Assembly (NCBI GenBank): GCA_030765805.1
Contig: JAVCDH010000070.1
Coordinates: 1 to 35,179 of the forward strand
Direction: 5' to 3'
Length of the DNA stretch: 35,179 nucleotides
Origin: Candidatus Euphemobacter frigidus
GTDB taxonomy: Bacteria > Auribacterota > Erginobacteria > Erginobacterales > Erginobacteraceae
Below the pieces are notes generated by a model, which did no database searches, had not been told where the DNA came from, and worked only from the letters and a program-made list of their open reading frames with translations. Below, piece by piece: positions 1 through 35,179 of this stretch. The translations under genes and the position numbers were made by a program. Numbering within the stretch: position 1 is the stretch's first letter; the number at the start of each line of letters is the position of its first letter.

Positions 1-311
1 TCCAGGATTCGCCCGGAATGGTCGAGATGGACGTGGCTCAGGATAATAACCTCAACCCCATCGAGCAGATTGGCGGGAAGGGGAGGGGCCCCGTCCCCAT
101 CATTGCCGTAAAATATCCCCGCGTCTAGAATCAACCGATCCCCATCGATCGAGATAAGATGGAGAGATCCGCTCACACACCGGTTGGCCCCGTAACCGGT
201 GTATTCGAAAGTGGATTCCTTCTCTTTCACCGGAAAGGCCTCGGACAGCCCGGGAGCGGCCGCAGCGAGGGTAATCAGGAGCAGGATTAAGAAGTTTTTT
301 CCATTCATCAT
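1..311 (-). CDS. Exported metallo-beta-lactamase-fold hydrolase, N-terminal part (cut by window edge)
   Basis: Reading leftward from the ATG at 311 gives about 103 residues before the window ends. The first ~25 residues form a signal peptide: a short basic start, a Leu/Ile/Ala-rich core, then an Ala/Gly-rich cleavage region. Two beta-strand blocks follow, with a GIFYG segment, then VIILSHVHLDHSG, which holds the metal-binding HxHxDH motif. The order (GxxxxxxGS, hydrophobic strand, LDAGIFYG, HxHxDHSG) resembles the start of beta-CASP-type RNA-processing MBL enzymes, but the part that would prove this lies outside the window. Seen: signal peptide and HxHxDH. Inferred: zinc hydrolase acting outside the cytoplasm. 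The ATG at 311 was chosen because GGAG lies 9 nt upstream; an in-frame ATG at 317 is too close to it. The gene stands apart from the rest of the window and is divergent from the tRNA. Confidence 0.8.
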   Translation of the reverse strand, partial: MMNGKNFLILLLITLAAAAPGLSEAFPVKEKESTFEYTGYGANRCVSGSLHLISIDGDRLILDAGIFYGNDGDGAPPLPANLLDGVEVIILSHVHLDHSGRIL

Positions 312-334
312 GGACATCTTCTCCGGAAAGAAAG

Positions 335-364
335 ATAGTAACAGAGAGATAACCTTATCTCCAA
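335..364 (-). promoter_or_regulatory. Promoter of the MBL gene with an inverted repeat between -35 and -10
   Basis: On the minus strand a TTGGAG -35 (359-364) is followed after 18 bp by a TACTAT -10 (335-340), about 24 bp before the ATG at 311. The spacer holds a clean inverted repeat, GAGATAA-CC-TTATCTC (346-361), overlapping the -35. This position is typical of a repressor operator; no cognate regulator is visible in the window. Confidence 0.45.
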
Positions 365-429
365 GCTCAAAACATACAATCGATGCAATCGGGGTCAGAG
401 TTTGTTTTTTAAAAACCGGGTCAGGTTTA

Positions 430-458
430 TTGACAATAGGTGGGTCTTAATATAGTAT
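430..458 (+). promoter_or_regulatory. Sigma70-type promoter of the tRNA gene
   Basis: A perfect TTGACA (430-435) is separated by 17 bp from TAGTAT (453-458). The predicted transcription start is ~465, about 20 nt before the tRNA 5' end. This is one of the strongest-looking promoters in the window. Confidence 0.65.
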
Positions 459-486
459 ACGCCAGCATCTTCTCGGCAAAGAGAAC

Positions 487-558
487 GGGCGATTAGCTCA
501 GTGGGAGAGCACCTGGATCACAACCAGGGGGTCACTGGTTCAAACCCAGTATCGCCCA
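487..558 (+). tRNA. tRNA-Val (anticodon CAC)
   Basis: A full cloverleaf can be folded. The acceptor stem GGGCGAT (487-493) pairs with ATCGCCC (551-557), and the discriminator is A558. The D arm is GCTC/GAGC and the anticodon stem is CCTGG/CCAGG around the loop ATCACAA, giving anticodon CAC, which reads GUG valine codons. The T arm is ACTGG/CCAGT with loop TTCAAAC. No 3' CCA is encoded (ATA follows), so it must be added by a nucleotidyltransferase. The gene has its own upstream promoter and appears to stand alone. Confidence 0.93.
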
Positions 559-625
559 TATAATTTTTTACTGAGAAATAATCATATGGGTAGAAATAAT
601 ATCTAAACAGAATAGATTTATTAAT

Positions 626-1336
626 ATGAGGGAAGAGATAAAACAGTTACTGCGGCTTCAGGACCTGGATATCGAGATCCGGAATTTGGAAGAGAACCGA
701 ATGGAGACTGAACGCAGTCTGGAGATAATGCGCAAAGAGATCGCGGATGATGAGAAGAGTCTGGAGGAAGAACAAGGGCGTTTAAAGACGAGCAAGCTCA
801 AAAATAAAGAACTGGAATTGCAAGTAGCGGATAAAAAAAATTATATTGAAAAATACCAGCAGCAGCTATTCAAGGTTAAGAACAATAAAGAATATGCCGC
901 TCTGCTGCATGAGATCAAGGGGCGGGAGGCCGATATCAGTGCTCTGGAAGATCAGATGCTGGAGTTTATGGAAGAGGTGGAGAACGAGCAGCAGAAACTT
1001 GATGTAATTGGATCCGATCTGGAAAGTGTACGCGAAAGGTACCGGGAGAAAAAACAGGAGGTTCAAACCGCCCTGGAACGGATCGGTGGTGAGATAGTGG
1101 TGAAGAAAGGAGAAAGGTCCGGGATAGCCGCTGAACTGGATCCCGGGTTATGCGAGATGTATGAGATAATCTTCGCTCGTAAGCCCGATCGGGCTGTGGT
1201 GGCGGTTGTGAACAATGCCTGCGAGGGATGTAACATGGAATTGACCGCTCAGGTGCTCAACGATCTGGAGAGGGACGAGCGGGTACATCGTTGCGAGAAC
1301 TGCGGGCGTTTTGTTTATCTCCCTCCAGCCGAGTAG
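626..1336 (+). CDS. Coiled-coil protein with C-terminal C4 zinc ribbon (DUF164/CdsZ-like)
   Basis: The protein has 236 residues. Residues ~5-165 are a long charged, heptad-rich alpha-helical coiled coil. The C-terminus carries a four-cysteine zinc ribbon: C199-x2-C202 and C223-x2-C226, the latter in the form CENCGR. This is the layout of the widespread bacterial zinc-ribbon family formerly called DUF164, whose members have been proposed to bind nucleic acid; the exact role here is unknown. The ATG at 626 has only a weak A/G-rich stretch upstream. It ends 40 bp before the RNase P RNA, so the two may be cotranscribed. I am confident of the family and not of the function. Confidence 0.85.
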   Translation: MREEIKQLLRLQDLDIEIRNLEENRMETERSLEIMRKEIADDEKSLEEEQGRLKTSKLKNKELELQVADKKNYIEKYQQQLFKVKNNKEYAALLHEIKGREADISALEDQMLEFMEEVENEQQKLDVIGSDLESVRERYREKKQEVQTALERIGGEIVVKKGERSGIAAELDPGLCEMYEIIFARKPDRAVVAVVNNACEGCNMELTAQVLNDLERDERVHRCENCGRFVYLPPAE

Positions 1337-1341
1337 ATAAG

Positions 1342-1365
1342 TTAGCCTCGCCAGGGCGGGGCTAA
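1342..1365. repeat. GC-rich hairpin between the zinc-ribbon gene and rnpB
   Basis: TTAGCCTCGCC (1342-1352) pairs with GGCGGGGCTAA (1355-1365) with one G-T wobble, leaving a very tight loop. The T-run after it is broken (GTTCTTT), so it is a poor terminator. The right flank GGGCTAAGTTCTT (1359-1371) recurs at 30112-30124, suggesting a dispersed small palindromic element. Confidence 0.55.
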
Positions 1366-1376
1366 GTTCTTTGACA

Positions 1377-1787
1377 ATGCAGGGAACGGGTAGATGGTCG
1401 CCCCCGACTTCGTCATTGTGATGACGTCGGGGGAGGAAAGTCCGAACTCCACAGGGCAGGGCGCCTCGAGAATATCGAGGAACCGGAGGGGCGACCCCTC
1501 CGGGATGGAAAGTGCCACAGAAAATACACCGCCGATGGTCCCGATCGAAGATTGGGAAACAGGCAAAGGTGAAAAGGTGCGGTAAGAGCGCACCGGGCCG
1601 AGAGTAATCGAGGTCGCATGGTAAACCCCGTTCGGAGCAAGGCCAAATAGGGGTCGAGGTGTTGCCCGCACCGATTGAGACCCGGGTAGGCCGCATTGAG
1701 CCCAAGGGCAACCGAAGGCCGAGATAGATGATCATCGCCTCCTTATAATCCGGGGGACAGAATTCGGCTTATTCACGTTCCCTGCAT
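1377..1787 (+). ncRNA. rnpB: RNase P RNA (M1 RNA, class A)
   Basis: This is the catalytic RNA of RNase P, which removes 5' leaders from pre-tRNAs. The ends are fixed by a perfect 12-bp P1 helix: ATGCAGGGAACG (1377-1388) with CGTTCCCTGCAT (1776-1787). Inside are a near-perfect P3 hairpin (about 1401-1433), the universally conserved GAGGAAAGTCCGAAC block starting near 1433, the L15 element GGTAAACCCC near 1620 that pairs with the tRNA CCA end, GAGCCCAAGGGCAACC in the 3' third, and the distal P4 strand near ACAGAATTCGGC (~1757). The length, ~411 nt, is normal for a type A RNA. The zinc-ribbon gene lies 40 bp upstream and a terminator downstream. Confidence 0.95.
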
Positions 1788-1860
1788 CGTCTTCTTTACG
1801 GCGATTTAAACCATAAATTCATGAATAATTCGGGTTAAAGGATAAAAAACCTGATTAACC

Positions 1861-1906
1861 ACGGCCGCGTTTTTTCCTGATTTTTTCCGGGAGCGGCCGT
1901 TTTTTT
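1861..1906 (+). terminator. Rho-independent terminator downstream of rnpB
   Basis: ACGGCCGC (1861-1868) pairs perfectly with GCGGCCGT (1893-1900) and is followed directly by a run of seven T (1900-1906). The loop is unusually large (~24 nt, T-rich). It closes the rnpB transcript 73 nt past the mature 3' end and separates it from the dcw promoter. Confidence 0.75.
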
Positions 1907-2083
1907 ATATCTTTCTGCTCTTCCGAATTCGACCGGCTAACTTTCGCCGGAGCTAACTTATTATCAGTTCGTTCCCCAAACCTTCTCTACCGGAGCAGGT
2001 TAGGTGTTTTAACCCCCCTATTTATTAGCCTGTATTCTCTTCTCTGATGGACTAAATTTTTTTAAAAAAATCTCTTTTTCCTA
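1907..2083. other. Spacer between the rnpB terminator and the dcw promoter
   Basis: This is an AT-rich, T-skewed stretch in which I see no gene. It holds a small CCGGC/GCCGG hairpin near 1933-1950 and two copies of GCTAACTT about 16 bp apart. An A/T-rich tract just upstream of the -35 (2054-2080) could act as an UP element for the next promoter. Confidence 0.4.
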
Positions 2084-2113
2084 TTGACAGTTTCCCGGAA
2101 GTGGTAGTATATT
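2084..2113 (+). promoter_or_regulatory. Promoter of the dcw cluster (Pmra)
   Basis: A perfect TTGACA (2084-2089) is followed after 18 bp by TATATT (2108-2113); GTATAT, one base earlier, gives 17 bp. A long A/T tract precedes it. The predicted start is ~2120, giving a short leader before mraZ at 2164. No other promoter this good is seen until after the ftsZ region, so it may drive much of the cluster. Confidence 0.65.
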
Positions 2114-2155
2114 GTACATAAGTGGTGGATTGTGGTGTAAAGTGGTGAACTGGGA
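2101..2155 (+). promoter_or_regulatory. Probable MraZ operator: phased GTGGT repeats
   Basis: GTGGT occurs at 2101, 2122, 2132 and 2142, with TGGGA at 2151. The last three GTGGT copies are exactly 10 bp apart and the first is 21 bp upstream, so all lie on nearly the same helix face. They cover the promoter spacer and the initial transcribed region. MraZ regulators are known to bind tandem TGGG/GTGG-type direct repeats spaced about 10 bp upstream of their own gene. The match in place, motif and spacing supports autoregulation; the binding itself is inferred. Confidence 0.7.
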
Positions 2156-2163
2156 AAAATACC

Positions 2164-2586
2164 ATGTTTCTGGGAGAATACAAACATTCGGTAGATAATA
2201 AAGGGCGTCTCTTCATCCCATCGCGGTTCCGCCGGGGTGAGAACCAGCGCTTCTTTGTCAATCTGGGCCTGGACGGCTGTCTCTCCGTCTTTACCGAGGA
2301 AGGCTGGGGAGCCCAGCAGATCAGGATCAACGAGATGGATATGATGAAGAAGGACGCCCGGGATTTCAAACGAATCTATTTTTCCAAAGCGGCCGAGACG
2401 GTCTGCGATAAACAGGGAAGGATCAACCTCCCGGACAATCTGCTTGAGGAAGCCCATCTTGATAAGGAAGTGGTCGTGGTTGGGGTTTCGGACCATTTTG
2501 AGATCTGGGACACGGCGCGTTGGGATGATTACCAGCGGGAGACAAGCAAACGTTATGAAGAGATAGCTGAAAATCTGGCACAATGA
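2164..2586 (+). CDS. mraZ: Transcriptional regulator MraZ
   Basis: The protein has 140 residues, close to the usual ~143-152. It opens with MFLGEYKHSVDNKGRLFIPSR, shortened here to the typical start MFLGEYKHSVDNKGR, the hallmark of the first SpoVT/AbrB-like beta-barrel. A second copy begins near residue 80 (CDKQGRINLPDNL). MraZ forms ring-shaped oligomers that bind repeats in front of its own operon and tune division and wall gene expression. As the first gene of the cluster, preceded by four GTGG boxes, it is in the expected place. The start is weakly marked by GGGA about 9 nt upstream; translation begins ~44 nt after the predicted transcript start. Confidence 0.95.
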   Translation: MFLGEYKHSVDNKGRLFIPSRFRRGENQRFFVNLGLDGCLSVFTEEGWGAQQIRINEMDMMKKDARDFKRIYFSKAAETVCDKQGRINLPDNLLEEAHLDKEVVVVGVSDHFEIWDTARWDDYQRETSKRYEEIAENLAQ

Positions 2587-2597
2587 GGGGATAGCCT

Positions 2598-2720
2598 ATG
2601 AAGAGTAGTTCAAGAACATTGATCGATCTGTTAAGCATGAGCAAGAGCCTGAAACCGGCCCGGAAGTTAAGTGTCAGGTTAAGAATGCCCAAGAAAAAAA
2701 GACGTGGGAGCGGAAGGTAA
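2598..2720 (+). CDS. Very basic 40-aa small ORF between mraZ and rsmH
   Basis: The ATG at 2598 is preceded by AGGGG with 7-8 nt spacing, a better ribosome site than that of either neighbour. The 40-residue product has a short amphipathic start (RTLIDLLSMSKSL) and a strongly basic tail ending KKKRRGSGR; about a third of its residues are Lys or Arg. No family is recognised. The stop lies 16 nt inside rsmH, whose only possible start (GTG 2704) has no Shine-Dalgarno of its own. Translation of this ORF could therefore deliver ribosomes to rsmH. It may be a coupling leader, a small RNA- or ribosome-binding protein, or both. The ribosome site and overlap are seen; function is unknown. Confidence 0.55.
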   Translation: MKSSSRTLIDLLSMSKSLKPARKLSVRLRMPKKKRRGSGR

Positions 2721-3609
2721 TAACCAGGCAACCGGCCATCAACCAGTAATGGTGGAGGAGGTAAGTACTTTCCTCAACTGTTGGCCGGGGCAGATTATTC
2801 TTGATTGCACATTGGGGGAGGGAGGGCACGCGAGACATTTGATCTCCCGGATCTCCCCCGGCGGTTACTTGATTGGGATCGATCGAGACGGGGCGGCGAT
2901 CCGCATTGCCCGTCATAATCTCATCGGTCATGAGAAACTAGTTGAAATTGAGCAGGCAAATTTTGCCGATCTGACGGAGGTGCTCGAGAGATTAGAGATC
3001 AAGAGTCTGGACGGTGTCCTCTTTGATCTGGGGGTATGCTCCTCTCAGCTTGGGGTCGCTGAACGCGGTTTCAGTTTTCAGCTGGACGGTCCCCTGGATA
3101 TGAGAATGGATAACCGGGAGAAGCGGACCGCGGCGGATCTGGTAAATCGACTGAGCAGGAAAGAACTGGAATGGATTATCAGAGAGTACGGGGAGGAACG
3201 CTTTGCCGGCCGGATCAGCCGTCGCATCGTTGAAGAACGATCGTCCCGTCCGATTATGAGAACCGGACGCCTGGCGCGGATCATAACCGCCGCCGTGCCG
3301 GGACGGGGGAGAATCCATCCGGCCACCCGAACCTTTCAGGCTTTGAGGATTTATCTGAACGAAGAACTGGAAGCTTTGAAAACGGCGCTTCCCCAGGCTC
3401 TATCTTTTCTCAAGCCCGGGGGCCGGATCTGTGTTATCGCGTTCCATTCCCTGGAAGACCGAATCGTAAAACATGAGTTCAGGCGTCAGGCCCGGGAGAT
3501 TGGGCATCTGCAACTTTTAACCAAGAAGCCGGTTCGCGCGAGTATCGCAGAGGTTCACCTCAACCGCCGGGCACGTTCCGCGCGCCTCCGGGCGGCGGAG
3601 AAGCAATAA
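2704..3609 (+). CDS. rsmH: 16S rRNA (cytosine(1402)-N4)-methyltransferase RsmH (MraW)
   Basis: This 301-residue enzyme methylates N4 of C1402 in the ribosomal P site using SAM. It shows the family's opening HQPVMVEEV, the SAM-binding loop DCTLGEGGHA (~residues 35-44), GIDRD, the LFDLGVCSSQL block (~107-118), the DGPLDMRMD block (~128-136), and the C-terminal RICVIAFHSLEDRIVK. The start must be the GTG at 2704: an in-frame stop lies at 2680 and the next start (ATG 2749) would delete the conserved HQPV. There is no obvious ribosome site before this GTG, and it lies inside the preceding 40-aa ORF, so translational coupling is likely. Confidence 0.95.
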   Translation: MGAEGNNQATGHQPVMVEEVSTFLNCWPGQIILDCTLGEGGHARHLISRISPGGYLIGIDRDGAAIRIARHNLIGHEKLVEIEQANFADLTEVLERLEIKSLDGVLFDLGVCSSQLGVAERGFSFQLDGPLDMRMDNREKRTAADLVNRLSRKELEWIIREYGEERFAGRISRRIVEERSSRPIMRTGRLARIITAAVPGRGRIHPATRTFQALRIYLNEELEALKTALPQALSFLKPGGRICVIAFHSLEDRIVKHEFRRQAREIGHLQLLTKKPVRASIAEVHLNRRARSARLRAAEKQ

Positions 3610-3627
3610 ATAGCTGAGGAGGTAGTT

Positions 3628-4017
3628 ATGAATAGTCATTACCGCAGGGAGGAGAGGAGCCGGAAGTCTACTCTCTCTTTCATGAAAGGTTGCTGGATAC
3701 TTCTGGCAGTCGGGTTCGGGCTGAGCATGACCTACCTCTGGCTCTATTCTCACGTCATGGAAGCCAGTAATTCTCTAAAATCGTTTGAGAATAAATTGAG
3801 TTACCTCCGGGGCCGCAGCCTTTCCCTCCAGAGCCGGTTGGCCAATCTGCAGACACCGGAGGTAATAATTCGAAGGCTTGAGGAGTTCCAGATTGCCCTG
3901 GTCGATCCATATTCAGACCAGATCGTTCGTATCCGGCAGCAGGAGAGGGCTCCGGTCAAAGAGATCGTTCACGGGCGTCCACCCCGGGATCTTGTTATCT
4001 TGAGTATAGCCCGCTGA
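3628..4017 (+). CDS. ftsL: FtsL-like septal membrane protein
   Basis: A small bitopic protein of 129 residues: a basic cytoplasmic tail (1-20), one transmembrane helix (~21-41), then a periplasmic heptad-rich coiled coil (~45-75) and a tail that includes a PEVIIRRLEEF segment. This is the architecture of FtsL, which with FtsB and FtsQ activates FtsW/FtsI at the septum. FtsL sequences are poorly conserved, so the call rests on topology and on its place between rsmH and ftsI. A strong GAGGAGGT ribosome site precedes the ATG. Confidence 0.75.
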   Translation: MNSHYRREERSRKSTLSFMKGCWILLAVGFGLSMTYLWLYSHVMEASNSLKSFENKLSYLRGRSLSLQSRLANLQTPEVIIRRLEEFQIALVDPYSDQIVRIRQQERAPVKEIVHGRPPRDLVILSIAR

Positions 4018-4036
4018 GTCTCTCTCTTTAAAATTG

Positions 4037-5743
4037 ATGTTAGGAAGAACGTATAATAATAGATCATGGCTTGTTTTCAGCGTTTTTATCTGCTTTTCCG
4101 CCATCATCTTGACCAGACTCTTCTCTCTTCAGTGCCTTCAGCACTCGAATTACCGTCTCTCCGCTCGTAATCAGCATCAGAGCACGAATTATATTCCACC
4201 CCAGCGAGGAGGGATCCTCGATTGCCGGGGGAATATTCTCGCCGCCAGTATCCCCAGCTTCTCGCTTTATTGCGTTCCCCGGGAGATCCCGGCCGATCGG
4301 ATCGCCGATATCGCCACAGCGCTAGCGCCCGTAATCGAAGTTGATGAAACAGAATTGCGTGAAAGATTGACCGGATCGGGTTGGTTCGTCTGGCTCAAAC
4401 GGCACTTGAGCGCCACCGCTGTCCGGGAGATCAAACAACTTGATCTTCCGGGATTGGCTTTAAAACAGGAGATGAAACGGGTTTACCCGAAGGGAAGTCT
4501 GCTCAGCCAGGTCCTGGGGTTTACCGATCCGGACGGGAACGGCCTGGAGGGGATGGAGTGGAAGTTCGACCGCCAGCTCCGGGGCCATCCCGGCTGGCTG
4601 GTCACGGAGAAAGACAGTAAGCAGCGCGAGATCTCCTGGTTCCGTTCCAACAACGTCGCCCCGATTGACGGCTGCAATCTCTTCTTAACCATCGATGAAG
4701 TCATCCAGGCGATAGCGGAGGAAGAACTCGACAAGGTCTTTAAGGAGTATGAGGCGAAGGGGGCCTCACTGGTAGTGATGGAGCCATCGACCGGCCGGAT
4801 CCTGGCCCTGGCCAACCGGCCGACTTATGACCCCAATCGCTACACTCAATCTGAGGCTGAAGAACGCCGCAACCGGGTGGTCGCCGACCAGCTTGAGCCC
4901 GGATCCACATTTAAAGTATTCCCCGCGGCGGCGGCGCTGGAGGCGGGGCTGGTAGCTTCTGACACTGAGTTCTACTGTGAAGACGGCTCATTTCAAATCG
5001 GGGGGAGATTACTTCGGGACAGCCATCCTCACGGTGTATTGCGTTTTGATGAGATCCTGCAAAAGTCCAGCAATATCGGGATGGCCAAGGTCGGGATGAT
5101 TCTAGGGCGGGGAGAGCTGTATCGTTTCCTGCGTAATTTCGGGATCGGAAGACGAACCGGGATTGAGTTGCCGGGAGAGGCTTCTGGCTGTCTCCATGAG
5201 CCCCGTTCCTGGAGCAAGCTCTCTTTGAGAAGCATAACGATGGGACATGAGGTCTCAACCACTCCCCTCGGTCTCTTAACCGCCTTCTCCGCATTGGGAA
5301 ATGGCGGGGTTCTTCTCCAACCCCGGATCCTTGATCGGATTGAGAGCCCGTCGGGCGAGGTTATCTACCGGTATTTGCGGAAAGAAAAAGGCCGGGTGGT
5401 CTCGGAAGATACCGCCCGAAAGATGCTGGAGATACTGCGAAAAGTTGTTATGGCCGGCGGGACCGGTCGCCGGGCGTTTATTCCCGGTTTTCAGGTTGCC
5501 GGCAAGACCGGAACCGCTCAGAAGCTCGATCCCGGGGGAGGGTACTCTCATTCTCTCTATTACGCTCTGTTTATGGGCCTCTTCCCTGCCGCCCATCCCC
5601 GGGTGGCTATCCTGGTAGTCGTAGATGAACCCCATCCTTATTATTATGGAGGGGTGGTCTCGGCACCGGTCTTCAAGGAGGTTGCTGAGCGGATAATCAG
5701 ATATCTCGACCTGGAGGCGCCCGAGGAGATAAAACGATCATGA
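4037..5743 (+). CDS. ftsI: Peptidoglycan D,D-transpeptidase FtsI (PBP3, class B)
   Basis: This 568-residue protein is the septal cross-linking enzyme, anchored by one N-terminal transmembrane helix (~10-30). A dimerisation domain follows (PQRGGILDCRGN, ~residues 51-62), then the transpeptidase with its three motifs: SxxK as STFK (S290, K293), SxN as SSN (344-346) and KTGTA (490-494). The C-terminus ends soon after the catalytic domain, without PASTA repeats, so it is FtsI-like rather than SpoVD-like. ATG 4037 was taken as start; a TTG lies directly before it, and neither has a clear ribosome site. The stop overlaps the murE start by 4 bp (ATGA). Confidence 0.93.
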   Translation: MLGRTYNNRSWLVFSVFICFSAIILTRLFSLQCLQHSNYRLSARNQHQSTNYIPPQRGGILDCRGNILAASIPSFSLYCVPREIPADRIADIATALAPVIEVDETELRERLTGSGWFVWLKRHLSATAVREIKQLDLPGLALKQEMKRVYPKGSLLSQVLGFTDPDGNGLEGMEWKFDRQLRGHPGWLVTEKDSKQREISWFRSNNVAPIDGCNLFLTIDEVIQAIAEEELDKVFKEYEAKGASLVVMEPSTGRILALANRPTYDPNRYTQSEAEERRNRVVADQLEPGSTFKVFPAAAALEAGLVASDTEFYCEDGSFQIGGRLLRDSHPHGVLRFDEILQKSSNIGMAKVGMILGRGELYRFLRNFGIGRRTGIELPGEASGCLHEPRSWSKLSLRSITMGHEVSTTPLGLLTAFSALGNGGVLLQPRILDRIESPSGEVIYRYLRKEKGRVVSEDTARKMLEILRKVVMAGGTGRRAFIPGFQVAGKTGTAQKLDPGGGYSHSLYYALFMGLFPAAHPRVAILVVVDEPHPYYYGGVVSAPVFKEVAERIIRYLDLEAPEEIKRS

Positions 5744-7245
5744 AATTAAACCGGATGATCGAAGAACTTTGCCCGATCTCGGTTCAGGGGAAGACAGCGG
5801 TTGAGATCACGGGTATTGCCGCTGATTCGCGCCTGATCCAGCCCGGCAATCTCTTTGTTGCCATACCGGGAGAACAATATAACGGGACCAATTTTATCTC
5901 CCAGGCGAAGGACCGGGGGGCGGTGGGGATTGTTCTGGGGGATTTTACTTCCGCTGTAAACACCAATCTGGCTCAGATTAAAGTGGCCGACCCGCGCCGG
6001 GCATTGGCCTCCCTCTCCCACAGCTTCTTCCATCATCCCGCCGAGAAGATGAAGATGATCGGGGTGACCGGTACCAACGGCAAGACGACCGTAGCCATCC
6101 TGGCCCGGTCCGTCTTTGAAGACGCCGGCCTCTCAACCGGTCTGATAGGAACGATCTATTATGGGATCGGAGAAAGGCAGTTGCCGTCGGACCTGACCAC
6201 CCCCGGCCCGCCCCGGCTGCCGGAGCTTCTGGCGGATATGAAGAGAATGGGTTGTACCCACGTTATTATGGAGGTCTCATCCCATGCTATTGCCCAGCAA
6301 CGCGTGGCCGGGATTGAGTTCGCGACCGCCATCTTTACCAATCTTTCCCGGGAGCACCTGGATTACCACCGGACCATTGAAGAGTACCGGGCCGTAAAGA
6401 TGAGCTTCCTGGAGAGCCTTAATCGAAGAAGAGATCGTCGTGAAAACAAAACGGTGATCATTAATGACGACGATCCTTTAAGCCAGCGTGTCAGGGGCAG
6501 GATCAAGATACCGATCATCACCTACGGACTCTCCCCCCGGGCGGACCTCTCTGCCTCCGAAATCCAGCTGGAACAGTCCGGCTCTTCTTTTATGGTGAAC
6601 TTCCGCGGGAGATCATACCACGGCCGGATTGTTCTGCCGGGAAGATATAATATCTACAATGCCCTGGCGGTCGTGGCTCTCGGGTTGAGCGAGGGACTCC
6701 GGATGGAAGCCATCCTGACTGCCATTGAGAAGAGTCCGGGGATCAGCGGCCGGTTGGAGCCGGTTGACGTCGGGCAGGAGTTTGCCCTCTTCGTCGACTA
6801 TGCCCATACCCCTGACGGCCTGGAGAATGTTCTCCGGGCTATGAGGGAATTGTATCATCACCGGCTGATTGTTGCCTTCGGCTGCGGTGGAGATCGGGAT
6901 GTCGCGAAGCGGCCGTTGATGGGCGCGGTTGCCGCGCGATGGGCCGATGAAGTTATCATTACCTCCGATAATTCGCGTTCGGAAGAACCGGAAAAGATCA
7001 TTGATGATATCCTCTCGGGCTTTCCTCGCGCCTTCAAGAAAGTACGGGTGGTGATTGATCGCCGTCAGGCGATTGAATCGGCCTGCCGGGCGGCTCAGGC
7101 CGGGGATGTAGTATTGATCGCGGGAAAAGGTCACGAGCAGAAGCAGATCTTCCGGGATCGGATTATCCCCTTCAATGACCGTGAGGTGGCCCGGGATGTT
7201 ATGGCGAAGATTATGGGAGTGGAAAGGATGGTGGGTGTTGGTTGA
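5740..7245 (+). CDS. murE: UDP-MurNAc-L-Ala-D-Glu:meso-diaminopimelate (or related) ligase MurE
   Basis: A 501-residue cytoplasmic ATP-dependent ligase that adds the third amino acid of the stem peptide. The N-terminal UMAG-binding domain includes GIAADSR (~25-31). The ATPase domain has GVTGTNGKTT (~108-117), followed by EVSSHA and a carbamylated-lysine region (YRAVK). The C-terminal domain carries DNSRSE (410-415). Meso-DAP enzymes have DNPR at this place; here Pro is replaced by Ser while Asn and Arg are kept, so DAP is the likeliest substrate but this is inference. The ATGA overlap with ftsI suggests coupled translation. Confidence 0.93.
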   Translation: MKLNRMIEELCPISVQGKTAVEITGIAADSRLIQPGNLFVAIPGEQYNGTNFISQAKDRGAVGIVLGDFTSAVNTNLAQIKVADPRRALASLSHSFFHHPAEKMKMIGVTGTNGKTTVAILARSVFEDAGLSTGLIGTIYYGIGERQLPSDLTTPGPPRLPELLADMKRMGCTHVIMEVSSHAIAQQRVAGIEFATAIFTNLSREHLDYHRTIEEYRAVKMSFLESLNRRRDRRENKTVIINDDDPLSQRVRGRIKIPIITYGLSPRADLSASEIQLEQSGSSFMVNFRGRSYHGRIVLPGRYNIYNALAVVALGLSEGLRMEAILTAIEKSPGISGRLEPVDVGQEFALFVDYAHTPDGLENVLRAMRELYHHRLIVAFGCGGDRDVAKRPLMGAVAARWADEVIITSDNSRSEEPEKIIDDILSGFPRAFKKVRVVIDRRQAIESACRAAQAGDVVLIAGKGHEQKQIFRDRIIPFNDREVARDVMAKIMGVERMVGVG

Positions 7246-7257
7246 TTGATTGGAGCT

Positions 7258-8655
7258 ATGGAGTCCCAGGAACTACAGACGATTACGGACTGGACCGGGG
7301 GGAGTTTACTGAAAGGGGATCCGTCCGCCCGGGTCGCGGGAATCAGCACTGACAGTCGGAGGGTGAGACCGGGAGAATTGTTTCTGGCTCTACGGGGGGA
7401 GAGGTTCGATGGGCATGATTTTGCCGCCGCCGCGTTAAGTAAAGGCGCGGCCGGAGTAATCCTGGATCACCCGGTCCCGGAGATCGATACCCGGTATGCC
7501 GGGAAGGCCCTGATCAGAGTGGAAGATACCCTCCAGGCCCTGGCCGGCTTGGCCCGGGGCTACCGCGCACTCTTTGATATCTTGGCGGTGGCCGTAACCG
7601 GCAGCAACGGAAAGACCACAACCAAGAATTTGATTGGTCGGTTGCTGGACGCGGATATGAAGACGCTCACCGCCCCGGCCAGCTATAATAACCTGATCGG
7701 GGTCTCTCTGACCGTTCTCCGGATCGAGAGGAACCATCAGGCGGTGGTCTTCGAAGTAGGAATGAACCGGCCCGGTGAAATCGGAGAACTGGGAGAGATC
7801 TGTCGTCCCCGGATCGCGGTGGTTACCAATGTGGGACCGGCCCATATCGGTAACCTCGGGAGCCTGGAAAAGATTGCCCGGGAGAAGGCCGAACTGTTCA
7901 AGTCACTGGAGGGAGAAAAAACGGCATTTTTAAATATCGATGATCACCGGGTTAGAGCTATGGCTCGGAGTGCCCCAGGGCCGGTGATCGGGTTCGGCTT
8001 TGACCCATCCGCGCAGGTCCGGGCCAGCAACTTAAGCTATCTACCGGATGGTGTGAAATTTGACCTAAACCTGGCGGATGAAAGGATGACGATTCATTCA
8101 CCGCTGCCGGGACGATATAATGTTTATAACCTGCTGGCCGCTCTGGGGGTGGCCGATCACCTGCATATCTCCCCGGCCCGGATGAAGGAGGCGATATCGA
8201 AGGCCGATCTCCCGTCCCAACGCATGGAAGAGGTGGTGATCGAGGGAGTGTTGCTGATTGATGACGCCTATAACGCGAATCCGGCCTCGATGAGAGCCGC
8301 CCTGGATAGCTGGCTGATGATGAAGGTCAAAGGGCGGAGAGTCATGGTCAGCGGAGACATGCATGAGCTGGGAGAGTTCTCCCGGGCCGAACATCAGGCC
8401 TGGGGAGAGGAACTGGGTGAGTCGGCGCTGGATTATCTGATTTTTCTTGGTCCCTGGTCGCGATATTCCGCCCGGGCCGCGGAAGAGAAAGGGTTCCCCG
8501 ACCGGAGAATATTCGCCGTCGACGACTCTCAAACGGTGGCGGAGTTGCTTCGGGGTATTCTTCAACCGGGAGACAGCGTCCTTATCAAGGGCTCCCGGGT
8601 GATGAAGATGGAGGAGATCGTGGAGAGATTGAAAGGATCAACGACGTATGAATAA
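7258..8655 (+). CDS. murF: UDP-MurNAc-tripeptide:D-Ala-D-Ala ligase MurF
   Basis: This enzyme adds the D-Ala-D-Ala dipeptide (made by Ddl) to the UDP-MurNAc-tripeptide. Seen in order: STDSRRVRPGELFLALRGE, shortened here to the diagnostic TDSRxVxPGxLFxAL stretch, GERFDGHDF, the ATP loop VTGSNGKTTTKN (~residues 114-125), GMNRPGEIGEL, and DDAYNANPASM in the C-terminal domain. All are MurF hallmarks. From ATG 7258 the product is 465 residues. A TTG at 7246, immediately after the murE stop, would add four residues. Neither start has a well-spaced Shine-Dalgarno, so the exact start is uncertain. Confidence 0.92.
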   Translation: MESQELQTITDWTGGSLLKGDPSARVAGISTDSRRVRPGELFLALRGERFDGHDFAAAALSKGAAGVILDHPVPEIDTRYAGKALIRVEDTLQALAGLARGYRALFDILAVAVTGSNGKTTTKNLIGRLLDADMKTLTAPASYNNLIGVSLTVLRIERNHQAVVFEVGMNRPGEIGELGEICRPRIAVVTNVGPAHIGNLGSLEKIAREKAELFKSLEGEKTAFLNIDDHRVRAMARSAPGPVIGFGFDPSAQVRASNLSYLPDGVKFDLNLADERMTIHSPLPGRYNVYNLLAALGVADHLHISPARMKEAISKADLPSQRMEEVVIEGVLLIDDAYNANPASMRAALDSWLMMKVKGRRVMVSGDMHELGEFSRAEHQAWGEELGESALDYLIFLGPWSRYSARAAEEKGFPDRRIFAVDDSQTVAELLRGILQPGDSVLIKGSRVMKMEEIVERLKGSTTYE

Positions 8656-8677
8656 AGTTATTTAAAAAGGATTCCTC

Positions 8678-9778
8678 ATGTTCTATTACATCTTTTATCC
8701 GCTCCGGGAAGTCTGGTTCGGATTCAACATCTTTAAATACATTACCTTCCGGGCCGGCTGCGCGGCGGTAATGGCGTTTTTAATCACGGTGATCTTCGGC
8801 AAACCGATTATCGCCAAACTAAAATCCCTCAAGGTAGGAGAGCACATCCGGAGCGGGAAGTATTATGAGGACCTTCATGAACGTCACAAGGGAAAAGAAG
8901 GCACGCCCACTATGGGGGGGCTGATTATTCTTCTGGCGGTAATGCTGGCCACTCTCTTCTGGGCCCGCTTAGCAACACTCCAGGTCCAGGTGATCATTAT
9001 CTCTTCCTTATGGCTGGGAGTGATCGGTTTTATCGACGACTGGATCAAACTCCGGGGGTTCGGGAAGAGGGGGCTTTCGGGAAAGGTCAAACTGGCCGGT
9101 CAGGTTATTCTGGGGTTAGGGATCGGTCTCTATCTACTTTACCACCCGGAGACCGGTTCGTATGCCGGGCATCTTCGGATACCATTTTATAAGTATGTTC
9201 TGCATGATATCGGGATTTTTTCCGTACTGTTCACGATCCTGGTTCTGGTCGGCAGTACCAACGCGGTTAACCTGACCGACGGCCTTGATGGTCTGGCGAT
9301 TGGCTGTCTCTCCATCGCCGCGTTGGCTTTCGCCGCTCTGGCATATGTCAGTGGCCATGCCCAGTTTGCCAAGTACCTCCAGATACTATATATCCCCGGG
9401 GCGGGTGAGTTGACTGTCTTCTGTGCCGCTCTGGGAGGGGCCGGTCTGGGCTTTCTCTGGTTCAACGCCTATCCGGCTCAAGTCTTCATGGGGGACACCG
9501 GGGCTCTGGCCTGCGGGGGAGCGATCGGAACGGTGGCGGTCTTAATAAAGAAAGAGCTTTTCCTGATCCTGATCGGCGGAGTTTTTGTTGTTGAGGCGAT
9601 CTCGGTTATTCTTCAGGTCTTGTCTTTTAAATTAAGGGGACGCCGCGTTTTTAAGATGGCGCCTCTCCATCACCATTTTGAGATGAAACATATCCCGGAG
9701 ACCAAGATAACCGTCCGGTTCTGGATCTGTGCGGTCATCTCCGCGTTGATCGGCCTGGGAGCGCTGAAGATGAGATAA
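8678..9778 (+). CDS. mraY: Phospho-N-acetylmuramoyl-pentapeptide transferase MraY
   Basis: A 366-residue polytopic inner-membrane enzyme (about ten hydrophobic helices) that moves phospho-MurNAc-pentapeptide onto undecaprenyl phosphate to make lipid I. It shows the catalytic or Mg2+-binding signatures of the family: KEGTPTMGG near residue 72, FIDDWIK (~114), NAVNLTDGLDGLA (~198), FMGDTGALACGG (~272) and the PLHHHFE loop (~334). The length is typical (~360). ATG 8678 lies 22 bp after murF with a weak AAGGA-like site. It is the membrane step between MurF and MurG. Confidence 0.96.
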   Translation: MFYYIFYPLREVWFGFNIFKYITFRAGCAAVMAFLITVIFGKPIIAKLKSLKVGEHIRSGKYYEDLHERHKGKEGTPTMGGLIILLAVMLATLFWARLATLQVQVIIISSLWLGVIGFIDDWIKLRGFGKRGLSGKVKLAGQVILGLGIGLYLLYHPETGSYAGHLRIPFYKYVLHDIGIFSVLFTILVLVGSTNAVNLTDGLDGLAIGCLSIAALAFAALAYVSGHAQFAKYLQILYIPGAGELTVFCAALGGAGLGFLWFNAYPAQVFMGDTGALACGGAIGTVAVLIKKELFLILIGGVFVVEAISVILQVLSFKLRGRRVFKMAPLHHHFEMKHIPETKITVRFWICAVISALIGLGALKMR

Positions 9779-9798
9779 GATAGAGGATTGATTTATCG

Positions 9799-11157
9799 AT
9801 GCTCATGCATTTATCAGGGAAAAAAGTTGTAGTTCTGGGGCTGGGCGTGAGCGGAGAGGCGGCGGCCGAACTGTTGCTGAGAGAAGGAGCGGTGGTTACC
9901 GTTCTTGATGACGACGATACCTCCGAATTGAGAAACCGGGCCGGGCAGCTGCGGAGAAAGGGGGCGGTGGTATCACTGGGGAGGGAGGGAGAAAGGAACG
10001 GGGATTTCTTTGAAATGTTGGTCCTGAGTCCCGGTATTCCGTGGTCACATCGGGTAATCCGGAGGGCTCGGGAAGAAGAGATCCCGGTTCTGGCTGAGAT
10101 TGAGCTGGCCGCTCGATTGCTGAATCGGCCTTTGATCGCTGTTACCGGAACCAATGGGAAGACCACCACAGTCAGTCTGCTCTCTGATATCTTCCGGCGT
10201 GGTGGAATGCCCTGCGTAACGGGGGGGAATATCGGCTACCCCCTTTCTCGGGTAGTCCTGGAGGGAGAAGAGAATTCGCTGATTGTGGTCGAGGTCAGTT
10301 CATTTCAACTGGATGGGATCGAGACGTTTCGTCCGTCAATCGCGGCTCTCTTGAATCTCACTCCCGATCACTTGGACCGGTACCGGGTGATGGCGGCTTA
10401 CCGGGCGGCGAAGTTGCGTCTTTTCGAGAACCAGGGAGAGGGCGACCGGGCCGTGATGCCGGATAGCCTCCGGCTCTTGCTGGAGTCGGCGGTACCGCCG
10501 GCAGTGGAGAAGATAATCTGGGGAGGGAAGGCCGGGATGGTCCGGAGCGAAGGTGAGGCCATCTGGACGAACCTCCCCGGACGGCGGGAGAGAATATGCG
10601 GAATGAACGAGATCGCCCTTCCCGGCCGTCATAATCTGGAGAATGTGATGGCAGCCGCCACCATCGCCTTGATCAAGGGGGTAGGGGAGAAGGTAATCGG
10701 GGAGGCAATTCGTTCTTTTGCCGGGCTCCCTCACCGGTTGGAGTATGTTGCCTCCCCCTTAGGAGTTCGGTTTTATAATGACTCTAAAGCTACCAATCCC
10801 GGGGCGGTAGCGGCGGCCCTGGGGTCATTTGAGCGGCCGATTATCTGGCTGGCCGGAGGGAGCGACAAGGGTCTGGACTTTTCTCCCTTGAAGCCGCTTC
10901 TTCGGGGTTCGGTTAAACTGGCGCTCTTGATGGGGGAGAGCCGGGAGAAGTTGCGGGAGGTGGTGGAAGGCGAGGTTCCCTTCCAGACGGTCTCCGGCCT
11001 GGAAGAGGCCGTCCCCATAGCCTTGCGGAGCGCGGAACCAGGAGATGTTGTTCTCCTCTCTCCCGGTTGCGCCAGTTTTGATATGTTTAAGAGTTATCAG
11101 GAAAGAGGGGAGATTTTCAAATACTTGGTGAATAACCAACTATTACCAGGAGGCTGA
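9799..11157 (+). CDS. murD: UDP-N-acetylmuramoyl-L-alanine:D-glutamate ligase MurD
   Basis: A 452-residue cytoplasmic ligase that adds D-Glu to UDP-MurNAc-L-Ala. The N-terminal Rossmann domain starts KKVVVLGLGVSGEAA. SPGIP (~77-81) is typical, as is the ATPase loop VTGTNGKTTT (~115-124), then VEVSSFQL, NLTPDHLDRY, and in the third domain YNDSKATNPGAV and LLSPGCASFDMF. All are MurD signatures in the expected order. An alternative in-frame ATG lies two codons downstream. The next gene starts 3 bp after the stop. Confidence 0.95.
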   Translation: MLMHLSGKKVVVLGLGVSGEAAAELLLREGAVVTVLDDDDTSELRNRAGQLRRKGAVVSLGREGERNGDFFEMLVLSPGIPWSHRVIRRAREEEIPVLAEIELAARLLNRPLIAVTGTNGKTTTVSLLSDIFRRGGMPCVTGGNIGYPLSRVVLEGEENSLIVVEVSSFQLDGIETFRPSIAALLNLTPDHLDRYRVMAAYRAAKLRLFENQGEGDRAVMPDSLRLLLESAVPPAVEKIIWGGKAGMVRSEGEAIWTNLPGRRERICGMNEIALPGRHNLENVMAAATIALIKGVGEKVIGEAIRSFAGLPHRLEYVASPLGVRFYNDSKATNPGAVAAALGSFERPIIWLAGGSDKGLDFSPLKPLLRGSVKLALLMGESREKLREVVEGEVPFQTVSGLEEAVPIALRSAEPGDVVLLSPGCASFDMFKSYQERGEIFKYLVNNQLLPGG

Positions 11158-11160
11158 AAT

Positions 11161-11586
11161 ATGAATAAACCTAAGATGATCCTGTACGCCGGCCTGGGGT
11201 CTCTGGTTTCGGTATTGATCTGGAGTTTCATCGGGGGTTGCCATACTACCCCGGATCAGACGAAGGAACCGACCCGGGTTGAATCAGCTTTGATTGAGAA
11301 GAAGGCTCCGGCGGCGGTTGAGACCGAGGAGGCCCTGATCGAAGAAGGCATTTTAGAGGAGAAGAAACCAAAAAATCCGCTGGAGGGGGAGAAGCCCCCG
11401 GTCGCGTTAGCTCCGGCTGAGCCTTCTTCGCCGGTACCGCAAACTCGGATCCATACGGTCAGTAAGGGGGATACGCTCTGGGCGATCAGCCGTCGGTATC
11501 ACGTCAGCGTTCAGGCAATCCAGGAGGCCAACGGAATCTCAGAGCCCGATCGGCTCTCAATCGGCCAGCAACTGCGGATACCTTAA
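11161..11586 (+). CDS. LysM-domain lipoprotein
   Basis: The 141-residue precursor has a hydrophobic signal segment ending in IGGC, with Cys27 as probable lipidation site for the Lgt pathway (lgt itself is at 27999-28823). A flexible linker rich in Glu, Pro, Ala and Lys (~30-95) follows. A single LysM domain ends the protein (~97-141: HTVSKGDTLWAIS, then YHVSVQAIQEANG and LSIGQQLRIP), which binds N-acetylglucosamine in peptidoglycan. The lipobox is imperfect (Gly at -2). The gene sits between murD and ftsW with an AGGAGG site just before the ATG, so it is probably made together with the division machinery. It has no catalytic domain and may tether or bridge envelope layers at the septum. Confidence 0.82.
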   Translation: MNKPKMILYAGLGSLVSVLIWSFIGGCHTTPDQTKEPTRVESALIEKKAPAAVETEEALIEEGILEEKKPKNPLEGEKPPVALAPAEPSSPVPQTRIHTVSKGDTLWAISRRYHVSVQAIQEANGISEPDRLSIGQQLRIP

Positions 11587-11592
11587 ATAAAT

Positions 11593-11667
11593 TAGCCCCG
11601 GGCGGGGCAAATTTGGGGAATAGGGATTCGGGAATAGGGATTGGTTCACCCAATTCCTATAAGATGT
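11593..11667. repeat. Intergenic hairpin plus GGGAATAGGGATT direct repeats
   Basis: The gap between the LysM gene and ftsW holds a GC hairpin (GCCCC/GGGGC around 11595-11608), two tandem copies of GGGAATAGGGATT (14-bp period, ~11616-11643) and an inverted near-copy (CCAATTCCTAT, 11650-11660) that can pair with the second repeat at 10 of 11 positions. It interrupts an otherwise tightly packed operon. No T-run follows, so it is not a clear terminator. Confidence 0.5.
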
Positions 11668-11713
11668 TGCCTATTCAATAGTTTTATTGAAATTCCGAAG
11701 CAGGAATATAGCC

Positions 11714-12874
11714 ATGCAGATCAATTATCTAAAGACGATTCTTATCTTCCTGGTTGCAGTCCTCCTCGGGGTTGGGCTGATGATGATTTACAGCAGCAGT
11801 ACTATCTATGCTTTGGATAAATATGGTGACAGCTATTTTTTTTTAAAACGCCAGCTGCTCTGGCTGGGAGCCGGGATAGTTCTTTTTTTTCTCACCGCCC
11901 GGACGGACTATCACTGGCTTCAGAAGAAGAGTCGTTTGATGCTCATTCTGGGGGTGATCCTTCTGGTTGCCGTTTTTATCCCCGGGTTAGGACGGAGCGG
12001 AGGAGGGGCCCGGCGTTGGTTGAGATTGGGCGGGTTTGGCTTTCAACCGTCGGAACTGGTAAAATACCTGGTGATCGTTTATCTGGCCGATCTTCTCTCC
12101 CGTCGCCAGAAGACGATCGATCGGTTTTTCTCGGGCTTCCTCCCCCCCCTGTTGGTAATCGGGGGCCTCTCCGGGCTGATAGTCATCCAGCCGGACCTGG
12201 GGTCCGCCCTCATCCTCGTGGTTATCGGGATTTTGATGCTCTATCTGGGAGGCGCGCGATTGGCCCATCTGGGGCTACTCTGTTTAACGGCTTTGCCTGC
12301 GCTGACGCTTCTAATTACGCGGGTCGGATATCGCAAGAGGAGAATTCTGGCCTTTATCAATCCCTGGGCCGATCCCAGGGGGATAGGGTTCCAGATCATT
12401 CAATCCTTGATCGCGCTCGGCTCGGGAGGGCCGACGGGCTTAGGCCTGGGGGAGAGCCGCCAGAAGCTCTTTTATCTCCCCGCCGCCACCACTGATTTTA
12501 TCTTCTCCATTCTGGGAGAGGAGCTTGGTTTTGCCGGTACCGGCCTGGTGATCATTCTGATCGTTGGTCTGCTGATCGTCGGTTTCGCGATTGCCCGGAG
12601 AGCCGATGATCTTTTCGGGAGTCTCCTGGCCCAGGGGATTACCGCGATGCTGGTCCTCCAGGCCATGATTAACATGGGTGTCTCGGCGGGTATTTTGCCG
12701 ACCAAGGGATTGCCGTTCCCCTTCGTCAGTTACGGAGGTTCGAATCTCATCGTCAGTTTTCTGGCGGTGGGTATCCTGGTCAATATCGCCACCTACCAGG
12801 AGAGAGAGTGCCGCTATAGCCGGCGGCGTGCCCCGGACTATATCTTTAGCCCGGAGAAAAAGGAGTTGAAGTAA
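11714..12874 (+). CDS. ftsW: Septal peptidoglycan glycosyltransferase FtsW (SEDS)
   Basis: A 386-residue protein with about ten transmembrane helices that polymerises lipid II at the septum with FtsI. Signatures include MIYSSSTIYAL in the first helix region, GGARRWLRLGGFGFQPSEL (~100-118), the large periplasmic loop with FINPWADPRGIGFQIIQS, and the C-terminal GILPTKGLPFPFVSYGGSN, all typical of SEDS proteins of the FtsW/RodA class. Its place between murD and murG marks it as FtsW. ATG 11714 has AGGA 8 nt upstream and is preferred over an upstream in-frame TTG (11687). The stop overlaps the murG start by 1 bp (TAATG). Confidence 0.94.
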   Translation: MQINYLKTILIFLVAVLLGVGLMMIYSSSTIYALDKYGDSYFFLKRQLLWLGAGIVLFFLTARTDYHWLQKKSRLMLILGVILLVAVFIPGLGRSGGGARRWLRLGGFGFQPSELVKYLVIVYLADLLSRRQKTIDRFFSGFLPPLLVIGGLSGLIVIQPDLGSALILVVIGILMLYLGGARLAHLGLLCLTALPALTLLITRVGYRKRRILAFINPWADPRGIGFQIIQSLIALGSGGPTGLGLGESRQKLFYLPAATTDFIFSILGEELGFAGTGLVIILIVGLLIVGFAIARRADDLFGSLLAQGITAMLVLQAMINMGVSAGILPTKGLPFPFVSYGGSNLIVSFLAVGILVNIATYQERECRYSRRRAPDYIFSPEKKELK

Positions 12875-13965
12875 TGAAGCTGGCATTCGCGGGAGGAGGA
12901 ACCGGGGGTCATCTCGCTCCCGCTCTTGCTCTTCTGGAGGAGCTGCGGGCCCGGGGAGATGATTCTCCGGTTATCTTTCTGACCGACGGCCGGGCCGCTC
13001 CGGATGTGGTCCGGCAGGTTCGAATCTCCGCGGCGAGTTTCTCTTTCAGGAGATGGTGGTCGATCCCCGCCGGGCTCATCCGGAACTACCGGGGGTATCG
13101 GCGCGGTCGGTCGGAACTGGCCGCCGCTTGTCCTGATCTGGTGGTGGGCCTGGGGGGGTATGTCTCGGTCCCGACGGTTCTGGCTGCCCGGCGGCTGAAG
13201 ATACCTATCGTTCTTCATGAACAGAACGCGGTGCTGGGGCGCGCCAACCGTTTTTTATCCCGTTTCGCTTCCCGGGTGATCGGAAGTTTCCCCCTCCCGG
13301 TGAGGGAAGGGGGTGGTCCGGACCCGATCCGGACGGGATTTCCCATCCGCCGCGCGGTCCGGGCTGAGGCCCCGGAGAGCACCGCCTCCGGTTGGGGTTT
13401 GGAGGAAGGCCGGTTTACCATCCTGGTCCTGGGTGGGAGTCGGGGGGCGCGGGCGGTCAACCGGCTGGCGGTGGAGACGATCCAAGACTTTCGGGATGAG
13501 GCGGATAACCTGCAATTCATTCATTGCGCCGGACGGGAGGATGTCGGGGTTTTGGAACGTGCCTATCGGAAGGCCGGGGTACCGGCCGCCGTATTCGACG
13601 CCCTGGAGACAATTGGATGGGCGTACAGCCTGGCTGACCTGGTAGTCGGGAGGGCGGGGGGCGCCACCTTGAGCGAGATCGCGTATTGGCGTCTACCGTC
13701 GATCTTGATCCCGTATCCGTGGGCGACCGACGCGCACCAACGAGCCAACGCCCGATACTTTCAGGGGGCCGGCGCGGCCCTGGTCTATGAGCAGGATGAG
13801 GTGAGTACTTCACTTCTGGTCGAGAGCGTACTCCGGCTTAAGGAGGACCGGGAAGAACGGGAGCGGATGTCGCGTGCCGCCGGGACCCTGTACATCTCCG
13901 GGGGGGCGGGCAGGATGCTTGATATTTTCCAGGAAGTGATCGAGGAGAAGCATGAAACCGGATGA
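12874..13965 (+). CDS. murG: UDP-GlcNAc:lipid I N-acetylglucosaminyltransferase MurG
   Basis: A 363-residue peripheral membrane GT-B enzyme that turns lipid I into lipid II. It shows the glycine-rich lipid/donor loop GGGTGGHLAPA (7-17), HEQNAVLGRANRFL (~114), LGGSRGARAVN in the second domain (~188), VVGRAGGATLSEI (~257) and the PYPWATDAHQRANA donor-site segment (~281). A ribosome site AAGGAG lies 9 nt before the ATG. It overlaps ftsW by 1 bp and murC by 14 bp, so the three are translationally linked. Confidence 0.95.
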   Translation: MKLAFAGGGTGGHLAPALALLEELRARGDDSPVIFLTDGRAAPDVVRQVRISAASFSFRRWWSIPAGLIRNYRGYRRGRSELAAACPDLVVGLGGYVSVPTVLAARRLKIPIVLHEQNAVLGRANRFLSRFASRVIGSFPLPVREGGGPDPIRTGFPIRRAVRAEAPESTASGWGLEEGRFTILVLGGSRGARAVNRLAVETIQDFRDEADNLQFIHCAGREDVGVLERAYRKAGVPAAVFDALETIGWAYSLADLVVGRAGGATLSEIAYWRLPSILIPYPWATDAHQRANARYFQGAGAALVYEQDEVSTSLLVESVLRLKEDREERERMSRAAGTLYISGGAGRMLDIFQEVIEEKHETG

Positions 13966-15346
13966 GATGATAACGGTATTGGGACGGTCGGGAATAGAGA
14001 CCATCCACTTTGTCGGGATCGGGGGAGCCGGGATGAGTCCCCTGGCCCGGATTATGTTGACGCTTGGTTGCGGAGTAACCGGATCCGACCTGGGGAGGAA
14101 TCAGGTTATCGAGCGGCTCACCAAGCTCGGCGCCCGCGTTGCCCGGGTCCATCGAAGGGATAATCTCGGCTCGGCCGACCTGGTAGTCTATTCTTCCGCC
14201 GTTCGCCCGGATAATCCGGAATTATCCGCGGCCCGGGAGGGCGGGATCCCGATCATCCACCGGTCGGAACTTCTTGCCGGTCTGATGCGGTTGAAGAAGG
14301 GGATCGCGGTGGCCGGTAGTCACGGGAAGACCTCCACCGCGGCTATGATTGCCTGGATCCTGGTTAAGGCCGGGCTCCAGCCGGGGCTGGCCCTGGGCGG
14401 AGAAGTGATCGGCCTGGAAGAGGATGACGGCTGGTCCGACGGTACATGGCTGGTCGCTGAGGCGGACGAGAGTGATGGCTCTCTGGAAAGGCTGAACCCG
14501 GCCCGGGAAGTGATTACCGGACTTGACCTTGACCATGTTGATTACTATCCAGATTGGGAAAAGCTGATCGAAACATTCCGGCGGTTCACGAGACGCCTCT
14601 CGCCGGATGGGATACTGGTTATTAAAGCGGATACCCGGGATATTGATCTTCTGATAGAATATCCCCGAAAGGTGGTGACCTACGGTTTGCATCCGTCCGC
14701 CCGGGTCCGGGGAATCCGGGTCCGGGCGGAAGGGATCGGGAGCCGGTTTGGTGTCGAACGAGACGGCAGTGAGCTGGGAGAGGTCACCCTCTCTCAGCTC
14801 GGGGTCTGCAATGTGGAGAACTGCCTGGGAGCGATCGCTCTCTCACTTTCGCTGGGAGTTCCCTTCCCCGACATCACGCGGGCTTTAAGCAGTTACCGGG
14901 GTGTTCGGCGGAGGCTGGAGATCAGGTCGGCCGGCCCGGTGATGATCGTAGAAGATTACGCTCATCATCCGGTTGAGGTGACGGCCGCGCTCAAGGCGGT
15001 CCGCTCCGCCTGTCCCCGCCGGCTGTGGTGTGTCTTTCAACCACATCGTTATACAAGGACGCGTCACTTTTCCCGGGAGCTGGCCGAGGCCTTACTGGCG
15101 GCCGACCGGATTATTGTGACCGATCTCTACCCCGCTTTTGAGCGGCCCCTGCCGGGCGTCAGTTCCGCTCTTCTGATGGAAGCGTTTAAAGAGCTGGGGC
15201 GGGATGGTCCGCTTTACCTGGAGCAGTCCTCCATCCGCGCCGGCCTGGAGCGGGAGGTGGAGGAGGGTGACGCGGTGGTGATCATGGGGGCCGGAGACAT
15301 TGGCCGACTGGCCGGTGAACTGGCGGAGCACCCAATAAATACTTAG
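13952..15346 (+). CDS. murC: UDP-N-acetylmuramate:L-alanine ligase MurC
   Basis: A 464-residue cytoplasmic ligase that adds the first amino acid to UDP-MurNAc. Seen: IHFVGIGGAGMSPLA (~18-32), SSAVRPDNPE, the ATP loop VAGSHGKTSTAAM (~120-132), EADESDGSL, LDHVDYY, and in the C-terminal domain VEDYAHHPVEV and FQPHRYTRT. All are MurC-specific. A GAGGAG site lies just before the ATG inside murG. The usual partner murB, commonly found next to murC, is absent: only 41 bp separate murC from ddl. Confidence 0.95.
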   Translation: MKPDEMITVLGRSGIETIHFVGIGGAGMSPLARIMLTLGCGVTGSDLGRNQVIERLTKLGARVARVHRRDNLGSADLVVYSSAVRPDNPELSAAREGGIPIIHRSELLAGLMRLKKGIAVAGSHGKTSTAAMIAWILVKAGLQPGLALGGEVIGLEEDDGWSDGTWLVAEADESDGSLERLNPAREVITGLDLDHVDYYPDWEKLIETFRRFTRRLSPDGILVIKADTRDIDLLIEYPRKVVTYGLHPSARVRGIRVRAEGIGSRFGVERDGSELGEVTLSQLGVCNVENCLGAIALSLSLGVPFPDITRALSSYRGVRRRLEIRSAGPVMIVEDYAHHPVEVTAALKAVRSACPRRLWCVFQPHRYTRTRHFSRELAEALLAADRIIVTDLYPAFERPLPGVSSALLMEAFKELGRDGPLYLEQSSIRAGLEREVEEGDAVVIMGAGDIGRLAGELAEHPINT

Positions 15347-15364
15347 TAATTCGGTAAAATTAAC

Positions 15365-15383
15365 TTTAGTCACTTTAGTCACT
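15365..15383 (+). repeat. Tandem TTTAGTCAC repeat before ddl
   Basis: Two head-to-tail copies of TTTAGTCAC lie directly upstream of the ddl start, in the place where a ribosome site would be expected. No Shine-Dalgarno is seen. It may be the remnant of a small intergenic repeat. Confidence 0.35.
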
Positions 15384-15387
15384 TCAA

Positions 15388-16332
15388 ATGATAAACCCGA
15401 AAAAATACGGCACGGTTGGAGTTCTGCTGGGCGGACCTTCCGCGGAGCGGGCGATCTCACTTAAATCGGGCAAAGCTATCTCCCGCGCCCTCCGTAAGCA
15501 CGGGATCACGGTGATCGAGATCGGGGAGAATGAGGAGATCAGGGCCGGGATCCGGGAACACCCCATCGACGTGGCGTTCATCGCCCTCCACGGGCGGTTC
15601 GGTGAAGACGGCCAGGTCCAGGAATTGCTGGAGGAGATGGATATACCGTATACCGGATCGGGGATTGAGGCCAGCCGGCTGGCCATGGATAAGGCCGCCT
15701 CCCGGCGGATCTTCGAAGCGGCGGGGTTGACAGTTCCTCCTTTCCGGGTCTTCGGACCCGGAGATGTCTGCCGGTTACCGCCCTTTTCCCTTCCGGTAGT
15801 GGTCAAGCCGGTCCGGGAAGGGTCCAGTATCGGTTTGAGCGTGGTCCGGACCCGCCGGCAGTTCGCGGAGGCTTGCACCGCCGCCCGGCGCTATGACCGG
15901 ACGATCCTGGTCGGCAAATATATCCCGGGGAAGGAGTTGACGGTCGGTGTTCTCGACCGGGAGCCCCTTCCGGTGATTGAGATTATACCCTGGAATCAGT
16001 TCTTTGATTATGAAGCCAAGTATGTCAAAGGGAAGTCGTCTTTTAAGGTTCCAGCCCCCTTACCGTCATCCGTTGGCCGGAAGGTACAGGAAGTGGGATT
16101 GACGGCTCATCGCGTTTTGGGTTGTTACGCTTATTCCCGGGCTGATATTATTCTGGGAGATGATGGGATACCCTATCTCCTGGAGGTTAACTCCATCCCC
16201 GGTTTCACCGCTACCAGCCTTTTGCCCCAGGCGGCCCGGTCGATCGGGATCGATTTCCCGGCTTTATGCTTGAGATTACTTGATCTGGCCTTGACCCGGG
16301 GCAACTACCGTAACCATGGAGGAGTGCCATGA
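15388..16332 (+). CDS. ddl: D-alanine:D-alanine ligase
   Basis: This 314-residue ATP-grasp enzyme makes the D-Ala-D-Ala used by MurF. N-terminal domain: VGVLLGGPSAERAISLKSG, shortened here to the diagnostic GGxSxERxxSLxSG pattern (~14-27). Then FIALHGRFGEDG (~69), YTGSGIEASRLAMDK (~91), the ATP-grasp VKPVREGSSIGLS (~143) and the metal site LEVNSIPG (~271-278). The length is normal (~305-320). The start ATG lacks a ribosome site. It ends in a 4-bp ATGA overlap with ftsQ. Confidence 0.94.
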   Translation: MINPKKYGTVGVLLGGPSAERAISLKSGKAISRALRKHGITVIEIGENEEIRAGIREHPIDVAFIALHGRFGEDGQVQELLEEMDIPYTGSGIEASRLAMDKAASRRIFEAAGLTVPPFRVFGPGDVCRLPPFSLPVVVKPVREGSSIGLSVVRTRRQFAEACTAARRYDRTILVGKYIPGKELTVGVLDREPLPVIEIIPWNQFFDYEAKYVKGKSSFKVPAPLPSSVGRKVQEVGLTAHRVLGCYAYSRADIILGDDGIPYLLEVNSIPGFTATSLLPQAARSIGIDFPALCLRLLDLALTRGNYRNHGGVP

Positions 16333-17159
16333 AATGGCTGATATTGAGCAGCAAGGTTAGTCCACCCCGTTCCCGTAGGAAGATGAGCGCGAAAGTCAAA
16401 CGGCGCCGGAAGAAAGTCGCCCCGCCCTCTTCCGCCCGTTCGAAGAGAGGCGCTGGAGTATGGAAGCTGGTTTTACCCCTGCTGGTCCTGGCCGTCCTGG
16501 CGGGGGGGCTCTGGTGGATCTTTTACCATTCCGAGACATTTATCGTCAGGGAGATCCGGGTAAGGAACAATCACGCTTACTCTCCGGAAGAAGTAATCGA
16601 GATCTCCGGGGTCGAGACCGGGAGGAACATCTTTGCCTTGAATCCCGCCTCCGCGCGGGAGTGTCTGCTCCGGGATGTTAATATTCGGGACGCGCGGGTG
16701 GAACGGATCTTCCCGGATGTAATCGGGGTCGAAATTGTGGAGAGGGAGCCCCGTGCCCGGGTGCAGTTCGGGCACCTTTATACCATCGATGATTGGGGCG
16801 TGATACTCGGTCCGCGGAAGAGGGCGCCGGAAACAAAACTTCCGGTTATCCGGGGTCTTCGGGTGAAGGGAGGGTCTCTCTTCCCCGCTGACAAGAGGGA
16901 AGCCTGCCTTCGCCTTCTTCGCGAACTGGAAGAGCAGGATATCGGGTCACTGGTTACTATCGCTGAGATCCGTCTCTTCTCTTCGGATTTGATTGAAATG
17001 CGGACAGAGGGAGATCTGGAGATTACACTGGGTCGGGATGATTACGGTGTACAGTTGGGAAGATTGAAGATGGTACTCGATAAACTGGGCCCCGAAGTCG
17101 CCCGGGCCCGGGGGGTTGATCTCCGCTACTCCAAAATCCCGGTCGCCTTTGATAAATGA
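16329..17159 (+). CDS. ftsQ: Cell division protein FtsQ (POTRA-domain)
   Basis: A 276-residue bitopic membrane protein. The cytoplasmic tail (1-44) is very basic (RRK, KRRRKK), followed by a transmembrane helix (~45-66) and a POTRA domain (~71-142: FIVREIRVRNN, then YSPEEVIEISGVETGRNIF), then the FtsQ beta domain starting near DDWGVILGP. FtsQ recruits and regulates FtsL/FtsB and FtsW/FtsI. Its place between ddl and ftsA is canonical. The ATG has GGAGG 7 nt upstream and overlaps the ddl stop; an in-frame ATG at 16383 has a less well-spaced site. Confidence 0.9.
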   Translation: MKWLILSSKVSPPRSRRKMSAKVKRRRKKVAPPSSARSKRGAGVWKLVLPLLVLAVLAGGLWWIFYHSETFIVREIRVRNNHAYSPEEVIEISGVETGRNIFALNPASARECLLRDVNIRDARVERIFPDVIGVEIVEREPRARVQFGHLYTIDDWGVILGPRKRAPETKLPVIRGLRVKGGSLFPADKREACLRLLRELEEQDIGSLVTIAEIRLFSSDLIEMRTEGDLEITLGRDDYGVQLGRLKMVLDKLGPEVARARGVDLRYSKIPVAFDK

Positions 17160-17168
17160 ATTTATTAA

Positions 17169-18407
17169 GTGACCCAAAAGCGAGACATAATAACCGGCCT
17201 TGACGTGGGAACGACCAAGATCTGCGCGCTGGTGGCCGAACGCGAAGAGAACGGGGACATTCGTATTCTGGGGGTGGGGACTTATCCATCGCGGGGTTTA
17301 CGGAAAGGAGAGGTAATTAATATTACCGAGGCAGTGGCCTCGATAGAAAAAGCGGTCTCCCAGGCGGAGAACATCTGTGAGTTTGAAGTTACTTCCGTTA
17401 TCGCGGGGATTACAGGAAGCCATATCCAGAGCTTCAACAGCCGGGCGGTCTTGCCGGTGGCCAACCCATCGATCGGGGTGACCCGAAAAGATATGTTCCG
17501 TGCGATTGACGCCGCTCAGGCGGTTCCACTCCCCCGCGATCGGGAGGTTCTCCATGTCATCCCGCAGGAATTCTCAGTCGATGATCGAAAAGGAATAGCC
17601 GATCCCGAAGGGATGGAAGGAGTCAGGCTGGAAGCTCAGGTTCACCTGGTGAGTGGAGAAGTCGCGGCGCGCCGAAATCTTGTTAACTGCATTACCCAGG
17701 CCGGCTTCGAGGTGGAAGAATTTGTTCTCCAGCAGTTGGCGTCCAGCCTGGCGGTGGTCCGAAAAGAGGAGCAGCAATCCGGTGTGGTGCTGGTCGATAT
17801 CGGTGGCGGAACCACTGATTATGTTTATTTCCGGGATGAAATTATTCGGCATACCAGGGTTCTGGGCGTGGGAGGGGACCATCTTACCAATGATATCAGC
17901 CTGGGGATGAAGCTTCTGCTTCGTCAGGCGGAAGAGCTTAAAAAGAAATATGGCTCGGCGTTGTCCGACCGGGTAACAGGTGATGATGAACTGGCGATTC
18001 TGGATGCTCTGGTTCGTCCCGCGACCGGTCTTTCTCGGAAGAAACTCGACCGGATCATAGAGTTGAGATTGACCGAGCTGTTTCACCTTCTTCGACGTGA
18101 TCTGGAGGAAGAGGGGCATTTTCAGAGTATCGGTTCGGGGTTGGTTCTGACCGGGGGGGGCTCCTTACAGAAGGATATCGCTGCCCTGGCCGGACAGATT
18201 ACCGGCCTGCCGGTCCGGATTGGAACCCCGTTTGGAGTCTCCGGTTTGCGGGAGATTATCGATAGCCCGATCTATTCCACCGCGGTCGGTCTGGTAAAGT
18301 ATGGATTTCTGCGTCGTTCTTCGACCGATCGTTCCCGCGGTACCGGGGATAGGGTTCCGGGGGTATTATTTAATGGGATTAAGCGTTGGCTTGACCGGTA
18401 TTTCTAA
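17169..18407 (+). CDS. ftsA: Cell division protein FtsA
   Basis: A 412-residue actin-fold ATPase that anchors FtsZ to the membrane. Phosphate loop 1 is GLDVGTTKICALVAE (~9-23). The FtsA-specific 1C (SHS2) region follows, with the VLHVIPQEFSVDD block (~122). Phosphate loop 2 is LVDIGGGTTDYVYF (~206), and the adenosine loop is LTGGGSLQKDIAALA (~321). The last residues (GIKRWLDRYF) form the amphipathic membrane-targeting helix. All expected elements are present, so this FtsA looks intact. That is notable next to the highly divergent FtsZ downstream. The start is GTG 17169, without a clear ribosome site. Confidence 0.94.
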   Translation: MTQKRDIITGLDVGTTKICALVAEREENGDIRILGVGTYPSRGLRKGEVINITEAVASIEKAVSQAENICEFEVTSVIAGITGSHIQSFNSRAVLPVANPSIGVTRKDMFRAIDAAQAVPLPRDREVLHVIPQEFSVDDRKGIADPEGMEGVRLEAQVHLVSGEVAARRNLVNCITQAGFEVEEFVLQQLASSLAVVRKEEQQSGVVLVDIGGGTTDYVYFRDEIIRHTRVLGVGGDHLTNDISLGMKLLLRQAEELKKKYGSALSDRVTGDDELAILDALVRPATGLSRKKLDRIIELRLTELFHLLRRDLEEEGHFQSIGSGLVLTGGGSLQKDIAALAGQITGLPVRIGTPFGVSGLREIIDSPIYSTAVGLVKYGFLRRSSTDRSRGTGDRVPGVLFNGIKRWLDRYF

Positions 18408-18450
18408 CATAAAATTTTTGCAGGGGAAAATTTTAATAAAGGAGTTTTAG

Positions 18451-19593
18451 ATGAATAAGTCGGCTCAAACGGAGGGAGTGAAGCAGAAGATCGCGCTCTG
18501 GGGTGTCGGTAGTTGGGGAATTCGCATCGCCGGATCAATTCAGTCGGAATATCAACAGCGGGTCGAGGTTGTAGGGGTGGATTCGGATGTGCAGTCCTTG
18601 ATTTGCTCCTCACTTGTTCATAAGATAATTATCGGTGAGAAGACAGTAAGGAGCCGGGGATTGCGGAGAGATACCGGCAAGGTTGAGAAGGCGTTCCGGG
18701 AGAGCGAAGCTAAGATCAAGAGTAAATTAGCCGATTGCCGAGCTTTGCTGATTGTCGGCGGGCTGGGCGGTGGAGTGGGGAGCGGTGTTATCCCCGCGCT
18801 CTGTAATTGTGCCCGTGAGTTGAAGATCTTCACCATAGCCTTTGTTACTCACCCGTTTAAATTTGAAGGGAAGAAGAAGAACCTGCTCTTTCAAAAGGCC
18901 CGGGAGGAGATCGAGAAGGGCCCGGTGGGTCTGGCTTGTTTTTCCCTGGATCGCCTGGTAGGGAGGATTGAAGACGACACCCCCCACGAAGAAGTTTTCC
19001 GCCATTGTGATCGCATCTTAAAAGAAGCGGTAGAGTGTATGATCTCCTATCTGACCGCGCCCCCGCAGCGGGGAGGAGATTATGCTTTATTGGAGAGCAT
19101 ATTCTCTTCTCCCGGTGAGACGGTTATGGGTATCCGGGAGGCGGCCGGACCGAACCACCTGATTACAGCGGTAAAGGGGGCGCTCTCGGCGCTCTCACTC
19201 AACGCCACCGAGTTGGGTATGATAAAAGGGGTCTTGCTCCAGCTTGAGACCGGCGGATCGATCTCCTTCCGACGGTTAGAGCAGGCGATTGGAGCGGTCT
19301 CCGGGGTGCTGAGCGAGGACGTTGACCTCCTCTATACCATTGATAAGTCTAAGGAAAAGGGGGAGAAGATTATGGTTCGGATTATGGCCGCCGGGGTCCC
19401 GGAAGAAGGGGAGAATGCTGCCGGTCAAGCTATCCCGGTCACTCTGACGGCCGATCGCCCTCCCGCCAAACAGACGGAGATTAACTTCAAGAGATTGGCC
19501 CGGGGGATGTTTGTGAATACCGATCCCACACTCTTTGAGGGGGAGGATATGGATATCCCGACCTTCGTCCGGAAAGGAGTCAGTCTGGAGTAG
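18451..19593 (+). CDS. ftsZ: Highly divergent FtsZ (tubulin-like), probably GTPase-impaired
   Basis: A 380-residue protein in the canonical ftsZ position, 43 bp after ftsA, with a strong AAAGGAG site. The FtsZ fold is recognisable: VEVVGVDSDVQSL (38-50), GGLGGGVGSG (103-112) and FVTHPFKFEGKKK (131-143) align with FtsZ VEF-AVNTDAQAL, GMGGGTGTG and VVTKPFxFEGxKR. The tail DIPTFVRK (368-375) matches the conserved C-terminal peptide that binds FtsA. Compared with the family, T1 GGGGGN is GVGSWG (18-23), T2 NTD is DSD (44-46), T3 GAGANP is lost (GLRRDTG, 70-76), and T4 GGGTGTG is GGGVGSG. The T6 Asn is Leu, and in T7 the catalytic NxDxxD becomes GGDYAL (N to G, second D to L). I infer weak or absent GTPase activity, though the alignment was made by eye. 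It could be the only FtsZ or a paralogue. Confidence 0.85.
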   Translation: MNKSAQTEGVKQKIALWGVGSWGIRIAGSIQSEYQQRVEVVGVDSDVQSLICSSLVHKIIIGEKTVRSRGLRRDTGKVEKAFRESEAKIKSKLADCRALLIVGGLGGGVGSGVIPALCNCARELKIFTIAFVTHPFKFEGKKKNLLFQKAREEIEKGPVGLACFSLDRLVGRIEDDTPHEEVFRHCDRILKEAVECMISYLTAPPQRGGDYALLESIFSSPGETVMGIREAAGPNHLITAVKGALSALSLNATELGMIKGVLLQLETGGSISFRRLEQAIGAVSGVLSEDVDLLYTIDKSKEKGEKIMVRIMAAGVPEEGENAAGQAIPVTLTADRPPAKQTEINFKRLARGMFVNTDPTLFEGEDMDIPTFVRKGVSLE

Positions 19594-19614
19594 TATTTTA
19601 GCAAGATATAACGG

Positions 19615-20334
19615 ATGATTTTGATCAGGACAAGCAAATTAATACTTGGTGTGCTTCTGATCCCGGCCTGTGTTGCCGCCACTGTGGTCTTTGCCCGGGA
19701 TATTTTTCCCGTGCTGAAGATTGAGATCTGGTTCTCCGTCGGTTTATTGAGTTATCTTTTACTGTTGGCGATCTTTCAGCAGCCGATCAGGACCTATATC
19801 TTTGGCCATGAACTGACCCATATCTTGTGGGTGTGGCTGTTCGGTGGTCGGGTCAAGGGGTTTAAAGCGGCATCGACGGGCGGCGAGGTCCGAACCTCGA
19901 AATCTAATTTTTTGATCTTTCTGGCCCCGTATTTCTTTCCTCTCTACAGCGCGCTGGCGATCGCGCTATACGGGATTCTGATCCTTTTTTTTTCATTACC
20001 CCCGCTCGCGGCCCGTATCCTGAGTTTTCTGCTCGGATTTACCTGGGCGTTTCACTTTACTTTTACCTTATTTGTGCTTATCCAGGGGCAGCCCGATATC
20101 TGGGCGACCGGCCGAATCTTTTCATTTCCTCTGATCTACCTTATTAATATAGTAATCCTGGCGGTATTGATTATATTTGTCTCGCCGTCGAGATCATACG
20201 GGACCTTCTTCTCCAGTCTCTGGCAGAAGACCCAGACCGACTACCGGTATCTCTGGACCGACGGCCCCGGGATCTGCGAAAAGACTTACCACCTCTACCG
20301 GGAGAAAGTTGAGGCTCTCTTTGCCGGAAGATGA
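19615..20334 (+). CDS. Polytopic membrane protein with HExxH, M50-like putative intramembrane protease
   Basis: The 239-residue product has about six hydrophobic segments. The zinc-binding motif HELTH (65-69) lies in GHELTHILWVWLFGGRVKGF, at the end of a membrane segment. It is followed by a TGGEVRTSKS stretch and an APYFFPL segment, the layout of M50B-type (site-2-protease-like) proteins. A second motif near GQPD (158-161) might supply the third metal ligand, but it is not the classic NPDG. No PDZ domain is present. The gene starts 21 bp after ftsZ and overlaps rlpA by 4 bp (ATGA), implying co-expression. The substrate is unknown. Call: family fairly likely, activity inferred. Confidence 0.65.
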   Translation: MILIRTSKLILGVLLIPACVAATVVFARDIFPVLKIEIWFSVGLLSYLLLLAIFQQPIRTYIFGHELTHILWVWLFGGRVKGFKAASTGGEVRTSKSNFLIFLAPYFFPLYSALAIALYGILILFFSLPPLAARILSFLLGFTWAFHFTFTLFVLIQGQPDIWATGRIFSFPLIYLINIVILAVLIIFVSPSRSYGTFFSSLWQKTQTDYRYLWTDGPGICEKTYHLYREKVEALFAGR

Positions 20335-20783
20335 TGAAGATGGCGGAGCAACGCGACAGAGCCCATTACTCGGTAGGTCTATTTATAGTCCTCCTTCTGG
20401 TTGGATTTGGGGTGAGCCTCATCTTACCAAGGTTTCGAGTGGAGGGGATGAAGGAGAGCCGGGTTTCCTGGTACGGGGGCAATTTCCACGGCCGCCGGGC
20501 GGCATCCGGGCAACTCTATAATATGCTCGATTTGACCGCCGCCCATTGTGCCAGGCCGCTGGGAGGATGGCTCCGGATAACCAATCTCGATAACAATAGC
20601 AGTGTGATTGTGCGGATCACCGACCGGGGGCCGTATCAGGTCGATCGGGATGGGCGAGTAGTGAGGCCACTCCAGCCTCACCCCAGGAGGGAAGTCGACC
20701 TCTCGTACTCGGCTGCCCGGAAACTCGGGTTGTTGAGAAGCGGAGTGGCGAAGGCCCGGATCGAATACCTGGTTAAATATTGA
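20331..20783 (+). CDS. rlpA: RlpA-like septal lytic transglycosylase homologue
   Basis: A 150-residue protein with an N-terminal membrane anchor (~15-33) instead of a lipobox, followed directly by a double-psi beta-barrel: VSWYGGNFHGRRAASG (45-60), LTAAHCARPLGG, VIVRITDRGPY and VDLSYSAARKLG. RlpA cleaves septal glycan strands lacking stem peptides. The DPBB residues His72 and Asp98 (in TDRGP) match the family, but the usual Glu of ASGE is Gln61, a residue reported as important in Pseudomonas RlpA. There is no SPOR domain. Its place after ftsZ fits a septal role; whether it is active is open. Confidence 0.85.
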   Translation: MMKMAEQRDRAHYSVGLFIVLLLVGFGVSLILPRFRVEGMKESRVSWYGGNFHGRRAASGQLYNMLDLTAAHCARPLGGWLRITNLDNNSSVIVRITDRGPYQVDRDGRVVRPLQPHPRREVDLSYSAARKLGLLRSGVAKARIEYLVKY

Positions 20784-20807
20784 AATTCCGGACCGGTAGT
20801 TTATAAT
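20780..20807 (+). promoter_or_regulatory. Promoter upstream of the secreted-protein gene
   Basis: TTGAAA (20780-20785), a 16-bp spacer, then a perfect TATAAT (20802-20807), about 48 nt before the ATG at 20855. It begins within the last codons of rlpA and would start a new unit for the secreted protein and the methyltransferase/reductase gene. Confidence 0.55.
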
Positions 20808-20854
20808 ATGGAGCAAGTCGGTAAGTTGTCAACGTCACCGAAACGGAGAAGATC

Positions 20855-21355
20855 ATGAAAAAATTGATCAGGTATCTATCTGCTTTTATAGCTGTGTTCC
20901 TCGTATTGGTTCCCTCTGTTCAGGGAAGAGAGACCGTTGATATCCTCCGGATCAGAACCATCCCCAATCCGGCACCCGGCCGGATTGAGGGCGAGGAGGT
21001 ACTGGAGGTTACTTTCAGCCTCCTCCGACAGCAATGGATCCCCGCTGTGGGGTGGAGCCTCCGCTATTATGATCAGGATAGAGAACTGCTGGGGAGTTCG
21101 AACCGGGCTTATTTCCAATCCTCGGAGAATAACTCACATCTATTTAAAGGGAATCATTTTAAAGGGGGAAATGTCTTTGTGGCTCTCTTCCCCCTCCGGC
21201 CCGATGCCGTTCACCTGGTCTTTGCGTTGGGAGGGCCGGCGGAGCGGAAGGTGCTCCTCTATCCTTACACCGGCCTGCTGGAAGAGTTCAAGGTGCTGGA
21301 GAGCGAACTTGACGATGAGATGGCCCGCTCCGACTATGTTATTCTGGAGGATTAA
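20855..21355 (+). CDS. Secreted protein of unknown function
   Basis: The 166-residue product has a clear Sec signal peptide: MKKLIRY, a hydrophobic core (SAFIAVFLVLVP), and likely cleavage after SVQG (~residue 24). The mature part looks beta-rich, with an IPNPAPGRIEGEEVLEVTFSL strand pattern, shortened here to the NPAPG turn, and an acidic C-terminus (LDDEMARSDYVILED). I recognise no family or catalytic motif. The start is supported by GGAG 6 nt upstream and by a promoter at 20780-20807. It ends 23 bp before the next gene. Confidence 0.75.
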   Translation: MKKLIRYLSAFIAVFLVLVPSVQGRETVDILRIRTIPNPAPGRIEGEEVLEVTFSLLRQQWIPAVGWSLRYYDQDRELLGSSNRAYFQSSENNSHLFKGNHFKGGNVFVALFPLRPDAVHLVFALGGPAERKVLLYPYTGLLEEFKVLESELDDEMARSDYVILED

Positions 21356-21378
21356 AGGATCGAAAGAAAGCTAAGACG

Positions 21379-23214
21379 GTGACTTTTATCGAGACAGTTC
21401 AAGAACGCGTCCTGGTCGGGGACGGGGCCATGGGGACGTTGCTCCTCTCCAAGGGGATTCGTCCCCAGCAGAGTTTTGAGGCGCTCTGCCTCACAGAGCC
21501 GGCAGTGATCAGGGCGGTTCACGAAGAATACATTACCGCCGGTGCCGATCTGATCGAGACCAATACTTTTGGAGCCAACCGGTTCCGGCTGATCGCGGCC
21601 GGGTATGAGCGTCAGGTGAAAAAGATCAACCGGGCGGCCGCCACCCTGGCCCGGGAAGCCGCCGGAGATAACATCTTTGTGGCGGGATCGGTCGGAGCGA
21701 TTCCGTTCTCCCTCCGGGAGGACGGTGCGGGTTATTCTCACACCGAGGATGAGCTCTTCGATGCTTACTCCGAACAGATCGCGGCGCTCTCCGAAGGAGG
21801 GGTGGATGTTATTCTTCTTGAGACCTTTGAAGAGTGGGAGAACCTCGCTGTCGCCCTTCGTGCCGCCCGGGAGGTCACCAATCTCCCCATCATCGCCCAG
21901 ATGGCTCACTCCAACCGGGGTCTCTGCATATTCGGCCGGACCGCGGAGAAATATTGCCGCCAGGCGCTTTCGGCCGGAGCGTTTATCTTCGGGAGCAACT
22001 GCGGGGGTGGTTTTTCCTCGGTCCGGGAGGTCTTGAAAGGTGCCGCCAGGGTGGAGGGGGCGTTGCTTTCGGCGTTTCCGAATGCCGGTATACCCCAGAT
22101 GGTTCAGGGGCGTATTCTCTACCCGGCCGGACCGGAGTATTTTTCTCGGAAGTGTCTGGAGCTTCTCTCTCTCGGCGTCCGTCTGGTCGGGGGATGCTGC
22201 GGGACCACTCCCCGTCACATCAAGGCGCTTCGTCGGGCCCTTGACCGAATCGCGGATGAACCGATTCTTCTCCGCCCTTCACCCCATCCCCGAGTCTCCG
22301 CTCGTCCTCCGGAAGATATCTCCGGGGAAGGCGGCTTTCTCTCATCCCTGCGGCGGGACCGTCTGCCGATCATCGTCGAGATCGATCCCCCCGCGTCCCC
22401 CGATCTGGAGAGAGTGATTCAGGGCGCACTGGAGGTTAAGAATGCCGGCGGTGACGCGATCTCGATGGCGGACAATCCTCTGGCTTCTTTAAAGGTCAGT
22501 TCCATATGCGCCGCGGCGGTAGTCCGACGGCGGGCCGGGATCCAGGTGATACCCCATCTCACCACCCGGGATCATAATGTTCTGGGGCTGCAGTCCATCC
22601 TGCTGGGGGCCCAGGTTGTGGGGATAGAAGCCATCCTGGCGGTGACCGGGGATCCAGTCGGAAAGGGTGATCAGCCCGGCAACCGAGGGATATTCAATAT
22701 CAACAGTATCCACCTGGTAGGATTGATAGACCAGCTCAACCGCGGACACATGCTCTCGGGGAGGGCCATTGCTCGTCCGACCGATCTCTCGATCGGGGTC
22801 GCCTTCAACGCCAACGCTCCCAATTTGAAGGCGGAAGTCTTGAAACTTCGCAAGAAGGTTGACAGCGGCGCCCGTTTCGCCCTGACTCAGCCGGTCTTTA
22901 CCCCTGCACTGGTTCGTGAGGTCATGGCGGCCTGCTCCGGGATTGACATCAAGATATTTATCGGAATCTACCCGCTTATCTCGGACCGGAACGCGGAGTT
23001 CATGGAGAATGAGGTCCCGGGAATAACCATTCCCCTCGCGATCCGGGAGCGGCTCGCGGCCAGTCAGGTTCGGACCGACCAGAGCCGGATTGGTCTGGAG
23101 ATAGCCTCCGAATTGATCGACAAGATCAAAGAAGAGGTTGACGGTCTCTATCTCATCAGCCCCCTCCACCGCTGGACCATCCCCCTGGAATTGGTAAAGC
23201 GCATACGGGAGTAG
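21379..23214 (+). CDS. Bifunctional homocysteine S-methyltransferase / 5,10-methylenetetrahydrofolate reductase
   Basis: A 611-residue fusion. Residues ~1-290 form a homocysteine S-methyltransferase barrel: GDGAMGTLL (~14), ETNTFGAN (~60), and zinc ligands Cys208 (GSNCGGG) and Cys273-Cys274 (GGCCGTTPRH). Residues ~320-611 form a MetF-type reductase barrel (PIIVEIDPP, ISMADNPLAS, PHLTTRDHN, AVTGDPVGKG, FALTQPVF, IGIYPL). The same arrangement is known from Firmicute YitJ-type proteins and makes methyl-THF and passes the methyl to homocysteine. The start is GTG 21379, without a strong ribosome site; an ATG further in would cut conserved sequence. It has no B12-binding domain. Confidence 0.92.
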   Translation: MTFIETVQERVLVGDGAMGTLLLSKGIRPQQSFEALCLTEPAVIRAVHEEYITAGADLIETNTFGANRFRLIAAGYERQVKKINRAAATLAREAAGDNIFVAGSVGAIPFSLREDGAGYSHTEDELFDAYSEQIAALSEGGVDVILLETFEEWENLAVALRAAREVTNLPIIAQMAHSNRGLCIFGRTAEKYCRQALSAGAFIFGSNCGGGFSSVREVLKGAARVEGALLSAFPNAGIPQMVQGRILYPAGPEYFSRKCLELLSLGVRLVGGCCGTTPRHIKALRRALDRIADEPILLRPSPHPRVSARPPEDISGEGGFLSSLRRDRLPIIVEIDPPASPDLERVIQGALEVKNAGGDAISMADNPLASLKVSSICAAAVVRRRAGIQVIPHLTTRDHNVLGLQSILLGAQVVGIEAILAVTGDPVGKGDQPGNRGIFNINSIHLVGLIDQLNRGHMLSGRAIARPTDLSIGVAFNANAPNLKAEVLKLRKKVDSGARFALTQPVFTPALVREVMAACSGIDIKIFIGIYPLISDRNAEFMENEVPGITIPLAIRERLAASQVRTDQSRIGLEIASELIDKIKEEVDGLYLISPLHRWTIPLELVKRIRE

Positions 23215-23286
23215 GGACGGTCTTGAGCAATGTTGTTGTCTGAGACTATCTTTAGTCATGGGATAAACCAATCAGGGTTAAAATCC

Positions 23287-23314
23287 TTGACTGGGTCTTT
23301 TGGCATAGTAGAAT
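23287..23314 (+). promoter_or_regulatory. Promoter of the glycolytic gap-pgk-tpiA genes
   Basis: TTGACT (23287-23292), a 16-bp spacer, then TAGAAT (23309-23314), ~55 bp upstream of the gap ATG. The rest of the 155-bp gap is AT-rich and shows no other feature I can name. Confidence 0.55.
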
Positions 23315-23369
23315 TCGCCCATATTCATAATGCAATAAAAAAAGCAAGCAACAATCTCAGGAGGAGACC

Positions 23370-24374
23370 ATGACAATAAAGATCGGCATTAACGGGTTCG
23401 GGCGGATCGGTCGCCAGATCTTCAGGATTATCTCACAAGATGAAGGCATCGAGGTGGTCGTAATCAACGACCTGACCGATGCCTCGACACTGGCCCATCT
23501 TCTTAAGTATGACTCAGTCCATGGAAAGTTCCCGGGGACGATAGAGGTCCGGGAGGAAAGCCTGATAGTTAACGGCCAAGAGACGAAAGTCTGTTCGATC
23601 AAAGATCCGGCCGAGCTCCCCTGGAAGGAAGAGGAAGTGGATATCGTGGTTGAAGCGACCGGAGTCTTCAGAAATGTCTCCGATCTGAAGAAACATATCG
23701 GGGCCGGCGCTAAGAAAGTTCTCTTAACGGTTCCCCCCAAGAATGATCCCGATAATGAAGTTAAACTGATCGTAATGGGTGTCAACGACGATCAACTAAC
23801 CCCGGAGATACGGTTTATCTCCAACGCGAGCTGTACCACCAACTGCCTGGCTCCGATCGCCAAGGTCCTGAACGACACCTTCGGGATCAAGCGGGGGTTG
23901 ATGACGACGATACACTCCTATACCAACGACCAGAGTATACTGGATCTTCCTCATTCGGACCTCCGCCGCGCGCGCGCGGCGGCCGTGAATATCATTCCCA
24001 CCACCACCGGCGCTGCCAAGGCGGCCGAGAAAGTCATGCCCGAGCTGGCGGGGAAACTGGACGGGTGCGCGATCCGGGTTCCTACCCCGGACGGCTCGCT
24101 CGTCGATCTGACTGTTGAGCTGGAGAAGGAAGTCACTAAAGAAGAGATCAACAGCGCCATGGAGCGGGCCGCCGAGGGAGCGATGAAGGGGATTCTGGTC
24201 TATGAGAGAGACCCGATTGTCTCCCGAGATATAGTAGGCGATCCTGCTTCTTCCATCTTCGATTCTCTTGCCACAATGGTTATAGGTGGGCGGATGGTAA
24301 AGGTCCTTTCCTGGTATGATAATGAATGGGGTTACTCCAACCGGTGTGTTGATCTACTCCGGTTGATGGCATAA
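23370..24374 (+). CDS. gap: Glyceraldehyde-3-phosphate dehydrogenase, type I
   Basis: A 334-residue enzyme of glycolysis. Rossmann start: IGINGFGRIGRQIFR. An acidic residue at the end of the second strand (VVINDLTD) indicates NAD rather than NADP. The active site is SNASCTTNCLAP, with catalytic Cys155. C-terminal signature: SWYDNEWGYSNR. Normal length. A strong AGGAGGAG site precedes the ATG, and the next genes (pgk, tpiA) continue the triose-phosphate pathway. The gene contains a 20-bp perfect CG palindrome at 23963-23982, over the codons of LRRARAA. Confidence 0.96.
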   Translation: MTIKIGINGFGRIGRQIFRIISQDEGIEVVVINDLTDASTLAHLLKYDSVHGKFPGTIEVREESLIVNGQETKVCSIKDPAELPWKEEEVDIVVEATGVFRNVSDLKKHIGAGAKKVLLTVPPKNDPDNEVKLIVMGVNDDQLTPEIRFISNASCTTNCLAPIAKVLNDTFGIKRGLMTTIHSYTNDQSILDLPHSDLRRARAAAVNIIPTTTGAAKAAEKVMPELAGKLDGCAIRVPTPDGSLVDLTVELEKEVTKEEINSAMERAAEGAMKGILVYERDPIVSRDIVGDPASSIFDSLATMVIGGRMVKVLSWYDNEWGYSNRCVDLLRLMA

Positions 24375-24418
24375 TCACCGGAACGGTTTCTTAATTATTC
24401 GGTTTAAGGGATAATTGG

Positions 24419-25636
24419 ATGGCGAAACTGGGCATAAAGGATCTTAAACTGGCGGGGAAGAGGGTTTTGATCCGGGTCGATTTTAATGTCCCGCTTGATT
24501 CCGCCAGGCGGGTTACCGATGACACCAGGATAAAGGCCGCTCTCCCCACCATCCGGTACGTGATCGAGCATGGTGGCCGCGCGATCTTGATTTCTCATCT
24601 CGGGCGTCCGAAAGGGAAGAAAGATCTTGCCTATAGTCTCGCGCCGGTGGCGCTCCGGCTCTCCGAGCTTCTCCATCAAAATGTTGGCTTTCTCGATGAC
24701 TGTATCGGCCCTGAAGTTGAAGAGGCGGTGGAGAAGATGAAAGACGGAGAGGTTATTCTCCTGGAGAATCTCCGGTTTTATCCCGGGGAGAAGGAAGGAG
24801 ATAACCAATTTGCCCGGCAGCTTGCTTCTCTGGCCGATGTCTACATCGATGACGCCTTCGGTACCGCCCACCGGGCCCACGCATCAATGGTGGGAGTGAC
24901 TGCCTTTATTAAACAATGCGCGGCCGGCTTCCTCCTCCAGAAAGAGATTGAATACCTGGGCCGGGCGCTCGAGGATCCCAAGCGTCCCTTCATCACGATT
25001 CTCGGCGGGGCGAAGGTCTCTGACAAGATCAAGGTAATCGAGAATCTGGTCGGCAACGTCGATTCGATCCTGATCGGCGGGGCCATGGCTTATACTTTTA
25101 TGAAAGCGATCGGAATTCCGGTCGGGGCCTCCAAGGTCGAGAAGTTGATCGAGGACAAGAAAGGCAATACCATCGATGTCGCCGAGCTGGTCAGGGAGAT
25201 ACTTGAGAAGGCGGCCTCCCGGGGGGTTGAGGTCCTTCTGCCGGTCGACCATATTGAGGCGGACCGGTTCGCTGAAGACGCCGAGGTCAAGGTGGTTCCC
25301 GGGGATGGGATTGAGGATGGCTGGATGGGTATGGATATTGGCCCTGAGACCTGCCGGTTTTATAGTGAAAAGATTAAGAAAGCCGGGACCGTCGTCTGGA
25401 ACGGTCCGATGGGAGTTTTTGAGATGAAGCCTTTTGCCGCCGGGACGCTGGCGATAGCGCGATCCCTGGCCGAATCCTCCGCCGTCTCGATAATCGGTGG
25501 GGGAGATTCCGTGGCCGCGGTCAACCAAAGCGGCCTGGCCGATCGGATTACTCATATCTCAACCGGGGGCGGGGCTTCGCTGGAGTTCTTGGAAGGAAAG
25601 GTATTGCCCGGGATCGCGGCTTTGACTGAAGTTTGA
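24419..25636 (+). CDS. pgk: Phosphoglycerate kinase
   Basis: A 405-residue two-domain kinase that makes ATP from 1,3-bisphosphoglycerate. N-terminal signature: [14 protein letters not shown] (~14-27). Substrate-binding [10 protein letters not shown] follows, then ENLRFYPGE and [14 protein letters not shown]. The nucleotide domain has [11 protein letters not shown] (~198), WNGPMGVFE (~324) and the C-terminal [13 protein letters not shown] and [15 protein letters not shown]. Length and motifs are normal. It lies 44 bp after gap with only a weak ribosome site, and is probably cotranscribed with it. Confidence 0.96.
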
Positions 25637-25694
25637 GTTTACTGTTTTGCAATTTTATGAACGGTAAGCAATAGAATAATGGAGTGATAGAGCA

Positions 25695-26453
25695 ATGAGA
25701 AAACCGTTGATTGCCGGAAACTGGAAACTGCACAAGACAATCCGCGAGGCAGTGGAGCTGGCCGGGGAGTTGAAACGGGACCTGGCCGGTTTTACCGGAG
25801 CCGATCTTCTGGTCTGTCCTCCATTCATCGACCTGGTTCCGGTCGCCGAGGAGCTTTCGGGGAGTTCTATCGCCCTTGGGGCACAGGACCTGTTCTGGGA
25901 GGATTCCGGTGCCTTCACGGGGGCGGTCTCCGGACCGATGCTCAAGGAGGCGGGGTGCAGCTATGTCATTGTCGGCCATTCGGAGAGACGGGCATATTTC
26001 GGCGATACAGATGACGTTGTTAATAAGAAGCTGAACGCGGCCATCAGTTCAGCCCTTACCCCGATCCTCTGCGTAGGTGAGTCGCTGGAGAAGCGGGAGC
26101 AGAAGGTAACCAAGGAATTTTTACGCAAGCAACTGGGTGCGGATATCCGTGGGATCGGGGCGGAATTGATCTCCCGAATTGTCGTCGCCTATGAGCCGAT
26201 CTGGGCGATCGGTACCGGTCGAACCGCCTCCCCTCAGATGGCCGGGGAGACTCACCATTTCATCAGGGAGCTCTTTGCGGAGCATTATGACGCTTCAATC
26301 GCCGCTAACCTGCGGATACTCTATGGGGGGAGCGTCAAGCCGGATAACGCCCGGGTCTTGATTGCCGAGGAAGACATTGACGGCTTCCTGATCGGCGGCG
26401 CCAGTCTGAAGGCGGACTCGTTCGTAAAGATTGCCCGCTACAGTATTATGTGA
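25695..26453 (+). CDS. tpiA: Triose-phosphate isomerase
   Basis: A 252-residue TIM barrel interconverting dihydroxyacetone phosphate and glyceraldehyde 3-phosphate. Catalytic residues are in place: Lys11 in GNWKLHK, His95 in VIVGHSERR and Glu167 in AYEPIWAIGTG. The phosphate-binding LYGGSVKPDNA and LIGGASL are also present. It lies 58 bp after pgk and completes a three-gene glycolytic unit. The stop is followed by a ~300-bp non-coding stretch with a palindromic element. Confidence 0.96.
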   Translation: MRKPLIAGNWKLHKTIREAVELAGELKRDLAGFTGADLLVCPPFIDLVPVAEELSGSSIALGAQDLFWEDSGAFTGAVSGPMLKEAGCSYVIVGHSERRAYFGDTDDVVNKKLNAAISSALTPILCVGESLEKREQKVTKEFLRKQLGADIRGIGAELISRIVVAYEPIWAIGTGRTASPQMAGETHHFIRELFAEHYDASIAANLRILYGGSVKPDNARVLIAEEDIDGFLIGGASLKADSFVKIARYSIM

Positions 26454-26519
26454 TACTCTTTTCGAAATTTCCAATAAACTGCAAACTACAATCTAACCAC
26501 AAAGTTGGGAGAAAGATGA

Positions 26520-26715
26520 TTGAACCGCAAAGACCCGCTTTCAGCGGGCAAGCGCAAAGTTTACCCGCCATCGGCGGGAGCGCAGAGAAATATAAAAGTA
26601 TGTCTATTAAACTCGTCTTAATATTAATAACAAGAAAGAACCAATAACTATAGTGATTAGCTTGCTAAATTGTTTTTTTCTTTTACTTTGCGTTCTCTGC
26701 GTCTTTGCGGTTCAA
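26520..26715. repeat. ~196-bp inverted-repeat element with nested GC palindromes (gap tpiA-secG)
   Basis: The left end TTGAACCGCAAAGAC (26520-26534) is the exact complement of the right end GTCTTTGCGGTTCAA (26701-26715). Further inward both arms carry GCAAAG/GCAGAG modules. The left arm is broken by two small palindromes of one type: CCCGC-TTTCA-GCGGG (26534-26548) and CCCGCC-ATC-GGCGGG (26564-26578). The centre is AT-rich and holds no convincing gene. Inverted arms built from GCAAAGACGCAAAG-type modules are known as dispersed intergenic elements in several bacterial groups. I see no transposase, so it would be non-autonomous. The remaining parts of the 26454-26756 gap show nothing else apart from the secG ribosome site. 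Confidence 0.7.
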
Positions 26716-26756
26716 ATAAGTTGCGAAGCTAAGTTCTAATTAAGGAGATTGAACCG

Positions 26757-27140
26757 ATGTTGTTTACTGTTTTAATAGTTCTGTATGTAGTTATATGTAT
26801 TGCTTTGATCGTCGTTGTATTGCTTCAATCCGGAAAGGGTGGTGGCCTGGCGGGGATATTTGGATCAGGAGGAGGAGGACAGACCATATTTGGGGCCCGG
26901 GCCGGCGATATCATGACCAAATCCACGACCGTCCTGGCGATCTGTTTTATGATCTTCTCGCTGGTTCTTGCCTTCCTCTCCTCCCGGCAGATGGGTTCCC
27001 TGGCCAAGGAGGTTGAAGCAGTCGGTCTCGAGACGCCGGAATCCCCCCCGGCCGTCCCGTCCGGGGAAGAGTCGGCCGGAACAGAAGTGAAGGAGGCTCC
27101 TCCTCCGGCTGATACAGAGGGGAATGAGCGTCCGCAATAA
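26757..27140 (+). CDS. secG: Protein translocase subunit SecG
   Basis: A 127-residue inner-membrane protein with two transmembrane helices (~1-22 and ~54-74) joined by a glycine-rich cytoplasmic loop with the SecG signature VVVLLQSGKGGGLAGIFG, shortened here to LLQSGKGGGL, and GGGQTIFGARAGD. SecG assists SecYEG protein export. The C-terminal tail (~80-127) is long, rich in Glu, Pro and Ala, and of low complexity. secG follows tpiA in many bacteria, as here. An AAGGAG site lies 9 nt before the ATG. It converges with the acyltransferase gene 73 bp away, and no clear terminator is seen between them. Confidence 0.93.
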   Translation: MLFTVLIVLYVVICIALIVVVLLQSGKGGGLAGIFGSGGGGQTIFGARAGDIMTKSTTVLAICFMIFSLVLAFLSSRQMGSLAKEVEAVGLETPESPPAVPSGEESAGTEVKEAPPPADTEGNERPQ

Positions 27141-27213
27141 CCAATTGCGGTAATCTTTCGTCAGGGATCGGTGGACTCCCCGGAGAATAATCAGCTGTTC
27201 GGGTGAGAGACGG

Positions 27214-28002
27214 TCACAAGCTCACCGGTGCTTTCCATTCTCTCAATTTCCCCGAGATAAATTGAATGGTTGATTCCTGCGCCGCTCTTCCGTTGCCGGT
27301 AACGGTTATCGGTTCCCCGAAAGAGAAATAGACCGGCATCCCCGGAGAGATCCGGCCGAAGTCTTTCAGCAGCCTGCCGTTTCCCCAGGCATCGGTCTTG
27401 AGGGCGATTGGGATGATCGGCACCCCGGCCCGCCGGGCCAGCTTGACTCCCAGGGAGTTGAACTGCGCGGGGTCAAACGAGACGCTGCGGGTCGTCTGGG
27501 GGAAGATAATGACCGAGGTGGAAGCCTTCAACCGTTTCTCCCCTTCCCGAAGCACGGTCTCCAGGTCCTGCCGGGGATTTTCCCGGGCTACGACAATCGG
27601 ACGACAGCTGACCATAATATCTTTAAAGACCGGGTAGGTGATGAGGGTCCGCTTGATGACAAACGTGATCTTCCGATAGGGCCGGATCAGACCGGGAAGC
27701 AGGAAAGTCTCCAGAACACTCATGTGGTTGCCCACGAAGACGCAGGTAGATGGGAGATTGATGAAGGAACCGGTATTCTCTAAAGTTACCTGAATACCGA
27801 CCGATTCCAGCGCGGAAAGAACCTCCCGGCTATCTTGGATCCATCGCAAGCCGGTATAATTCCCCCGCCGTCCGGCCCGGGCGCCCCGGTAGATGATCTT
27901 CAGTAATTTCAGATAGAAGACCAGAGTCGGAGCGCTTCGGGCCGGCCGGCCGATCCGGCGATCCGGTGAATGATAATCTGCCCGGAGAGTGGAATCGCTC
28001 AT
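27214..28002 (-). CDS. PlsC-like lysophospholipid acyltransferase (variant motifs)
   Basis: A 262-residue protein matching the glycerol-phosphate acyltransferase family in overall order: VGNHMSVLETF (90-100), an IKRTL segment (~116), IIFPQTTRS (165-173) and GVPIIPIAL (~193). Two core motifs are altered: HX4D is HX4E (His93, Glu98) and FPEGTR is FPQTTR. I recall a subfamily with exactly this pair of changes, with a conserved DPAQFNSLGVKLA block as here, so it is probably a functional branch rather than a decayed enzyme. It has no long transmembrane domain. It overlaps lgt by 4 bp (ATGA). Inferred role: acylation in phospholipid or lipid modification at the inner membrane. Confidence 0.8.
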   Translation of the reverse strand: MSDSTLRADYHSPDRRIGRPARSAPTLVFYLKLLKIIYRGARAGRRGNYTGLRWIQDSREVLSALESVGIQVTLENTGSFINLPSTCVFVGNHMSVLETFLLPGLIRPYRKITFVIKRTLITYPVFKDIMVSCRPIVVARENPRQDLETVLREGEKRLKASTSVIIFPQTTRSVSFDPAQFNSLGVKLARRAGVPIIPIALKTDAWGNGRLLKDFGRISPGMPVYFSFGEPITVTGNGRAAQESTIQFISGKLREWKAPVSL

Positions 28003-28823
28003 TTTATCTCTTTTGTGCCGCTGGTTCTTTCCCGGGTAAGGCTCCAGATCAGTAGGAGCACCCCCAACATGATTGCCGGGATGCTGAGAAGCTGTCCGAC
28101 GTTGAGCGGGATCGGAAGTTGATAAGCGGCTTGCCGGGTCTTTAAGTACTCAATGATGAAACGCGCGGAAAAAACGGTGACGAAGAAGAGCCCGCTCAGT
28201 TCGCCCCGCGGGATCCGGCTTCCCTGTCTCCGGTAGATGACCAGGAGGAGAATAAAGATCACCCCATAAGCGACGCCTTCATAGAGCATCACCGGATGGC
28301 GTGGGAGGAGATCACCTCCGGTCATTCTCGGGAAGACGAAAGCCCAGGGCAGCCGGCACGGCGTACCGATAATCTCCGAGTTGAAGAGGTTGCCCAACCT
28401 GATCAGAGCCCCTCCCAGGGCGGTCGGGATTACCAGCCGGTCGAGCAGCCATAAAAATGGTTGTCCCGGGCGTTTCCGGGTATAGAAGTAGAGAGCGGCC
28501 AGGATCCCGAGCGCGGCGCCGTGACTGGCCAAGCCGCCCTGCCAGATCTTAATAATCTCCACCGGCCGGCTCAGAAAATACTCGGGCTCATAGAAGAAGC
28601 AATGACCGAGCCGAGCGCCGATCAAGGTGCCTCCCAGGATATAGAGCAGGAGCGTTCCCGGGTCGCCTTCGGGTTTCTTCTCCCGACGGAATATCCACCG
28701 GATGATATAATACCCAATAAAGAACGCGAGCGCGAAGAGTACCCCGTACCAGCGGATGGTGATCGGGCCGAGCTGGATCAGTTCCGGCGATAGGTCCCAG
28801 TAGATAGTGGCAAGTGGATTCAC
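27999..28823 (-). CDS. lgt: Prolipoprotein diacylglyceryl transferase
   Basis: A 274-residue polytopic membrane enzyme (about seven helices) that attaches diacylglycerol to the lipobox Cys of prolipoproteins, such as the LysM protein at 11161. Seen: IRWYGVLFALAF near the start, GGLASHGA with the conserved His-Gly (101-102), the signature RLGNLFNSEIIG (142-153, GxxxNxxNxE type), and RHPVMLYEG (175-183). The length is normal. The start is taken as GTG 28823, which has no well-spaced ribosome site. A small ORF ends 39 bp upstream, and the acyltransferase follows in a 4-bp overlap. Confidence 0.94.
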   Translation of the reverse strand: MNPLATIYWDLSPELIQLGPITIRWYGVLFALAFFIGYYIIRWIFRREKKPEGDPGTLLLYILGGTLIGARLGHCFFYEPEYFLSRPVEIIKIWQGGLASHGAALGILAALYFYTRKRPGQPFLWLLDRLVIPTALGGALIRLGNLFNSEIIGTPCRLPWAFVFPRMTGGDLLPRHPVMLYEGVAYGVIFILLLVIYRRQGSRIPRGELSGLFFVTVFSARFIIEYLKTRQAAYQLPIPLNVGQLLSIPAIMLGVLLLIWSLTRERTSGTKEIK

Positions 28824-28862
28824 CTTGGTTTTAATGTTATGTATTTATCAAGTGAGGTATAA

Positions 28863-28998
28863 CTATTCTTCGCGTGACGCCCGGATCTCGAACTCAGGGC
28901 TGTTGGTGATGTGCTTTTCCACAGCGCACAGGTGCATGGATCTAATAATAGCGCTCACCAGCTTATCCGGGAAACGACACATCAACTATCTTGGCCAT
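28863..28998 (-). CDS. Small ORF upstream of lgt, apparently split by a +1 frameshift
   Basis: ATG 28998 has an ideal site (GGAG, 7 nt spacer). Frame 0 encodes MAKIVDVSFPG and stops at TAA (28963-28965). Shifting +1 at the sequence TTT CCC GGA TAA continues with DKLVSAIIRSMHLCAVEKH and on to a TAG at 28863, about 44 residues in all. The shifted part has a balanced, coding-like composition with an amphipathic helix. It can also be read without a shift from ATG 28982 (39 aa), but that ATG lacks a ribosome site. Options: programmed frameshift, overlapping leader plus ORF, a recent indel in a small gene, or a sequencing error. No family recognised. Confidence 0.45.
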
Positions 28999-29034
28999 TA
29001 CATTGCTCCAGTTTTTTTCCGCTTCTTTATCAAG

Positions 29035-29063
29035 TTAGATAAAGAAAAGTATTATACTATAAT
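29035..29063 (+). promoter_or_regulatory. Rightward promoter for the HAD phosphatase gene
   Basis: TTAGAT (29035-29040), a 17-bp spacer, then a perfect TATAAT (29058-29063). This would give a ~140-nt leader before ATG 29209. Its -10 box overlaps that of the leftward promoter. Confidence 0.45.
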
Positions 29064-29084
29064 GATCGGAAAAAGAAGTGGCAA
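29056..29084 (-). promoter_or_regulatory. Leftward promoter for the small ORF-lgt-acyltransferase unit
   Basis: On the minus strand TTGCCA (29079-29084), a 17-bp spacer, then TATAGT (29056-29061), ending ~58 bp before ATG 28998. It shares its -10 region with the opposing promoter, so the two could not be open at once. Confidence 0.5.
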
Positions 29085-29208
29085 CTTTTTTAAAAGATCG
29101 TCAAAATTTATATTTAACCAACAGCGGGAAGGGTGGTAGAATGTTTGCATCCGTAGTCGCTCTTTGTTTACAGGAATATGAAAAACGAAACTGAAAAGGA
29201 GGTTTGAA

Positions 29209-29955
29209 ATGGGCTTAGATCTCAAAGGGGTGGTCTTTGACAATGACAATACAATCGCCAAAATATACCCGGATCCGAAGATTTATTGGCGTGATGTCTT
29301 CCTCAAAGTAGTTGAAGAATGCGGAGGGAAGGTTCCGGAGGGGAAGGAAGACGAATACATGATCTCCTATTATACCGGTAAGGGATTTATTGAAAGACTT
29401 GAGAGCATCGGTCTCAAGACCAGCATGGATGAGTTTCAGAAAGTTAAGGGCATCGTTGACGAGAGGGAGCGGGTGGCCTATATCAAGGCGGGGAAAGCGG
29501 GTCTGTTCCCCGACGCGGTGAAGATATTCAAGTACCTCACCTCGAAAGGAATTAAATTCGCCGTCGCGACCTTTACCACCAAGGCTGTTGTGATGGAAGC
29601 ATTTCACCAGAAACCCGGGGTGCCTCAGCCCCAAGGGTTCTTTGACTGGAACGACTCCCTCCGGCTCAAGCTGGAGAAGCCGAACCCCCGGATCGCCAAT
29701 ATAGTTCTTGAACAGCTTGATCTGCGGCCGGAGGAGACGGCCATGGTGGGCGACCGGTTAACCGATATCATGATGGGAAACCTGGCCGGGATGACGACCT
29801 TTCTGGTCAAGAGAGTCGAAGAAGACAGCCCGGAGCTGATCGAGACGATCGAGAAGGAGATCGAGGTTGCCCGGTTCGACCCCGAGTCGAAGATCAAGGT
29901 TCCCGATTACCAGATAACCAGGCTGACCGATATGATCCCGATCCTGGAGGGCTAA
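29209..29955 (+). CDS. HAD-superfamily phosphatase
   Basis: A 248-residue protein with the four HAD motifs: I, VVFDNDNT (nucleophile Asp11, acid/base Asp13); II, a Thr in VATFTTK (~residues 118-124); III, the Lys of LEKPNP (~162); IV, VGDRLTDIMMG (~181-191). A helical cap lies between motifs I and II (~20-100). DNDNT in motif I resembles YqeG-type phosphatases, but the protein is longer. The substrate cannot be told. A strong AAAGGAGGT site precedes the ATG, and it appears to be a single-gene unit. Confidence 0.85.
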   Translation: MGLDLKGVVFDNDNTIAKIYPDPKIYWRDVFLKVVEECGGKVPEGKEDEYMISYYTGKGFIERLESIGLKTSMDEFQKVKGIVDERERVAYIKAGKAGLFPDAVKIFKYLTSKGIKFAVATFTTKAVVMEAFHQKPGVPQPQGFFDWNDSLRLKLEKPNPRIANIVLEQLDLRPEETAMVGDRLTDIMMGNLAGMTTFLVKRVEEDSPELIETIEKEIEVARFDPESKIKVPDYQITRLTDMIPILEG

Positions 29956-29968
29956 TAAAAAAGTTATT

Positions 29969-30076
29969 AGACAGGATTAACAGGATAGATAAAAAAATGG
30001 CTGGTTGAACGTTAAAGCGTTTACTTCCTAAAATCTTGTAATTCTTGTTAATCGTGTCTGCCCCGATTTATCGGGG
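29969..30076. repeat. Inverted-repeat element with GGATTAACAGGAT arms and an adjacent palindrome
   Basis: The left arm AGACAGGATTAACAGGAT (~29970-29987) matches the complement of TCTTGTTAATCGTGTCT (30043-30059) with few mismatches. Right after it comes the hairpin CCCCGA-TTTA-TCGGGG (30061-30076). The AT-rich centre holds no gene. GGATTAACAGGATT-type arms are known as dispersed intergenic sequences in many genomes. With the element at 26520 it shares the design of long A/T-rich arms plus a short GC palindrome. Confidence 0.6.
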
Positions 30077-30096
30077 TCAAAAAAATGATGATAGTT

Positions 30097-30124
30097 GCCC
30101 GAACGAAGTGAGGGCTAAGTTCTT
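30097..30124. repeat. Small palindrome at the 3' end of the glycosylase gene
   Basis: GCCC (30097-30100) can pair with GGGC (30112-30115), leaving an 11-nt spacer. The right flank GGGCTAAGTTCTT (30112-30124) is identical to 1359-1371. On the minus strand this flank supplies the last codons and the TAG stop of the glycosylase gene. Confidence 0.4.
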
Positions 30125-30678
30125 AACCGGAACCGCCACAACTTATCGGTCCCTTCTTTGATCCCGATTCGGGGGGAAGCAGAGATTTGTTCCCCGGTCC
30201 GTTGTTTCCCTTTGGTAATGTAAAGTATTCTCCCTTTCTTCAGGTCCCATCCGTTCAGGGCCAGGGTGATCTCCATTGCCCTGGTTAATTTCCCGGGACC
30301 GTCCAGAAGACCCTTCTTCGTCTCCCGGCCCCGGTTTCTCATCATCCGGTCGATTCCCCGGAACGGCTCCAAAGCTCGGAGGAGGACCGCCCCGGCCGTC
30401 CCTTCCTGCTCGGTCACAACGTTCAGGAGATGGTGTGCGCCGTAGCAGAAATAAACATAAGCTCTTCCCGGAGGGCCGAACATGATCCGACTTCGAGGTG
30501 TCGGCCCCCGGCAGGCATGAGAGGCGGGATCTCCGGGGCCGGTATAGGCTTCGGTCTCTATAATCCGCCCCATCAGCAGCTCTCCGTCTACTTCCCTGAC
30601 CAGGAACTTCCCGAGCAGTTCCCGGGCCACCACGACCGTATCGCGTGAATAGAAGGAGATATCCAGATATCCAATCAT
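30115..30678 (-). CDS. 3-methyladenine DNA glycosylase (AAG/MPG type)
   Basis: A 187-residue base-excision repair enzyme that removes alkylated purines. Family blocks in order: ARELLGKFLVRE (~19), IIETEAYTGPGDPASHA (~39-55, shortened in practice to ETEAYxGPxDxASH, with the catalytic Glu), GPTPRSRIMFGPPGRAYVYF (~58, core PTPRSRxMFGPPG), CYGAHHLLNVV (~78) and GVLLRALEP-like AVLLRALEP (~97). Length is typical (~190-200). It lies 52 bp downstream of the rRNA methyltransferase gene on the same strand; they may be cotranscribed. No clear ribosome site is seen. Confidence 0.93.
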   Translation of the reverse strand: MIGYLDISFYSRDTVVVARELLGKFLVREVDGELLMGRIIETEAYTGPGDPASHACRGPTPRSRIMFGPPGRAYVYFCYGAHHLLNVVTEQEGTAGAVLLRALEPFRGIDRMMRNRGRETKKGLLDGPGKLTRAMEITLALNGWDLKKGRILYITKGKQRTGEQISASPRIGIKEGTDKLWRFRLRT

Positions 30679-30730
30679 TATTAGTCTTATTATATTTTAG
30701 CAAGATTTGCGGGATGGCTGATCAGCTAAT

Positions 30731-31900
30731 TTATCTCTGTTCAAATAACGCCAGCAGTTCCATATGCGGGGTGTGGGGGAAGAAGTCGAACGGCTGGACG
30801 GAAACCAGTCGGTAATTATCGAGCAGCATCCGGGCCTGGGTAAAGAAGGTTCCGGGGTTGCAGGAAGAGTAGATGATCCGTTCGGGATCGATCTCAATGA
30901 TCCGCTTGATGACCTTCTTGCTGATGCCGGAGCGGGGGGGATTGAGTATCGCCAGATGGAATCGCTGGTGCCAGTTATGGCGATGCTCCAGGAGCACACT
31001 CGCCGCCTTCCCCGGCAGGAATTCTAAATTGTGGACCCGGTTCATTCCCGCGTTTATCCGGGCGTTCTCCACCGTCGCCTCATCCAGCTCAATCCCGGTG
31101 ATGGAAGCGGCCCGGCGGGAGAGGACCAGTCCGATCATCCCGATCCCGCAGAAGACGTCCAGGATTTTTTCATTCCCTGCTGGGTCCAGTATTCCCTTCA
31201 GTTCATAATAGAACGTTGATAGGATAGACGGATTAACCTGAAAGAATGAGAAAGGAAAGATCCGAAAGTTGATGCCGTCGATCCTCTCCTCCAGAAATGC
31301 CTCTCCCCTGATGACGGAGAAGTGTTCCGGGATTACGGCATTGGAGTGACTGTTGTTGATGGTTCGGATCAGGGAGACGATCTTTTTACGTGTCGGGAGT
31401 CCTCCGATCAATTCCGCCAGGCTATCTTCATCGATCTCCTCCTGGGAAGTCGTGACCAGATTGACCATGATCTGATCGGTAAATTTTCCCTCTCGGATAA
31501 TCAGATTCCGCCAGAACCCCCGGTGACGATAGGGATGATATGCCAGAAGAGCGCTCTTCCGGGCGAACTCTGTTATGGCCTCCATTATGAGAGGAGCATC
31601 TTCCGAAAAAATCCGGCACTCGCGCAACTGAAAGACCCCCCGCTTGGAATCTCTGCGGTAAAGGCCGCAGACCAACTCTTCCCGGTCCTGGGAAAACGTG
31701 AACTCCATCTTATTGCGGTAGTAAGATAAGCGTGGGGCGGGGATTATCGTCTTCAGGTCGGCCTTGATCTTAGAATCCCGGAGAAGTTCCCGGCATTGTC
31801 CTTCCTTCTTCCGGAGCTGGAGGGAATAATCCAGGTCCTGGAAGCGGCACCCGCCGCAGATGCCGAAATGTCGGCAGATAGTCTTAACATCGTGATTCAT
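30731..31900 (-). CDS. rlmD: 23S rRNA (uracil-5-)-methyltransferase, RlmD/TrmA family
   Basis: A 389-residue SAM-dependent enzyme. The N-terminal Fe-S ligands Cys9, Cys15 and Cys18 lie in CRHFGICGGCRFQ, and the likely fourth is the Cys of LRECRIF. SAM domain: DVFCGIGMIGLVLS and GIELDEATVENA. Catalytic core: LNPPRSGISKKVI, and the nucleophile Cys in YSSCNPGTF near the C-terminus. It is shorter than E. coli RlmD (433) because the N-terminal TRAM domain is missing, so the exact uracil target (1939 or another) is uncertain. It is divergent from the coiled-coil gene at 32091. Confidence 0.87.
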   Translation of the reverse strand: MNHDVKTICRHFGICGGCRFQDLDYSLQLRKKEGQCRELLRDSKIKADLKTIIPAPRLSYYRNKMEFTFSQDREELVCGLYRRDSKRGVFQLRECRIFSEDAPLIMEAITEFARKSALLAYHPYRHRGFWRNLIIREGKFTDQIMVNLVTTSQEEIDEDSLAELIGGLPTRKKIVSLIRTINNSHSNAVIPEHFSVIRGEAFLEERIDGINFRIFPFSFFQVNPSILSTFYYELKGILDPAGNEKILDVFCGIGMIGLVLSRRAASITGIELDEATVENARINAGMNRVHNLEFLPGKAASVLLEHRHNWHQRFHLAILNPPRSGISKKVIKRIIEIDPERIIYSSCNPGTFFTQARMLLDNYRLVSVQPFDFFPHTPHMELLALFEQR

Positions 31901-31992
31901 GGGAACCGATAATCTACTCTACCGAAAAATCGAATTCCACTCTTTTTTCACCGGCCGGATTACCGGGAAGAAGAGACGGAAGAAGAGAAGCC

Positions 31993-32021
31993 TTGACTGC
32001 CGTTTTTTTAATTATTACTAT
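31993..32021 (+). promoter_or_regulatory. Promoter of the coiled-coil/TPR gene group
   Basis: TTGACT (31993-31998), a 17-bp spacer with a T7 tract, then TACTAT (32016-32021), ~70 bp before ATG 32091. The remaining part of the 190-bp divergent gap shows no clear promoter for the leftward methyltransferase gene. Confidence 0.55.
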
Positions 32022-32090
32022 TTCTTCACCTGACCGAATTATTACAGAAGTAAAAAATTAAATGAAGATAGAAGTCCAAAAGGGGGGAAG

Positions 32091-32720
32091 ATGAACGAAA
32101 AAAAAGAGCAAGGCGAGAAGAAAAAGACGCGAAAAGAATCGGCGGTCGACGGGTCGGTTGTCAACCTGACCCAGATGGTCGACCGGACAACCGAGCGGAT
32201 AGCTTTCTTAAAGAAGAAACAGGAAGAACTCCAGGGGCAGAAGGCGGAACTGGAGGAACTGAGGCGCCAGCGGAAAGAACTTGATTCTATTAAAAGAGAA
32301 GTACTGACCGATCTGGAGCTGTCCATCGCCGTACTGGACCGGGAGGAGAGTGATCTGCAGCGCAAACATTCCCTGGTCCAGATGACCAGAAAAGAGTTTG
32401 ACACCATAATTGCCGAGGTCCGGGAGATTCGCGAAGAGACCTGGCAGGAGGAGAACCTGAAGGCTGAACTGGCCCAGGCGCTGGCCGTGGTCGCGAAAGC
32501 GAAGAGAGAGGTTACAGTGGCCCGGGGCAAGATCGACGCTTTAAGCACCCGCGGCTTGGACGAGAAAGAGGAACCACGAACCCCGGAGGGGGGAAGGACG
32601 GAGATCTTGCCCACCCGGTCCGGTGAGCTATTCCGGCGAGGGTTGATCTTCTTTCTTCCGGCCGCGTTGCTGGCGGTGCTGGTTGCCGCCCTGATTCGGC
32701 TGATGCAGCTGATTAAATAA
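32091..32720 (+). CDS. Coiled-coil protein with C-terminal membrane anchor, unknown function
   Basis: The 209-residue product has a Lys/Glu-rich start, a long heptad-rich charged coiled coil (~30-150; runs such as KKKQEELQGQKAELEELRR), a Pro/Gly linker (~155-178) and one C-terminal transmembrane helix (~184-206). There is no signal peptide, so most of it should face the cytoplasm as a tail-anchored protein. GGGGGAAG precedes the ATG as ribosome site. It is followed 6 bp later by a second small tail-anchored protein. No family is recognised; a scaffold role is a guess from shape. Confidence 0.8.
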   Translation: MNEKKEQGEKKKTRKESAVDGSVVNLTQMVDRTTERIAFLKKKQEELQGQKAELEELRRQRKELDSIKREVLTDLELSIAVLDREESDLQRKHSLVQMTRKEFDTIIAEVREIREETWQEENLKAELAQALAVVAKAKREVTVARGKIDALSTRGLDEKEEPRTPEGGRTEILPTRSGELFRRGLIFFLPAALLAVLVAALIRLMQLIK

Positions 32721-32726
32721 TATATC

Positions 32727-33068
32727 ATGTTATTTCGAAAAAGATATTTGCACTCGCGGATTACGGGCCTTAACAAAGAGATCAGGATGGTCTCGCGGGA
32801 GATCAGGCACCTGGAGCGAATTCTCCGCAAGGAAAAGAGGCTTATCGCCGCTCAGTCTCCGATCGGGAAGAAAGTAAAGACGGGGGTGGTCGCCGGGGAG
32901 GCGGATAAACGGCGAAAGTTTGCCAGTTATTTAGGTGCCGGGAGTTTTCAAACGATTGCTCAGTATAAGTTTAAAAGCGATCTGGTCCGGCGCCGGAGAC
33001 TTTTATTTGGGGGAATCATTATCATTGTTGTCTTGATAATGGTTCTAATCTACCATTTTTTTGTATAG
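32727..33068 (+). CDS. Small basic protein with C-terminal membrane anchor, unknown function
   Basis: The 113-residue product has a strongly basic helical first part (~5-45, LNKEIRMVSREIRHLERILRKEKR, a heptad-like pattern shortened here to EIRHLERILRKEKR), a middle region with GSFQTIAQYKFKSDLVRRRR-type basic patch before the membrane (core LVRRRR), and one C-terminal transmembrane helix (~92-112). Its topology mirrors the preceding gene. It lies 6 bp after that gene and 6 bp before the TPR gene, so the three are surely cotranscribed. No recognised family, and no clear Shine-Dalgarno. Confidence 0.75.
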   Translation: MLFRKRYLHSRITGLNKEIRMVSREIRHLERILRKEKRLIAAQSPIGKKVKTGVVAGEADKRRKFASYLGAGSFQTIAQYKFKSDLVRRRRLLFGGIIIIVVLIMVLIYHFFV

Positions 33069-33074
33069 AGAGAT

Positions 33075-33461
33075 ATGCAAAAAGACCTGGACTTTCAGAT
33101 AAAATTTTTTGAGGACCTCATCCGGGATGATTCTGATTTCGTCGATGCTCTCCTCCCTTTGGCGGAGGCTTACACTAAAAAAGGATGGGTGGAGAAGGGG
33201 TTGCGATTGGATGAAAGACTGGTCCGCCTGAAACCCGGCGACTCATCCGTCTTTTACAACCTGGGCTGTAGTTGCGCCCTGCTCAACCGGGAAGAGAATG
33301 CCCTGGCGGCCCTGAAGAAGGCGCTCGATCTGGGTTACGATGATCTGGAATGGATGGAGAAGGACCCGGATCTGGCCGCCCTCCGGAAGTCGGATGAGTA
33401 TCAAAAGCTCATCCGGGAGTATTTTCCCTTCGCCCGTGGCAATTCTGAATCTGGAAAGTAA
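33075..33461 (+). CDS. TPR-repeat protein
   Basis: The 128-residue soluble protein has tetratricopeptide-like helices: [20 protein letters not shown] (~23-42, ending [14 protein letters not shown]) and [20 protein letters not shown] (~56-75, ending [12 protein letters not shown]), then a segment found after TPRs in related proteins ([19 protein letters not shown]). TPRs mediate protein-protein contact. With two tail-anchored neighbours it may form a membrane-bound assembly. It ends 8 bp before uvrB. Confidence 0.85.
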
Positions 33462-33469
33462 CCGCTTTT

Positions 33470-35179
33470 ATGAACTCCGGATCAAACCGATTCAAGCTGG
33501 TTACTGATTTTCTTCCCCGGGGAGATCAACCTAAGGCCATCCGGGAGTTGGTTCGAGGGCTTAATGAAGGAAGAAAGCACCAGGTCCTGCTGGGAGTCAC
33601 TGGCTCGGGGAAGACCTTCACCATGGCCAATGTTATTGCCGCGCTTAATCGCCCCACCCTGGTAATCGCGCCCAACAAGACCCTGGCCGCTCAGCTTTAC
33701 GGCGAGTTTACGGAGCTTTTCCCGGATAACGCGGTGGAGTATTTTGTCAGTTATTATGATTACTATCAGCCCGAAGCCTACATCCCCGCTACCGACAGCT
33801 ACATAGAAAAGGACTCCAACATCAATGAACAGATCGACCGGATGCGTCACGCCGCCACCTACTCGCTCTGGACCCGGCGGGATGTCATCATCGTCGCCAG
33901 TGTCTCCTGTATCTATGGCCTGGGATCTCCCGGGGAGTATCACGATCAGGTTATCAATCTTCACATCGGCCTGGAATACCCCCGCCGGCGCCTATTGCGG
34001 GATTTGATCCAGATATATTACGAGCGAAACGATCTCGATCTCCACCGGGGCACCTTCCGGGTCAGAGGGGATGTGGTTGAGATCTTCCCGGTCTATCAAG
34101 CCGACCAGGTACTGAGGGTGGAGTTCTGGGGGGATGAGATCGAGCGGCTTAGCTGGGTAGATCCTTTGCGGAGAGGGGACGCTCGCCCGTGTGATCGGGC
34201 GGTTGTGTTTCCGGGGAGCCATTATGTCACCTCGGGAGCTAACCTGAAACGCGCGATCGGGTCCATCCGGGATGAACTGAAGTCGAGACTGTTGTTTCTC
34301 AAGGAGCACGGTAAATTACTTGAAGCTCAGCGGCTGGAGCTCCGGACCAACTACGATCTTGAGATGCTGGAGGAAGCCGGGTTCTGCAACGGGATTGAGA
34401 ACTACTCCCGACACCTCGATAATCGGAGGCGTGGTGAGCCGCCCGCCACGCTGCTTGATTATTTCCCGGATGATTTACTCCTCTTTATCGATGAAAGCCA
34501 CATCACCGTCCCCCAGATTGGAGGAATGTATCGAGGTGATCGATCCCGGAAGAAGACCCTGGTCGAGTTCGGGTTCCGCCTTCCCTCCGCCCTCGACAAT
34601 CGCCCCTTAAATTTTGAGGAGTTCGAAAGTCGAGTCAACCAGGTCGTCTATGCCTCGGCTACTCCGGCCCCGTATGAGCGGATGCGGAGCGGCGATTCCA
34701 TAGTGGAACAGATTATCCGGCCCACCGGCCTGATCGACCCGGGAATTCAGGTCCGGGGCGCTGAAAACCAGGTGGACGATCTCCTGGGAGAGATCAGGCT
34801 GCGGGTGGAGAATGGTGAGCGGGTCCTGGTAACGACCCTGACCAAGAGGATGGCCGAGAACCTCACCGAGTATTATCAGGAGCGCGGAGTGCGGGTGAAG
34901 TATCTCCACTCGGATATCAAGACCATCGCTCGCACCGAAATCATCCGCGATCTCCGCCGGGGAGAGTTCGATGTCCTGATTGGGATCAATCTGCTCCGGG
35001 AGGGCCTGGATATCCCGGAGGTCTCACTGATAGCTATACTTGATGCCGATCGGGAGGGCTTTCTCCGCTCGGCCCGGTCTCTGATTCAGACCTGCGGCCG
35101 GGCGGCGAGGAATCTCAACGGTAAGGTGATCATGTACGCCGCCGCCCGGACCGATTCCATGAAGAAAGCCATCGCCGAG
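33470..35179 (+). CDS. uvrB: Excinuclease ABC subunit B (3' end outside the window)
   Basis: 570 codons are present of the usual ~660-680; the last ~100, with the C-terminal UVR motif, lie beyond the window. UvrB is the damage-verifying helicase-like core of nucleotide excision repair. Seen: [17 protein letters not shown] start (~8-24, core PRGDQPKAI), Walker A GVTGSGKT (42-49), [11 protein letters not shown], the beta-hairpin [12 protein letters not shown], the helicase DESH box (LFIDESH), [20 protein letters not shown] and [14 protein letters not shown] 33470 lies 8 bp after the TPR gene with only a weak ribosome site. Confidence 0.96.

Follow-up and report, generated by a model that had tools for sequence, protein, structure and literature searches.

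FtsZ proteins that lack the residues of an active GTPase have a precedent in the archaea. The FtsZ of the thaumarchaeon Nitrosopumilus maritimus has lost both the GTP motif (AGKAGSA) and the T7 loop, and forms no polymers in yeast; the archaeon also has Cdv division proteins (PMC3684127). Among other cytoskeletal proteins, septins have become pseudo-GTPases several times over, changes in the assembly interface making up for the loss (PMC10731463). In the PVC group, phyla have been described as either possessing FtsZ or lacking it altogether (PMC12283558, PMC5147048), and the oddity described for FtsZ of Verrucomicrobiota (V. spinosum) is a C-terminal extension (PMC12283558). In Staphylococcus aureus FtsZ, D46, Q48, R143, N208, D210 and D213 have been named as key residues, and assembly was stopped by each of the changes D46A, R143Q, N208L, D210N and D213N (PMC8936486). 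The longitudinal contacts of the filament fall into four regions, A (H10 with the H6-H7 loop), B (S9 with T5), C (H8 with T3) and D (T7 with H1 and H2), of which A and B form a pivot area, and C and D an area of crosstalk with the gamma-phosphate (PMC8936486). The literature searched, which excluded most subscription journals, contained no description of a bacterium whose sole dcw FtsZ is a pseudo-GTPase.

The window analysed here (the whole stretch of 35,179 nucleotides) belongs to a genome of 2.26 Mb in 116 contigs, 94.7% complete, of the class Erginobacteria in Ca. Auribacterota, a member of the PVC group; membership of the PVC group had been guessed in a preliminary description made from the sequence alone. 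It carries a complete-looking dcw cluster with ftsZ at its end, directly 3' of ftsQ and ftsA:

2164 to 16332, + strand: remaining dcw cluster (mraZ, rsmH, ftsL-like, ftsI, murE, murF, mraY, murD, a lysM gene, ftsW, murG, murC and ddl), assigned by HMM for some genes and by sequence and order for others
16329 to 17159, + strand: ftsQ-like gene (weak NCBIfam FtsQ match, E 7e-5; homologues adjoin ftsA in relatives)
17169 to 18407, + strand: canonical ftsA (TIGR01174, PF14450, PF02491)
18440 to 18444, + strand: Shine-Dalgarno sequence AGGAG, read from the sequence; the ATG of ftsZ begins 6 bases downstream
18451 to 19593, + strand: ftsZ ortholog of 380 amino acids (P0001), a candidate pseudo-GTPase (PF00091, TIGR00065, PDB match, AlphaFold2 model)

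In the first of these stretches, mraZ, the ftsI-type PBP, ftsW, murC and ddl were identified by HMM and the LysM gene by a domain match; sequence and gene order gave the other identities. The ftsA product has actin-type ATP motifs and a C-terminal amphipathic helix, and its score of 398.6 bits against TIGR01174 (cut-off 175.9) bears out the earlier impression of a normal FtsA. Directly after ftsZ, positions 19615-20334 encode a membrane protein without a Pfam or NCBIfam match, with a HELTH motif as in zinc metallopeptidases, and at 21379-23214 a homocysteine S-methyltransferase and a methylenetetrahydrofolate reductase are fused in one protein. While about 40 bases separate ftsA from ftsZ in the window, about 500 do so in one relative (G002, L033 2227-2739).

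The open reading frame at 18451-19593 is a true ftsZ ortholog of Ca. Erginobacteria. Its product matches PF00091 with E 1.9e-16 (61.4 bits, cut-off 33) and TIGR00065 with E 6.6e-40, at 137.5 bits below the equivalog cut-off of 295.2; against PF12327 (FtsZ_C) it reaches 23.6 bits, just under the cut-off of 27. In a search of PDB sequences FtsZ entries rank first, that of Bacillus subtilis being best (E 9e-38). The protein is predicted still to fold as FtsZ: an AlphaFold2 model, built on a shallow alignment of 28 sequences, has a pLDDT of 82.9 and a pTM of 0.80 with a disordered linker, and the top 50 Foldseek matches to it are all FtsZ, the closest solved structures being those of B. subtilis and S. 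aureus (E 7.5e-30, TM-score at most 0.88 by target length). The FtsZ fold is likewise retained in the model of the worst case among the relatives, G003, with FtsZ first among its matches. Identity as TubZ, CetZ, BtubA/B or FtsZl was rejected, given that TubZ matches only at E ~0.05 and Tubulin_2 at E 0.21, and that the fold matches FtsZ first. A phage or plasmid origin was also rejected, phage matches reaching no more than 30% identity and not surpassing those of ordinary FtsZ.

With residues numbered as in B. subtilis FtsZ, with which the window protein stays almost perfectly in register to about residue 250, alignment places the functional elements as follows:

18502 to 18525, + strand: T1 loop GVGSWGIR (residues 18-25; GVGGGGNN in B. 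subtilis)
18580 to 18588, + strand: T2 loop DSD (44-46; NTD in B. subtilis)
18646 to 18675, + strand: T3 region VRSRGLRRDT (66-75), with GLRRDT in place of the vanished GAGANP, variable among relatives
18766 to 18786, + strand: T4 signature GGGVGSG (106-112; GGGTGTG in B. subtilis)
18853 to 18879, + strand: T5 and start of H5, PFKFEGKKK (135-143), kept
18940 to 18954, + strand: T6, FSLDR (164-168; IPNDR in B. subtilis), with Asn166 changed to Leu
18958 to 18984, + strand: H6-H7 loop VGRIEDDTP (170-178), bottom side of longitudinal contact region A (PMC8936486), unusually conserved in the clade
19063 to 19089, + strand: T7 synergy loop PQRGGDYAL (205-213; B. subtilis has NLDFAD for GGDYAL), with N208 changed to G, D210 kept and D213 changed to L
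19540 to 19578, + strand: C-terminal FtsA-binding tail GEDMDIPTFVRKG (364-376), near invariant

The alignment upholds most of what the preliminary description had read from these motifs: the T1 sequence GVGSWG, the loss of GAGANP from T3, the signature GGGVGSG, the T7 sequence GGDYAL with Leu for the second Asp, and the tail DIPTFVRK at 368-375. The DSD of T2 is indeed present, but as a defect it is mild, for D occurs there in less altered relatives too. Asp187, which had been taken for degeneration, is no such sign, Asp being usual at that position in most bacteria, B. subtilis included. The strongest changes had been overlooked, namely Asn166 to Leu in T6, the loss of Asn208 from T7, and Thr109 to Val, Leu or Ile in T4.

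These changes are a property of the whole order. It is represented by five genomes (two families, four genera) in a sample of 44 genomes of the phylum, and all five carry the altered FtsZ, the four relatives being 36-54% identical to the window's; the closest named relative is a protein of Candidatus Erginobacter occultus (53% identity). The five sequences are all that the class Erginobacteria offered for comparison, and a scan of 84,980 species, which relied on two short peptide patterns and was not exhaustive, returned only the same four relatives as matches of useful length with more than 30% identity. In 5/5 members, ftsA lies upstream of ftsZ, and ftsQ precedes ftsA in the four with enough contig. 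T1 follows the common pattern GVG[SDG][WQ]G[IV]R, T109 is replaced by Val, Leu or Ile, N166 by Leu, P165 by Ser, A82 by Phe and G295 by Thr, and both N208 and D213, the second catalytic Asp, are replaced, in every member. D210 is lost in two (G001 and G003), and in G003, the most altered, T4 reads GGAVSST, without the T4 glycines. Among 32 ordinary FtsZ of the sample, N166 is invariant, T109 is found in 97% and D213 in 94%. All five keep D46 and E139, have a basic residue in position 143 and carry the tail peptide DIPTF[VI]R, a record of its presence and not of binding; the window protein retains D46, Q48, E139 and K143, together with a T4 that is still glycine-rich.

Hydrolysis by FtsZ requires the T7 loop of one subunit and the T3 and T4 loops of the next. 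Since both sides are altered here, GTP hydrolysis has very probably been lost, a strong inference, if one drawn from sequence. Guanine binding is doubtful because Asn166, presumably the base-reading residue of the FtsZ pocket, is gone; nucleotide may still bind, given the glycine-rich T4 and the retention of E139, D46, Q48 and K143, and we infer a loss of nucleotide binding with moderate strength only. Filaments would need compensation, because in S. aureus FtsZ assembly fails when either N208 or D213 alone is lost, and such compensation is only suggested by the data.

The history of the gene is that of a burst on the stem branch followed by a new constraint, rather than of decay. On the stem branch of the clade FtsZ accumulated 1.98 changes per site, as against 0.40 for FtsA and 0.38 for RpoB (the latter in four of the five genomes), while within the clade the ratio of FtsZ to FtsA distances is 1.55, against 1.56 in ordinary pairs of similar divergence. 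In the closest pair, G001-G003, dN/dS is 0.235/0.60 = 0.39 for ftsZ and 0.163/0.64 = 0.25 for ftsA; this single unsaturated pair was used alone, the others being near saturation. The gene is now under purifying selection, somewhat looser than that on ftsA. A decaying pseudogene was rejected on the strength of this selection and of the ordinary FtsZ/FtsA ratio.

The new constraint differs from that of ordinary FtsZ in its location. The yardstick for the five members was ordinary FtsZ, drawn at random in groups of five with a matching overall identity (500 sets for the tail, T4, T6 and the H7 start, 1000 for T3, T7 and the contact regions). T3 and T7 are less conserved in the clade than in any of the 1000 sets, and T4 falls below 499 of 500. 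At the other end, T6, the tail and the start of H7 equal or surpass 498 to 500 of the 500 sets, the tail and the H7 start ranking above every one, and the H6-H7 loop is more conserved than in all 1000. Taken by contact region, pivot regions A and B are more conserved in the clade than in 999/1000 sets and crosstalk regions C and D less conserved than in 1000/1000, a picture unchanged when the most distant member is omitted. The gain in region A is due to the H6-H7 loop (0.59 vs 0.24) and not to H10 (0.37 vs 0.34), and in region D only the T7 side has been freed, not H1-H2. It should be borne in mind that the matched sets overlap and contain related sequences, that relatedness was not modelled, and that the scoring by region followed inspection of a sliding scan.

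Starting from what was observed directly, that is the sequence, the synteny, the conservation across the clade, the single copy found, the predicted fold and the shift of constraint, we infer that the ftsZ of Erginobacteria has turned into a pseudo-GTPase, which still polymerises or acts as a scaffold through nucleotide-independent longitudinal contacts while tethered by FtsA. We give this reading a probability of about 0.62; the state of hydrolysis, nucleotide binding and filaments is inferred. It agrees with the filament or scaffold of little or no GTPase activity that the preliminary description had inferred, which remains the best-supported interpretation in the absence of data on hydrolysis or binding. 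A static or FtsA-templated scaffold filament is favoured because the FtsA tail and the interface elements independent of the gamma-phosphate are both under more selection than usual. With the composite active site gone (the T7 catalytic residues, and the phosphate-handling T3 and T4 loops, changed or released from selection), treadmilling driven by GTP, like GTP hydrolysis itself, would probably be absent or very slow. The tail would tether the protein to a normal, ATP-type FtsA, and the filaments, most likely static or templated by FtsA, would be joined through the pivot contacts (H6-H7 loop/H10 and T5/S9) in place of those around the gamma-phosphate (T3/H8 and T7/H1-H2); the protein would also recruit FtsQ-L-W-I. 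Turnover of the ring would then have to come from the ATP cycle of FtsA or from septal wall synthesis. Retention of polymerisation and of a scaffold role is inferred with moderate strength, and the part of FtsA as driver of the dynamics only weakly. The broader proposal, that division throughout the order relies on an FtsZ filament which neither treadmills nor depends on nucleotide, its longitudinal interface having moved from the gamma-phosphate to the pivot contacts and its dynamics coming from FtsA or wall synthesis, is tentative, and we rate it somewhat below an even chance.

The pocket has not been free to decay, and this leaves room for a different interpretation, in which the protein is a rebuilt GTPase that still binds GTP or another nucleotide and hydrolyses it slowly by means of the residues replacing T3, T6 and T7. 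The pocket loops as a whole are richer in invariant positions than the rest of the protein (odds ratio 4.6, p 1.6e-6), T1, T5, T6 and the start of H7 are conserved in changed form, and E139, D46, Q48 and the basic residue 143 are kept. Against this, T7 and T3 vary freely between the relatives, G003 has lost its T4 glycines, and no conserved acidic replacement in T7 was found in the alignment of the five members; furthermore, the pocket's bottom face doubles as the filament interface, and that alone can account for the conservation. A rebuilt GTPase seems unlikely but is not excluded, and it deserves more credit than the explanations that follow.

Slightly less probable again, though likewise not excluded, is that FtsZ no longer polymerises and is a monomeric adaptor on its way to loss, FtsA filaments organising the septum and FtsZ being left as a regulator of FtsA. 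A tail more conserved than in ordinary FtsZ and an FtsA that evolves normally would suit such a role; the extra constraint on the H6-H7 loop, an interface element, would not, and neither would evolution that is not of the decaying kind. In favour of the adaptor, ZapA, which bridges FtsZ filaments, was not found in any of the five genomes, whereas the protein occurs in 8 further families of the phylum (f4, f7, f8, f10, f11, f13, f14 and f15); however, many genomes of the phylum whose FtsZ is ordinary lack ZapA too, and it was not found in f1, f2, f3, f5, f6, f9, f12, f16 and f17. FtsK, MreB, FtsW and the FtsI-type PBP are present, and FtsA is the only standard anchor found, with no SepF in any of the nine genomes searched.

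Both ftsA and ftsZ have disappeared from family f5 of the same phylum (two genomes, 94-95% complete): its dcw genes run to ddl and ftsQ and are then followed by unrelated genes, and neither ftsA nor ftsZ was found in the two genomes.

7163-19601 of L173 (G014:C61): f5 dcw cluster murE-murF-mraY-murD-ftsW-murG-murCB-ddl-ftsQ, seen in full
202-9521 of L174 (G007:C27): f5 dcw cluster from murG on

After ftsQ, G007 has an RNase HIII-like gene, hisS and aspS, identified by eye; MreB and FtsK are present in the family. The family is a bacterial lineage without FtsZ that belongs to neither Planctomycetota nor Chlamydiota. Its loss speaks for an adaptor heading the same way, but f5 lost ftsA along with ftsZ, which is the opposite of a takeover by FtsA. 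The preliminary description had suggested an intermediate towards loss; the losses in f5 lend this some substance, but f5 as sister of the window's order is neither shown nor rejected by RpoB (AU p 0.48), and ftsZ is under purifying selection. As regards an INTERMEDIATE state, then, loss of ftsA and ftsZ has occurred nearby, and passage through a pseudo-GTPase state has not been shown.

Other unusual FtsZ proteins occur in the phylum. Family f3, whose FtsZ looks similar, was rejected as a relative of the clade, being a separate case in which FtsA has diverged too. In its genus g5 (L036-L041) FtsZ has LSGGTGSG, a T5 of LPFYYDD (E139 to D) and D213 changed to E in T7; FtsA is fast-evolving as well (stem branches 2.12 and 2.75), and the FtsZ match is missing in 2/8 genomes. 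A moderately divergent FtsZ on a long branch (1.17) is that of Ca. Tritonobacter lacicola (G031, L045/L089), with T1 GVGGAGAAIL, T2 AAD and T7 NAELSD (D210 to E). One genome of family f4 (G028; G028:C93 and G028:C55, L027 and L042) has two FtsZ, for which contamination is not excluded: one is ordinary, its DIPTF tail missing in the alignment, and the other is family-typical, with T1 FGLGDGGIN.

That a second, ordinary FtsZ does the work of division from missing parts of the assemblies is very improbable. All five genomes are incomplete drafts assembled from metagenomes (94.7, 87, 87, 75 and 92% complete), but no second FtsZ or tubulin was found in any of them, and a copy located at random would have escaped all five with a chance of ~2e-5, as calculated from completeness. 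Moreover, the altered copy occupies the dcw operon, the normal site of an only copy, and the window genome contains one PF00091 protein, P0001. The window has no second FtsZ, as noted in the preliminary description, and a search of the genome for a canonical copy, set beforehand as a check, found none; lack of conservation in relatives had been named as a possible refutation, and relatives throughout the order have kept the gene. An error of sequencing or assembly, or a pseudogene, to which the draft, metagenome-assembled state of the genomes might point, can be set aside almost entirely, because five separate assemblies of different origin share the open frame and the replacements at fixed sites, with dN/dS below 1.

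The need of division for treadmilling driven by the FtsZ GTPase is an open question, which has so far been studied with mutants. If the pseudo-GTPase reading is true, Erginobacteria offer a natural separation of function, a scaffold without a motor, in a sole FtsZ kept under selection. One phylum that includes ordinary FtsZ, a pseudo-GTPase FtsZ and the loss of ftsA and ftsZ is also a place to study how FtsZ was lost in the PVC group.

Compared with canonical FtsZ (B. subtilis, S. aureus), the window protein shares the fold, the operon position, the FtsA-binding tail and about 28% identity, and differs in the T7 catalytic residues, the T6 Asn, the T4 Thr and the loss of T3; where the canonical signatures call for GGG-T-G-(T/S)-G in T4 and N-x-D-x-x-D in T7, it has GGGVGSG and GGDYAL and fulfils neither. 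The sampled PVC relatives with ordinary FtsZ retain the GTPase motifs. With the FtsZ-less PVC bacteria (Planctomycetota, Chlamydiota and f5) the window genome shares the superphylum and an altered division, but in those FtsZ and nearly always FtsA are missing, whereas here both are present. Septin pseudo-GTPases are likewise cytoskeletal GTPases in which hydrolysis or nucleotide binding has been lost, yet they work in hetero-oligomers with active partners, and the window genome has no partner FtsZ. The purest precedent is the FtsZ of N. maritimus, which like that of the window has lost both the GTP-binding motif and the T7 loop, the window T4 being the less degraded of the two. Unlike the archaeal protein, the window FtsZ is the only copy found in its genome, stands in a bacterial dcw operon next to an intact ftsA, and has kept its tail.
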